This document shows, piece after piece, positions 1 through 47,464 of a stretch of DNA of 47,464 bases. The notes under the pieces are model-generated. The model was given only the letters and a program-made list of their open reading frames with translations, ran no database searches and had not been told where the DNA came from. Position 1 is the stretch's first letter. Each line of letters starts with the position of its first letter. Source of the stretch: a virus; IMG/VR virus record IMGVR_UViG_3300032287_004322, positions 1 through 47,464 of that record. One strand, written 5' to 3'. Made by a program: the position numbers and the translations under genes.

Positions 1-37
1 ATAGTTGATATAGTTGGAATAATTAGATGGTTTTAAT

Positions 38-151
38 ATGCAAATAGTACGTCTAGCATTAGGTATAATAGCTGCTGCAGGAATACCCCTAGTAATGCTC
101 AAAGCAGCAATTTATTATTCAGATAAACAAAATAAAGATGGCGAAGGATAA
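38..151 (+). CDS. Small membrane protein, unknown
   Basis: A 37-residue reading frame from ATG 38 to TAA 149-151. Residues 4-27 are almost all hydrophobic (one predicted membrane segment) and the tail is polar and charged (SDKQNKDGEG). Its end overlaps the start of the next gene, the tight packing seen through the window. No family recognised; its existence rests on the ATG, the membrane-like composition and the overlap. Confidence 0.45.
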   Translation: MQIVRLALGIIAAAGIPLVMLKAAIYYSDKQNKDGEG

Positions 152-401
152 ATGCATAATGTGCGGTAAAGAAACCGCTTACGACTTCGAAACCCATGTT
201 GATTTTAGAACAGGTTATATTGAAGGTGCAGGACAACTATGTTATGCTTGCTATACTCATGATCACCCACCTGTTAATTTTGGACCAACACACTCTCTAG
301 ATATAACAGTATGTGTAAATGAAGATATGATTACAAGCACACCTAATGATTTTGAGTTGGGGGGCAAAGTAAGGGAATTATATTGGCAATTGAAAAAATA
401 A
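138..401 (+). CDS. Small zinc-ribbon protein, unknown
   Basis: 87 residues with two Cys pairs, CIMC near residue 6 and CYAC near residue 36, spaced as in a four-Cys zinc ribbon. The rest is acidic and polar with no membrane segment. It sits 3 nt before folE and follows the upstream small gene with overlap, so it is probably co-transcribed with the nucleotide genes. Function unknown; small zinc ribbons in phages are often nucleic-acid or polymerase binding, but nothing here decides that. Confidence 0.6.
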   Translation: MAKDKCIMCGKETAYDFETHVDFRTGYIEGAGQLCYACYTHDHPPVNFGPTHSLDITVCVNEDMITSTPNDFELGGKVRELYWQLKK

Positions 402-404
402 AAT

Positions 405-1040
405 ATGGAACTATTAAAGAAGTCAAAAGGTAGCCTCGCTCGCACACCAGAAGAAGTCGAGCAAATGGTAGAAAAAGCATCTGAAGCATATGCTCAGTTT
501 CTTACTGCAGTAGGATTTGATTATCAAGCGGATAGACAAACAGTAGATACACCTCGTCGTGTAGCTAAAGCATGGTTAAAAGATCTTATTGTAGGATCTA
601 TTACTAATGAACCTAATATTACAGTGTTCCCTAACGATGATCACTACGATGGATTAGTAATCCAATCAGGTATTCCTATCGTTAGTATGTGTGCACATCA
701 CAATCTTGCATTTACTGGATTTGCAACTGTTGCTTATGTACCCGGTGAAAATGTAATCGGATTAAGTAAATTGAATCGTATTGTAGAATGGTTCTCTCGT
801 AGACCACAAATGCAAGAATCACTTACTCAACAAATTCATGATTATCTAGCTACTAAAATGGATTGTTCATCAGTAGCAGTTAGTATTGCTTGTAAACATA
901 CTTGTTGTTCACACAGAGGTATTAAACATCCATCTGTAATGACTACAAATAAGTTTAGTGGTGTGTTTATGGAAAAAGATAATTTGATTCGTGAGGAATT
1001 CCTCCATGCAATTGAAGTAAACGGAGCCAAATTTAGATAA
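405..1040 (+). CDS. folE: GTP cyclohydrolase I
   Basis: Converts GTP to 7,8-dihydroneopterin triphosphate, the entry to folate and to 7-deazaguanine synthesis. The 211-residue length matches the family. The zinc ligands are at C96, H99 (in CAHH) and C167 (in KHTCC), exactly the C-x2-H and +71 spacing of the E. coli enzyme (C110, H113, C181). The core segments VIGLSKLNRIVEWFSRRPQ and QESLTQQI also fit. It starts the enzyme run folE - phosphoribosyltransferase - Dcd-like; thyA lies 41 kb downstream. Folate supply for thymidylate synthesis is the simplest role. A DNA deazapurine role is possible, but no QueC, QueD, QueE or transglycosylase partner is in this window. Confidence 0.93.
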   Translation: MELLKKSKGSLARTPEEVEQMVEKASEAYAQFLTAVGFDYQADRQTVDTPRRVAKAWLKDLIVGSITNEPNITVFPNDDHYDGLVIQSGIPIVSMCAHHNLAFTGFATVAYVPGENVIGLSKLNRIVEWFSRRPQMQESLTQQIHDYLATKMDCSSVAVSIACKHTCCSHRGIKHPSVMTTNKFSGVFMEKDNLIREEFLHAIEVNGAKFR

Positions 1041-1441
1041 TGGAAAAAATATATATAAGCTGGGATGAAATTGAAAATGCTGTCGAGAGTCTAGCACATC
1101 AAATTAGAACTAGTAGTTTTAAACCATCATATATCAAAGGAATACAGCGTGGGGGTTTAATCCCCGCTGTCCTCCTCTCACACAAACTAAATATTCCATT
1201 AATTACTAATGGTATATTAGATAATAGTGTGTTAGTAATAGATGATATATGTGACAGTGGAAAAACAATATTTGAAACCCAAAAATATAAATGCTTTACA
1301 GCCACTATTCACCACAAACAATCAGCTATTACTAAACCTGATTTTTATTACAGTTTAGTACCTGAAGATAAGTGGATAGTATATCCATGGGAAAATAAAA
1401 ATTCAAAACCAATACCCGATTATGCAACCGAAAGAAAGTAA
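1040..1441 (+). CDS. Type I phosphoribosyltransferase
   Basis: 133 residues with the PRPP-binding loop VLVIDDICDSGKT at residues 64-76 and the upstream IQRGGLIPAVLLSHKL segment typical of type I (xanthine/hypoxanthine-like) phosphoribosyltransferases. It would join a nucleobase to PRPP for salvage, but the substrate cannot be read from sequence. It is shorter than most family members (about 150-180), mainly at the C-terminus. The start overlaps the folE stop (TAATG), indicating translational coupling. Confidence 0.8.
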   Translation: MEKIYISWDEIENAVESLAHQIRTSSFKPSYIKGIQRGGLIPAVLLSHKLNIPLITNGILDNSVLVIDDICDSGKTIFETQKYKCFTATIHHKQSAITKPDFYYSLVPEDKWIVYPWENKNSKPIPDYATERK

Positions 1442-1592
1442 AACAAACTGGCATTTTAGAATTAGCCTATTTAAATCAGTAGTTAGAATATTTGCTGGTA
1501 TGATGTTATTGTACGCTGATCAATGGTATTTTAACGCTGCTGGTGGGTTACTGATTGGAGCTGAAATGCTTGGAATAGCAGAAGAATTTTAA
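1422..1592 (+). CDS. Small membrane protein, unknown
   Basis: A 56-residue frame beginning inside the end of the phosphoribosyltransferase gene (ATG 1422) and ending at TAA 1590-1592. It fills the only gap before the next gene. Residues about 19-34 and 38-53 are hydrophobic with small residues (AAGGLLIGAEML), suggesting two short membrane spans or a hairpin. No family recognised. Confidence 0.5.
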   Translation: MQPKESKTNWHFRISLFKSVVRIFAGMMLLYADQWYFNAAGGLLIGAEMLGIAEEF

Positions 1593-1604
1593 TAAATTTA
1601 TATT

Positions 1605-2117
1605 ATGTTAAACGCAAAACAAATTATTGATGAAGGTTTGCTCCTTCTAGAACACACAAAAGGTAAATCAGCACAAGTTGGTTATGATCTTAGTCTTAAA
1701 GCAGTACAGAAAGTAGGTACTAGTACTACAGATGGTAAAATAGGTAAAATTCTAAAGGATAGAACCGAATTAACCACTTATATTCCTGCTACAACTATTA
1801 AAGTAGATGGAATGGAAGGATGGTTACTATACCAAGGTGTATATGATATTACCTTTAATGAAGGGTGCAAAATCCCAGACAATAGAGTAGCATTTATTAA
1901 ACAACGATCTTCTCTGTACCGTAACGGTGCCATTATAAATAGCCCTGTTTTTGATCCTGGATTTGAAACCCAAAATATGGGTACTTTGCTTTATATACAT
2001 GAAACGATTTTCATTGAAAGAGATGCTCGTGTAGCACAAATCTATTTTCATGAATGTGATCCTGCAGATAAGTACGATGGGCAATGGCAAAATGATAAAC
2101 AGAGAAGTTCATTATAA
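1605..2117 (+). CDS. dcd: dCTP deaminase / dUTPase family protein
   Basis: 170 residues of the trimeric dUTPase/dCTP deaminase fold. It shows VGYDLSL near residue 26 (family xYDLRL), RSSLYRNGA near residue 100 (the RSS nucleotide-binding loop), SPVFDPGFE near residue 114 and RDARVAQIYF near residue 139. The RSSL(x)RNG wording is nearer dCTP deaminase than dUTPase. It would make dUMP/dUTP for thymidylate synthesis, fitting the phage thyA. Deaminase versus diphosphatase activity is not certain. Confidence 0.8.
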   Translation: MLNAKQIIDEGLLLLEHTKGKSAQVGYDLSLKAVQKVGTSTTDGKIGKILKDRTELTTYIPATTIKVDGMEGWLLYQGVYDITFNEGCKIPDNRVAFIKQRSSLYRNGAIINSPVFDPGFETQNMGTLLYIHETIFIERDARVAQIYFHECDPADKYDGQWQNDKQRSSL

Positions 2118-2120
2118 AAA

Positions 2121-2142
2121 ATGGGGGTGTCAAAACCCCCAT
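2121..2142 (+). terminator. Hairpin between dcd-like gene and DNA polymerase
   Basis: Perfect 7-bp stem ATGGGGG/CCCCCAT with an 8-nt loop (TGTCAAAA), directly after the dcd-like stop codon. It is preceded by A5 and followed by a weak T-rich stretch (CTTACATTT) without a real T-run. It may be a weak terminator, an RNA-processing or a 3'-protecting hairpin separating the nucleotide genes from the polymerase gene. Confidence 0.6.
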
Positions 2143-2144
2143 CT

Positions 2145-2152
2145 TACATTTA
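2145..2152 (+). promoter_or_regulatory. Possible -7 box (TACATTTA) before DNA polymerase
   Basis: TACATTTA followed by AGT and the polymerase ATG at 2156. The same TAnATTTAAGT(T)ATG arrangement occurs at 41342 and 42112. It matches the Bacteroidota -7 element TAnnTTTG loosely. No TTTG is seen 20 nt upstream because the hairpin occupies that position. If it is a promoter, the transcript would have almost no leader. Confidence 0.35.
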
Positions 2153-2155
2153 AGT

Positions 2156-4735
2156 ATGTATCAAGCAATTTATTACGACGGAAAGCCGAATTACTGTTTT
2201 CATTTACGTGATGATAAAACAGGTTGGAGTGAATTTAAGTATACTATTCCTCGCTATCAAATAGATAGTAATGGTACTCTTCCTACTCTAGATGGTAAAT
2301 TAGCAAAAGCAGTTACTAAATATGAGTGGAATGATAATCATTTATACGAGTCTGATATTGATCGCTTTACAGCAGTATTAATTGATAAATACAAAGACAG
2401 TGACGATACCCCTGAATGGCAAAACATTATCTACTTCGATATTGAGTGTGAAATCGGTGGTGCCTTAACTTCAGAATATATTAAGACAGCACCAATGAAA
2501 ATTACTTCAATTTCATTATATGATGCTACATCTAAAGTATATTACTGTCTTATATTAGATGAAAAAAAACAACTACAAGCTATAAAGGAAGAAAATAGAC
2601 AAGTAGTACCTTGTAGTAGTGAAGAAGAATTATTATCACTATTTCTTGAATTGTGGGAATCAGTAGATCCTACCATTATTACAGGATGGAATAGTGGATT
2701 TTTCGATGTACCTTATCTCTACTATAGAATGTGTAATGTATTAGGTTCAACAGAAGCATCTCGCTTATCTCCTATTCGCAAAATTAAATTCACTGAATGG
2801 GATACAGCTCAACCAATTGAATTAGGAGGTATTAATCATCTTGATTATCTATTACTGTATAAAAAATACAATCCTAAAAACGAACCATCCTATAAATTAG
2901 GTGATATAGGAACTAAATATGTTAAATTAGGTAAAATAGATTATGAAGGTAATTTAGATAGATTATTTAGAGAAGACCCAAATAAATTTATTGAATATAA
3001 TATTCGTGACGTAGAGATTATTATTGAATTAGAAAAGAAATTCAAATTCATTGAATTAACAGTTGCTATCTGTCATTTGTGTCATGTGCCTTATGAAATG
3101 ATTTATCTATCAACTGTACTAAATGATGGAGCTATCCTTACCTATCTAAAACGCCAAGGAATAGTTTCACCTAATAAACCAACCACCACAAATCCATCAC
3201 TTAAAGACATTCAAGAAGAATATGCTGGTGGTTATCTTAAGGATCCTGTTCCTGGATTATATGAGTGGGTTATTGATTTGGATTTTACCTCACTATATCC
3301 CTCAATTATTAGATCACTTAATATTGGTATTGAAACATTCGTAGGTCGTATTGTAAATAAAGATAAATATGATAATAATTGGACACTTGATGATTTAAAA
3401 CAAATGAATTCTGAAAGTGTAATTACAATTGAAAAACTAACTCCAAGACAAACTACACAACAAGCACAAGTAAAAGTAGGAACATTAATTGCTCTAATCC
3501 AAGAAAATAATTGGCTAATTGCAGCATCTGGTGCTATGTTTAGAACAGATCGCTCATCTGTAGTATGTGAAGTACTAACTGATTGGTTTAATAAACGTGT
3601 TGAATATAAAAACCTGATGAAAAAAGCATATAAATCAGGTGATGCTGTTAAAGGTGAATTTTATAATCGTAGACAACACGCATACAAAATTAAATTGAAT
3701 GACGTTTATGGTTGTTATGCTATTAATGGCTGGCGCTATACGGATGGTCATAAAATGATATCTAAAGCCATTACATTAACAGGCCAACGTGTAACTCAAG
3801 AATCAATTAAATTCTGTAATGAATGGATGAATAAACAACTAGGTACTGAAGATAAAGACTATGTTGTAACATCAGATACAGACTCATTATTTATCCAAGT
3901 TAAGGATTTAGTATTACAACGTTATCCTGAAACTAAAACTAAGGATGAATATATTAAAGCAACACTAGAAATTACTACTGAAATACAAAAAGCAGCAAAC
4001 GATAATATTGATCGTGTAACTAGAGAATACTTTAATGTAGGTCAACGTGATCATTACTTTGAATTAAAACAAGAGGTAATTATTGAAAGGGGATACTTTG
4101 CAGGTAAACGTCGTTATGCAATGTATATTGTAAATAAAGAAGGTGTTACTGTTGATGAATTGGATATGAAAGGATTAGATTTGATGAAATCAAATATGAC
4201 TCCAATGTATTCTAAATTTGGAGAGAAACTAATCCAAGATATTATGTTTGGTAAACCCAAATCAGAAATCGACCAGCAAATAATTGATTTTAAGAAGTAT
4301 GTTAAAACGATGCCTATTGAAGAGGTAGCTAAACCAACTGGAGTAAAAAATGTTGAATCCTACATTGAACGTGCTCCTAAAGCAGGTGAAATATTTAGTT
4401 CATTAAAATTAAAATGTCCTATTAATAGTAAAGCAGCTATCTACTATAATGATTTACTTAAATTTAAAAAGGTGGATAAGCAATATCCTCGTTTTACCGT
4501 TGGTGATAAAATGAAATATATTCAATTAAAAACAAATCCATATAATATTGATGTAATTGGATTTACAGGTAATGATCCTGATTTTATTAATAAATTAATT
4601 GATGAATTTGCTGATAGAGAAGAGGGATTTGAATCAACATTACTAAATAAATTAAAAGGCATCTATGAGGATTTAGGATGGGATTTTCCCTCATTAAACG
4701 AAAAAGTAAATAAATTTTTTAAATTCATCCAATGA
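2156..4735 (+). CDS. 43: Family B DNA polymerase (T4 gp43-like)
   Basis: Replicative DNA polymerase with 3'-5' proofreading, 859 residues (T4 gp43 is 898). The exonuclease motifs are present: Exo I FDIE (D95, E97), Exo II TGWNSGFFDVPYL and Exo III YNIRDVEII. The polymerase motifs follow: A DLDFTSLYPS (D374, D376), B KIKLNDVYG and C SDTDS (D574, D576). All catalytic acidic residues are in place, so it should be active. The start is the first ATG after the upstream hairpin, and its stop overlaps the next gene (ATGA). Clamp and clamp loader follow within 9 kb. Confidence 0.97.
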   Translation: MYQAIYYDGKPNYCFHLRDDKTGWSEFKYTIPRYQIDSNGTLPTLDGKLAKAVTKYEWNDNHLYESDIDRFTAVLIDKYKDSDDTPEWQNIIYFDIECEIGGALTSEYIKTAPMKITSISLYDATSKVYYCLILDEKKQLQAIKEENRQVVPCSSEEELLSLFLELWESVDPTIITGWNSGFFDVPYLYYRMCNVLGSTEASRLSPIRKIKFTEWDTAQPIELGGINHLDYLLLYKKYNPKNEPSYKLGDIGTKYVKLGKIDYEGNLDRLFREDPNKFIEYNIRDVEIIIELEKKFKFIELTVAICHLCHVPYEMIYLSTVLNDGAILTYLKRQGIVSPNKPTTTNPSLKDIQEEYAGGYLKDPVPGLYEWVIDLDFTSLYPSIIRSLNIGIETFVGRIVNKDKYDNNWTLDDLKQMNSESVITIEKLTPRQTTQQAQVKVGTLIALIQENNWLIAASGAMFRTDRSSVVCEVLTDWFNKRVEYKNLMKKAYKSGDAVKGEFYNRRQHAYKIKLNDVYGCYAINGWRYTDGHKMISKAITLTGQRVTQESIKFCNEWMNKQLGTEDKDYVVTSDTDSLFIQVKDLVLQRYPETKTKDEYIKATLEITTEIQKAANDNIDRVTREYFNVGQRDHYFELKQEVIIERGYFAGKRRYAMYIVNKEGVTVDELDMKGLDLMKSNMTPMYSKFGEKLIQDIMFGKPKSEIDQQIIDFKKYVKTMPIEEVAKPTGVKNVESYIERAPKAGEIFSSLKLKCPINSKAAIYYNDLLKFKKVDKQYPRFTVGDKMKYIQLKTNPYNIDVIGFTGNDPDFINKLIDEFADREEGFESTLLNKLKGIYEDLGWDFPSLNEKVNKFFKFIQ

Positions 4736-5067
4736 AAATAATCTATGCTTTATTACTAGCAACACTAGCTCAAATATTATCATTTATCCAGCTACAAGGT
4801 CAGATGGCATGGAAATTTCCAAAAGAAAATCCATACATAATGATGTTAATGGGGTTACCAATTTCATTAATACTGATTAATACAACTAAAATATTTAATT
4901 CACATTTTGATGCTAATTGGCCGGGTCGTTTAATTGGCTTTGGGATTGGAGTTATTATATTTACAATAATGAGTTGGCTTGTATTTCAAGAACATCCAAC
5001 TCCTAAAACACTTACTTGTTTGGGCTTAGCTTTTATCATAGTTTTATTACAAATATTTTGGAAATAA
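4732..5067 (+). CDS. Integral membrane protein, about four segments, unknown
   Basis: 111 residues, mostly hydrophobic, with likely membrane spans near residues 3-22, 36-52, 67-86 and 94-110. The last two resemble the compact helices of small multidrug-resistance/DMT-type transporters, but no signature residue is clear, so no function is assigned. It overlaps the polymerase stop by 4 nt and the clamp start by 1 nt. That places a membrane protein inside the replisome operon, which is odd and worth noting. Confidence 0.65.
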   Translation: MKIIYALLLATLAQILSFIQLQGQMAWKFPKENPYIMMLMGLPISLILINTTKIFNSHFDANWPGRLIGFGIGVIIFTIMSWLVFQEHPTPKTLTCLGLAFIIVLLQIFWK

Positions 5068-5798
5068 TGGATAAACAATTATTAACATCGATCATTGAGA
5101 AGTATTACCTAAACGGAATACATGAAAAGGTAAAGTGGACAGTTAAGGATAAAAAGATACAAATATTATTTACTTCACCTCTTAAAGATCTAGCAGGATC
5201 GGTTGAAGCAGATAATTTTGATCTTGACGATTGTGTTTTAGGTATCTATGATACAAATAAACTACTTAAACTAGTAAACATTACTAATCACTTTATTCAA
5301 TTGAATGTTGAAACTAAAAACAATACTTCAACTAAATTGAATATCGCTGATAATGAATATGATTTGACTTATCATCTTGCTGACTTAAGGATGATGTCTG
5401 TTGAAACAATGGTATTAGATGAATCTCAAATTACATTTAATTATTCATTTAATATTGATTCTGAATTTATTGAGCGCTATAATAAGGCTAAAAAAGCATT
5501 AGGTAGTGATGAGGTAAGAATCCAAGCATTATATAATGACGATGGTGATAAAGGTATCTACTTTACATTAGGTGGTAAAACATCACATGATGATAAAATT
5601 AGCTTCCAAACACCTACAGCAGAAATGAGTATCCCATCTCAACTATACCAATATAATGCAAATTACCTTTATGAAATATTTACAGAAAATAAAGGTGCAC
5701 CCGGTACAGGTTGGTTTGATGAAAATGGAATATTAAAAATACAATTTACAACAGAAGATTCTATTAAAAGCACATATTATCTCCCACCCAAAAACTAA
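5067..5798 (+). CDS. 45: Sliding clamp (T4 gp45-like)
   Basis: 243 residues (T4 gp45 is 228), acidic, with the repeated beta-rich pattern of trimeric clamps. The identification rests mainly on size, composition, the C-terminal strand pattern and position between polymerase and clamp loader. ATG 5067 overlaps the preceding stop (TAATG) and opens MDKQLLTSII. An upstream in-frame ATG at 5016 would add 17 residues inside the membrane gene and is less likely. The clamp tethers gp43 to DNA and, in T4, also activates late transcription. Confidence 0.8.
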   Translation: MDKQLLTSIIEKYYLNGIHEKVKWTVKDKKIQILFTSPLKDLAGSVEADNFDLDDCVLGIYDTNKLLKLVNITNHFIQLNVETKNNTSTKLNIADNEYDLTYHLADLRMMSVETMVLDESQITFNYSFNIDSEFIERYNKAKKALGSDEVRIQALYNDDGDKGIYFTLGGKTSHDDKISFQTPTAEMSIPSQLYQYNANYLYEIFTENKGAPGTGWFDENGILKIQFTTEDSIKSTYYLPPKN

Positions 5799-5805
5799 TC
5801 CGTAT

Positions 5806-5813
5806 ATATTTAT
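5806..5813 (+). promoter_or_regulatory. ATATTTAT motif upstream of hsp20
   Basis: Octamer ATATTTAT in an 88-nt gap, 73 nt before the Hsp20 start. It is one of nine intergenic copies seen in the window. There is no TTTG at the -33 position, so it would be a phage-type rather than host-type promoter (the T4 late box TATAAATA is the nearest analogue). Function inferred only from placement. Confidence 0.4.
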
Positions 5814-5825
5814 TACCGAAGATAC

Positions 5826-5838
5826 ATGACAGGTCTTC
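5826..5838 (+). repeat. Left arm of inverted repeat flanking hsp20
   Basis: ATGACAGGTCTTC, a perfect 13-nt reverse complement of 6325-6337 (GAAGACCTGTCAT). The arms bracket the Hsp20 gene, one in its leader and one just after its stop. In RNA they could pair and close the whole gene in a loop; in DNA they could be protein-binding sites. Confidence 0.6.
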
Positions 5839-5853
5839 ATATTATTAATTAAC

Positions 5854-5872
5854 TGCATACCTTAGGGATGCA
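5854..5872 (+). other. Leader hairpin before hsp20
   Basis: TGCAT/ATGCA stem (5 bp), one A-G mismatch, then CC/GG and a TTA loop, ending 14 nt before the Hsp20 ATG. It could be an mRNA structure affecting translation. It does not cover an obvious ribosome site, so a thermometer role is only a guess. Confidence 0.4.
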
Positions 5873-5886
5873 CAAAACAAAAAACT

Positions 5887-6312
5887 ATGACACAACTAAA
5901 CAGTTACCACAGTAATTGGACATTCGATCCATTTGATGTTGTTTGGAAAAACATCCTAGACAGCAACTCAAAATTTAACACAATTGAAAATAAAATCAAC
6001 TACCCAGTTGATATTTACGAAACAGAAACAGGTTTACGATTCGAATTAGCAGTAGTAGGACTTGACAAATCAGATATAGAAATTCTAGTAGAGTCCGATG
6101 TATTAAGAATTACCCACAGTAAAAAAGAAACAGAAGGAACAGAAAAATCTTATCTCCAAAGAGGTATTGCTCGTCGCTCCTTTGATTTAGCTTGGAAAAT
6201 AGCTTCTAAACTTAATTTAAATAAGCTAGAGGCTAATATGGATAAGGGTTTGCTTGTTATAGATATTCCTTATGCAGAGGAAAAAGCACCTAAAAAGGTT
6301 ACAATTAAATAA
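5887..6312 (+). CDS. Small heat-shock protein (Hsp20/alpha-crystallin)
   Basis: 141 residues. The alpha-crystallin domain runs from about residue 36 (YPVDIYETETGLRFELAVVG) to the end, with the family A-x-x-x-G-x-x-x-x-D-I pattern (AVVGLDKSDIEI), the strand VLRITHSKK and the basic ending APKKVTIK. It holds unfolded proteins for ATP-dependent chaperones. It stands in its own small unit, with a promoter-like motif and hairpin upstream and a 13-bp inverted repeat on both sides, just before GroES/GroEL. Hsp20 genes are known in cyanophages and some other large phages. Confidence 0.9.
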   Translation: MTQLNSYHSNWTFDPFDVVWKNILDSNSKFNTIENKINYPVDIYETETGLRFELAVVGLDKSDIEILVESDVLRITHSKKETEGTEKSYLQRGIARRSFDLAWKIASKLNLNKLEANMDKGLLVIDIPYAEEKAPKKVTIK

Positions 6313-6324
6313 GTTTTGAAAACC

Positions 6325-6337
6325 GAAGACCTGTCAT
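6325..6337 (+). repeat. Right arm of inverted repeat flanking hsp20
   Basis: GAAGACCTGTCAT begins 12 nt after the Hsp20 stop and is the exact reverse complement of 5826-5838. It lies in the 37-nt gap before the next small gene. Confidence 0.6.
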
Positions 6338-6349
6338 TATCTTTATTTT

Positions 6350-6541
6350 ATGGAAACATTAGTTATACGAAAAGAAGCAAACTGGGATAGGATTGCTTAT
6401 TTAAAATTAATAGACAATAAAGTAGTATTTGACGATTCAATGGAGGAATATGGTCCGATTGAATTTGATTTGTCAATACTAGAGGAAGCAATTTTAAAAC
6501 ATAAACAAAAAATAGAAAATGAAAATAATACCATTGCATAA
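6350..6541 (+). CDS. Small acidic protein, unknown
   Basis: 63 residues with many Glu, Asp and Lys, no membrane span and no motif I recognise. The C-terminal third (LEEAILKHKQKIENENN) is likely helical. Its last 23 nt overlap the start of the GroES gene, so it belongs to the chaperonin operon and may be translationally coupled to it. Confidence 0.6.
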   Translation: METLVIRKEANWDRIAYLKLIDNKVVFDDSMEEYGPIEFDLSILEEAILKHKQKIENENNTIA

Positions 6542-6809
6542 TCACGTAGTGATTAAACAACAAGATGAAACAGACACAATGTATGGGAATATTATTGTCC
6601 CGGACATGGGTAAAGAGAAACCACTTATGGGTGAAGTAATAGCTGTAGGACCTGGAGTTTATACAATTACAGGGACTTGGATTGATACTAGCATTAAAGT
6701 AGGTGAAATTGTGGTATTTCCTGCCTTTGGTGGAACCAAAATGACCGTTGAAGGTGAAGAATACGTTGTAATGAAAGAACAAGATTTATTGGCAGTTTTA
6801 GAAAAATAA
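6519..6809 (+). CDS. groES: Co-chaperonin GroES
   Basis: 96 residues, the normal GroES length (E. coli 97). N-terminal PLHNHVVIKQ matches the family start (PLxDRVVVK). The segment after residue 20 is the mobile loop (YGNIIVPDM), followed by GEVIAVGPG and the basic/Gly strand KVGEIVVFPAFGGTKM. It caps the GroEL ring. It is 3 nt upstream of groEL, the usual bacterial order. T4 carries only an unrelated-sequence GroES analogue (gp31), so a true GroES here is distinctive. Confidence 0.93.
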   Translation: MKIIPLHNHVVIKQQDETDTMYGNIIVPDMGKEKPLMGEVIAVGPGVYTITGTWIDTSIKVGEIVVFPAFGGTKMTVEGEEYVVMKEQDLLAVLEK

Positions 6810-6812
6810 TAT

Positions 6813-8426
6813 ATGAGTAAAATAATTAAATTTGATCGCGACGCGAAAGAAAAACTACAGGCAGGTATTAAGAAAGTACATGATGCCGTAACTGTAACTA
6901 TGGGTCCTTTTGGACGTAATGTATTGATTGAAAAAGAACATGGACAAGTAGCTTCAACTAAGGATGGTGTTACAGTTGCTAAAACCATTACTTTAGAAGA
7001 TCCAATTGAAAATATGGCTGCAACTGTTATTAAGCAGGCTGCTCAAAAAACAGTTGATCAAGCAGGTGATGGTACAACTACATCTACGTTGTTAGCATAT
7101 AGTATTGCAAACCAAGCACTTGAATTAACTTCAAAACCATCGGTTAATGTTACTCAAGTAAAATATGGCATTGAAAATGCTGTTAAGAATATCGTTAGTG
7201 AGTTAAAAACAATGTCTATAGACATCACAGATGAAAAACAAATCAAACAAATTGCTACTCTCTCAGCTAATGGGGATGAGGAAATTGGAGAATTAGTAGC
7301 TACTGCTATTAATAAAGTAGGAAGAGATGGAGTAGTAACCGTAGAAGAATCTCGCTCAGGCGAAACATCACTTGAGGTAGTAGAAGGTCTTCAATTTGAT
7401 CGTGGTTATAAATCACCTTATATGGTGACTGATAATAACACAATGCAAGCTGTTCTTAATGATGCTTTAATTTTGTTGTTTGATGGTAGAATTAGTGCTG
7501 TAAAAGATTTACTTCCTATTCTTGAGCGTGTATCGCAAGAAAACAAATCATTGCTTATTATTGCTGAAGATATTGATGGTGAAGCACTTTCAACACTCAT
7601 TGTAAATAAGATGAGAGGTATTTTAAAAGTAGCTGCTGTTAAGGCTCCTGACTTTGGTGAGCGCAGGACTTTGATTTTAGAAGACATTGCTATTGTAACA
7701 GGTGGTACTGTAGTTTCACCTCAAAAAGGAATGAAACTAGAAAAATTCAGTACTGATTGGTTTGGTCATGCTAGAACTATTACTATAGGTAAAGAAACAA
7801 CTACTATTGTTGATGGTAAAGGTAAGACTGAACAAATTAATACTCGTATTGAAGAGTTGAAAGCACAAATCGATACTAATAATTCACCTTATGAAGTAGA
7901 ACGTTTACAAGACCGTTTAGCTAAAATGGTTGGTGGTGTAGCTATCATCAATGTAGGTGGTAGTACTGAAGTTGAAATGAAAGAAAGAAAAGATCGTATT
8001 GATGATGCTCTTCAAGCAACTAAAGCAGCACTTGAAGAAGGTATTGTACCTGGTGCAGGTATGGCCTTATTTAATGCTAAAAATGCTATTAATAATAGAG
8101 ATAATAGTGATTCTGGTTTAGGAGGACAAATTGTATATAAGGCATGTTCTACCCCACTTAATAAAATCCTAACCAATGCTGGTGAAGATTATTATGAATG
8201 GATTTCAGTGTTTAAAAACTCTAAGAATGCAGTTCCCGATATTACAGGTGAAAGAACAGTAGATGCCTTTAAATCAGGTATTATTGACCCAACTAAAGTA
8301 GTACGCTGTGCACTTGAAAATGCAGCAGCAGCTGCAGTTACACTTTTAATGACTGAATGTGTAATTCATGATAAACCAACAGATAAAAAGAAAGAAGAAG
8401 TTGATTTGTCAGGATTTGGAATGTAA
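6813..8426 (+). CDS. groEL: Chaperonin GroEL
   Basis: 537 residues (E. coli 548). ATP-binding DGTTT lies at residues 86-90, DDALQATKAALEEG carries the hydrolytic Asp (E. coli D398), and VTMGPFGRNV is near the N-terminus. The apical and intermediate domains align over the whole length. The usual Gly-Gly-Met tail is reduced to SGFGM. With its own GroES it should form a complete folding chamber, perhaps for phage capsid proteins or for the many sugar enzymes encoded downstream. No truncation is seen. Confidence 0.97.
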   Translation: MSKIIKFDRDAKEKLQAGIKKVHDAVTVTMGPFGRNVLIEKEHGQVASTKDGVTVAKTITLEDPIENMAATVIKQAAQKTVDQAGDGTTTSTLLAYSIANQALELTSKPSVNVTQVKYGIENAVKNIVSELKTMSIDITDEKQIKQIATLSANGDEEIGELVATAINKVGRDGVVTVEESRSGETSLEVVEGLQFDRGYKSPYMVTDNNTMQAVLNDALILLFDGRISAVKDLLPILERVSQENKSLLIIAEDIDGEALSTLIVNKMRGILKVAAVKAPDFGERRTLILEDIAIVTGGTVVSPQKGMKLEKFSTDWFGHARTITIGKETTTIVDGKGKTEQINTRIEELKAQIDTNNSPYEVERLQDRLAKMVGGVAIINVGGSTEVEMKERKDRIDDALQATKAALEEGIVPGAGMALFNAKNAINNRDNSDSGLGGQIVYKACSTPLNKILTNAGEDYYEWISVFKNSKNAVPDITGERTVDAFKSGIIDPTKVVRCALENAAAAAVTLLMTECVIHDKPTDKKKEEVDLSGFGM

Positions 8427-8446
8427 ATTCAATAAAATAATAAGTT

Positions 8447-9367
8447 ATGAAGCAACATTCGCTTTGGATTGAAAAATATCGTTCACAAACTCTAGAGCAA
8501 TACATCGGAAATGATGCGGTCAAAGACCGCATCTCCGATTGTATTGCAAAAAATGACATACCACATTTCATCTTCACAGGTACCGCAGGTACAGGTAAAA
8601 CTACATTAGCTAAACTGTTAGTTAATAATCTTAATTGTGTTTATCTTTACCTTAATGCTAGTGATGAAAATGGAATTGATGTCATTAGGGAAAAAGTAAA
8701 AACATTTGCTGCTACATCTTCATTTAAACCACTTAAAATAGTTATTTTAGATGAGGCTGATTTCTTAACTCAACCCGCTCAGGCTGCACTCCGTAATTTA
8801 ATTGAGGAATATTCAATTAATACTCGTTTTATTCTTACTTGTAATTATATTGAACGTTTAATTGAACCACTTCAATCACGCTGTGAACTTCATATTTTAA
8901 AACCACCGTCTAAAGGTGATGTTGCAAGACATATCTGTACAAATATCCTTGATGTTGAAGGAGTAAAATATGAAATGAAAGATATTGCTCAAATAATTAA
9001 TAACTTTTATCCTGATGTTCGTTCTATTATTAAAACATTACAACAAAACGTTAGAGATAATAATTTAGTTGTTACGGTTTTGAATGATAATTGGACTAAA
9101 CAATTGATTCAAATATTGAAAAAGCGCGATAAAGATGCTTGGTATCAAGTTCGCCAACTCGTAGCTGATGAGCAAGTAGATGATTTTCAAGTAGCTTATA
9201 GATATATGTTTGAGCAACTACCCGAATTCAGTTATGGACACGATGCTGAATTATCAATTATATTAGATGATTTTATTTGGAGAAGTGGGGTTGTGCCAGA
9301 TAAAGAAATAAATATGATGGCTTGTGTTGCTCGAATACTTGATACTATTAAGAAACAAGTATTATAA
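8447..9367 (+). CDS. 44: Clamp-loader ATPase subunit (T4 gp44/RFC small subunit-like)
   Basis: 306 residues (T4 gp44 is 319). Walker A GTAGTGKT lies at residues 45-52, Walker B VILDEAD at 99-104 and the arginine-finger SRC at 144-146, as in RFC/gp44 AAA+ loaders. It opens the gp45 clamp and places it on primed DNA, with the small subunit at 10983. The start ATG follows AAGTT, a start-codon context shared by several genes here. Confidence 0.95.
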
Positions 9368-9393
9368 TCCCTGACGGGGAATATATTCTTCAT

Positions 9394-9401
9394 ATATTTA
9401 T
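9394..9401 (+). promoter_or_regulatory. ATATTTAT motif before GIY-YIG gene
   Basis: ATATTTAT ends only 4 nt before the endonuclease ATG. If it acts like a T4 late -10 box, transcription would start at about the start codon, giving a leaderless mRNA. Confidence 0.4.
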
Positions 9402-9405
9402 TGAT

Positions 9406-10035
9406 ATGATAGGAATATATAAAATAACAAATCCAAACGGTAAAATTTATATTGGTCAAAGTATCGATGTAAATAGAAGATTAACGGCTCATAAAAACAG
9501 ACACTCATCTAAGTGTATATTGGTATACAATTCAATTACTAAGTATGGTAAAGAAAATCATACATTTGAATTAATAGAAGAATGTGAAAAGGATATATTA
9601 AATGAACGTGAATTGTATTGGACTGAATATTACAATGCTTTACATCCTAATGGATTAGTATTAAAAGCTGGAGGTGAACCTGAAGGAACAGGAATTATGT
9701 CTGAAAAAACAAAACAAAAAATGAGTAAATCTCATATAGGAAAAAAAGATACAGAAGAAACAAAACAAAAGAAAAGTCAATCAGCTAAAGGTAGAACCAA
9801 AACAGCTGAATGGAGACAAAACATAAGTGATTCTCATCCTACAAAAAAACCAGTAGAACAATATGATTTAGGAGGGGCAAAAATAAATGAGTATATTTCA
9901 ATAAACGAAGCAGCTAGACAAACAGGCATTAGAGTGGGAGATATAAGCGCCTGTTGTAATGGAAAACAAAAAACAGCATTTGGTTATACATTTAAATTTA
10001 AAAAAAATAAAATAAACTATGGCACAACAAATTGA
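9406..10035 (+). CDS. GIY-YIG homing endonuclease (SegA-like)
   Basis: 209 residues. The GIY-YIG nuclease domain is at about 1-90: GIYKI at 3-7, KIYIGQS near 14-20, Arg near 27 and the Glu in NERELYW near 67-73. NUMOD-type DNA-binding repeats follow (SEKTKQKMSKSHIGKK; a TKQKKSQSAKG copy), then a C-terminal helix-turn-helix (INEAARQTGIRVGDISACCNGKQ). It makes site-specific breaks to spread itself between phage genomes. It sits between the two clamp-loader genes, a typical free-standing insertion. Confidence 0.93.
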   Translation: MIGIYKITNPNGKIYIGQSIDVNRRLTAHKNRHSSKCILVYNSITKYGKENHTFELIEECEKDILNERELYWTEYYNALHPNGLVLKAGGEPEGTGIMSEKTKQKMSKSHIGKKDTEETKQKKSQSAKGRTKTAEWRQNISDSHPTKKPVEQYDLGGAKINEYISINEAARQTGIRVGDISACCNGKQKTAFGYTFKFKKNKINYGTTN

Positions 10036-10213
10036 ACAAAACCTTAATACTGTAAAGGTTGTACAGAAGAAAGCAATTGGATGGTATTGTATAGGTCATG
10101 CAGGATTTAATAACACCACTGCATTCGCTACATACTACAAGCCTAATGCTATCAAAAGATTTTTTATGAGAACTCTTTTAGATTTCTATTGGATTAAAGA
10201 TAAAAACAAATAA
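10019..10213 (+). CDS. Small basic protein, unknown
   Basis: 64 residues beginning inside the last 17 nt of the endonuclease gene. It is basic at the C-terminus (IKRFFMRTLLDFYWIKDKNK), with an aromatic and Asn-rich middle. No recognised domain and no clear membrane span. Confidence 0.5.
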   Translation: MAQQIEQNLNTVKVVQKKAIGWYCIGHAGFNNTTAFATYYKPNAIKRFFMRTLLDFYWIKDKNK

Positions 10214-10214
10214 C

Positions 10215-10505
10215 ATGGCACAGTATAGAAAAAAACCAGTAGTAATTGAAGCAGTTAAATGGACCGGAGGTAATCACCGAGAAATGTTTAACTTTTTAGG
10301 TGGAGAAGATGAGGATTACCTAACTGCCGTAGGTGTTAACTTTTATATTGATTGGAGCAAAGTTGAAGGTGGATTAATTATAAAGACATTAGAAGGAGAA
10401 CATGTTGCAACAGTCGGAGATTACATTATCAAAGGAATTAAAGGAGAATATTACCCATGCAAACCAGATATTTTTGAAGCAACTTATGAAATTGTAAACA
10501 ATTAA
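10215..10505 (+). CDS. Conserved small phage protein (PGDYG/GDYI type), unknown
   Basis: 96 residues. The opening YRKKPVVIEAVKWTG and the closing VGDYIIKGIKGEYYPCKPDIFEATYE are the hallmarks of a widespread small phage protein of unknown function. It lies 1 nt after the preceding gene. It is soluble and has no catalytic motif. Confidence 0.75.
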   Translation: MAQYRKKPVVIEAVKWTGGNHREMFNFLGGEDEDYLTAVGVNFYIDWSKVEGGLIIKTLEGEHVATVGDYIIKGIKGEYYPCKPDIFEATYEIVNN

Positions 10506-10517
10506 AAAACAAGTAAT

Positions 10518-10754
10518 ATGAGTCAAGAACAAATTAACATGAACATCACATTAGATAAAACAGCTGCGGTTGAATGTGATAAATGTGGTGGACAAACATT
10601 TAAGGATGTAGTAATGCTTAGAAAAGCATCTCGTTTCGTAACAGGTACTGCACAAGATGCCCTTATTCCAATTCAAGTATTTGCCTGTACTAATTGTAAC
10701 CATGTAAATGATGAATTTCTCCCATCACAACTAAGAAAACAAGATGTTCAATAA
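10518..10754 (+). CDS. Zinc-ribbon protein, unknown
   Basis: 78 residues with CDKCGG near residue 20 and CTNC near residue 56, a two-knuckle zinc ribbon (about 35 residues between knuckles), and a beta-rich middle. It lies in the clamp-loader gene run and overlaps the next coiled-coil gene. A nucleic-acid or RNA-polymerase binding role is plausible but not shown. Confidence 0.65.
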   Translation: MSQEQINMNITLDKTAAVECDKCGGQTFKDVVMLRKASRFVTGTAQDALIPIQVFACTNCNHVNDEFLPSQLRKQDVQ

Positions 10755-10983
10755 AAAATACAAAATGGAAATAGAACAACTTAGACAGGAGAATGAAGCA
10801 CTTAAAGCCCGAATTGCTGGAATTGCCTTTAATCTTGGAATTGCAGATAAAAAGATTCAACAATATGAAGCTCAAATTGATATTATGCAAAAACATATTT
10901 TAGATTTACAATCTGAAATAAAACATCTTAATATGTTGGCTTCAACTACTAATAAAAATCAAAATAACTCAAGATATTACTAA
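10744..10983 (+). CDS. Small coiled-coil protein, unknown
   Basis: 79 residues, nearly all heptad-like helix from residue 8 to about 62 (MEIEQLRQENEALKARI, then KKIQQYEAQIDIMQKHILDL), ending in a polar Asn-rich tail. Probably a coiled-coil dimer. It overlaps both the zinc-ribbon gene and the gp62-like gene by a few bases. Confidence 0.65.
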   Translation: MFNKKYKMEIEQLRQENEALKARIAGIAFNLGIADKKIQQYEAQIDIMQKHILDLQSEIKHLNMLASTTNKNQNNSRYY

Positions 10984-11354
10984 TGAATATATTTGATCAT
11001 CTTAAAAACATTACTACGACAAAAGGACCTTATTTAGGTGACGAAGGATGGAATAACTGGATGATTAATCGTTATTTAAGTATGGATCCTGACTATTGTG
11101 AGGTAGTTAACTATGTACAAAAGAATACTTGGCAAATGAAAGGTGAATACCTTTATAATTTATATAAAGATCTTATTCCTCAACAATATAAATACCTTAA
11201 ATATATTAAGGCTAAAAATAAAAAGGAATATAAGGTTGAACAAGTAGAAGCAGTAGCTATTTATTATGAAATTAGTAAACACGAAGCTAAAGAGTATATT
11301 GATATGCTATCTAAGAATGAATTAGAAAACATAATAAACCAAATTAATGGATAA
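10983..11354 (+). CDS. 62: Clamp-loader small subunit (T4 gp62-like)
   Basis: 123 residues. The opening NIFDHLKNIT followed by MINRYLSMDPDYCEVVNYVQ matches the N-terminal pattern of gp62-type proteins of cyano- and pelagiphages (NPFDYVxxI ... FxxNRxLSYFPDxVxxAN). The C-terminal helix VAIYYEISKHEAKEYIDML is also typical. Shorter than T4 gp62 (187). It would complete the gp44/gp62 loader. The identification uses pattern and context, so moderately sure. Confidence 0.75.
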   Translation: MNIFDHLKNITTTKGPYLGDEGWNNWMINRYLSMDPDYCEVVNYVQKNTWQMKGEYLYNLYKDLIPQQYKYLKYIKAKNKKEYKVEQVEAVAIYYEISKHEAKEYIDMLSKNELENIINQING

Positions 11355-11556
11355 TCTAGATTCAGTTGTTACATCAATTATAGAACAATTTAGAGCTCGT
11401 GCTGTAAAAGGTAAAGAAAAATATGGAGTTGATCTAGATCGCACTGATTTATCTTTATTAGAATGGATTGAACATGCAAAACAAGAACACATGGATGCTA
11501 TTCTATATTTAGAAAAAATTAAACAAGAAATCAGTGATCAAGAAAAAATTATCTGA
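11347..11556 (+). CDS. MazG-like small protein
   Basis: 69 residues, all-helical, with KGKEKYGVDLDR and the E-x-x-x-E-x-x-D pattern (EHAKQEHMDAILYLEKI) of MazG-type nucleotide pyrophosphohydrolases and of short phage relatives. It is about one helix pair shorter than an active MazG subunit, so catalysis is uncertain. It overlaps its neighbours on both sides. Confidence 0.55.
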   Translation: MDNLDSVVTSIIEQFRARAVKGKEKYGVDLDRTDLSLLEWIEHAKQEHMDAILYLEKIKQEISDQEKII

Positions 11557-12478
11557 GATCGAACTCAAAATAAAAAACTACCAACCTCCAGAGGTAAACT
11601 ATAGTTTCCAGCGCAGCGTCTCTTATTCTCAATTCTCAATGTGGGCTAAATGTCCGCATCAGTGGTATCTCAACTACGTAGAGAAGAAACAGCCGTACCA
11701 AGCTAGTATTCATACTGTGTTTGGTACGGCGTTTCATGAAGCCCTTCAACAATACATTAATGTAATGTATAACGAAAGTGGAGCAAATGCTGATAGAATG
11801 GATCTTGAAGCTATATTTCAAGAGCGATTTAGAGAAGTATACGCTAATGAATATAAAGCTGCTGGTTCTCATTTCACTACCGCTGAGGAAATGGGGGATT
11901 TCTTTGATGATGGTATTGCTATTCTAAGGTGGATAAAATCAAGACGAAATAAAATATTCACTATTCGTAAAATGAAGTTATTAGGTATTGAATTACCTCT
12001 TCTACTTCAAGTAGCAAACAACATCTACTATAAAGCATTTATTGATTTTGCTTTATATGATGAAGATTTAAATAAAGTTTATATATATGATATCAAAACA
12101 TCAACACGCGGATGGAACGACAGTGAGAAAAGAGACGATCAAAAAACTGCTCAAGTCTTACTATACAAAGAGTATTTCGCAAAACAATTCGGATGGGACG
12201 TTGAACAAATCGAAGTTGAATTCTTCATTGTTAAACGCAAGATCTATGAAGAAGCTGAATACCCAATTCCCCGGGTTCAATCCTTTAAGCCCGCTAGCGG
12301 AAAAACCAAACGAAGACAAACAATAGAGCAATTTCAATCTTTTATTGATGATTGTTTTGATAAAGTTGGTAAACCTAAAGTAAAGTCGTATCTTAAAAAT
12401 GTAGGTGAAAAATCATGTAAATGGTGTCCCTATAATAACAGTCAAGATCTTTGTAATAAAGCTACTGTTTCTGTATAG
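11534..12478 (+). CDS. PD-(D/E)XK nuclease, RecB/Cas4 type
   Basis: 314 residues. It shows SYSQFSMWAKCPHQWYL (C40), GTAFHEALQ with the motif His near 68, the catalytic DFALYD ... YIYDIKTS (D ... DxK), and a C-terminal Cys cluster SCKWCPYNNSQDLC. C40 plus the three C-terminal Cys suggest the 4Fe-4S site of AddB/Cas4-like nucleases. It may process DNA ends in recombination-dependent replication. The start is GTG 11534, overlapping the previous gene; the next in-frame Met is too late. Confidence 0.88.
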   Translation: MIKKKLSEIELKIKNYQPPEVNYSFQRSVSYSQFSMWAKCPHQWYLNYVEKKQPYQASIHTVFGTAFHEALQQYINVMYNESGANADRMDLEAIFQERFREVYANEYKAAGSHFTTAEEMGDFFDDGIAILRWIKSRRNKIFTIRKMKLLGIELPLLLQVANNIYYKAFIDFALYDEDLNKVYIYDIKTSTRGWNDSEKRDDQKTAQVLLYKEYFAKQFGWDVEQIEVEFFIVKRKIYEEAEYPIPRVQSFKPASGKTKRRQTIEQFQSFIDDCFDKVGKPKVKSYLKNVGEKSCKWCPYNNSQDLCNKATVSV

Positions 12479-12484
12479 ATGTAT

Positions 12485-12492
12485 ATATTTAT
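12485..12492 (+). promoter_or_regulatory. ATATTTAT motif before RHH gene
   Basis: ATATTTAT (within GTATATATTTATATC) lies 15 nt before ATG 12508 in the gap after the nuclease gene. It probably starts a new transcript that may run into the glycosyltransferases. Confidence 0.4.
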
Positions 12493-12507
12493 ATCAAATA
12501 TATTATT

Positions 12508-12702
12508 ATGGGAAACAAAATGCAATTAACAAGTGTAAAGATCCCTGAAGACTTATTTGAGCAATTCAAAATTGCCTGCGTACGATATAAGTTCAGTGTT
12601 CAAAAACTAACAGAACGTTCAATGTATCTATACCTAACAGATGATGAATTCAGAAAACAACTACACAACACATTAGACACACAATTTTCAGGAAGTATTT
12701 AA
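12508..12702 (+). CDS. Ribbon-helix-helix-like DNA-binding protein
   Basis: 64 residues. LTSVKIPEDLFEQFKIACVR followed by a second helix (SVQKLTERSMYLYL) fits a CopG/ParD-type ribbon-helix-helix dimer, where the first strand (TSVKIP) contacts DNA. It lies at the head of the sugar gene run with a promoter-like motif in front, so it could be a local repressor. The fold call is by pattern only. Confidence 0.6.
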   Translation: MGNKMQLTSVKIPEDLFEQFKIACVRYKFSVQKLTERSMYLYLTDDEFRKQLHNTLDTQFSGSI

Positions 12703-12712
12703 AATTAGTTAC

Positions 12713-14173
12713 ATGAAAGAAGGTTATATTCCTCAAGCACAACGTAAAAAAATTCTATTACTTTGTGACGACATTAGAATGACAAGTGGTATTTCCACTA
12801 TGGCTCGTGAAATTGTTCTTGGTACGGCTCATCACTATAATTGGGTGAATGTAGGAGGTGCTATTGATCATCCTGATAAGGGTAAACGTTTTGATCTTAA
12901 TGAAGATACTAACAAAACAACCGGCATTACAGATGCTAGTGTTACCTTATACCCTATTGATGGTTATGGTTCTCCTGAATTAGTTAGACAACTATTACAA
13001 ATTGAACAACCAGATGCAATAATGTTCTTTACTGATCCAAGATATTGGGTTTGGTTATTTCAAATGGAACATGAACTTAGGAAATATATTCCTATGATTT
13101 ATCTTAATATTTGGGATGATTTACCTTACCCAATGTATAATAAATCGTTTTATGAGTCGTGTGATACACTACTTGCTATTTCCAAACAAACAGAAAATAT
13201 TAATAAATGGGTATTAGGTCCTGAATTGACTGCTGAGAAAATAATTAAATATGTTCCACACGGGATTAATGAAAATATTTTCTTCCCTATTAATTCCTCT
13301 AATACTGAATATCTTGCCCTTCAAGATTTTAAAAAGCAACTATATAAAGATAAAACATATAAATTTAATCTTCTATATAATGCCAGAAACATTCGCCGCA
13401 AATCAGTTCCAGATTTAATGTTAGCTTGGAAAATATTCATTGATACACTAACAGAAGAACAAGCAAAAGAATGCATATTTACATTACATACTCAACCAAT
13501 AGATGACAATGGAACAGATTTATTAGCAGTGCAACAAATGTTATTTGGTAACAACCCTAAATACAATCTTATCTTTTCTAATGGCCGCTACCCAGCAAAC
13601 GTAATGAATCTACTTTACAATACAGCTGATGTTGTTGCTTTGATTAGTAGTAATGAAGGCTGGGGGCTATCACTTACAGAAGGAATGATGTGCGGTAAAC
13701 CAATTATTGCTACTGTAACAGGGGGTATGCAAGATCAAATGCGTTTTGAAGATGAAAATGGAAATTGGATTCAATTCACAGAAGAATTTGGTTCTAACCA
13801 TAGAGGTAAATACAAAAAACATGGTAAATGGGCGTACCCCGTATTTCCGAGTAACATTAGCTTGATTGGTTCTGTTCCTACTCCTTACATCTATGATGAT
13901 AGACCTGATCCACATGATATAGCTAAACAAATAGAAGCTGCATATAATACAAAAGTTAATTCCCCTGAAATATATCAGGAACAATGTAAAGCAGCTCGTG
14001 AATGGGTTACATCAGATGAATCAATGCAATCTGCAAGGTGGATGGCTAAAAACATAATTGAAGGAATTGATGGAACATTCCAAAAATGGATTCCAAGACA
14101 TGCATTTGAACTAATTCATGTAGAACCACTCGAACAACCTAAACATTTTGTAAAATTCCCTATAGCACAATAA
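12713..14173 (+). CDS. Glycosyltransferase, GT4-like
   Basis: 486 residues with a GT-B fold. A Rossmann start KKILLLCDDIRMTSGIS is followed by an acceptor-side half and a C-terminal GT4 half with the nucleotide-sugar motif E-x7-E (EGWGLSLTE, E315 to E323), then GMMCGKPIIATVTGG. It transfers a sugar from a nucleotide donor; donor and acceptor are unknown. First gene of the 22-kb sugar locus, 2 nt before a second GT4. Codon use here (CGT, GGT) is like the replication genes, unlike the later sugar genes. Confidence 0.88.
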   Translation: MKEGYIPQAQRKKILLLCDDIRMTSGISTMAREIVLGTAHHYNWVNVGGAIDHPDKGKRFDLNEDTNKTTGITDASVTLYPIDGYGSPELVRQLLQIEQPDAIMFFTDPRYWVWLFQMEHELRKYIPMIYLNIWDDLPYPMYNKSFYESCDTLLAISKQTENINKWVLGPELTAEKIIKYVPHGINENIFFPINSSNTEYLALQDFKKQLYKDKTYKFNLLYNARNIRRKSVPDLMLAWKIFIDTLTEEQAKECIFTLHTQPIDDNGTDLLAVQQMLFGNNPKYNLIFSNGRYPANVMNLLYNTADVVALISSNEGWGLSLTEGMMCGKPIIATVTGGMQDQMRFEDENGNWIQFTEEFGSNHRGKYKKHGKWAYPVFPSNISLIGSVPTPYIYDDRPDPHDIAKQIEAAYNTKVNSPEIYQEQCKAAREWVTSDESMQSARWMAKNIIEGIDGTFQKWIPRHAFELIHVEPLEQPKHFVKFPIAQ

Positions 14174-14174
14174 T

Positions 14175-15473
14175 ATGAAACCACTAGTTTTTATAAGCTG
14201 CCCTATTGACACATACTCTGGATATGGGGCTCGTTCTCGAGATATTGCCTTATCAATTATTAAATCAGAAAAATATGATATAAAAATTATACCTCAAAGA
14301 TGGGGAGCTACTCCATTTGGGTTTTTACAGCCGAATAATCCTGAACACAAGTTAATGATTGATTGTATTTGGAGTCAACCCCAACTTCCTAAGCAACCAG
14401 ATTGCTGGATTCAGGTTACTGTACCAAATGAATTCCAACCTATTGGTAAATTTAATATTGGTATTACAGCAGGTATTGAAACTACAATATGTGCTCCTGG
14501 GTGGCTTGATGGTATTAATAGAATGGATCTTACTTTGGTATCTTCAAATCATGCTAAAACAATATTTGAAAACAGTGCATTTGAAGAAAAAAATCAACAA
14601 GGACAAGTAGTGCGTCAAATTAAACTAGAAAAGCCAATTGAAGTATTATTTGAAGGTGTTAACGATAATATCTACCAAAAAATAGATGCTGTTAATGATA
14701 GTGAATTGTGGGATATAGTAGATGATATTAAAGAAGAGTTTAATTTTCTTTATGTTGGCCATTGGTTACAAGGTGAATTAGGTCAAGACAGAAAAGATAC
14801 AGGTATGTTAATTAAAACATTCCTTGAAACATTTAAAGGAAAAAAACAAAAACCTGGTCTTATTCTTAAAACATCTAGTGTTAATCACTCTATCATGGAT
14901 AGAGAAGAAATATTAGGTCGTATTAGGAAAATTCAATTGTCTATTGAAGATAAGGATTTACCCAATGTCTATTTAATCCATGGGGAATTATCAGATAATG
15001 AAATAAATGAATTGTATAATCATTCCAAAGTAAAAGCACACGTATCCTTTACCAAGGGAGAAGGTTATGGACGACCATTACTTGAAGCCTCAGTCTCACA
15101 GAAACCAGTTATAGTAAGTAACTGGAGTGGTCATTTAGATTTTCTTGATCCTGAAATGTCAGTTTTACTTCCGGGAACAATAAATCAAATTCATCCTTCA
15201 GCTGTAGTACAAGACATGCTATTACCTGAAAGTGGTTGGTTTACTGTTGATTATAAAAAAGCATCTGAAGTATTAGAAGATGTTTATAAGAATTATAAAA
15301 AATATGTTGATGGGGCAAAGAGACAAGCTTACCGTTCACGTACAGAATTTAATTTAGATAAAATGGGAGAAAAATTAGTCTCTATTTTAGAGGATAAAAT
15401 ACCTAAACCAGTACAATTAAAACTCCCTCAACTAAAGAAAATTGAATTACCTAAACTTAAAAAAGTAGACTAA
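14175..15473 (+). CDS. Glycosyltransferase, GT4-like
   Basis: 432 residues, GT-B type. N-terminal ISCPIDTYSGYGARSRDIAL (glycine-rich acceptor loop) and C-terminal FTKGEGYGRPLLEASVSQKPVIVSN with the E-x7-E pair (E296, E304). The C-terminus has a Lys/Leu/Pro repeat (KLPQLKKIELPKLKK) that may be a flexible or basic tail. It lies directly behind the other GT4 and is probably a functional partner. Confidence 0.87.
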   Translation: MKPLVFISCPIDTYSGYGARSRDIALSIIKSEKYDIKIIPQRWGATPFGFLQPNNPEHKLMIDCIWSQPQLPKQPDCWIQVTVPNEFQPIGKFNIGITAGIETTICAPGWLDGINRMDLTLVSSNHAKTIFENSAFEEKNQQGQVVRQIKLEKPIEVLFEGVNDNIYQKIDAVNDSELWDIVDDIKEEFNFLYVGHWLQGELGQDRKDTGMLIKTFLETFKGKKQKPGLILKTSSVNHSIMDREEILGRIRKIQLSIEDKDLPNVYLIHGELSDNEINELYNHSKVKAHVSFTKGEGYGRPLLEASVSQKPVIVSNWSGHLDFLDPEMSVLLPGTINQIHPSAVVQDMLLPESGWFTVDYKKASEVLEDVYKNYKKYVDGAKRQAYRSRTEFNLDKMGEKLVSILEDKIPKPVQLKLPQLKKIELPKLKKVD

Positions 15474-15868
15474 TGCAAGAATCACTCATTAATTGCCCCA
15501 GATGTGAAGGAAATGCTTGCCAAGAAATATCTAATGATAAATTAACTGTTTGGAGTTGTTTTGGATGTGGTTTCACATCCAATTCAACTTTAACAGAAGA
15601 TAAACTTGAAGAAGTAGAATCTGTAATTCCTCAACTATATAAGGATCTTAAATTTCAAGATAAAAAAGGATTATATTGGTATCCTTCAACTGTAATTTTG
15701 GAAGATAAATCAATGATATTTGCTGATGGTAGATTTAAAGATGAATGGAAATGGGCAGCAGTACAATCTAAAGAAGAAAAAGCAGATATGTCAACAGTAA
15801 AATACTTTGAAGAAAAAGATTTTATAGAAGCACTTGATTATATAGGCTTCTTTGAAAAACAAAAATAA
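15473..15868 (+). CDS. Zinc-ribbon protein, unknown
   Basis: 131 residues. N-terminal CPRC (near residue 8) and CFGC (near residue 29) make a zinc ribbon. The remainder is acidic with a Trp/Tyr-rich central patch (KGLYWYPSTVILED) and a helical end. It overlaps the preceding glycosyltransferase stop by 1 nt (TAATG). Unknown role, and oddly placed between glycosyltransferases. Confidence 0.65.
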   Translation: MQESLINCPRCEGNACQEISNDKLTVWSCFGCGFTSNSTLTEDKLEEVESVIPQLYKDLKFQDKKGLYWYPSTVILEDKSMIFADGRFKDEWKWAAVQSKEEKADMSTVKYFEEKDFIEALDYIGFFEKQK

Positions 15869-15873
15869 GTTAT

Positions 15874-16530
15874 ATGAAAATTAGTTATGGTTTAACAGCC
15901 TGGATTGAACATCTAGAATTAGAAAGACTGCTAAATTTTTTAGCTCCAAGAATAGACAAGGAGGATGAAATTGTAATAGTTTATGACCAGAATAGAGCTA
16001 CTCCTGAAGTTTTAAAGGTAATGAGTGATTTTAAAAGGGAAAACTATAGTTTTCATCCTTTTAATTTTCAACAAAACTTTTTAGAAAATAAAAATTATTT
16101 AGGTAGTCTCTGTACAGGTGAGTATATTTTTCAAATAGATGCAGATGAATTACCTAGTGAATTTTTGCTTGCTAACATAAAAGTAATAATAGAAGCTAAT
16201 CCTGTAGACGTATTCATTGTTCCCCGAATTAACATAGTTGACGATCTTACAGAAGAACACATTAAACAATGGGGATGGAGAGTAAATGAAAGCGGATGGG
16301 TTAATTTCCCTGATCCTCAAAGACGTATCTACAAAAATGACCCAACAATCCAATGGCGTGACCCAGAAGGAAAACCTCAAGTACACGGAATGGTAGAAGG
16401 ATATAAAACATATGCTACATTACCCTTTGAAGAAGAATGGTCTTTATATCATATGAAGCATATAACAAAGCAAGAATATCAAAATAATCTATATACTACT
16501 GTTCTTAGTGGAGGAAAAAGAAATGACTAA
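15874..16530 (+). CDS. Glycosyltransferase, GT2-like
   Basis: 218 residues of GT-A type. It has a Rossmann-like start and the metal/nucleotide DxD motif in IFQIDADELPSE near residue 90, then a substrate loop with many Trp (QWGWRVNESGWVNFPDPQ). Probably inverting. The C-terminus (HMKHITKQEYQNN) overlaps the next gene, whose Shine-Dalgarno-like GGAGG is embedded here. Confidence 0.82.
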   Translation: MKISYGLTAWIEHLELERLLNFLAPRIDKEDEIVIVYDQNRATPEVLKVMSDFKRENYSFHPFNFQQNFLENKNYLGSLCTGEYIFQIDADELPSEFLLANIKVIIEANPVDVFIVPRINIVDDLTEEHIKQWGWRVNESGWVNFPDPQRRIYKNDPTIQWRDPEGKPQVHGMVEGYKTYATLPFEEEWSLYHMKHITKQEYQNNLYTTVLSGGKRND

Positions 16531-17470
16531 AACAGCCTTTATAACTGGAATACCAGGTCAAGATGGGTCTTTATTAGCTGAGTTTCTTTTATCTAAAAAC
16601 TATAAAGTATATGGTTTATTAAGAGAAACTTCATCCAAGGATAATTTAAAAAATATAATTGATAATTCTAACTTACATATTATATATGGAGATTTATTAA
16701 ATAATGATTTAATTCGTTATATTTTAGAAACATATCAATTTGATGAAATATATAATTTAGCCTCTCAGAGTAATATTAGATTAAGTTATGATAATCCTTT
16801 AACTACTTTTAATGTAACATTAATAGGAACTCTTATTTTATTAGATAATATTAAAAAATATTCCCCTAATTCAAAAATGTTTCAAGCAGGATCATCTGCT
16901 ATGTTTGGAAATACTATAGATGAGGATGGATTTCAACGAGAAACAACATTATTTAAACCTATTAGTCCATATGCTTCTTCTAAGTTATTTGCATATAATA
17001 TATGTAATAATTACAAAGAAAATCATCAACTATATATAAGTAATGGAATACTATATAACCATGAATCTATAAAATCAAAAGCACTACCAGGAATTATTAA
17101 TACTATAATTAAAAAAGCTATAGATATTAAAAATAATGTTATTTCGGATTATTATATCCCAAATTTAAAAATACATTTAGATATAGGAGCGGCTGATGAT
17201 TTTATTAAAGCAATATGGTTAACCCTCCAACAAAATATTCCCGACAACTACATTATATCTTCAGGAAAAACTTATAGTATAGAATATATTTGTGATTATG
17301 TTTTTACAAAATTAGAATTAGATTATAAAAAATACATTAAAACAGATAATAATTTACCTGAGTCTTTAAAATTAAAAGGAGATTCATCTAAACTAAAAAA
17401 TCTAGGATGGAACCCAGAATATGCTTTTGAAAGTATGTTAGATAAAATGATTGAATATTATTATAAATAA
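16523..17470 (+). CDS. GMD-like SDR paralogue lacking the catalytic Glu
   Basis: 315 residues of the extended SDR family, clearly related to the Gmd at 18391 (FITGIPGQDGSLLAEFLLSK; EIYNLASQS; NHES). In the active site SSE of Gmd is SSA here (A126), while Y150 and K154 are kept. The Gmd RRGxNFVT loop is also lost. A 4,6-dehydratase needs that Glu, so it may be a reductase, epimerase or a partner subunit. ATG 16523 is chosen because GGAGG sits 8 nt upstream; a GTG at 16508 is the alternative. Confidence 0.82.
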   Translation: MTKTAFITGIPGQDGSLLAEFLLSKNYKVYGLLRETSSKDNLKNIIDNSNLHIIYGDLLNNDLIRYILETYQFDEIYNLASQSNIRLSYDNPLTTFNVTLIGTLILLDNIKKYSPNSKMFQAGSSAMFGNTIDEDGFQRETTLFKPISPYASSKLFAYNICNNYKENHQLYISNGILYNHESIKSKALPGIINTIIKKAIDIKNNVISDYYIPNLKIHLDIGAADDFIKAIWLTLQQNIPDNYIISSGKTYSIEYICDYVFTKLELDYKKYIKTDNNLPESLKLKGDSSKLKNLGWNPEYAFESMLDKMIEYYYK

Positions 17471-17482
17471 AATAAATACGTT

Positions 17483-18394
17483 ATGAATAAAATATTAGTA
17501 ACTGGTGGGAGCGGAATGGTAGGAAATTCCCTAAAAAAATATATTCCGGATGCTATTTATATCTCCTCTAAAGATTATAATCTAACCTCAGAAACACAAG
17601 TGTCATTAATGTTTAATGATATACAACCTGATGTTGTTATACATTTAGCAGCTCGAGTAGGAGGTATAATGGATAATATAAACCATCCAGCTGAGTATTT
17701 TGATGATAACATTATAATGAATACTTTAGTATTAAAACATTCTTATATACATAACATAAAAAGATTTATAGGAATATTAAGTACATGCGCCTACCCAGAT
17801 ATAATAAATGAATATCCTATACCAGAAACTGAATTACATTCAGGTCCACCTACAAAAACAAATCTAGCTTATGGATATGCTAAACGAGCACTATCTGTAC
17901 AAATAAATGCTTATAATCAACAATATGGAACTAAATATCAATACTTAATACCTTGTAACTTGTATGGAGAATATGATAAATACGGAGATAATAGTCATTT
18001 TATAGCGGCATTAATTAAAAAAATTCATACTGCTAAATCTAAAAATGAAAATAAAATACTATTATCTGGAGATGGGACTCCATTAAGACAATTTATGCAT
18101 TCTGATGATTTAGCTTATGTAATTAAATATTGTTTAGAAAATAACATTTATGATAACATGAATGTATCTGTACCTGAAAATCTTTCAATAACAGAAATGG
18201 CTGAAATTGCTCTTAAGGCATGTGGTATTGAAGGTATAGAAATAGAATATGATATAACAAAACCAAATGGGCAATATAAAAAAGATGTATCTACTAAATT
18301 ATTAAAAGAAAAAATACCATCATTTAATCCTATAAAATTAGAAGAAGGAATTAAACAAACATATAATTATCTAATTAAAAATAACATACTATGA
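17483..18394 (+). CDS. fcl: GDP-L-fucose synthase
   Basis: 303 residues (family about 310-320). NAD(P) motif VTGGSGMVG, the family HLAARVGGI segment, the catalytic S-T-C-x-Y-P (STCAYP), YGYAKRA (Tyr and Lys) and GDNSHFIAAL with the catalytic His. It epimerises and reduces GDP-4-keto-6-deoxy-D-mannose to GDP-L-fucose. Adjacent to gmd with a 4-nt overlap (ATGA), giving the full two-step pathway. Confidence 0.92.
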   Translation: MNKILVTGGSGMVGNSLKKYIPDAIYISSKDYNLTSETQVSLMFNDIQPDVVIHLAARVGGIMDNINHPAEYFDDNIIMNTLVLKHSYIHNIKRFIGILSTCAYPDIINEYPIPETELHSGPPTKTNLAYGYAKRALSVQINAYNQQYGTKYQYLIPCNLYGEYDKYGDNSHFIAALIKKIHTAKSKNENKILLSGDGTPLRQFMHSDDLAYVIKYCLENNIYDNMNVSVPENLSITEMAEIALKACGIEGIEIEYDITKPNGQYKKDVSTKLLKEKIPSFNPIKLEEGIKQTYNYLIKNNIL

Positions 18395-19359
18395 AAGCAC
18401 TTATAACTGGAGTAAATGGACAAGATGGTTCTTATTTATCTGAACTATTATTAAGCAAAGGATATAGTATAATAGGCACTTTAAAACGCAATTCAGTAGC
18501 CGAAAACCAAACATTTAGATTAGACCCCGTATTCAATAAAATTAAATTAGAATATGCCGATTTAACAGATATGGCTTCTTTAGTTAGAATCATAAGTAAA
18601 TATATGCCTGATGAAATATATAATCTTGGTGCTCAGTCCCATGTAGCTATATCTTTTGATCAACCCGTATATACGGCTCAAGCAACAGGTGTAGGAACTT
18701 TAAATATAATTGAAGCAGCTAGACTAATTAAACCCGATGCTAAAATATATCAAGCATCTTCATCTGAAATGTTTGGTAATAATATTGACCTAGACGGGTT
18801 TCAAAGAGAAACTACCCCAATGAGCCCAGTATCTCCTTATGGTTGTGCAAAAGTATTTTCATATAATATTTGTAGGAATTATAGACATTCTTATAATATG
18901 TTTATTTCAAATGGTATATTGTTTAACCATGAATCACCTAGACGAGGTACAAATTTTGTTACAAATAAAGTATGTAAAGAAGCTGTTAAGATTAAATTAG
19001 GACTATCTAATGAATTAAAACTCGGTAATTTAGACGCAACTAGGGATTGGGGACATGCTAAAGATTATGTCAAAGCAATGTGGGAAATTCTACAACTAGA
19101 TAAACCAGATGATTTTGTATGTTCAACTGGAGTATCTCATTCTATTAGAGAGTTATGTGATTATGTATTTTCCTCTTTAGGAATGGATTGGAAAGAATAT
19201 GTTGTACAAGATGAAAAGTTTTTAAGACCTGAAGAATTACATAATTTAAAAGGAGATAATTCTAAATTAGTAAAAGCAACTGGATGGTCTTGTAGCTATA
19301 ATTTTGAAAGTATGCTAGATGAAATGATTGAGTATTGGTTAAATTATTATAAAAAATGA
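18391..19359 (+). CDS. gmd: GDP-mannose 4,6-dehydratase
   Basis: 322 residues, slightly shorter than usual (340-375). GVNGQDGSYLSELLL is the Gmd cofactor loop. The catalytic set is SSE (S125, E126), Y150 and K154; the NADP/tetramer loop NHESPRRGTNFVTNK is intact and KLGNLDATRDWGHAKDY is a family hallmark. It converts GDP-D-mannose to GDP-4-keto-6-deoxy-D-mannose for Fcl. No GDP-mannose synthesis genes are in view, so that is probably host-supplied. Confidence 0.95.
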   Translation: MKALITGVNGQDGSYLSELLLSKGYSIIGTLKRNSVAENQTFRLDPVFNKIKLEYADLTDMASLVRIISKYMPDEIYNLGAQSHVAISFDQPVYTAQATGVGTLNIIEAARLIKPDAKIYQASSSEMFGNNIDLDGFQRETTPMSPVSPYGCAKVFSYNICRNYRHSYNMFISNGILFNHESPRRGTNFVTNKVCKEAVKIKLGLSNELKLGNLDATRDWGHAKDYVKAMWEILQLDKPDDFVCSTGVSHSIRELCDYVFSSLGMDWKEYVVQDEKFLRPEELHNLKGDNSKLVKATGWSCSYNFESMLDEMIEYWLNYYKK

Positions 19360-20390
19360 AAATACTAATAACAGGAGCTGGTGGCCTTATAGGATCAGAA
19401 GCAGTAGATTACTATTGTTCCCAAGGCTGTGAAGTAATAGGAATAGACAATAATCAACGCCAGGTATTTTTTGGAGAAAAAGGCAGTACACTATTTCGCC
19501 TTACTCAGTTAAAGAGTAAACATAAAAATTTTACTAACTTTGATGTTGATATTAGAGATAAAAATCTTATAATGTCTTTAATTTATAAATTAAAACCTAA
19601 TGTAATAATCCACACTGCAGCTCAACCTTCACACGATAAAGCTGCGTCTATCCCTTTCGATGATTTTGAAACAAATGCTAATGGTACTCTACATTTATTA
19701 GAAGCAATTAGACAATATAATAAGGATTGTATTTTTATTCATATGTCTACTAATAAAGTATATGGTGATAAACCAAATACATTAAATTTAGTTGAATTAG
19801 AAACACGATATGAATATGCTGATTTAGAATATAAAAATGGAATAAATGAAAATTTCTCAATTGATCAATCAAAACATTCATTATTTGGAGCTAGTAAAGT
19901 AGCAGCAGACATAATGGTTCAAGAATATGGAAAATATTTTGATATACCATCATGTGTGTTAAGGGGAGGATGTTTGACTGGGGAAAATCATAGTGGAGTT
20001 GAATTACATGGCTTTTTAAATTATTTAGTAAAATGTAATACTAATAAAATAAAATATAATATATTTGGATATAAAGGCAAACAAGTAAGAGACAATATAC
20101 ACTCATCCGATGTAATCCAATTTATGGATTTATTTATTCAAAATCCTAGAATTGCTGAAGTATATAATATTGGAGGAGGTAAAGAAAATGCATGCTCAAT
20201 ATTTGAAGCATTTAATCTAGCTGAATCAATATCAGATAAGAAGATGATTTATGAATATGTTGATGAAAATAGAATTGGTGATCACATATGTTATTATAGT
20301 GATTTATCTAAAATAAAAGAACATTATCCTGAATTTGGTATATCAAAGAATTTATTTTATATTATAGAAAATATTTATAAAAATTCCTAA
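19356..20390 (+). CDS. SDR nucleotide-sugar epimerase, CDP-paratose 2-epimerase-like
   Basis: 344 residues. NAD motif ITGAGGLIGSEA, then STNKVYGD, LETRYEYAD, GKQVRDNIHS and VYNIGGG, wording shared with CDP-paratose/tyvelose 2-epimerases. The usual YxxxK Tyr is Phe (HSLFGASK). I believe this Phe is a trait of a subfamily found in surface-polysaccharide clusters, so it need not be inactive. It may epimerise a CDP- or other NDP-sugar. Substrate uncertain. Confidence 0.75.
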   Translation: MKILITGAGGLIGSEAVDYYCSQGCEVIGIDNNQRQVFFGEKGSTLFRLTQLKSKHKNFTNFDVDIRDKNLIMSLIYKLKPNVIIHTAAQPSHDKAASIPFDDFETNANGTLHLLEAIRQYNKDCIFIHMSTNKVYGDKPNTLNLVELETRYEYADLEYKNGINENFSIDQSKHSLFGASKVAADIMVQEYGKYFDIPSCVLRGGCLTGENHSGVELHGFLNYLVKCNTNKIKYNIFGYKGKQVRDNIHSSDVIQFMDLFIQNPRIAEVYNIGGGKENACSIFEAFNLAESISDKKMIYEYVDENRIGDHICYYSDLSKIKEHYPEFGISKNLFYIIENIYKNS

Positions 20391-20999
20391 ATGAAATATT
20401 ACTCTCAATTTAAACAGGATCAATATATATATGAAAATTATTTCCAAAATAAAACTAATGGTTATTTTGTAGATATAGGAGCATATGATGGAGAAACAGA
20501 TAGTAATTCATTATTTTTTGAAAATCTAGGATGGGATGGTGTTTGTATAGAACCAAATCCGGAAATGTTTAAAAAATTACAAAAAATAAGAAAATGTACT
20601 TATTTTCCATATGCTATATCTAATAAAGAAGAAATATTACAATTCTTTCAAATAAAAGAAGGAGGTCCTTCTACATTAAGTGGATTAGTAGAAGAATATA
20701 CTCAAGAAGCTATAGCAAGAATAAATAATCATAATGTTGATGATTTTGATTATATTAATGTGGAATGTAAATTATTTAATAATATAATAAATGTTTACAA
20801 TATTGATTATCTATCTCTAGATACTGAAGGGAATGAATTAAAAATATTGCAATCTATAAATTTTAATCTATATAATATAGATATTATAACAGTTGAAAAC
20901 AATAATTATGATAATATATTCAATAATTTCTTCTCAGATAAACCATATCAATTTATTGGCAGATTAGGATGTGATGAACTTTATAAAAAAATAAAATGA
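20391..20999 (+). CDS. FkbM-family methyltransferase
   Basis: 202 residues. SAM-binding GYFVDIGAYDGETDS near residue 25, GVCIEPNPEMF with the acidic residue that binds ribose, and the FkbM mark DYLSLDTEGNE near residue 142. It would O-methylate a sugar or the glycan end. It directly follows the epimerase stop (TAAATG) and overlaps the GT10 gene. Confidence 0.88.
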   Translation: MKYYSQFKQDQYIYENYFQNKTNGYFVDIGAYDGETDSNSLFFENLGWDGVCIEPNPEMFKKLQKIRKCTYFPYAISNKEEILQFFQIKEGGPSTLSGLVEEYTQEAIARINNHNVDDFDYINVECKLFNNIINVYNIDYLSLDTEGNELKILQSINFNLYNIDIITVENNNYDNIFNNFFSDKPYQFIGRLGCDELYKKIK

Positions 21000-21808
21000 A
21001 ATTATTTATAAATAATTTTGAAAAATCAGTTTTTGAATCTTACTTAGATTCTATAAAAGATATAGATTTTTCTTTATTTGTAGATTATATACCTCAAAAA
21101 AATGAGGATTTATCTTCTATCAATATATTTGTCTTACAAGAACCAAATGAATATTTTGGATACCATGATTGGGTTATTAAAAATAAAGAATTATTTAGTA
21201 TTATACTAACATGGAGCGATAAAGTATTAAATAATTGTGAAAATGCTATATTTTTACCCTTTGGCTCTACCTGGTTAAAACCAAAACAATATGAGAAAAA
21301 TTATGAAAAGAAATTTCAAGTATCTCATGTTAGAGGAAATTTACTTAAAACTTATGGACATTCATTAAGATTTGAATACCATGATAGATCACATGAATTA
21401 AAAATTCCTTATAAATCATGGGAAGTAGCAGGTATTAGAGAGCAAATTGAAACATGTGCCGCTGCTAAATGTGAACTATTTGGAGATGCTCAATTTGGAG
21501 TTGTTATAGAAAATACAAGCCACAGAGGATATTTTACAGAAAAAATAATGGAGATGTTTTTATTTAAAACAATTCCTGTATATTGGGGTTGTTCTAATAT
21601 AACAGATTTTTTTAGGCAAGAAGGAATTATTACATTTACTAGTATTGATGATGCTATATATCAATTAAATAATTTAGATGAATCTTATTATAATAATCAT
21701 TTAGAAGCAATAAATGAAAATTATAACAGAGCTTTACAATATATTAGTTATGAACAAAACATAACAAATAAAATTTTAGAAATATTTAAACTTAATAATT
21801 TAATATAA
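20996..21808 (+). CDS. Fucosyltransferase, family GT10
   Basis: 270 residues. The GT10 donor-binding signature is clear: FGVVIENTSHRGYFTEKI near residue 163 and FKTIPVYWGCSNITDFF near residue 190. GT10 enzymes move L-fucose from GDP-fucose, usually to O-3 or O-4 of GlcNAc or Glc. The phage makes the donor itself with gmd and fcl. Shorter than animal enzymes, similar to compact bacterial ones. Overlaps its neighbours by 4 nt and 1 nt. Confidence 0.9.
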   Translation: MKLFINNFEKSVFESYLDSIKDIDFSLFVDYIPQKNEDLSSINIFVLQEPNEYFGYHDWVIKNKELFSIILTWSDKVLNNCENAIFLPFGSTWLKPKQYEKNYEKKFQVSHVRGNLLKTYGHSLRFEYHDRSHELKIPYKSWEVAGIREQIETCAAAKCELFGDAQFGVVIENTSHRGYFTEKIMEMFLFKTIPVYWGCSNITDFFRQEGIITFTSIDDAIYQLNNLDESYYNNHLEAINENYNRALQYISYEQNITNKILEIFKLNNLI

Positions 21809-23142
21809 TGGATAAAAAACAACAAATTTTAGACTTAATTAGTGAGTATATTAAAGAGAAAAAGAGTAATAAAAAATGGGAAGCAGGAAAAGACTGGGTG
21901 CAATATGCGGGTCCATATTATGATGATAAAGAATTTGTAGCGGGTGTTGACTCTTTACTTAAAGAATGGCTTATTTTAGGAGAAAAAGGAAGAGAATTTG
22001 AACTAAAATTTGCCCCTTTATTAGGAAAAAAAGACGGAATAGTAGTAAATTCAGGTAGTTCTGCTAATTTACTTATGGTATCCCTTCTAACAACTAAAAG
22101 AGGTGGTAGTTTACCTAAAGGATCTAAATTTATAACACCAGTAGTGTGTTTTCCTACTACAATTAATCCTCTTATTCAAAATGGATTTAAACCAGTATTT
22201 GTAGATGTTACTTTACCTAACCTGAATTTAGATTTAGATCAAGTAGAAGAGTTACTACAACAAGACTCAGAAATAAAAGGTATTATATTTGCACACGTAC
22301 TCGGAAATCCGCCAGACATGGATCGACTTATGAGTATTATTAAGAAATATAATTTAATATATCTTGAAGATACTTGTGATGCTCTTGGATCTACTTGGGA
22401 TGGACAGCCATTAGGAACCTTTGGAGATATAAGTACATGCTCATTCTTCCCAGCACATCATATGACAATGGGTGAAGGTGGATTTGTAGCAGTAAACTCA
22501 GCAAAGAAAAGAATGGCATTAGCTTCATTAAGAGACTGGGGCCGTGCATGTTACTGCAACACAGCCAAACCAGGTAATGTAACGACAGGTACTGCTTGTG
22601 GATGTCGATTCGGTTCATGGTTTAAAGGAAATGAAGATATTGTATTTGATCATAGATATGTGTTTGATGAAATTGGATATAACTTGAAACCTACAGAAAT
22701 GCAAGCTGCTATGGGGTTAGTACAATTAGATAAGTTAGATGAAATGCATAGTAGGCGTAAGTATAATTTTAAAAGATTATACAATATATTTAGTAAATAT
22801 CCTGAATATTTTTATCTACCAACTGTACATGAAAAAGCTGATCCTTCCTGGTTTGGTTATTTGGTGACATTAAAAGATAAAACTCCATTTACTAAATCAG
22901 AATTAGTAGATTGTATGGAAGAGGCTAAAATTCAAACAAGATCTTACTTTACAGGAAATGCTTTATTTCATCCTGCTTATGAAGATCTTGCTAAGGAATA
23001 TGAAAATCCAAGAATGCAATTTCCTATTGCTACAAAAACAACATTAGATACATTCTTTCTAGGGGTATATCCCGGTATTACCGATGAACAATTAGATTAT
23101 ATAGAGCAAACAATAGATAAATTTTTTAAAAAATATAAATAG
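21808..23142 (+). CDS. rfbH: CDP-4-keto-6-deoxyhexose 3-dehydrase (E1, RfbH/DdhC type)
   Basis: 444 residues (RfbH about 437). PLP/PMP fold type I, but the Schiff-base Lys is His: PAHHMTMGEGG (H217/H218), the E1 hallmark. The 2Fe-2S ligands fit E1: C190, C248 and C250 give the C-x57-C-x1-C spacing, followed by C264 in ACGCRFG with about six extra residues before it. E1 removes the 3-OH of CDP-4-keto-6-deoxyglucose with electrons from an E3 reductase, making 3,6-dideoxysugars. No E3 or glucose cytidylyltransferase is in view. Confidence 0.88.
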   Translation: MDKKQQILDLISEYIKEKKSNKKWEAGKDWVQYAGPYYDDKEFVAGVDSLLKEWLILGEKGREFELKFAPLLGKKDGIVVNSGSSANLLMVSLLTTKRGGSLPKGSKFITPVVCFPTTINPLIQNGFKPVFVDVTLPNLNLDLDQVEELLQQDSEIKGIIFAHVLGNPPDMDRLMSIIKKYNLIYLEDTCDALGSTWDGQPLGTFGDISTCSFFPAHHMTMGEGGFVAVNSAKKRMALASLRDWGRACYCNTAKPGNVTTGTACGCRFGSWFKGNEDIVFDHRYVFDEIGYNLKPTEMQAAMGLVQLDKLDEMHSRRKYNFKRLYNIFSKYPEYFYLPTVHEKADPSWFGYLVTLKDKTPFTKSELVDCMEEAKIQTRSYFTGNALFHPAYEDLAKEYENPRMQFPIATKTTLDTFFLGVYPGITDEQLDYIEQTIDKFFKKYK

Positions 23143-23978
23143 TGAAATTTATTACAAAGTTTAATCTTACAGACTATTGTGATTTTGGATCACAAATGAC
23201 CCAATATGCCTCTTTAATAGCTATAGGAAAAAAAGTAGGATTACAACCTATACTCATACAGGAAACTTTAAACGGTAAATTAGGATTTTCATTAAATAAA
23301 CCCTTTGCAACTCCACTTCCTATTTATTCTTTAACAGATATTCAAGATGAAGAATGGTATGAAGTAAAAATAGATCATACTATAGAACCAGATAACAGTG
23401 TGTTTTCTCTAACCCCAGATAAGAACTATGTTATAAATGATTTATTATTAACTTTTAGTTATTTTAATGATATAGAAAAAGAAATAACAAAAACTTTTAT
23501 CTTTAAAGAAGAAATAATTAAATTTTGTGTTGATTATATTAACCAAATTAAATTATTAGAAGATGAAATATTAGTAGGTATACATTTTAGAAGAGGAGAT
23601 TACCTAATATATTCCTCTCTAAACTTATCATTAGACTACTACTATAAAGCCACTAAAACCATCCAGGAATTATTTCCTAATAAAAAAATAAAATTTTTAA
23701 TTTTTTCAAATGAAATAGAATGGGTAAAAGAAAATTTTAAAATAGATAATTGTATTTATGTTGAGGATTTAGATAGATTTAAAGATATGTGTTTGATGTC
23801 TCTATGTGATCATATAATAATAGCAAATAGTAGCTTTAGTTGGTGGGGAGCATATTTAAATCAAAATCCTAATAAAAAAATAATATGCCCTCATAACTAT
23901 TTAAATTCCCCCGGACTAAATGAAATAATTAATGGAAAATATTTTCCTAAAGAATGGATATCATTAAATGTTTATTAA
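23142..23978 (+). CDS. Fucosyltransferase, family GT11
   Basis: 278 residues. GT11 (alpha-1,2-fucosyltransferase) motif I is GIHFRRGDY near residue 147; the terminal motif is NSSFSWWGAYLN near residue 226. The N-terminus has the usual Q-x-x-Q-Y-A-x-x-x-A pattern (SQMTQYASLIAIGKK). GTG is the start and overlaps the previous stop by one base. With the GT10 gene this gives two fucosyltransferases for the phage-made GDP-fucose. Confidence 0.9.
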   Translation: MKFITKFNLTDYCDFGSQMTQYASLIAIGKKVGLQPILIQETLNGKLGFSLNKPFATPLPIYSLTDIQDEEWYEVKIDHTIEPDNSVFSLTPDKNYVINDLLLTFSYFNDIEKEITKTFIFKEEIIKFCVDYINQIKLLEDEILVGIHFRRGDYLIYSSLNLSLDYYYKATKTIQELFPNKKIKFLIFSNEIEWVKENFKIDNCIYVEDLDRFKDMCLMSLCDHIIIANSSFSWWGAYLNQNPNKKIICPHNYLNSPGLNEIINGKYFPKEWISLNVY

Positions 23979-23979
23979 T

Positions 23980-24954
23980 ATGAAAAAAACAGTATATATA
24001 ACAGGTTGTTTAGGATTTATAGGCTCATATGTGACTAGAGCCTGCTTAAAAAAAGGATGGTATGTTAAAGGTGTAGATAAAATAACTTATGCTGCTAATA
24101 AAACTCTCCTGGATGAATTTAAAGAATATGGCAATTTTTCATTTGTAAATTGTGATATAAATGATTTAAAATTTCTATATGATTGTGATTATATAATTAA
24201 TGCAGCAGCAGAAACTCATGTTGGTAATTCAATTACTAATAGTGATGATTTTATTCATTCTAATGTAAATGGAGTTCATCATTTGTTGGAATTACTTAGA
24301 AATTATAGGCAAGAAACATCTAAAACTCCTATTTTCTTTCATTTTAGCACTGATGAAGTTTATGGGGATATTGATAAAGGGGTACATACTGAAACTGACC
24401 TACTTAAACCATCCAACCCATATTCAGCAACTAAAGCAGCTGCTGATATGTTAGTTTTAGCTTGGGGTAGAACCTATAATTTACCTTACATTATAGTTAG
24501 ACCAACAAACAATTATGGTATTGGACAATATGTTGAGAAATTAATTCCTAAAGCATGTAAGATGCTTCATTTAGGAAGAAAAATACCACTCCACAATAAT
24601 GGTACCCCAATTCGCAGTTGGTTACATGCTCAAGATACTGCTAATGCTGTTATTACTATTATTGAAGCTGGGGTAGAGAATGAAATCTATAATATAGCTG
24701 GTGGATTTGAACAATCTAACTATGATACTGTTAGAAAAGTAATAAATACATATAATTTCCTAGAAAACCTAGACTACTCAGATGTAATGCCTATGGAATT
24801 TTATTTAGACTTATCATATTCTAGAATTGGACAGGATGTTCGTTATTCTTTAGATGATTCTAAATTAAGAAAATTAGGTTGGAATCCTCAAACTGAATTT
24901 AATGTTTGTATAAAAGAAATTGTTGATTATTACAAAAATAAATTTATATGGTAA
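23980..24954 (+). CDS. NDP-sugar 4,6-dehydratase-like SDR (RmlB type)
   Basis: About 324 residues. NAD motif ITGCLGFIGS, catalytic STDEVYGD (T, D and E kept) and NPYSATKAAAD (Tyr and Lys). The RPTNNYGIGQ and PIRSWLHAQD segments are also RmlB-like. It likely turns an NDP-glucose into NDP-4-keto-6-deoxyglucose. If it accepts CDP-glucose it would feed the E1 dehydrase; if dTDP-glucose, a separate deoxysugar. ATG 23980 is used; an earlier ATG at 23968 lies inside the GT11 gene. Confidence 0.83.
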   Translation: MKKTVYITGCLGFIGSYVTRACLKKGWYVKGVDKITYAANKTLLDEFKEYGNFSFVNCDINDLKFLYDCDYIINAAAETHVGNSITNSDDFIHSNVNGVHHLLELLRNYRQETSKTPIFFHFSTDEVYGDIDKGVHTETDLLKPSNPYSATKAAADMLVLAWGRTYNLPYIIVRPTNNYGIGQYVEKLIPKACKMLHLGRKIPLHNNGTPIRSWLHAQDTANAVITIIEAGVENEIYNIAGGFEQSNYDTVRKVINTYNFLENLDYSDVMPMEFYLDLSYSRIGQDVRYSLDDSKLRKLGWNPQTEFNVCIKEIVDYYKNKFIW

Positions 24955-26705
24955 GAGTAGCAGACTATGTAATTCAATTTTTAGAAAATAAAGGAATTAA
25001 ACATGCTTTTGAAGTACCAGGAGGTGGGGCTATGTATCTGAATGATGCTATAGCAAAAAGTAATATTACTCCTATATTTTGTCATCATGAGCAATCTTGT
25101 GCTATGGCGGCTGTAGGTTATTCTAAAGCAACAAATAATGTTTCATTAATAATCCCAACTTCAGGTTGTGGTAGTACAAATACAATTACCGGTATATTAG
25201 ATGCCTGGCAGGATAGTAATAAAGTATTTATTGTTTCAGGACAAGCTAATTTGAAAGAAACAACATATTATAAAGGCATCCCTTTAAGAAAACTAGGTGT
25301 ACAAGAAGTTAATATAATACCTATAATACAATCTATTACTAAATACAGTATTACTGTTACTGATCCTACTAAAATAAAATATATCCTAGAAGAAGCATAT
25401 CATCTATGTACTACTGGAAGACCAGGACCTGTATGGATAGATATTCCATTAGATATCCAATCATCTCTAATATCACCAGATGAGTTAGAATCATATAGTA
25501 TTATACCTAAAGAATCAAATATTGACTTATCTGAATTTGCTAATTTATTAAGTCAAGCTAAAAGACCAATTATAATTGCTGGAGGTGGTATTGATTCAGC
25601 TGGGGCTAGAAAAGAATTGAAACAATTTATTGAATATTATAATATACCATGTGCCGTTACCTTTTTAGGAATTGATTTTTTAGAAGAAAATCACCCATTA
25701 TATGTTGGTAGAATAGGATTAAAAGGTACTAGAGCAGGTAATTTTGCTGTACAAAATTCTGATCTTATTATATCGCTCGGTAGTTCATTAAGTGTAGCAG
25801 CAACCGGATTTAGGTATGATTTATTTGGTAGAGAAGCTAAAATAGTAGTTGTTGATATTGATATGATTGAACATACTAAAGGAACGGTTAGAATTGATTC
25901 ATTTATTGAAAAAGATGTAAAACAATTTCTTTTAGAATTTATTAATAATCCTATAGATTATAGAGTACCTAGCTTTTGGTCTTCCAAATGTCTATCATGG
26001 AAAACCAAATGGTCTCCATTCAATAGACCAGATATAAATGAATTGAATATGTATTCATTTTCTAAAGAACTAACAGAATGCACTAAAGACTTAGATTCAG
26101 TAGTAACAACAGATGCTGGTTCAGCATACTATATATTAGCTCAAAGCTTAATGAATAATACACTAATATTACCTTCAGCTCAAGGTGAAATGGGATTTAC
26201 CTTACCCGCAGCAGTAGGTATAGCAGTTGCTCAACCTGAGAGATTAGTTATTGGTGTTACTGGTGAAGGATCATTTCAATTTAATATTCAAGAATTACAA
26301 ACAATAGTACAAAATAAATTACCAATTAAATTATTTGTATTAAACAATGGTGGTTATTTATCAATTAGAAATACACAAACAAAATTATTTGAAAAAAGAC
26401 TATCAGGAGTAAATGCAGATTCTGGTATTTCCTTTCCAGATTGTAGAAAAATAGCAAATGCTTATAATTTTAAATTTTATAGAATAAATACTATACACGA
26501 ATTAAAAACACTACTTCCCGAAATATTAGCTTTGGATACTTATTGTTTATGTGAAGTTATGTGTCCTGTTACTGAAGAAATTTATCCTACATCCGCTACA
26601 ATAAAAACTGAAGATGGCAAATTAAGTTCCCGACCTTTAGAAAATATGTTTCCATTTTTAAGTGAAGAAGAATTTAAAAACGAAATGATAATTAAACCTA
26701 TATAA
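24948..26705 (+). CDS. Acetolactate-synthase-like ThDP enzyme (YerE-like candidate)
   Basis: 585 residues with full pyrimidine, central and pyrophosphate domains. The activating Glu is in FCHHEQSCAM (E48). The ThDP-Mg motif is GEGSFQFN (439 on) with NN about 28 residues later; the usual GDG is GEG. The family includes YerE, which adds a two-carbon unit from pyruvate to C4 of CDP-4-keto-3,6-dideoxyglucose, the product of E1. Finding it 1.8 kb from the E1 gene suggests that branched-sugar reaction. A role in amino-acid synthesis is unlikely here. Confidence 0.83.
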   Translation: MVRVADYVIQFLENKGIKHAFEVPGGGAMYLNDAIAKSNITPIFCHHEQSCAMAAVGYSKATNNVSLIIPTSGCGSTNTITGILDAWQDSNKVFIVSGQANLKETTYYKGIPLRKLGVQEVNIIPIIQSITKYSITVTDPTKIKYILEEAYHLCTTGRPGPVWIDIPLDIQSSLISPDELESYSIIPKESNIDLSEFANLLSQAKRPIIIAGGGIDSAGARKELKQFIEYYNIPCAVTFLGIDFLEENHPLYVGRIGLKGTRAGNFAVQNSDLIISLGSSLSVAATGFRYDLFGREAKIVVVDIDMIEHTKGTVRIDSFIEKDVKQFLLEFINNPIDYRVPSFWSSKCLSWKTKWSPFNRPDINELNMYSFSKELTECTKDLDSVVTTDAGSAYYILAQSLMNNTLILPSAQGEMGFTLPAAVGIAVAQPERLVIGVTGEGSFQFNIQELQTIVQNKLPIKLFVLNNGGYLSIRNTQTKLFEKRLSGVNADSGISFPDCRKIANAYNFKFYRINTIHELKTLLPEILALDTYCLCEVMCPVTEEIYPTSATIKTEDGKLSSRPLENMFPFLSEEEFKNEMIIKPI

Positions 26706-26706
26706 T

Positions 26707-27465
26707 ATGAATTTTTTTAAAAAAAGTAAAGTAAATAATGTCTTTTATTCTGAAGAATCAACATTAAATAAATTATCCCGATTATTAGAAACAGATAAAG
26801 GAACAGGAAATAAATATGATTTATCTTGGGGAAAAGATTGGCCTGAATTAGAATGTTGGGGTTATACAACTACTTATGAAAAATATATGTATCCTTTTAA
26901 AAAAGAAAATATTAATTTTTTAGAAATAGGGATTTGTGATAAAAGATTTCCTTATGCTTCTCCTCAGCTATGGTTATCTTATTTTAAAAATATAGATCTT
27001 TATTGTATTGATAATTTTTGGGGTCAATATTTAACAAATAAACATGATGATATTAAAAAATTAAATGATTGGGGAGTTAATTTTATTTATGCTGATCAAG
27101 GTAATTATTGTGATTGGAATGAAATTAAAGAATCAATACCAGTTAAATTTGATTTTATTGTTGAAGATGGAAGTCACTGGCCTAATCATATGGTAATTAC
27201 TCTGTGGCAATCAATAGATCTAATAAAACCGGGGGGTTATTATTTTATGGAGGACCTTCAAAACCCTGTTAATTTTAAAGGTAGTATGAAAATAGATAAT
27301 ACTTTATTAACTGAAAATTTAATAAAAACTAAAGAAACAGGAATATTTTACTCTAATTTTTTAAATGAACAACAAAATAAAGATATACAAGATAATTTTG
27401 AACTTGTAGATTTAGTTTTAGACTCTACTGAAAAGATATATTTAGCTGTTTTTAAAAAGAAATAA
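26707..27465 (+). CDS. Class I methyltransferase-like, sugar-cluster type
   Basis: 252 residues. NFLEIGICDKRFPYA (SAM loop), LYCIDNFWG (acidic second strand), FDFIVEDGSHWPNH and IKPGGYYFMEDLQ match macrocin O-methyltransferase/cephalosporin-hydroxylase-type proteins that bind SAM and metal. It would O-methylate a sugar hydroxyl, perhaps on the branched sugar. It follows the ThDP gene by 1 nt and precedes an SDR by 1 nt. Confidence 0.8.
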   Translation: MNFFKKSKVNNVFYSEESTLNKLSRLLETDKGTGNKYDLSWGKDWPELECWGYTTTYEKYMYPFKKENINFLEIGICDKRFPYASPQLWLSYFKNIDLYCIDNFWGQYLTNKHDDIKKLNDWGVNFIYADQGNYCDWNEIKESIPVKFDFIVEDGSHWPNHMVITLWQSIDLIKPGGYYFMEDLQNPVNFKGSMKIDNTLLTENLIKTKETGIFYSNFLNEQQNKDIQDNFELVDLVLDSTEKIYLAVFKKK

Positions 27466-27466
27466 T

Positions 27467-28240
27467 ATGAAAATATTAATTACTGGAGCTAATGGCTATA
27501 TAGGTAAATCATTGTATAATGCTTTAAAAGATAAACATGAAATAACTAGTATTACTAGACAAAATTTTGATTTAACTAATATTCAATCTATGATTGAATT
27601 TTTTAAAGATAAATATTTTGATATTGTATTACACTGTGCTATAGCAGGAGGAAGTAGATTAAAAGAAGATGAATGGGAAGTGATGAATACTAATCTAAGC
27701 ATATATTACAATTTACTCCAATGCCGAACCTACTATAATAAATTAATTAATTTTGGATCAGGTGCCGAAACACATGCTGCTGATGCTCCTTACGGCTTAA
27801 GTAAATTAGTTATTAGAAATTCAATAATAAATATACCTAATTTCTATAATGTAAGAATATTTGGTGTGTTTGATGAGAATGAATTAGATACTAGATTTAT
27901 AAAAGCAAACATTAAAAGATATATTGATAAGGAACCAATACAAATTCACCAAAATAAATTAATGGACTTTTTTTATATGAAAGATTTAGTTAACATAATA
28001 AAATATTATATTAATAATGGTGGTCCTAAAGAAATAGATTGTAAATATAAAAAAACATTTTCTTTAAAACAAATAGCAGATATTATTAATAGTTTAGATG
28101 GACATAAAGTTAATATAGAAAATATAAATACTGATTTAAAAGACAACTATGTGGGGGAATTTAGAGATTTAGGAATTGAATTTATAGGATTAGAACAAGG
28201 GATTAAAGAAGTATACAATAAATTAAAAAATAATACATGA
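27467..28240 (+). CDS. Short SDR nucleotide-sugar reductase/epimerase
   Basis: 257 residues, small for an extended SDR. NAD(P) motif ITGANGYIGKSL, an active-site strand NFGSGAE, and APYGLSKLVIR with Tyr and Lys. It resembles the Fcl/RmlD-type reductase group more than dehydratases. It could reduce a keto-sugar, for example the acetyl-branched product (a YerF-like step), but this is a guess from position only. Confidence 0.72.
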   Translation: MKILITGANGYIGKSLYNALKDKHEITSITRQNFDLTNIQSMIEFFKDKYFDIVLHCAIAGGSRLKEDEWEVMNTNLSIYYNLLQCRTYYNKLINFGSGAETHAADAPYGLSKLVIRNSIINIPNFYNVRIFGVFDENELDTRFIKANIKRYIDKEPIQIHQNKLMDFFYMKDLVNIIKYYINNGGPKEIDCKYKKTFSLKQIADIINSLDGHKVNIENINTDLKDNYVGEFRDLGIEFIGLEQGIKEVYNKLKNNT

Positions 28241-28677
28241 TCTTTATATCACATAGAGGGAATATAGATGGTAAAAAACCACATTTAGAAAACAATCCTG
28301 ATTATATTAATGAAGCTATTACTTTAGGATATGATGTAGAAGTTGATATGTGGTGGATAGATGGTAAAATTTATTTAGGGCATGATAAACCACAATATGA
28401 AATAAGTGATAATTGGTTAGCTGAAAGAGCTAATAAATTGTGGATTCATTGTAAAAATGTAGAACTATTAGGTTGGATTAAAAATACAACATTACACTAC
28501 TTTTGGCACGAAGAAGATACTCTAACTTTAACATCTAAAAATTTCATTTGGGTATATCCTGGTAAACAACCCGTTATTAAAAGTATAGCTGTAATGCCGG
28601 AAAGAAGTAATGATGATGTTTCCAAATGTATAGGAATATGTAGTGACTTTATAAAACAATATAAAAATGACTATTAA
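28237..28677 (+). CDS. Glycerophosphodiester phosphodiesterase-like (GDPD/PI-PLC fold) protein
   Basis: 146 residues. ISHRGN at the N-terminus and EVDMWWIDGKIYLGHD near residue 38 are the GDPD active-site HRG and E-x-D-x-x-x-x-x-D-x-x-x-x-x-HD patterns. The second catalytic His is included. It is about half the usual length (240+), ending soon after the middle strands. It could cleave or recognise a glycerophosphate-like linkage in a glycan. It overlaps both neighbours by a few bases. Confidence 0.68.
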   Translation: MIFISHRGNIDGKKPHLENNPDYINEAITLGYDVEVDMWWIDGKIYLGHDKPQYEISDNWLAERANKLWIHCKNVELLGWIKNTTLHYFWHEEDTLTLTSKNFIWVYPGKQPVIKSIAVMPERSNDDVSKCIGICSDFIKQYKNDY

Positions 28678-29581
28678 AATATGGCAACATTTAATGCCCT
28701 GGGAGTTAGATTATTCATTACTCCACCTACTACAATTAAAAAAAGCATCTCAATATTTACTACCTGGAGATACAATTCACTTTGATATAGCTCTGAATTT
28801 ATCTAGTTATATTATTGATTGGGAAAAATCAAAATTACCTAAACAGTTCTTTATTGATAAATTTGAAGTATTATGTAAACAAATAGATTGGACCGATAAA
28901 GTAAGACCCTATATATATGATGAAGATAAGTTATGGGGACATTTAGATTTTCAACGTGATGTAACTGTTGAACCTAATATAGATTATTATATAGTTACCT
29001 GCCCTGATATGTGGTTTCATGAACATTTATTATATTATCTAATTGAGTATGCTAAAAAAATAAAAAGTAAATACTTTATGATAGCACCTGAAACTCATAA
29101 GTTATGGGATAAAACCTGGGATGAATTGGTAAATAAAAATTATAAAGATATTCCCTATAGTGAATGGAATAAATCAAATATAATTGATATACAAAATACA
29201 ATTAATAAATCAGATGAACCTTTCCTAAAAAAAGCCAATAATTTTAAATGGGCAGGATGGTTTGATTTATATAGTAAAGATTTTGTTGAAGAATTAATAC
29301 CTACATTTGAAGATTGGAAAGGATATGGGCCTATAGATTTTTTTAGTATGATAGTATCTGATATAGCTACTCAAAATGGTGCTATAGTTGAAGAATATAT
29401 ACTTCAAAATCAAATAGTATGTGAATATCATCCTAATAAAGAAGGTTATAATTTTTCTGATTATTATAAAAACTTACTTGTACTAAATAAAATAGAAAAT
29501 CAAAGACAAACTATAGAGTCTAAATTTCCTTATTATATTGAACAATGGATTCAATATGCTAAAACCAAAAAAATATTTTAA
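28667..29581 (+). CDS. Putative glycosyltransferase-like protein, unknown
   Basis: 304 residues, no sure family. An NIDYYIVTCPDMWFHEHLLYYL segment and a large, Trp- and Asp-rich second half (KWAGWFDLYS, DWKGYGPIDFFS) resemble GT-A-like proteins of phage and capsule clusters. It is the last gene before a promoter, so it ends the long unit that starts at 12.7 kb. Function is inferred from context. Confidence 0.6.
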   Translation: MTIKIWQHLMPWELDYSLLHLLQLKKASQYLLPGDTIHFDIALNLSSYIIDWEKSKLPKQFFIDKFEVLCKQIDWTDKVRPYIYDEDKLWGHLDFQRDVTVEPNIDYYIVTCPDMWFHEHLLYYLIEYAKKIKSKYFMIAPETHKLWDKTWDELVNKNYKDIPYSEWNKSNIIDIQNTINKSDEPFLKKANNFKWAGWFDLYSKDFVEELIPTFEDWKGYGPIDFFSMIVSDIATQNGAIVEEYILQNQIVCEYHPNKEGYNFSDYYKNLLVLNKIENQRQTIESKFPYYIEQWIQYAKTKKIF

Positions 29582-29594
29582 TCAAGTAATAATT

Positions 29595-29626
29595 TTTGGA
29601 AAATCAAAATAAGTTCATTATATTTA
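29595..29626 (+). promoter_or_regulatory. Host-like promoter TTTG-N20-TATATTTA
   Basis: TTTG at 29595-29598 and TATATTTA at 29619-29626, exactly 20 nt apart, in the 57-nt gap after 29581; the start codon is 12 nt downstream. The same spacing is seen at 36887, 37557 and 41318. It matches the Bacteroidota sigma consensus (TTTG ... TAnnTTTG) and gives the split ThDP genes and what follows their own transcript. Confidence 0.65.
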
Positions 29627-29638
29627 ATATAATATAAT

Positions 29639-30235
29639 ATGAAAAAAAAATATACATCACAAGATCTTATTGATTTTGAAACTAAAGTAAAAGAAGCATA
29701 TGAAGCAGGACAAATTAAAGGTCCTGTTCATTTATCTAAAAACAACGAACAACAATTAATAGATTTATTTGAAAACATAAGTGAAGATGATTGGGTATTC
29801 TCTGCTTGGAGAAATCATTACCATGCTTTACTCCATGGAGTTGATCCTGAATACCTATTTAGAACTATTAGTGAAGGTAAAAGTATGGGAACTAATAATA
29901 TTAATCCTAATTTTTATGCTTCTTCAATTGTAGGTGGTATTATTCCTATTGCTTTGGGAGCTGCTCAAGCTCTTAAATTAAAAAATTCACCAGATAAAGT
30001 ATGGTGCTTTATAGGTGATATGACAATGGAAACAGGTGGTTTTTGGGAAGCATATAAATATTCTCAAAATTTTGATCTACCACTCCAGTTTGTAGTTGAA
30101 GATAATAATTTAAGTGTTCATACTCCTACTACAACAGCTTGGAATAAAAAAATGACTCCACCAGAAGGAATAATTTATTATTCTTACGATATGCATTATC
30201 CACATCATGGGACTGGAAAATGGGTTAACTTCTAA
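29639..30235 (+). CDS. ThDP-binding E1-alpha-like subunit (short)
   Basis: 198 residues, against about 320-360 for pyruvate-dehydrogenase E1 alpha. Present are the SxxxxxGG entry (SSIVGGIIPIALGAAQALK) and the ThDP-Mg motif at residues 126-157, GDM ... EDNN in place of GDG ... NN. It carries the diphosphate-binding half of the cofactor site; the partner encoded 9 nt on supplies the other half. Likely a decarboxylase or ketolase acting on a keto-acid or sugar. Substrate unknown. Confidence 0.75.
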   Translation: MKKKYTSQDLIDFETKVKEAYEAGQIKGPVHLSKNNEQQLIDLFENISEDDWVFSAWRNHYHALLHGVDPEYLFRTISEGKSMGTNNINPNFYASSIVGGIIPIALGAAQALKLKNSPDKVWCFIGDMTMETGGFWEAYKYSQNFDLPLQFVVEDNNLSVHTPTTTAWNKKMTPPEGIIYYSYDMHYPHHGTGKWVNF

Positions 30236-30244
30236 AATTAATAT

Positions 30245-30781
30245 ATGAAATATAGAGACGAATTGATAAGAGCAATGGAATGGTTAGGTGAAAAACCTAA
30301 TACTATATTTACAGGCCAAGCAATTGCCCTTAGCGGACATGCAATATCAGGCACAATGGAAAAAGTACCTAAAGAAAAACGTATTGAACTCCCAGTATTT
30401 GAAGAAACACAATTAGGAATGGCTATTGGATTAGCATTGGAAGGATTTGTTCCTATTACTTGTTATCCACGTTTTGATTTTTTCATTTTAGCAATGAATC
30501 AATTAGTGAATCATTTAGATAAAATGAAAGAAATGTCTGAGAATAAAATGCAACCTAAAGTAATTATTAGAGTAGCAGTTGGGTCTAAACTCCCATTCTC
30601 AGCAGGCCCTCAACATACTCAAGACCACACAGAAGCAATTAAGTTAATGTTAACTGATGTTGATGTAATTTCACTTAATGAGCCCGAAGATATATTTCCT
30701 GCTTTTCAAAAAGCATATGAGCGTGAAGATGGAAAATCATCATTAATAGTAGAATATAGTGATTATTACGGATTAAAATAA
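30245..30781 (+). CDS. ThDP-binding E1-beta-like subunit (pyrimidine domain only)
   Basis: 178 residues. PVFEETQLGMAIGLALEGFVPI carries the activating Glu of the pyrimidine domain (as in E1 beta), and a His-rich loop GPQHTQDHTEAI follows. The transketolase C-terminal domain of E1 beta (about 130 residues) is missing. With the preceding gene it makes a minimal two-subunit ThDP enzyme of about 376 residues, similar in plan to the small ComD/ComE-type decarboxylases but E1-like in sequence. Confidence 0.75.
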   Translation: MKYRDELIRAMEWLGEKPNTIFTGQAIALSGHAISGTMEKVPKEKRIELPVFEETQLGMAIGLALEGFVPITCYPRFDFFILAMNQLVNHLDKMKEMSENKMQPKVIIRVAVGSKLPFSAGPQHTQDHTEAIKLMLTDVDVISLNEPEDIFPAFQKAYEREDGKSSLIVEYSDYYGLK

Positions 30782-30789
30782 AATAAACA

Positions 30790-31791
30790 ATGGATTTCTT
30801 AAAAAAAGAACTAAACAAAATAATAGGAGATATTGATTTTTCTTATCTTAAAGATAAAAAAGTATTAATAACTGGAGCTTCAGGACTTGTTGGTTTTTAT
30901 TTATCACAATGTTTAAAAGAACTTCAAAAAGAATTAAACATCAAGATATATCTATCGTATAAAAATTCAATTCCTGATTATTTAAAACAATACTTTAACT
31001 TTCAATATACAGAATTAAAAGGAGATATAACAACACTTAAATTAAAACCAGAATATTTTGATGTGATTATTCATTCCTCAGGATATGCTCAACCTTCTAA
31101 ATTTTTAGATGATAGAATAAAAACTATAAAAATAAACACAGAAGCTACTATTACTCTATTAAATTCACTAAAAAAAGATGGAAAATTTCTTTTTGTAAGT
31201 TCTAGCGAAGTATATAGTGAGAATAATAATTCCAATATTACCGAGTCAGATATAGGAATTTCCACACCTGAGCATAACAGGGCCTGTTATATTGAATCTA
31301 AAAGATGTGGCGAAACTATATGTCATAGTTATGCTAGAGCAGGATATGATGTTAAAATAGCTAGATTAAGCTTAGCATATGGTCCTTTTACTAAAAAAGG
31401 AGATGGAAGAGCTTTAAGTAATTTAATTGATAAAGGATTAAATAAAGAATATATTGAATTGCTTGATGATGGTTCTTCCTTAAGAACCTGCTGTTATATT
31501 ACAGATATAATTGAAATGTTTTGGAATATTATACTACATGGAAAAGAAGTAACATATAATACAGGAGGAATTAACCATGTTTCTATAAAAGAATTAGCAG
31601 ATATTATAGGTCAAAAACTAAATAAAGAAGTAAAAATACCTCCAATAATAAATCGTTTAGTTGGTAGTCCTAAAGTCGTTAATATTAGTATAGACAAATA
31701 TCTCAAAGAATTCAATAAGAAATCATTTACTGACATAAATGAAGGATTATCCAAAACAATAGAATGGAATAAAACATTAAACAATGAATAA
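30790..31791 (+). CDS. SDR, UDP-glucuronate decarboxylase/epimerase-like
   Basis: 333 residues. About 20 residues of N-terminal helix precede VLITGASGLVGFYLS, as in UDP-glucuronate decarboxylases. Active-site VSSSEVYS and ACYIESKRCGE (Ser, Glu, Tyr, Lys all present), then ARLSLAYGPFTKKGDGRA. It may decarboxylate, dehydrate or epimerise an NDP-sugar; the fifth SDR of the locus. It overlaps the next gene by 8 nt. Confidence 0.78.
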   Translation: MDFLKKELNKIIGDIDFSYLKDKKVLITGASGLVGFYLSQCLKELQKELNIKIYLSYKNSIPDYLKQYFNFQYTELKGDITTLKLKPEYFDVIIHSSGYAQPSKFLDDRIKTIKINTEATITLLNSLKKDGKFLFVSSSEVYSENNNSNITESDIGISTPEHNRACYIESKRCGETICHSYARAGYDVKIARLSLAYGPFTKKGDGRALSNLIDKGLNKEYIELLDDGSSLRTCCYITDIIEMFWNIILHGKEVTYNTGGINHVSIKELADIIGQKLNKEVKIPPIINRLVGSPKVVNISIDKYLKEFNKKSFTDINEGLSKTIEWNKTLNNE

Positions 31792-32641
31792 ATCAGCAAT
31801 ATTATTAGGTTGTAGAAATGATGGATATAAAGAAGATGAAAGAATTGTAACTTGCTTAACATCTATGGTAGAAACATTTGATGAAGTTTGGTTTTGTGAT
31901 TGGAATTCACCCTCAGAAAATGGACCTCTTTTATGGAAATTAAAAGATCAAATTCCCCAAATAGGAAAAATCAGACATTTTATAATTAATGAAGATATTG
32001 CTAAAATATTAACTCATAATAATCCTAAGGTAAGCCCATTCAATGGAGTTATATCTCAAAACATAATGCTTAGAAGATGTGAAGCAGATTGGATTGTTTG
32101 TTCTACTATGGACATAGTAGCCCCTAAAAAAGAAAATCTAGACAAATTTCTTCTAACAGCTAATAAAAATACATTCTACTCAGTTTCTAGAAGAGATATA
32201 GAATATTCTGATTTGGAAAACTTTGGATTTGATAATTGGAGAGAATTTCGAAATAAGTTAGATATAGAAAGTCAACCTCGATATTGGCCCGCTAAAGTAA
32301 CACCTAATGATGAATATAGTTTAATTAATTGCTGTGGTGATTTTCAATTAGCTCATAAAGATGTTTGGAATAAAATTAAAGGATTTGAAGAACAAATGCT
32401 ATATGCCTGCTTTGTAGACACAAACGCCCAGAAAAAAGCAGTATTAAATGGATTTAATTTAGAAGCCCATTATGATTTACCCCTATATCATTTATCTCAT
32501 ACAGGAATGGGTAATGATGGCTCGTCTCCATCAAAACAACATTATAATGATGTTTGGGATTGGGTAGAACGCTTTACTGAGTCGCAAAATACAGAAGATT
32601 GGGGGCTAGGGAATACAGAAATTGAATTTGAAATTATATGA
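31784..32641 (+). CDS. Glycosyltransferase-like (GT-A) protein
   Basis: 285 residues. An ILLGCRNDGY start, WIVCSTMDIVAP near residue 105 as a weak DxD-type site, and CCGDFQLAHKDVWNKIKGFEE near residue 183, the galactosyltransferase-like C-terminal motif of GT2/GT7 enzymes. A late His (LYHLSHTG) fits the metal ligand of that family. Substrate unknown. Confidence 0.68.
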   Translation: MNKSAILLGCRNDGYKEDERIVTCLTSMVETFDEVWFCDWNSPSENGPLLWKLKDQIPQIGKIRHFIINEDIAKILTHNNPKVSPFNGVISQNIMLRRCEADWIVCSTMDIVAPKKENLDKFLLTANKNTFYSVSRRDIEYSDLENFGFDNWREFRNKLDIESQPRYWPAKVTPNDEYSLINCCGDFQLAHKDVWNKIKGFEEQMLYACFVDTNAQKKAVLNGFNLEAHYDLPLYHLSHTGMGNDGSSPSKQHYNDVWDWVERFTESQNTEDWGLGNTEIEFEII

Positions 32642-32642
32642 T

Positions 32643-33326
32643 ATGCAGGGAATAGTAATACAAGGTCCTACTAATTATTGTAATCAAGTTGCTCCTGTAT
32701 TTAAAAATATACCTAACGTAGTTTGGTCAACATGGAAGGATGAACCACAAAAAAATATTGATTTTATAAACCAATATATTCCTGTAATTTTAAGTGATAA
32801 ACCTTCATTTCCTGGGTACCTAAATATTAATATGCAAACTGTTTCTACTTTAGCAGGTGTTAAATACCTACAAGAGAAAGGAGTAACAGAAATATTTAAA
32901 ACAAGAGGAGATATTCATATACCACATATAGATAAATTATTATCTTTATTAAAAGGAAAAAAAATTGCTTTTATGGTAATGTGTAAAGAAGGAGTAAGAT
33001 CTGATTTATACTATGAATTAGAATATCCTCATTATTCTCATGATTATCCAATGGATATAGTACTTTATGGATCTATAGATAATGTATTTAATTCTTTTAA
33101 TTTTATGGTTGATGATTGGTATACTATTCCTCCTGAATCCTTGATAGCGTATCATTTTTTCGTTGGTAAAAATTTAGAGTTTAAATTAAATTATAAACAT
33201 TTTATAGATAATAATATTTACTTTTTCCTTAATGATTGTCTTGAAAATAAAATTGAATTAACTTGGTTAAAACATAATGTAGATTTAGTTCAAATGCATA
33301 ATTCTAAAGATTACTATGAATTCTAA
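32643..33326 (+). CDS. WavE-like polysaccharide biosynthesis protein
   Basis: 227 residues from ATG 32643, which follows the previous stop by 1 nt; an in-frame ATG at 32622 would only overlap that gene. GIVIQGPTNYC, VVWSTWKDEPQ, NINMQTVSTLAGVKYL and FKTRGDIHIP are the conserved segments of the WavE lipopolysaccharide-core protein family, probably glycosyltransferases. TRGD would be the DxD-like site. Suggests the glycan resembles an LPS-type structure. Confidence 0.8.
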   Translation: MQGIVIQGPTNYCNQVAPVFKNIPNVVWSTWKDEPQKNIDFINQYIPVILSDKPSFPGYLNINMQTVSTLAGVKYLQEKGVTEIFKTRGDIHIPHIDKLLSLLKGKKIAFMVMCKEGVRSDLYYELEYPHYSHDYPMDIVLYGSIDNVFNSFNFMVDDWYTIPPESLIAYHFFVGKNLEFKLNYKHFIDNNIYFFLNDCLENKIELTWLKHNVDLVQMHNSKDYYEF

Positions 33327-34683
33327 AATAAAATTAATCATATTTGATTTAGATGGAGTATTGGTTGAAGCTAAACATATCCATTATGATGCCTTAAATA
33401 AAGCATTAGGAAAAAACTATGCTATAGAATGGAATGAACACCTTTCAACCTATGATGGCTTAAAAACTAATCAAAAATTAGAAATGCTTACATTGAGTAA
33501 AGGACTACCTCCATCAATGTATTCTGAAATTTGGAAAAATAAACAAAAATATACTTTAGAGGCTCTTCAAAATATAAGAGAATCTGTACAATTAAAAATA
33601 TGTTTAGATTCATTAATATTGCAAGGATATAAGTTAGCAGTTGGTTCTAATAGTATTAGAAAAACAGTATTAACTGTATTATCTAAATTAGGTATTATTG
33701 AATATTTTGATTTAATATTATCAAATGAAGATGTAAAAAATAGTAAACCTCATCCTGAAATATATTGGAAGGCAATGAGTATGATAGGGGTATTACCTGA
33801 AGAGGCATTAATAGTTGAGGATAGTCCTTATGGTTTACTTGCTGCTCATAGAAGTCAAGCCTATGTAATGAGAGTTGGTTCTCCAAAAGAAGTTACGTAT
33901 AATAATATAAATAAACATCTAAATAAGGAAAAAATGAATATTATACCTAAATGGGAAGATGATCAACTAAATGTTTTAATTCCAATGGCTGGAGCCGGAT
34001 CTAGATTTGAACAAGCTGGATACACATTTCCTAAGCCCTTAATTGATGTTAAAAATAAACCAATGATTCAAGTAGTAGTTGAAAACCTTAACATCAAAGC
34101 TAATTATATCTATATTGTACAGAAAAAACACAGGGAAAAATATAATCTAGATACTCTATTAAATTTAATTACTCCCGGATGTAAAGTAGTAGAAGTTGAT
34201 GGTATTACTGAAGGAGCAGCATGTACCGCTTTATTAGCTAAAGAATACATTAATACTAATTCTCCTTTATTCTTTGCAAATTCAGACCAGTCTGTAGAAT
34301 GGGATTCAAATGAATTTATGTATAAAATGCAGGAAACAAATGCTGATGGAGGTATTGTAACATTTAAAGCAATCCATCCTAAATGGTCATTTGCCAAAAT
34401 AAATCAACATACTGGACTAGTTGAAGAAGTGGCTGAAAAAAATCCAATCTCAGATAATGCAACTGTAGGATACTATTATTGGAAACATGGTTCTGACTTT
34501 GTAAAATATGCTGAGGAAATGATTGGGCAGAATATTCGCGTTAATAATGAATTTTATGTTTGTCCTGTATTTAATCAAGCTATTAAAGATGGAAAAGAAA
34601 TTAGAACATTTAATATAGATAGAATGTGGGGATTAGGAACTCCTGAAGATTTAAAATACTATTTAGAAAATTTTAGTAAATAG
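33316..34683 (+). CDS. Fusion: HAD phosphatase + sugar nucleotidyltransferase
   Basis: 455 residues in two parts. Residues 1-200 are a HAD hydrolase of the beta-phosphoglucomutase type: nucleophile FDLDGVLVEA, GSNS near 115, KPHPEIYWKA and EDSPYGLLAA. Residues 217-455 are a nucleotidyltransferase: LIPMAGAGSRF, FPKPLIDV and ANSDQSVEWD. One protein could act on a sugar phosphate and then activate it with an NTP. It ends the sugar locus. The base (CTP, GTP, UTP or dTTP) cannot be read. Confidence 0.85.
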   Translation: MNSKIKLIIFDLDGVLVEAKHIHYDALNKALGKNYAIEWNEHLSTYDGLKTNQKLEMLTLSKGLPPSMYSEIWKNKQKYTLEALQNIRESVQLKICLDSLILQGYKLAVGSNSIRKTVLTVLSKLGIIEYFDLILSNEDVKNSKPHPEIYWKAMSMIGVLPEEALIVEDSPYGLLAAHRSQAYVMRVGSPKEVTYNNINKHLNKEKMNIIPKWEDDQLNVLIPMAGAGSRFEQAGYTFPKPLIDVKNKPMIQVVVENLNIKANYIYIVQKKHREKYNLDTLLNLITPGCKVVEVDGITEGAACTALLAKEYINTNSPLFFANSDQSVEWDSNEFMYKMQETNADGGIVTFKAIHPKWSFAKINQHTGLVEEVAEKNPISDNATVGYYYWKHGSDFVKYAEEMIGQNIRVNNEFYVCPVFNQAIKDGKEIRTFNIDRMWGLGTPEDLKYYLENFSK

Positions 34684-34688
34684 ATTAA

Positions 34689-34696
34689 ATATTTAT
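34689..34696 (+). promoter_or_regulatory. ATATTTAT motif at the clpP-like start
   Basis: ATATTTAT overlaps the first possible ATG (34695) of the protease gene. If it is a promoter, the next in-frame ATG at 34713 would be the real start. Confidence 0.35.
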
Positions 34697-35252
34697 GAGA
34701 AACCCTAAAAATATGTCTAAGCAGGATAAGACGAAGTTGAATCGAATCATAACATTAGGAGAAATAACTCAAGAAAATGTTAACGATATTATAAACCTTA
34801 TTTACGAGATTAATGAAGAGGATATTAAAAAAACGCAAGTAGAACCGATAAAACTAATAATCAATTCATTTGGGGGAGAAGTATATAGTGGACTTGCCTT
34901 AATAGATGTAATTGATAATTCGCGAACTCCAATATTTACCATTTGTTATGGAACAGCAATGTCCATGGGTTTAGTAGTATACGCAGCTGGACATGAGCGT
35001 TATGCAAGTAAAAATGCTACATTTATGTATCATGAAGCCGCATATCCTATTGAAGGTAAAGTAAAACATCACAAACAGGAATTAAAAGAAGTAGAACGCA
35101 TTGATAAAATATGTGATGAATATCTAATATCAAAAACAAAACTCACTCAGGAAACATTAGATAATATTAAAATTATGCAATCTGAGTGGTATTTTGATGT
35201 AGATGATGCTGTTAAATATGGCATTGTTGATGAGAAATTAGAGAGTTTATAA
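34695..35252 (+). CDS. clpP: ClpP-like serine protease
   Basis: 185 residues (179 from the alternative ATG 34713). INSFGGEVYSGLALIDVI and CYGTAMSMGL with nucleophile S90, then ATFMYHEAAY with catalytic H113, and DDAVKYGIVDE at the end are ClpP-fold signatures. The third catalytic residue (Asp of ClpP's DT/DRD segment) is not evident in the matching IMQSEWYF stretch. No Clp ATPase or capsid gene is near. It may act on head proteins, host proteins or tmRNA-tagged products; this is not decided. Confidence 0.85.
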   Translation: MRNPKNMSKQDKTKLNRIITLGEITQENVNDIINLIYEINEEDIKKTQVEPIKLIINSFGGEVYSGLALIDVIDNSRTPIFTICYGTAMSMGLVVYAAGHERYASKNATFMYHEAAYPIEGKVKHHKQELKEVERIDKICDEYLISKTKLTQETLDNIKIMQSEWYFDVDDAVKYGIVDEKLESL

Positions 35253-35259
35253 TATTTAT
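35252..35259 (+). promoter_or_regulatory. ATATTTAT motif before 35277 gene
   Basis: ATATTTAT starts at the last base of the clpP-like stop, 17 nt before ATG 35277. Confidence 0.4.
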
Positions 35260-35276
35260 ACGTAAACGAACAATTA

Positions 35277-35570
35277 ATGGCAAATCCAAAACTTAAAGTA
35301 GACGTTAATCATAATCCAACTAAAAAAGGTATTAAGGTACAATTTACATTACCTCAAGCTATTGAAGGTGATGCTAAAGCACAACTAACCCAAAAACTCC
35401 AATCCAAGTTAACACAAGGATTATCGCAATATAATTTAACAGTAAGTCAAGACACGGATGTTCCGTATTCAAACGTAATTGGATTCTTAATTCCGATTGC
35501 TGATTTTAAATTATTTATTAAAAATGCGATTGGCGGAGGCGGAAGCGGTGAAGCTAATCCTCCCGCTTAA
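35277..35570 (+). CDS. Small soluble protein, unknown
   Basis: 97 residues. N-terminal KLKVDVNHNPTKKGIKVQF looks like a beta-hairpin, the middle is helical and Gln-rich (AQLTQKLQSKLTQGLSQYN), and the C-terminus is a flexible Gly-rich tail (GGGGSGEANPPA). No family recognised. It starts a run of four closely packed small genes. Confidence 0.6.
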   Translation: MANPKLKVDVNHNPTKKGIKVQFTLPQAIEGDAKAQLTQKLQSKLTQGLSQYNLTVSQDTDVPYSNVIGFLIPIADFKLFIKNAIGGGGSGEANPPA

Positions 35571-35572
35571 TT

Positions 35573-35872
35573 ATGCGTCGCAAAATACCTACATTTAGAG
35601 TTAATTTAGGACCTGAGACTTCATATGATATGCTAACTGAAGTACCAGAAATAGTTCAGGTCGTTTTAGATGAAACTGTATTTGCAATTAAAGAAGGAAT
35701 AACTAAAAAGAAAAAATCAATATCTTTATTTGCAGTAGCAGACTCAGAATACTATATTGAACTAAAGAAAGACCAGTGGAGAGCATCCTTAGAAAAAGCA
35801 CTTGAATTTTATGTTGAAAAAGAAGAATATGATAGGTGTATTGAATGTAGAGATCTAATAAACAAACTTTAA
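35573..35872 (+). CDS. Small protein with UVR-like C-terminal helix pair, unknown
   Basis: 99 residues. The C-terminal half (DQWRASLEKALEFYVEKEEY, then CIECRDLINKL) resembles the two-helix UVR motif (AI..E.Y..C...RD.I). The protein at 38449 shares this ending and the preceding A-I-K ... I-x-x-F pattern, so the two appear to be distant paralogues. Basic patch TKKKKS in the middle. Function unknown. Confidence 0.6.
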   Translation: MRRKIPTFRVNLGPETSYDMLTEVPEIVQVVLDETVFAIKEGITKKKKSISLFAVADSEYYIELKKDQWRASLEKALEFYVEKEEYDRCIECRDLINKL

Positions 35873-35875
35873 GTT

Positions 35876-36289
35876 ATGGAAGAGCATACTCAAGGAATAA
35901 AGACATCAATTGAAAGTATAATTGGGTCTGATACAGTACTTAAGCGTAAAAAGAAAAATGAAAGCGATATTAATAAAGAATCGTTTGAGAAAATAATTTT
36001 AACGATGGAAGAAGTACAAGTTAGATCAACTTTACTTCATGCTGAATTTAAAATGGATATGTTTGATTATGAGGAGAAATTTTATGAGATTATAGATAGA
36101 TTATTTACTCTTCATTTTGGAAGAGAAGCAGCTGAAATCATATTCTTTTATGTTTATGAAAGAATGAATCCCGATGGAACTATAAATCAGTTGTTAGATA
36201 AGGATGAACATCCAATTCCACTTGAATCACCAAGTGATTTATGGGAATTGGTTAATTACATGAAAGATAAGAATAAAAAAATAAAATAG
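35876..36289 (+). CDS. Conserved-looking acidic helical protein, unknown
   Basis: 137 residues. A polar N-terminus (about 35 residues, KRKKKNESD) precedes a helical core, FEKIILTMEEVQVRSTLLHAEF, and an aromatic EIIFFYVYERMNPDGTI near residue 90. The end is a DLWELVNYMKD helix. It has the look of small T4-type regulatory or accessory factors, but I cannot name it. The start is preceded by AAGTT. Confidence 0.55.
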   Translation: MEEHTQGIKTSIESIIGSDTVLKRKKKNESDINKESFEKIILTMEEVQVRSTLLHAEFKMDMFDYEEKFYEIIDRLFTLHFGREAAEIIFFYVYERMNPDGTINQLLDKDEHPIPLESPSDLWELVNYMKDKNKKIK

Positions 36290-36291
36290 TT

Positions 36292-36891
36292 ATGCCGGCA
36301 GCTAAAGTAATTAGTAAGGAAGACATTCTGCGAGCAATGCGCTTCACAAAATCAAATCGTGCTGCTGCCCGTTACTTAGGATGCTCGTATCAACACTATA
36401 AACCATATGCTAAATTATTTAGAGTAGACGAATTAGACCCTAATTCACCTACTTTATTTGACACACACAAAAACCAAAGTGGAAGGGGAATACCTAAATT
36501 CCTCCCAGACCGAAGACGAGAACCTAATGTTAAAAATATAGTTGAAACAGGTACAGGTTGGGAATCATTTTCAGTTGAAAAAATTAAATCAAGATTAATA
36601 GCCGAAGGTTATTTAAAGGATGAATGTTATCATTGTGGTTTTTGTGAACGTAGAGTAACTGATTATAAAATACCACTATTGTTAAATTTTAAAGATGGAA
36701 ACAAGTACAATTATCTTCTTGATAACCTTGAGTTACTCTGTTACAACGATTATTTTCTACTTATTACTGACCCACTTACCCCAGACCAAGTTAGAGAAGT
36801 TGAAGATGTGGTTCAAACGAAAGCAGTAACACACGAATGGGATTTAGATGAAGATCATTTAGAAAACATGAGAGCCTTAGGACTTATTTGA
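36292..36891 (+). CDS. HTH protein with degenerate HNH-like zinc domain
   Basis: 199 residues. Residues 8-45 form a FIS/Hin-type helix-turn-helix (ISKEDILRAMRFTKSN RAAARYLG). Residues about 110-160 resemble an HNH zinc domain: CYHCGFC, LLLNFKDGNKYNYLLDNLELLCYND. The first-motif His/Asp and final Cys-His of active HNH nucleases are replaced, so it is probably a DNA-binding regulator rather than a nuclease. Acidic C-terminus. Confidence 0.6.
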   Translation: MPAAKVISKEDILRAMRFTKSNRAAARYLGCSYQHYKPYAKLFRVDELDPNSPTLFDTHKNQSGRGIPKFLPDRRREPNVKNIVETGTGWESFSVEKIKSRLIAEGYLKDECYHCGFCERRVTDYKIPLLLNFKDGNKYNYLLDNLELLCYNDYFLLITDPLTPDQVREVEDVVQTKAVTHEWDLDEDHLENMRALGLI

Positions 36892-36918
36892 TTTGGGCAA
36901 AATATTTTTGTACATTTA
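36887..36918 (+). promoter_or_regulatory. Host-like promoter TTTG-N20-TACATTTA
   Basis: TTTG 36887-36890, 20 nt, TACATTTA 36911-36918. The -33 box lies in the end of the HTH gene and the start codon is 19 nt after the -7 box. It drives the 36938 and 37222 genes. Confidence 0.6.
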
Positions 36919-36937
36919 ATCTATAAATAATTAAAAA

Positions 36938-37216
36938 ATGCGTTACGAATTAGCTAAACAGTTTTCTGAGTTTAAATTGCCTGAAGAAATAAAAATGGCA
37001 GTTATGCAAATGAGAGGTTCATTTAACTTTGCTAAAGCAATGGTGTTTGCTGATCAAGTTAAATTAACAAATGATGATATTGATTATTTTATGGCTATGA
37101 AACCACAACGCCAGGAAGATGAATCACATGACGATATGAAATTAAGAGGTAAATTCTCAAAAGCACTTCTTAAATACAGACCTTATTTGTATGATTATTC
37201 AGTTTATAATAAATAA
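36938..37216 (+). CDS. Small protein, unknown
   Basis: 92 residues, mostly helical, with KLPEEIKMAVMQMRGSF and NDDIDYFMAMKPQ; no Cys pairs, membrane span or recognised motif. It stands behind a clear host-like promoter, so it is probably expressed early. Confidence 0.6.
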   Translation: MRYELAKQFSEFKLPEEIKMAVMQMRGSFNFAKAMVFADQVKLTNDDIDYFMAMKPQRQEDESHDDMKLRGKFSKALLKYRPYLYDYSVYNK

Positions 37217-37221
37217 AGTTT

Positions 37222-37428
37222 ATGGCACAATTTTTCCAAGTTAAAGTCCAATTCAAAGTAGAAGACGATAAAGGTAAAGTAAAAAAACAAAACGTATTAT
37301 ACCTAGTAGATGCACAATCAGTTACTGAAGCCGAAGCAAGAATGGTTCAGTATCTAAACGATCAAGGTGAACAAGCGTTTGAAGTAAAAGCAGCTTCGGA
37401 GTCTCTCATAGCAGAAGTAATTAAATAA
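37222..37428 (+). CDS. DUF4494-like small protein
   Basis: 68 residues. YLVDAQSVTEAEARMVQYL following a basic beta-hairpin (FFQVKVQFKVEDDKGKVKKQ) fits DUF4494, a small family I know mainly from Bacteroidota and their phages. Function unknown. It is one of the best host indicators in the window. Confidence 0.72.
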   Translation: MAQFFQVKVQFKVEDDKGKVKKQNVLYLVDAQSVTEAEARMVQYLNDQGEQAFEVKAASESLIAEVIK

Positions 37429-37439
37429 ATTACTTAAGG

Positions 37440-37542
37440 TTGATTGGGATAGGGTTGCAGGGTAATGCCTGACCTGATCGGATAGTAACGCCAATCGTAA
37501 AAGCAGATGTCCACGCACCCATCTTCTGCTTTCCTGATTTTT
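37440..37542 (+). ncRNA. Structured RNA candidate with terminator-like 3' hairpin
   Basis: The 179-nt gap 37429-37607 holds a GC-richer block. Outer stem GATTGG (37442-37447)/CCAATC (37491-37496) encloses hairpin CAGG (37458-37461)/CCTG (37468-37471) with a 6-nt loop. Then an 8-bp stem AAAGCAGA (37500-37507)/TCTGCTTT (37525-37532) is followed by T5 at 37538-37542. This looks like a small RNA or leader ending in an intrinsic terminator. No known family is certain. Confidence 0.5.
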
Positions 37543-37556
37543 AATAAAAAAAGAAA

Positions 37557-37588
37557 TTTGGTTATAGTAAAGAAAAGTATTATATTTA
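37557..37588 (+). promoter_or_regulatory. Host-like promoter TTTG-N20-TATATTTA
   Basis: TTTG 37557-37560, 20 nt, TATATTTA 37581-37588; start codon 19 nt downstream. It could also transcribe the tRNA region that follows the small membrane gene. Confidence 0.65.
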
Positions 37589-37607
37589 CGTTATATAAAT
37601 AAATAAT

Positions 37608-37838
37608 ATGATTTGGTATATTTACATAGTAAGCATTGCGTATTGTATTTGGAGAATGAGTGTTAGCTATAAACACCATTTTGGTAATAGTCCAATTGGT
37701 CCTACACCAGGTCTTGAAACATTATTTATTCTTCCATTTGCTCCTGTACTTGCTGTTGTAGATGCTAGTTTGACTTGGATTCGTTTAGTAAAGGAAGCTG
37801 AAGAAGCTAAGCGCAGACAACAAAGTAAAATCTTTTAA
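37608..37838 (+). CDS. Small membrane protein, unknown
   Basis: 76 residues. A hydrophobic N-terminus (IWYIYIVSIAYCIW) and a second hydrophobic stretch (ETLFILPFAPVLAVVDASLTW) suggest two membrane spans. The basic Lys/Arg tail (KEAEEAKRRQQSKIF) would be cytoplasmic. It ends two bases before the tRNA-like element. Confidence 0.6.
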   Translation: MIWYIYIVSIAYCIWRMSVSYKHHFGNSPIGPTPGLETLFILPFAPVLAVVDASLTWIRLVKEAEEAKRRQQSKIF

Positions 37839-37839
37839 T

Positions 37840-37997
37840 TGTCAAGTGGTGAAAGGGTATATCCATGGCAAACACACCCACTCGTCTCGTGGGCGCTGAA
37901 AAACGAAATAGGTATTTAGATATGGGTTGACCACAAAGCCGGCTTATTTTGTCAAATATTGAATCGCAGTTTGGAGGTTCGAATCCTCCCTTGACAG
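37840..37997 (+). ncRNA. Oversized tRNA-like element (158 nt)
   Basis: The ends form a perfect 7-bp acceptor-like stem, TGTCAAG (37840-37846)/CTTGACA (37990-37996), directly after a perfect T-arm GGAGG-TTCGAAT-CCTCC (37973-37989). TG and a GTG ... CAT D-arm follow the 5' strand, as in the nearby tRNA-Leu. The middle is about 80 nt too long. It contains hairpin CCCAC-TCGTCTC-GTGGG (37877-37893), whose 7-nt loop lacks U33, and a second TTGTCAA copy at 37949. It may be an interrupted tRNA, a tRNA-like RNA of new type, or a decayed gene. No CCA is encoded. Confidence 0.5.
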
Positions 37998-38025
37998 CCT
38001 GAACACAGTGATAGCCACTTTGACG

Positions 38026-38041
38026 GCTCGGAAAGACGAGC
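38026..38041 (+). other. Short hairpin between tRNA-like element and tRNA-Leu
   Basis: GCTCG-GAAAGA-CGAGC, a 5-bp stem with 6-nt loop, ending 4 nt before the tRNA-Leu. Probably a processing signal of the shared precursor. Confidence 0.35.
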
Positions 38042-38045
38042 AATT

Positions 38046-38132
38046 GCCCTTGTGGTGGAATTGGTAGACACGCAGGACTTAAAATCCTGTTCGCCGAAAA
38101 AGCGAGTGCGGGTTCGATTCCCGCTGGGGGCA
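38046..38132 (+). tRNA. tRNA-Leu (anticodon UAA)
   Basis: 87 nt, a type II tRNA. Acceptor GCCCTTG/TGGGGGC (with G-U pairs), D-arm GTGGAATTGGTAGACAC, anticodon stem CAGGA/TCCTG with loop CTTAAAA (anticodon TAA), long variable arm CGCCGAAAAAGCG, and T-arm GCGGG-TTCGATT-CCCGC. Discriminator A at 38132; CCA is not encoded. It reads UUA, a very frequent Leu codon in this AT-rich genome. Confidence 0.95.
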
Positions 38133-38134
38133 CA

Positions 38135-38153
38135 TTAGTTACTGTTCTTTGAC
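38135..38153 (+). repeat. Left arm of inverted repeat flanking the 38173 gene
   Basis: TTAGTTACTGT (38135-38145) is the exact reverse complement of ACAGTAACTAA at 38427-38437. After one extra T, CTTTGAC also pairs with GTCGAAG (38420-38426) with one G-U. Together they bracket a single gene. Confidence 0.55.
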
Positions 38154-38172
38154 ATATAAGGAGAAACAAATT

Positions 38173-38415
38173 ATGGAAACACTATCATTCATTTTAGGGA
38201 TAGCGTTTGTGGTGGTTATTGCTGTGGCAGTAGTTGCTGTTTATGCTTTCGTTAAGGTAGATCAAATAAAAAAGTATTTAGAAAATACAGAAAGGTATTT
38301 TAGTCATGAAATAAGTAATGTCTATAAAGAAATAGCAGGTCGTGTTGATGAAATTACTCGTTCAATGGATTCACGTTTAGATAAATTAGAAAACAAATTA
38401 ACAAATAACAAATAA
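38173..38415 (+). CDS. Small membrane-anchored coiled-coil protein
   Basis: 80 residues from ATG 38173, chosen because AGGAG lies 9 nt upstream (38159-38163), one of the few Shine-Dalgarno sites in the window. A frame opening at 38149 exists but has no such support. Residues 5-28 are a membrane span (GIAFVVVIAVAVVAVYAF); the rest is coiled coil (IKKYLENTERY through RLDKLENKL). Unknown role. Confidence 0.65.
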   Translation: METLSFILGIAFVVVIAVAVVAVYAFVKVDQIKKYLENTERYFSHEISNVYKEIAGRVDEITRSMDSRLDKLENKLTNNK

Positions 38416-38419
38416 ATAG

Positions 38420-38437
38420 GTCGAAGACAGTAACTAA
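38420..38437 (+). repeat. Right arm of inverted repeat flanking the 38173 gene
   Basis: GTCGAAGACAGTAACTAA begins 5 nt after the stop of the 38173 gene and pairs with 38135-38153 (11 perfect bp plus 7 more with one wobble and a bulge). Confidence 0.55.
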
Positions 38438-38444
38438 TATTTAT
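38437..38444 (+). promoter_or_regulatory. ATATTTAT motif before 38449 gene
   Basis: ATATTTAT ends 4 nt before ATG 38449, the same close placement as at 9394 and 44045. Confidence 0.4.
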
Positions 38445-38448
38445 TATT

Positions 38449-38766
38449 ATGGCATGTCATTATTTACAATTTAAGGATAATCAAGAATTCATTAAAGCAA
38501 TGAAGGATCGAGATCCTGGATTAATTTTAAAAATGACTAAATGTGTAATAAGTGCTGTAAAGCGCAGTAAACCACAAATTGACATATTTGATATTACATT
38601 TAAGGATATGTCAAGTCTAATATTTAGTATTGAAAAATCACAATACAATGAATTACTTAAGAATTGTATGAATGATTTGATTGCGATTGAGGAATATGAA
38701 TTGTGTGCTGAAATTAAAAAAATCCTAGATAAAAAATCTAGAAAGAAAAAGGAAGAAGTTCTTTAA
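38449..38766 (+). CDS. Small protein, distant paralogue of the 35573 product
   Basis: 105 residues. The shared ending (SQYNELLKNCMNDLIAIEEY then LCAEIKKIL) and the preceding CVISAVKRS ... IFDITF align with the 35573 protein, including the UVR-like Glu-Glu-Tyr-x-x-Cys. Basic C-terminal tail KKSRKKKEE. Function unknown. It ends 5 nt before the tmRNA. Confidence 0.6.
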   Translation: MACHYLQFKDNQEFIKAMKDRDPGLILKMTKCVISAVKRSKPQIDIFDITFKDMSSLIFSIEKSQYNELLKNCMNDLIAIEEYELCAEIKKILDKKSRKKKEEVL

Positions 38767-38771
38767 CATAT

Positions 38772-39162
38772 GGGGATAACATGGTATCGATTCGGATGTT
38801 GAGATGATACTACATGCAGGCGTTTGAGTATACCGCCTTAGAAGATACTAAACAATAAATGACGAAATGTCAACTATGACCTTCGAAGACTTGATGTCTT
38901 TCGTAGGCGCCGATTACGCTCTTGCAGCTTAATCCGCAACGGGTGTGAGTTACCTAGGAACAGAAAACCACTGAGTATTCACGATCGACTCATTAAATAA
39001 GGACTGTGGATTAGTTTTCTTGATAGTCATAAAATCAAGTGGTGGATTCGACCATAATCGGTCAGCCCTTACTGATCAAAAGCAATTTAGATCTAAGCAT
39101 GTGAGACGTTAGTATTATTGTCGCTTTCGAAGACGTGGGTTCGAATCCCACTATCTCCACCA
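38772..39162 (+). ncRNA. ssrA: tmRNA (ssrA), phage-encoded, one-piece
   Basis: 391 nt. The tRNA-like ends are GGGGATA (38772-38778)/TATCTCC (39152-39158) and a perfect T-arm GTGGG-TTCGAAT-CCCAC, with ACCA encoded at the 3' end. The 5' part has the ATTCGG and TACATGCAGGCG regions known from tmRNA. A tag frame ends ...GADYALAA-TAA (stop 38930-38932), the standard proteolysis tag end. The frame opens after a TAA at 38849, so the tag could be up to 26 residues. tmRNA with SmpB rescues stalled ribosomes and marks the product for degradation. Confidence 0.93.
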
Positions 39163-39175
39163 AACAAAATGTATT

Positions 39176-39367
39176 ATGAAAAAGTTAGTTATTATTATTG
39201 CCTCTGTATTCTTAGTCTCCTGTGGAGGGTCAACAACCAATATTTACATTTACTCAAATAGTAAAGGTGATACATTGAAAATTGACTCAAACACAACTAC
39301 AATTGATACCATTATGGTAAATGGTAAAGACTCAGTTGATGTTATTATTGAGCACGAAGAAGGATAA
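39176..39367 (+). CDS. Small lipoprotein
   Basis: 63 residues. KKLVIIIASVFLVSCGGS is a signal peptide with lipobox LVSC. The mature 48 residues are Thr/Asp/Ser-rich and beta-like (NIYIYSNSKGDTLKI ... DTIMVNGKDSVDVII). It would be anchored in an outer- or inner-membrane leaflet. Phage lipoproteins of this size often block superinfection, but no specific evidence is present. It starts 13 nt after the tmRNA. Confidence 0.75.
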   Translation: MKKLVIIIASVFLVSCGGSTTNIYIYSNSKGDTLKIDSNTTTIDTIMVNGKDSVDVIIEHEEG

Positions 39368-39389
39368 GTAAATTTTAAACCAAATATAG

Positions 39390-39578
39390 ATGAAAAAGAC
39401 AATTTTCGCAATTGCCATGGTTATGGCTTTGATTTCTTGCGGCGGATCAGAAGAATCCACAGTAGCTAGTGATTCAACATTCATTGTTGACTCAGTTCTT
39501 GCACAAGATACTACTGTTGTAGTAGAACCTGCTGTAGAAGAAGCAGGAGGTATCCAAGATGGTACTGAGGTGAAATAA
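39390..39578 (+). CDS. Small acidic lipoprotein
   Basis: 62 residues. Signal peptide KKTIFAIAMVMALISC with lipobox LISC. The mature part begins CGGSEES, then is Asp/Glu/Val-rich and probably unstructured. The acidic stretch after Cys recalls the Bacteroidota lipoprotein export signal (acidic residues at +2 to +6), so it may be surface-exposed. The start MKK ... SCGGS is like the neighbour, so the two may come from duplication. Confidence 0.75.
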   Translation: MKKTIFAIAMVMALISCGGSEESTVASDSTFIVDSVLAQDTTVVVEPAVEEAGGIQDGTEVK

Positions 39579-39587
39579 GTATTTCAC

Positions 39588-39595
39588 ATATTTAT
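39588..39595 (+). promoter_or_regulatory. ATATTTAT motif before terminator and membrane genes
   Basis: ATATTTAT lies 10 nt after the lipoprotein stop and 11 nt before a terminator hairpin. If it is a promoter, the transcript would meet the terminator at once, suggesting attenuation or a very short RNA. Confidence 0.35.
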
Positions 39596-39606
39596 GGCCG
39601 TAATTC

Positions 39607-39641
39607 AAGGTTGTATGCTGAAAAGTGTGCAACCTTTTTTT
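39607..39641 (+). terminator. Intrinsic terminator
   Basis: Stem AAGGTTG (39607-39613)/CAACCTT (39630-39636), a 16-nt loop, then seven T from 39635 to 39641. The clearest rho-independent terminator in the window; it ends the tmRNA/lipoprotein unit. Confidence 0.82.
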
Positions 39642-39647
39642 ATTTAA

Positions 39648-39673
39648 ACCATTTAAAAATTAAAAGACTATGA
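39648..39673 (+). repeat. Leader repeat, copy 1
   Basis: ACCATTTAAAAATTAAAAG followed by the start codon region of the 39670 gene. A near-identical leader (one T and AC fewer) is found at 39923-39945 before the next gene. May be a shared translation or regulatory site. Confidence 0.45.
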
Positions 39674-39909
39674 TGAAGTTATTTAAAGACAGCAATGATA
39701 TTAATGAAAAATCTATCATTGGGTTTATTGCATTCCTTATTATGATTGGCTTCGCTGCCGCCGATATTATTACTGGTTATTTAGGTAGAGAATTAGTAGT
39801 ACAAGAATTTATATTCAATGCATTTATGGTATTAACATTGGGTTGTTTTGGTATATCCTCTGTTGATAAATTTATCAATAAGAAAAATCAAGGACCTGAA
39901 GAAGGATAA
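39670..39909 (+). CDS. Holin-like two-span membrane protein
   Basis: 79 residues. Two membrane spans near residues 16-37 and 46-66, a short polar N-terminus and a charged C-tail (INKKNQGPEEG). Size and plan match a class II holin, and it stands first in a group of membrane/coiled-coil genes. ATG 39670 is followed directly by a second ATG, a possible dual start as known in some holins. Function inferred. Confidence 0.55.
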   Translation: MMKLFKDSNDINEKSIIGFIAFLIMIGFAAADIITGYLGRELVVQEFIFNAFMVLTLGCFGISSVDKFINKKNQGPEEG

Positions 39910-39922
39910 TTAAAATAAAAAA

Positions 39923-39945
39923 ACCATTAAAAATTAAAAGTATGA
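39923..39945 (+). repeat. Leader repeat, copy 2
   Basis: ACCATTAAAAATTAAAAG just before the 39942 start codon, a near copy of 39648-39673. Confidence 0.45.
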
Positions 39946-40199
39946 ACTTACCAATGGACAAAATCAATTCCTTAATTAACGCAGTTAAAGGAAAAAAACC
40001 AGTTATTATTATTATTTCTGTATTAGCTCTAGCTGCAGGTGTATTTGCTGTAAGTAAAGGATACATTCCTGAAAGTATGTTAGATGTTAATTCTATTGTT
40101 ACTTATGTAGAAGGAATATTTAGTGAATCTACTAAAGCAGTTGATACTGTCGCTACACAAGTTATAGTTGACACCTTAAACAACCCAGGAATACAATAA
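39942..40199 (+). CDS. Single-span membrane protein
   Basis: 85 residues. A basic N-terminus (INAVKGKKP) precedes one strong membrane span (VIIIISVLALAAGVFAVS, about 22-39), then an acidic/Ser-Thr tail outside. Possibly a holin partner or antiholin in the suspected lysis group; no motif. Confidence 0.55.
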   Translation: MNLPMDKINSLINAVKGKKPVIIIISVLALAAGVFAVSKGYIPESMLDVNSIVTYVEGIFSESTKAVDTVATQVIVDTLNNPGIQ

Positions 40200-40203
40200 T
40201 AAA

Positions 40204-40506
40204 ATGGCACCTAGGAAATCAGTAGCGAGTGCAGTAGCGGAAAATGTAAAACCTCCTATATCATTTAAAGAATTCTCTAAAAACCCAGTTGTCGGTACTA
40301 TGTTTATAGTACTGATAGCTATTGGGTATCTGTATATAGACATACGAGGTGTATTTGAGGAACAATCGATTAAGCAAGAACAAAGAATAGAGAAACTAGA
40401 AACTAAAGTTGAAGTATTAAGTGATCTATTAAGAATAACTGATAGTGCCTTGTCATCAGCCAATATGAAAATTATAACATTAGAATCATTAGGTGAAATA
40501 AAATGA
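40204..40506 (+). CDS. Membrane-anchored coiled-coil protein (possible inner-membrane spanin)
   Basis: 100 residues. One membrane span near residues 29-48 (VGTMFIVLIAIGYLYI), then a coiled coil (EEQSIKQEQRIEKLETKVEVLSDL without breaks to about 85). An N-in, C-out anchor with a periplasmic coil is the plan of Rz-type inner spanins. It overlaps the next gene by 4 nt (ATGA). Confidence 0.55.
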   Translation: MAPRKSVASAVAENVKPPISFKEFSKNPVVGTMFIVLIAIGYLYIDIRGVFEEQSIKQEQRIEKLETKVEVLSDLLRITDSALSSANMKIITLESLGEIK

Positions 40507-40850
40507 AACCAATAGTAAAAGGTATATTAGTTATATTTTTAATCCTTACAGTAAATAGTATAGGACAACAACCGAGTAAAGAATTATTAGAGGAGCAGCG
40601 TTTCGCTGCTCTTTTAAAACGAGCAAAATCCAACATTACCAAAACTAAAGAGGTACAAAAGCGAGCAGTTCAGAAAACAACAGCCATAGTTGCTCAAACC
40701 AAAACTAGGATAACAAATTTAAATACTAATGTTAAAGAATTAAAAGTAGACTTAAATGAAACATCTAAGAAACTTGATTATGCTACTGATACTAATGTTG
40801 GTATCAAATTTATCCTACTCCCAATATCCGATACTCAAAAAATTAGGTAA
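40503..40850 (+). CDS. Secreted coiled-coil protein (possible spanin component)
   Basis: 115 residues. Signal peptide or anchor VKGILVIFLILTVNSIGQQ, then a long basic coil (AALLKRAKSNITKTKEVQKR on). Its last 95 nt overlap the next gene in another frame, the nested arrangement typical of Rz/Rz1. It lacks a lipobox Cys, so it is not a standard Rz1. Confidence 0.5.
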   Translation: MKPIVKGILVIFLILTVNSIGQQPSKELLEEQRFAALLKRAKSNITKTKEVQKRAVQKTTAIVAQTKTRITNLNTNVKELKVDLNETSKKLDYATDTNVGIKFILLPISDTQKIR

Positions 40851-41172
40851 GGATTCTGTAGTAATAATGACGCTTAAACAAGCAAATCAGGTTAATAGTT
40901 ATTATACTGATAGGGAAGCTAAAATACTAACACTAAAAGACAGCTTAAGAGAACAACAAGGATTAACAGAATTAAATAAAGCTTATTTAGATTACTTTCA
41001 AAGTGAAGTAGCAAAAAATAATCAAGGTAATACAGGTAATATAGAAGAATTAAATAAACAGTATTACGCTAAAAGAGAATTATATTGGGAAAATAAAATC
41101 CAAAAACAAGCTAGAGTAGATATTGTATTGTTTGTAACGTTTAGTATACTTTGGGTACTAATAAAACTATAA
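40756..41172 (+). CDS. Signal-peptide coiled-coil protein with C-terminal membrane span
   Basis: 138 residues. Signal peptide LRNLIMLLILMLVSNLSYSQ, a periplasmic coil (SYYTDREAKILTLKDSLREQ), and a C-terminal span RVDIVLFVTFSILWVLIKL. One protein with an N-terminal export signal and a C-terminal inner-membrane anchor resembles a unimolecular spanin or lysis accessory. It starts inside the preceding gene. Confidence 0.5.
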   Translation: MKHLRNLIMLLILMLVSNLSYSQYPILKKLGKDSVVIMTLKQANQVNSYYTDREAKILTLKDSLREQQGLTELNKAYLDYFQSEVAKNNQGNTGNIEELNKQYYAKRELYWENKIQKQARVDIVLFVTFSILWVLIKL

Positions 41173-41173
41173 C

Positions 41174-41326
41174 ATGAAAATCCTAAAATCATTAGTCGTA
41201 TCTCTCCTTTGCTATTTATCTTTACTTTTATTTTTTGATATTTTGTTAATAATAGCTGATTTTACTGGTAGTGATTCACTACGTGATGTTAGTGTAAGCG
41301 CACTTAAAGCAATTACTTTTGTTTAA
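41174..41326 (+). CDS. Small membrane protein, unknown
   Basis: 50 residues, ATG 41174 to TAA 41324-41326, one nt after the preceding stop. Residues 5-28 form one long hydrophobic span (SLVVSLLCYLSLLLFFDILL), with a polar C-tail. No family recognised. Confidence 0.5.
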   Translation: MKILKSLVVSLLCYLSLLLFFDILLIIADFTGSDSLRDVSVSALKAITFV

Positions 41327-41349
41327 GGCAAAATAAGATCGTATATTTA
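41318..41349 (+). promoter_or_regulatory. Host-like promoter TTTG-N20-TATATTTA
   Basis: TTTG 41318-41321, 20 nt, TATATTTA 41342-41349, followed by AGTT and ATG 41354. The best-formed promoter by spacing, but so close to ATG that the mRNA would have almost no leader. Confidence 0.65.
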
Positions 41350-41353
41350 AGTT

Positions 41354-41848
41354 ATGTATAAAATAAAACAATTCTTCAGACGCATCCGCAACTTATATCG
41401 TTGGTTTCCGGTTATATGGAAGGATCAGGATTGGGATGATTATTATATATTTGAAATACTTAAATTCAAACTGAAAAACCAAGCCGAATATATCGGTAAA
41501 AGAGGTAATCATTTATCAGCTAAACGCGACGCTGAGAAAATGATGTTATGTGTTAGATTGATTGAAAAAGTACAGGATGAATATTATGGTTGTGAATACC
41601 AAGATTATTGTAAATTAAATATACATTTTATTGATAGTAAATCGTATCCTGGTATGTATGAGGCAGAAACAGAGGTAATATCAGAGAGTTACAATGAATA
41701 TTTTAAAAAATATCCTCGCATTTATAACCAGATTAAAACAGAAGATAAACACAGAACAGCATTTTATATAGGCCGTGAAAATGAAGAACGAGTACATAAA
41801 TTATTATTTAAAATACTAGAACAAAACATTAGAAGATGGTGGGATTAA
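41354..41848 (+). CDS. Basic/aromatic protein, unknown
   Basis: 164 residues. A basic amphipathic N-terminus (KIKQFFRRIRNLYRWF) is followed by a Trp/Asp/Tyr cluster (WKDQDWDDYYIFEIL), then helical regions, ending KILEQNIRRWWD. No enzyme motif. The N-terminus could bind membrane or nucleic acid. Confidence 0.6.
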   Translation: MYKIKQFFRRIRNLYRWFPVIWKDQDWDDYYIFEILKFKLKNQAEYIGKRGNHLSAKRDAEKMMLCVRLIEKVQDEYYGCEYQDYCKLNIHFIDSKSYPGMYEAETEVISESYNEYFKKYPRIYNQIKTEDKHRTAFYIGRENEERVHKLLFKILEQNIRRWWD

Positions 41849-41982
41849 TTATTTTATTAGTAGCAATAGCTGGATCACTTGCTTGGCTATGGGCTGGTGG
41901 AATCGACTATATGAAACAAAATCATCCTGACTATAAGGGATATGATTTATTTGATGATGAAGATAAAAAACATGTACTATGA
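41836..41982 (+). CDS. Small membrane protein, unknown
   Basis: 48 residues overlapping the previous gene by 13 nt. One span (GLIILLVAIAGSLAWLWA) and an acidic cytoplasmic tail (DLFDDEDKKHVL). Confidence 0.5.
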   Translation: MVGLIILLVAIAGSLAWLWAGGIDYMKQNHPDYKGYDLFDDEDKKHVL

Positions 41983-42095
41983 TATTTATCACTATAGCCA
42001 TTGGATTTGTATTAAGTACATCTTGGATTGTTTATGAATACTATAACGCCCCAGAAATGGAGGAAGTAAATGATATAATGGATAATGAAAATTAG
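41979..42095 (+). CDS. Small membrane protein, unknown
   Basis: 38 residues overlapping the previous stop (ATGA). One span (FITIAIGFVLSTSWIVY) and an acidic tail (PEMEEVNDIMDNEN). Same plan as the gene before it, so possibly a pair. Confidence 0.45.
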   Translation: MIFITIAIGFVLSTSWIVYEYYNAPEMEEVNDIMDNEN

Positions 42096-42111
42096 TAATA
42101 GAAAAAATCAT

Positions 42112-42119
42112 TAAATTTA
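42112..42119 (+). promoter_or_regulatory. Possible -7 box (TAAATTTA) before thyA
   Basis: TAAATTTA then AGTT and ATG 42124, the same layout as at 41342. No TTTG stands 20 nt upstream (AT-rich only), so it is weaker. Confidence 0.35.
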
Positions 42120-42123
42120 AGTT

Positions 42124-42990
42124 ATGAATAATATAGATCGTCAGTACAAGGAGTTATTGGATCACATATTGCGTTTTGGAGTAGATAAAGCAGACCGTAC
42201 AGGTACAGGAACTAAATCAATCTTTGGCTGGCAAATCAGGCACAACATGAAGGAAGGATTTCCATTGTTGACTACAAAGAAAGTAGCATTTAAAACAATG
42301 GTAACTGAGTTGTTGTGGTTCTTAAGAGGTGATACTAATATTAAATACCTACACGATAATAACTGCCATATCTGGGATGGTGACTATGAAAAATCAGGTA
42401 GAACAGATGGTGAATTAGGTCCAATTTATGGCGCTCAATGGAGAAGTTGGAAACAATGGCATGTTAAAGATTATATTGGTGGAAATATTCAAATAGACCA
42501 AATCACAAACCTAATCAACGAACTCAAAACAAATCCTGATAGTAGAAGATTGATGGTTAGTGCTTGGAATGTAGGTGAGTTAGACCAAATGGTACTTCCA
42601 CCTTGTCATTATAGTTTTCAATGTTATGTAAGAGAAGGTAAGTATCTTTCACTAATGTGGAATCAACGTTCAGTAGATACATTTCTAGGTTTACCATTCA
42701 ATATTGCTTCATACGCATTATTACTTGAAATTATTGCTGAAGCAGTTAATATGATACCTGATGAGTTGATTGGTAATTTAGGTGATGTACATTTATATAA
42801 CAACCATATTGAACAAACAAAGGAACAGATTACCAGAACCCCTTATGAATTACCTACATTAAAGTTCAACCCTATATTCTTAGCAAATCTAGAACACAAA
42901 GGATTAGATGAAGCTATAAAGGGACAAGTGAATTTTGAATTAGAAAACTACCAATCATACCCAGCAATTAAAGCACCAATATCAAACTAA
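42124..42990 (+). CDS. thyA: Thymidylate synthase
   Basis: 288 residues (E. coli 264). It methylates dUMP to dTMP using methylene-tetrahydrofolate. DRTGTGT (phosphate Arg), WFLRGDTNI, the nucleophile C161 in LPPCHYSFQ, QRSVDTFLGLPFNIASYA and GDVHLYNNH are intact. Fits the phage folE and dcd-like genes as a dTTP supply path. An insertion of about 20 residues after WRSW is within family variation. Confidence 0.97.
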   Translation: MNNIDRQYKELLDHILRFGVDKADRTGTGTKSIFGWQIRHNMKEGFPLLTTKKVAFKTMVTELLWFLRGDTNIKYLHDNNCHIWDGDYEKSGRTDGELGPIYGAQWRSWKQWHVKDYIGGNIQIDQITNLINELKTNPDSRRLMVSAWNVGELDQMVLPPCHYSFQCYVREGKYLSLMWNQRSVDTFLGLPFNIASYALLLEIIAEAVNMIPDELIGNLGDVHLYNNHIEQTKEQITRTPYELPTLKFNPIFLANLEHKGLDEAIKGQVNFELENYQSYPAIKAPISN

Positions 42991-42993
42991 GAT

Positions 42994-43197
42994 ATGACTC
43001 CAAAAGAACAAGCTCAATTATTGTATGGTAAATTTTACGGTATACCTTTGTATATTAAAACTGTAAAGGAATGTTGTAATATTGCTGTAGATGAACAAAT
43101 ATCATTATATAATAGACTTAATCAACTTGGATTACTAAAAGATAATTCAATTGGATTTGAGTTGGCTGAACTAAAAGAAGAGATAAATAAACTATGA
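42994..43197 (+). CDS. Small helical protein, unknown
   Basis: 67 residues starting 3 nt after thyA. Helices TPKEQAQLLYGKFYG and ECCNIAVDEQISLYNRLNQLGLL. A hypothetical protein of the kind that often accompanies phage nucleotide genes. No motif. Confidence 0.6.
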   Translation: MTPKEQAQLLYGKFYGIPLYIKTVKECCNIAVDEQISLYNRLNQLGLLKDNSIGFELAELKEEINKL

Positions 43198-43242
43198 TAC
43201 CACAATTAAAACAAAAGTAATATTAGTAAAATAATTGATCTA

Positions 43243-43250
43243 ATATTTAT
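43243..43250 (+). promoter_or_regulatory. ATATTTAT motif before GT2 gene
   Basis: ATATTTAT 16 nt before ATG 43267 in a 69-nt gap. Confidence 0.4.
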
Positions 43251-43266
43251 TTGAAAATACAAGTTT

Positions 43267-44037
43267 ATGTACTTACAAGCAGTCACTGTCTGTGTTAATT
43301 ATTCCGATTTCCTAGCTCAAACCATCGCTCACAACAAACAGTTGTTTGATCATTGGATCATTGTTACAACACCTGAAGATGTTAAAACACAACGTTTGTG
43401 TCAACACCACAATGTTGAGTGTTTAAAAACTAATCAGTTTACAGAACATGGAGACCCTTTTAATAAAGCTAGAGGTATAAATGTAGCGTTAGATTATATG
43501 TCCAAACACGATTGGGTGTTACACATTGATGCTGACATATATTTACCCCCACTTACTAGAAGTATATTAGGGCGTATCTCACTTGATAATAAAAACATCT
43601 ATGGTATTGATAGGATGATGTGTCCTAATTTTGAAGCGTGGCAGAAGTATCTAACTAATCCTGATCCATCTCATACAGGTTGGGTTTATATTCATGGTAG
43701 TGCCTTCCCATTTGGTGTTCGTATTGGTGAATATATGAGTGAAGGTTATGAACCAATAGGCTACTTCCAGCTTTGGAATCCAAATGGCTCAGGAGTAAAA
43801 CGTTATCCTGAAACACACGGTGCTGCTGATCGTACTGATGTACAGTTTGCTAAGAAATGGTCTCGCGCTAATCGTATTTTGATACCTGAAATAATTGGTA
43901 TTCATCTTGATAGTGAAAATGCTACTGTAGATGAAATGGGTAAGAATTGGAATGGTAGAAAATCAAAACAATTTGGAAATGGTTATTCATTAGAAGAACC
44001 TAAGAAAAAACGATTCGGATGGTTTAGTAAAGGATAA
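43267..44037 (+). CDS. Glycosyltransferase-like (GT-A)
   Basis: 256 residues. GT-A start LQAVTVCVNYSDFLAQTI, metal/donor DxD in WVLHIDADIYLPP near residue 91, and a conserved HGAADRTDVQFAKKW segment near 182, then a late His (GIHLD). A basic tail KKKRFGWFSKG. Codon use matches the replication genes. Together with the next gene it forms a second, separate glycan locus. Confidence 0.8.
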   Translation: MYLQAVTVCVNYSDFLAQTIAHNKQLFDHWIIVTTPEDVKTQRLCQHHNVECLKTNQFTEHGDPFNKARGINVALDYMSKHDWVLHIDADIYLPPLTRSILGRISLDNKNIYGIDRMMCPNFEAWQKYLTNPDPSHTGWVYIHGSAFPFGVRIGEYMSEGYEPIGYFQLWNPNGSGVKRYPETHGAADRTDVQFAKKWSRANRILIPEIIGIHLDSENATVDEMGKNWNGRKSKQFGNGYSLEEPKKKRFGWFSKG

Positions 44038-44044
44038 GTAAACT

Positions 44045-44052
44045 ATATTTAT
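44045..44052 (+). promoter_or_regulatory. ATATTTAT motif before GT2 gene
   Basis: ATATTTAT lies 5 nt before ATG 44058. A T4-like start 6 nt past the box would fall exactly on the ATG. Confidence 0.4.
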
Positions 44053-44057
44053 AGGGG

Positions 44058-44756
44058 ATGAATAAAGAACTTACCATAGTAATACCCTGTAAAAACGAAG
44101 GTAGAGATATTATTAAAGTTCTCAATTTAATTAGTTTACAAAAAATTGATTGCCAAATAATAATTGCCGATTCCTCAGACAGGGAAGAAGATATAGCTTA
44201 TTTACGCCATCATGTTTCTCGTTCTCCTCAATTGGTAACCTTAGTAAAAGGTGGATTACCATCTGTAGCTCGTAATAATGGAGCCAAATTAGTAAAAACA
44301 CCTTATGTTCTTTTTCTTGATGCTGACATATACTTACTTAAACCTGGTTTATTAAATCATTGTTTGAGTGATATGAAAAATCAAGATTACTCTTTGATTA
44401 CATGTCATATAAGAACATTAACAGGTGAATATAATTGGATTTACAAAATATTTAGTATCGTACAAATACTTTTGTCTAAGGTTCATCCAATAGCAATAGG
44501 GGGTTTTATGTTATTTAAAACTGAAACCTTTAACCAATTAGGAGGATTTAATGAAGAAGATAAACTTGCTGAGGATTACCACCTTAGCTTCAAAGTTAAA
44601 CCTGATAAATTTAAGATCGCAAACTATAACGTTTATACTACAGATAGACGATTTAAGAAGAAAGGTATATGGTATATGATAAAGATAGCTTTGCAAAGTT
44701 TCCTAAATAGAAATAATCCAGAGTTTTTTAAAGATGACCACAATTATTGGAAATGA
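44058..44756 (+). CDS. Glycosyltransferase family 2
   Basis: 232 residues. LTIVIPCKNEGRDIIKVL start, the first Asp in IIIADSSD, GLPSVARNNGAKLVKTPYVLFLDADIYLL with DxD at about 94-96, then GGFNEEDKLAEDYHLSFKV (catalytic ED). A regular inverting GT2. A short hydrophobic end may bind membrane. Overlaps the phosphoesterase gene by 23 nt. Confidence 0.9.
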   Translation: MNKELTIVIPCKNEGRDIIKVLNLISLQKIDCQIIIADSSDREEDIAYLRHHVSRSPQLVTLVKGGLPSVARNNGAKLVKTPYVLFLDADIYLLKPGLLNHCLSDMKNQDYSLITCHIRTLTGEYNWIYKIFSIVQILLSKVHPIAIGGFMLFKTETFNQLGGFNEEDKLAEDYHLSFKVKPDKFKIANYNVYTTDRRFKKKGIWYMIKIALQSFLNRNNPEFFKDDHNYWK

Positions 44757-45582
44757 AAAAGAAGATCAATCTCGAGTTAATAGTTTTGACAACATCGATA
44801 TCAACGATGTTACTGTTGAAACTAGCAACTCTATTATGAGACCATATAAAGTAATAATCGCTTCTGATTTACACTTAGGTACTAGGGATTCTCAAGCTAA
44901 AGAATTTATAGAATTTTTAGAGGCACATCCAACTGAATTACTCATACTAAATGGTGATATAATTGATGGCTGGGCATTGAATAGGGGTTCTAAGTGGAAA
45001 AAGCAACACACTAAAGCAATATCTTATTTACTTAAATTATCTAATAAAACAAAGATAATTTGGATTAGAGGTAACCATGATGAGTTTTTAACTGAATATA
45101 TAGGTGCTCATTTTGGTAATATTGAAATAAGAGAAGATTATATATTACATACTAAAAAATGGATAACAGGTGATAATTTTGAGCAAAGAAATTATTATAT
45201 ATTCCATGGTGATGTAATAGATGTTTTTATAGCCAAATATACTTGGTTAGCTAAAATAGGTTCAGTAGGTTATGATTTAGCACTTTGGTGTAATTACTGG
45301 TATAATAGGTACAGAACATGGAGAAAATTACCTTACCAATCCATATCTCAGAACATTAAAGCCGCTGTTAAAACAGCAACTAACTACGTTAATGATTTTG
45401 AAGTAACAGCTATTAAAATGGCTCACAAACATGGATGTTATGGTGTTATTTGTGGCCATATACATCAACCCGAAGACCGATTAATTAACAATGCACATTA
45501 CCTTAATACAGGTGATTGGGTAGAAAATAGAACTGCCATTCTTTTGGATTGGCAAGATAATTTTTCTACCTTTACTCTATGA
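44734..45582 (+). CDS. Metallophosphoesterase, LpxH-like
   Basis: 282 residues. All five metal motifs are present: ASDLHLG, LNGDIIDGW, IRGNHDE, IFHGDV and CGHIHQPED. This set and order fit the UDP-2,3-diacylglucosamine pyrophosphatase (LpxH) family of lipid A synthesis. An in-frame ATG at 44836 would give a 248-residue protein starting right at the core, so the first 34 residues may not be translated. It may act on lipid A precursors or another pyrophosphate-linked glycolipid. Confidence 0.82.
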   Translation: MTTIIGNEKEDQSRVNSFDNIDINDVTVETSNSIMRPYKVIIASDLHLGTRDSQAKEFIEFLEAHPTELLILNGDIIDGWALNRGSKWKKQHTKAISYLLKLSNKTKIIWIRGNHDEFLTEYIGAHFGNIEIREDYILHTKKWITGDNFEQRNYYIFHGDVIDVFIAKYTWLAKIGSVGYDLALWCNYWYNRYRTWRKLPYQSISQNIKAAVKTATNYVNDFEVTAIKMAHKHGCYGVICGHIHQPEDRLINNAHYLNTGDWVENRTAILLDWQDNFSTFTL

Positions 45583-46316
45583 AAACAATTATATTAGGTG
45601 ACACTCACGGCCGCTCAACATGGAAATTAGCAATTAATCAGGATAAACCTGATAGGGTTATTTTTATGGGTGACTACTTTGACTCATATGAGTTTAGTGG
45701 AGTAGAACAAATTGCTAACTTTAAAGAAATCATCAAATATAAGGAAGACAATCCACAAGTTGAAGTGGTGATGTTGATTGGTAATCACGACCATCACTAC
45801 TTCCCTGAAGTTGGTTATACTGGAACTACTGGTTATCAATCAAAAATAGCCCCTTCAATTACACAAGTAGTAGATGAGAATAGAAATCATCTACAAATGG
45901 CTTATGGTTTTGGAGATTTTTTGTTTACACATGCAGGTGTAAGTCCTGTGTTTATGGATGAGGTGTTTGGTGAGAATGATTGGAGTATTGAAAACATTGT
46001 AGTAGACCTAAATGAAATGTTTAGATATAAACCTAGAGCATTTGATTTTAATGGGTTTGAATCTACAGGCGACAATACAACTCAAACACCAATTTGGATC
46101 AGACCTAGGTCACTAATGTCTGCAAATAAGAAGCATCCTAAAGGGTTGAAGAATAATTACATTCAAGTTGTAGGCCATACTCAAATGCAGAAGTTAGATT
46201 TAGAAGGTTCAGATAAATTCACTGGTGGTAGATATTATTTTATCGACACAATGAATACCTCAGGCCAATACTTGGTTTGGCAAGATAATAAACTTACCAT
46301 TAACTCAATAAGATGA
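45579..46316 (+). CDS. Metallophosphoesterase (calcineurin-like)
   Basis: 245 residues. Motifs ILGDTHGRS, FMGDYFDSYE, IGNHDHHY, FTHAGVSP and VVGHTQMQ define a PPP-type phosphoesterase, as in phage lambda-like protein phosphatases. Substrate could be a phosphoprotein or nucleotide. It overlaps its neighbours by 4 nt. Confidence 0.88.
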   Translation: MKTIILGDTHGRSTWKLAINQDKPDRVIFMGDYFDSYEFSGVEQIANFKEIIKYKEDNPQVEVVMLIGNHDHHYFPEVGYTGTTGYQSKIAPSITQVVDENRNHLQMAYGFGDFLFTHAGVSPVFMDEVFGENDWSIENIVVDLNEMFRYKPRAFDFNGFESTGDNTTQTPIWIRPRSLMSANKKHPKGLKNNYIQVVGHTQMQKLDLEGSDKFTGGRYYFIDTMNTSGQYLVWQDNKLTINSIR

Positions 46317-46486
46317 CAGATAAACCAAAATCATACTTAGCCCTAGATTGGGATGATATTGTTGAATTAGAAAACTCAGCAATTAAACAAATACAGACTG
46401 ATAGTCAATCAGTTGAAGCAAAGACCATACTAATGGTAATTGAGTGGATGAAGGAAAATAATGCTTACGAAAAAAATTATAAATAA
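46313..46486 (+). CDS. Small acidic protein, unknown
   Basis: 57 residues, ATG 46313 overlapping the preceding stop (ATGA) to TAA 46484-46486. Acidic, helical (DDIVELENSAIKQIQ), no membrane span. No family recognised. Confidence 0.55.
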   Translation: MTDKPKSYLALDWDDIVELENSAIKQIQTDSQSVEAKTILMVIEWMKENNAYEKNYK

Positions 46487-46491
46487 AAGTT

Positions 46492-46881
46492 ATGAGTACA
46501 TTTGAAATTGATTTTTTTGAATTGGCAATCTTAGCCGAAGCATGTATTCCACCTCGTCCTATTGCTCGAGTTATGTTTTGGCAAAGCTTAACTGATAAAT
46601 ATTGGTATCAACTGACTGAAGGCGAACGTATTCATTTATTTGAATGGCTCCAAAAGAGTTGGGTGTATGAGGAGAGTTTAGAGAAAGAAGAGGATACTCA
46701 AGAATTTCATGCTAGATTCAATCCAGATAACCAATATATAGTTAAGACTACCTATGAAGGTAAAAAGGAAGAACATAGAGCATTCAAAAGAGGAGATCGA
46801 TACTATATAAAACGCAATACTTGGATAACTGAAGAGGCTATTACATCAGTTGAAAAGTATACCCCAGTAAGAGAAAATTAA
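46492..46881 (+). CDS. Soluble protein, unknown
   Basis: 129 residues. A helical N-half (FFELAILAEACIPPRPIARV; TEGERIHLFEWLQ) and a beta-rich C-half (YIVKTTYEGKKEEHRAFKRG, DRYYIKRNTWI). It looks like a conserved phage protein but has no motif I can name. ATG preceded by AAGTT. Confidence 0.6.
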   Translation: MSTFEIDFFELAILAEACIPPRPIARVMFWQSLTDKYWYQLTEGERIHLFEWLQKSWVYEESLEKEEDTQEFHARFNPDNQYIVKTTYEGKKEEHRAFKRGDRYYIKRNTWITEEAITSVEKYTPVREN

Positions 46882-46891
46882 AATAAAGTAT

Positions 46892-47182
46892 ATGACACGA
46901 GCAGAACAAAAAACAAACAAGGAAAGAATGTTTCTTAAAGAACTTATTGACAAGATGTTTGAGATAGCAGGCCACGACGTTAAATTTGAAGATGTAGAAG
47001 GTAGAACTGATAATTGGTATCAACAATATACCATGACTGAGGCTCAAAATAAGGAATGGAGAGAGTGGGGTGTTAAACATATTAAAAAGAAAAAACGTTA
47101 CTATTCAAAAATAGCTGCACGTGAAATGGCAATGCTTGATTTATATTGTGGACTTAAAATAAGTGATCATGAAAGTAAATAG
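46892..47182 (+). CDS. Soluble basic protein, unknown
   Basis: 96 residues. A helical, charged N-terminus (RAEQKTNKERMFLKELIDKM), a WYQQYTMTEAQNKEWREWG core, and a basic patch HIKKKKRYYSK. No recognised domain. Confidence 0.55.
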   Translation: MTRAEQKTNKERMFLKELIDKMFEIAGHDVKFEDVEGRTDNWYQQYTMTEAQNKEWREWGVKHIKKKKRYYSKIAAREMAMLDLYCGLKISDHESK

Positions 47183-47464
47183 AGACGATATCAAATATTT
47201 TATATATAATGTCAAACGACGCTTCCCTGAAGCAACAGAAGAAGAATTTGCTGATCATCTTGCTAGTTATATCGAACTCAATCCCGATTGTATAGATGTA
47301 AACGGTAAAGCACGACGTGGTAGATTTAGTTATCATACAGTAGGTTATGGTGTAATGAGTTTGTTTGGTGAAAAATATAGAATGGGTAGGATAGAAGTAT
47401 TTGATAGCAAAAATGAATCAGGATATCAAGTACATGAAGGTGATTATTCATTACCATTTGAAGC
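47168..47464 (+). CDS. Unknown protein, cut by window end
   Basis: Frame from ATG 47168, overlapping the previous gene by 15 nt, open to the last base (99 codons seen). Begins VNRDDIKYFIYNVKRRF, then FADHLASYIEL and a basic Gly/Arg patch (GKARRGRFSYHT). No motif recognised; its 3' end lies outside the window. Confidence 0.6.

Follow-up and report, generated by a model that had tools for sequence, protein, structure and literature searches.

A phage glycan gene cluster that probably makes a carbon-branched 3,6-dideoxyhexose

Branched-chain dideoxysugars are rare bacterial surface sugars with few characterised pathways. Could a phage make one? The question is raised by a 47,464-nucleotide stretch of viral DNA (IMG/VR record IMGVR_UViG_3300032287_004322, positions 1 to 47,464; hereafter the window), in which a gene for an E1-type iron-sulfur sugar dehydrase lies close to a gene for a YerE-like ThDP enzyme. 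We estimate with a probability of about 0.8 that the window carries the second half of a nucleotide-sugar route ending in a carbon-branched 3,6-dideoxyhexose. A preliminary description of the DNA had proposed such a sugar, made on CDP as in yersiniose synthesis. The dehydrase, carboligase, RmlB-like dehydratase and candidate reductase of that proposal are retained here; the CDP link is not.

The contig is viral and belongs to an aquatic phage. One flank carries a T4-type DNA polymerase, a clamp loader and a viral GroEL, and the other a head-maturation-type protease and thymidylate synthase. The window is a genome fragment, and the host or the remaining genome could hold further pathway genes. 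Table 1 lists the features of the cluster. The two open reading frames at the centre of the question (21808-23142 and 24948-26705) are intact, with the same coordinates as first described.

Table 1. Glycan and nucleotide-sugar genes in the window, named by start position in the text.
Feature	Position	Strand	Length (aa)	Evidence
Three glycosyltransferases (genes 12713, 14175, 15874), upstream	12713..16530	+		phrog_2170; PF00534 and PF00535
GDP-fucose-synthase-like SDR	17483..18394	+		NF047922, 207.4 bits (cut-off 500)
GDP-mannose 4,6-dehydratase-like SDR, same glycan cluster	18391..19359	+		TIGR01472, 364.8 bits (cut-off 415)
Tyvelose-epimerase-like SDR	19356			Family called by eye; generic SDR matches
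Glycosyltransferase family 10-like, candidate user of the NDP-sugar	20996..21808	+		PF00852, 28.5 bits
RfbH/E1-type PLP [2Fe-2S] sugar 3-dehydrase	21808..23142	+	444	NCBIfam NF011936; 3bcx alignment; residues; tree
Glycosyltransferase family 11-like	23142..23978	+		PF01531, 93.6 bits
RmlB-like NDP-glucose 4,6-dehydratase	23968..24954	+	328	TIGR01181, 296.8 bits; PDB matches; motifs
YerE-like ThDP carboligase	24948..26705	+	585	JanthE best by sequence and fold; tree
Possible SAM methyltransferase	26707..27465	+	252	Motif by eye
Short SDR, candidate branch/4-keto reductase (YerF role)	27467..28240	+	257	Weak RmlD-type matches
Second ThDP enzyme, E1-alpha-like half	29639..30235	+	198	PF00676, 52.8 bits
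Second ThDP enzyme, E1-beta-like half	30245..30781	+	178	PF02779, 31.3 bits

The 21808 product scores 458.7 bits against the RfbH model, above the curated cut-off of 423, and 349 bits against E1 in the PDB (3bcx). In the 3bcx alignment H217 falls on His220, C190 on Cys193, C248 and C250 on Cys251 and Cys253, and C264 on Cys261. His217 replaces the PLP-binding Lys, and the [2Fe-2S] cysteines are Cys190-x57-Cys248-x-Cys250 plus Cys264; the His-for-Lys switch and the C-x57-C-x-C spacing were read correctly from the sequence at the outset. In this residue set E1 differs only in the distance to the fourth Cys (x7, against x13 in the 21808 product). Viral homologues with more than 37% identity number 88 ORFs, part of them from loci that overlap, and every one keeps all five residues. 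The RfbH tree places the 21808 product with the Fe-S enzymes, and not with PLP enzymes lacking the cluster, in a viral clade of 76 Fe-S sequences (support 100). These 76, together with 45 bacterial Fe-S sequences and E1, form a clade with support of 95. Two loci without RfbH (L003 and L007) carry a His-bearing homologue lacking Fe-S, sister in this tree to genes in YerE-bearing bacteria. Phage-borne RfbH is not new in itself. It has been reported in phages, and it is found, for example, in Synechococcus phages S-H68 and S-B43 (40% identity). A search for the E3 reductase that had been suggested as a partner gave none in the window, and no Fer2 domain (E3/2Fe-2S ferredoxin) turned up in any of 13 phage records (the window and 12 others). 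A host reductase could supply the electrons for RfbH.

All three domains of a ThDP enzyme are present in the 24948 product, together with the catalytic Glu48 and a ThDP motif formed by GEG (439-441) and NN (466-467). Its best match is JanthE of Janthinobacterium sp. HH01 (PDB 8rph), which shares the domain plan and the catalytic Glu. In the PDB search JanthE scored 358 bits and the next entry 236. In a fold search with the predicted structure, ranks 1 to 6 were all JanthE; the model (mean pLDDT 74.8, some loops poor) was used for fold confirmation only. JanthE is filed as YerE-like (PMC12188165) and served as the YerE-like reference in these comparisons, which did not include the YpYerE sequence itself. 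Identity to the YerE-like lyases JanthE, ErwE and PpYerE is about 34%. These have CDG or GDG where the phage enzyme has GEG, a variant of GDG also present in six viral and six bacterial relatives. A phage enzyme from another locus with the same gene context scored 572.7 bits to JanthE. In the tree proposed in the preliminary description, the 24948 product groups with JanthE and with no other decarboxylase family: all phage enzymes and JanthE form one clade (support 100), with E. coli IlvB, IlvI and Gcl outside it. By these comparisons the 24948 product is a predicted YerE-like carboligase rather than a standard acetolactate synthase. Within the decarboxylase superfamily, no subclass other than the YerE-like lyases is known to accept isolated ketones (PMC12247030).

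The 23968 product scores below the TIGR01181 cut-off (365.1), and its ten best PDB matches are all dTDP-glucose 4,6-dehydratases. The catalytic motifs STDEVYG and YSATK are kept, the former in 74 of 74 viral homologues. Its base loop reads PLHNNG, with LHN where RmlB has IYG. With a score under the RmlB cut-off and a base loop unlike that of RmlB, an assignment of this protein to dTDP is tentative, and the base-loop residues themselves did not point to one nucleotide.

Which nucleotide carries the sugar is the point at which the strongest alternative enters. The same chemistry may run on CDP-sugars as in yersiniose, with the host providing CDP-4-keto-6-deoxyglucose and the phage RmlB-like gene serving another sugar. 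YpYerE and ErwE do act on CDP-3,6-dideoxy-4-keto-glucose (PMC12247030), and the bacterial relatives nearest to the 24948 product (43-50% identity) mostly sit in an RfbF-RfbG-RfbH context, with 12 of 14 genomes passing both the RfbF and RfbG cut-offs. In phages, however, a search of the window and 21 other records gave no match to RfbF or RfbG above the cut-off, and none of 35 phage YerE loci carries them, whereas 32 of the 35 carry an RmlB-like gene. The RmlB-like gene is mostly placed immediately behind RfbH (43 cases) or immediately in front of YerE (16 cases). One phage locus (L092) has RmlA (419.9 bits, cut-off 360.65) and RmlB (366.1 bits), both above the cut-off, beside RfbH. A glucose-1-phosphate nucleotidyltransferase was not found in most of 13 phage records, a result that is not firm since the PF00483 search did not pick up the nucleotidyltransferase domain that hmmscan detects in the window at 33316. 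Because RfbF and RfbG were not found in the phage loci and one phage has RmlB and RmlA beside RfbH, dTDP (or UDP) appears likelier than CDP. The CDP-sugar link first proposed is thus doubtful, and we regard a CDP route as unlikely.

These genes recur together across phage loci. Among 29 non-redundant IMG/VR phage loci with a YerE-like gene, 27 have an Fe-S RfbH and 27 an RmlB-like dehydratase. An alpha-keto-acid-making gene is present in 22 of the 29 and in none of 40 loci without YerE; 78 control loci, likewise lacking YerE, had none either. HpcH, PanB or DmpG/AcDH genes occur in some of the phages. The donor-making genes fit the hydroxy-keto acids that have been reported as donors for ErwE. 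The short SDR type of gene 27467 closes an RmlB-[ThDP]-SDR unit in 19 phage loci, and all 19 RmlB-...-SDR stretches in which the two genes are close contain a ThDP carboligase, which belongs to any of three superfamilies. Homologues of this SDR also lie immediately after YerE in three bacterial loci (L094, L095 and L103). The dehydratase and reductase roles suggested at the start for the RmlB-like and short SDR genes fit these matches and this gene order. Genes related to the E1-alpha-like half of the second ThDP enzyme (29639) occupy the slot after RmlB in other phages. In a control scan around GMD, loci without RfbH had no YerE and no E1 gene; the split transketolase occurred in 9 of 72 of them, so that its link to RfbH is weaker than that of YerE.

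It is also conceivable that RfbH and RmlB, together with the epimerase-like 19356 product, yield an unbranched 3,6-dideoxyhexose of the paratose or tyvelose type, and that the ThDP enzyme acts on a different sugar of the same glycan. The SDR at 19356 and the existence of some RfbH+RmlB loci without YerE would fit, but an epimerase-like gene is found in only 4 of 80 RfbH loci while some ThDP carboligase is present in 51 of 57 non-redundant RfbH+RmlB phage loci, and we consider this reading improbable. That the 24948 product is an acetolactate synthase boosting host valine/leucine synthesis, unrelated to RfbH, is very improbable: the large-subunit model is its best NCBIfam match (364.8 bits), in keeping with the early label "acetolactate-synthase-like", and a virus survey files ilvB as an auxiliary gene of amino-acid synthesis (PMC8226683), but the score is below that family's cut-off (538.35), the E. 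coli enzymes branch outside the phage and JanthE clade, and the genes are embedded in sugar clusters beside RfbH/RmlB, in many cases along with genes that make keto acids. Separately, the acetolactate synthase of Campylobacter phage A11a was rejected as a phage precedent; its distance to E. coli IlvB in the tree is zero, and it looks like contamination. Of the phage records that list an acetolactate synthase, most are bacterial contigs or short fragments lacking annotation.

For the branched dideoxyhexose we propose the following route. The protein families, catalytic residues, gene association and phylogeny behind it are observed; its substrates, nucleotide, step order and product, and the destination of the sugar, are inferred. 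The RmlB-like enzyme (23968) would convert host NDP-glucose, most likely dTDP-glucose, to NDP-4-keto-6-deoxyglucose. The RfbH-type PMP/[2Fe-2S] enzyme (21808) would take off the hydroxyl at C3, a host reductase supplying the electrons. The YerE-like enzyme (24948) would then decarboxylate an alpha-keto acid and join the acyl unit to the C4 ketone, giving a tertiary alcohol. Pyruvate is the most likely donor, with a two-carbon branch as in yersiniose, because a search of the window for donor-making genes gave none. The short SDR (27467) would reduce the branch ketone, and the 26707 product may methylate. The latter has no Pfam or NCBIfam match, and a LEIGICDKRF motif spotted by eye suggests a SAM methyltransferase; a 64% identical copy follows YerE in L003 and a 61% identical homologue is present in L031. 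The glycosyltransferases of the cluster would attach the sugar.

The CDP-yersiniose A pathway of Yersinia pseudotuberculosis (DdhA-DdhB-DdhC-DdhD, YerE, YerF) is alike in combining an E1-type Fe-S 3-dehydrase, a YerE-like carboligase and a candidate reductase SDR. The present set differs in being phage-encoded and diverged (about 40% identity to bacterial RfbH), and in having an RmlB-like dehydratase instead, with RfbF/DdhA, RfbG/DdhB and DdhD not found. The cyanophages S-H68 and S-B43 have RfbH in common with the window, and no Synechococcus phage record is among the YerE-like matches. In the literature that could be searched, RfbH was described in phages and the YerE-like step was not. Alpha-KADH2 and split transketolase (kibdelomycin KbDH, miharamycin TK) belong to other ThDP superfamilies that serve, or have been proposed to serve, in this branching step (PMC12247030). 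Short relatives of both types occur in phage loci, at the position following RmlB. Unlike the enzymes of the antibiotic clusters, the phage versions are minimal two-gene putative enzymes (about 200 + 160-180 aa).

Somewhat more tentatively than for the window itself, we favor a modular line in aquatic phages. A conserved core (RmlB-like dehydratase, phage-only Fe-S RfbH clade and short SDR) would make a keto-dideoxysugar bound to dTDP or UDP and not to CDP. The ThDP carboligase (YerE-like, E1-alpha/beta or split mini-transketolase) would sit in an exchangeable slot, in many cases accompanied by genes for its keto-acid donor. If so, the branched sugars would be numerous and vary from phage to phage, most of them not yet described. 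Auxiliary genes of viruses annotated as "acetolactate synthase" may have been misread as amino-acid metabolism. The phage YerE-like set is a new and diverse source of likely ketone-accepting carboligases for biocatalysis. Since dozens of phage contigs carry genes for the committing and donor-making enzymes, the glycans of hosts or of virions may be altered by phages using sugars that are perhaps undescribed.

The reading that the genes of the window would make a branched dideoxysugar draws good support from independent kinds of evidence (family, residues, tree, context and donors). In the 47,464-base virus record, one flank encodes a T4-type DNA polymerase, a clamp loader and a viral GroEL, and the opposite flank a head-maturation-type protease and a thymidylate synthase. 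The glycan cluster, with all genes on one strand, contains glycosyltransferases, several nucleotide-sugar SDRs, RfbH, the RmlB-like SDR, a full-length ThDP enzyme, the short SDR and a second, minimal ThDP enzyme of two genes. The latter belongs to PHROG 34187 ("unknown function"); locus L045 carries a pair 68-69% identical to it, and RmlB is directly followed by a related pair in other phages. A HAD-nucleotidyltransferase fusion, 82% identical to a copy in phage locus L036, could be an NDP-sugar supplier.

Coordinates of features in the window and in other records
Record	Feature	Position	Length
Window	GTP cyclohydrolase (phage-encoded)	405-1040	
Window	GroEL (phage-encoded)	6813-8426	
Window	Glycan cluster	~12.7-34.7 kb	
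Window	Two-gene ThDP enzyme, E1-alpha half	29639-30235	198 aa
Window	Two-gene ThDP enzyme, E1-beta half	30245-30781	178 aa
Window	Beta-phosphoglucomutase-like HAD domain fused with nucleotidyltransferase domain	33316-34683	
L006	LdpA-like protein with 4Fe-4S domains	11818-12975	~385 aa
L036	3-dehydroquinate-synthase-like gene	16045-17067	
MG065691.1 (L206)	"Acetolactate synthase", Campylobacter phage A11a	88777-90375	

The assignment of the 21808 protein as an E1 iron-sulfur dehydrase was confirmed. It scored 458.7 against the curated RfbH model (cut-off 423) and aligned to E1 (3bcx) with 349 bits. In this alignment His217 occupies the PLP lysine position and Cys190, Cys248, Cys250 and Cys264 are found; the His and four Cys are kept in all viral relatives with >37% identity. 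In the RfbH tree 76 viral Fe-S sequences form a single clade (support 100) adjoining bacterial RfbH and E1, which suggests that phage RfbH stems from one old transfer. RfbH in phages is already known: a cyanophage S-H68 gene is annotated as RfbH, and the enzyme appears in virome surveys (PMC10653327, PMC11295528). Two phage loci without Fe-S RfbH (L003, L007) carry in its place an Fe-S-less, His-bearing homologue, sister in the tree to genes of YerE-bearing bacteria. An LdpA-like protein found in some YerE loci (L002, L006, L053, L073, L090) is a possible electron donor for RfbH.

The enzyme encoded at 24948 is YerE-like, as had been proposed. Among solved structures it is closest to JanthE (8rph; 358 bits, runner-up 236), classed as a YerE-like enzyme (PMC12188165). 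A profile built from nine phage copies gave 453 for JanthE vs 311 for the runner-up, and a fold search with the predicted structure placed JanthE at ranks 1-6. In a tree of 109 proteins, JanthE, 75 bacterial and 29 phage rows form a clade with support 100, and E. coli IlvB, IlvI and Gcl fall outside. The phage rows are spread over several lineages within it, one of which groups with JanthE itself (member L022, 572.7 bits). Within the decarboxylase superfamily, the use of isolated ketones is described for the YerE-like subclass of lyases alone (PMC12247030). The Campylobacter phage A11a protein was rejected as a precedent; it lies at zero tree distance from E. coli IlvB, and its record is UNVERIFIED and looks contaminated. 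A 3-dehydroquinate-synthase-like gene lies near the YerE-like gene of L036.

In many phages the YerE-like gene is followed immediately by genes for alpha-keto-acid-making enzymes: HpcH/HpaI aldolase, ketopantoate hydroxymethyltransferase, acylating acetaldehyde dehydrogenase with DmpG-type aldolase, or Ldh_2. After removal of near-duplicates, such a donor gene was present in 22 of 29 YerE loci vs 0 of 40 loci without YerE (Fisher p ~3e-12), and in none of 78 YerE-free control loci around the GMD gene. ErwE is reported to prefer hydroxy-keto acids of this kind (PMC12247030). No alpha-keto-acid-making gene was found in the window, so pyruvate is the likely donor for its YerE-like enzyme.

The preliminary description had compared the two enzymes with DdhC and YerE, which act on CDP-sugars in yersiniose synthesis, and the link to CDP was not supported. 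The closest bacterial YerE relatives (43-50% identity) often lie in the order RfbF-RfbG-RfbH-x-YerE or close to it, a yersiniose-type layout from which the phage loci differ; 12 of 14 bacterial genomes examined passed both the RfbG and RfbF cut-offs. When one test was applied to bacterial and viral YerE loci alike, RfbF was found in 44/75 and RfbG in 36/75 bacterial loci, and neither in any of 35 viral ones; nor did either exceed the NCBIfam cut-off in 22 phage records, window included. RfbH-type matches and an RmlB-like gene each occur in 32/35 viral YerE loci, and phage-type RmlB in 0/75 bacterial ones, a count biased by the use of the phage RmlB as probe. In phage locus L092, RmlB and RmlA, each above cut-off, immediately precede RfbH. 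Given this arrangement and the lack of RfbF and RfbG in the phage loci, the sugar that phage RfbH acts on is probably linked to dTDP or UDP. The STDEVYG catalytic motif is kept in 74/74 members of the RmlB-like clade; the base loop differs.

The ThDP enzyme occupies an exchangeable slot. All 19 phage loci with RmlB and the short SDR within six genes include a ThDP carboligase in that stretch, drawn from one of three superfamilies (YerE-like, E1-alpha/beta, split mini-transketolase). Each of these superfamilies has a known or proposed role in sugar branching (PMC12247030). Locus L015 is close to the window cluster (RfbH 87%, RmlB 79%) and has an E1 pair at the position of YerE, and L080 and L083 share 95% in RfbH with different ThDP enzymes. 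At least one ThDP carboligase is present in 51 of 57 non-redundant RfbH+RmlB loci. The split mini-transketolase pair (~205 + 157 aa; L017, L018, L029, L032, L083 and control loci L207, L209, L210, L212) is common in phage sugar clusters, RfbH-free ones included. Directly after RmlB, six loci encode a B12-binding radical SAM protein (by Pfam in L040 and L054, by similarity in L041, L052, L058 and L070), possibly for sugar C-methylation. The reaction type itself is not new; the phage setting, the modular slot and the probable nucleotide change are.
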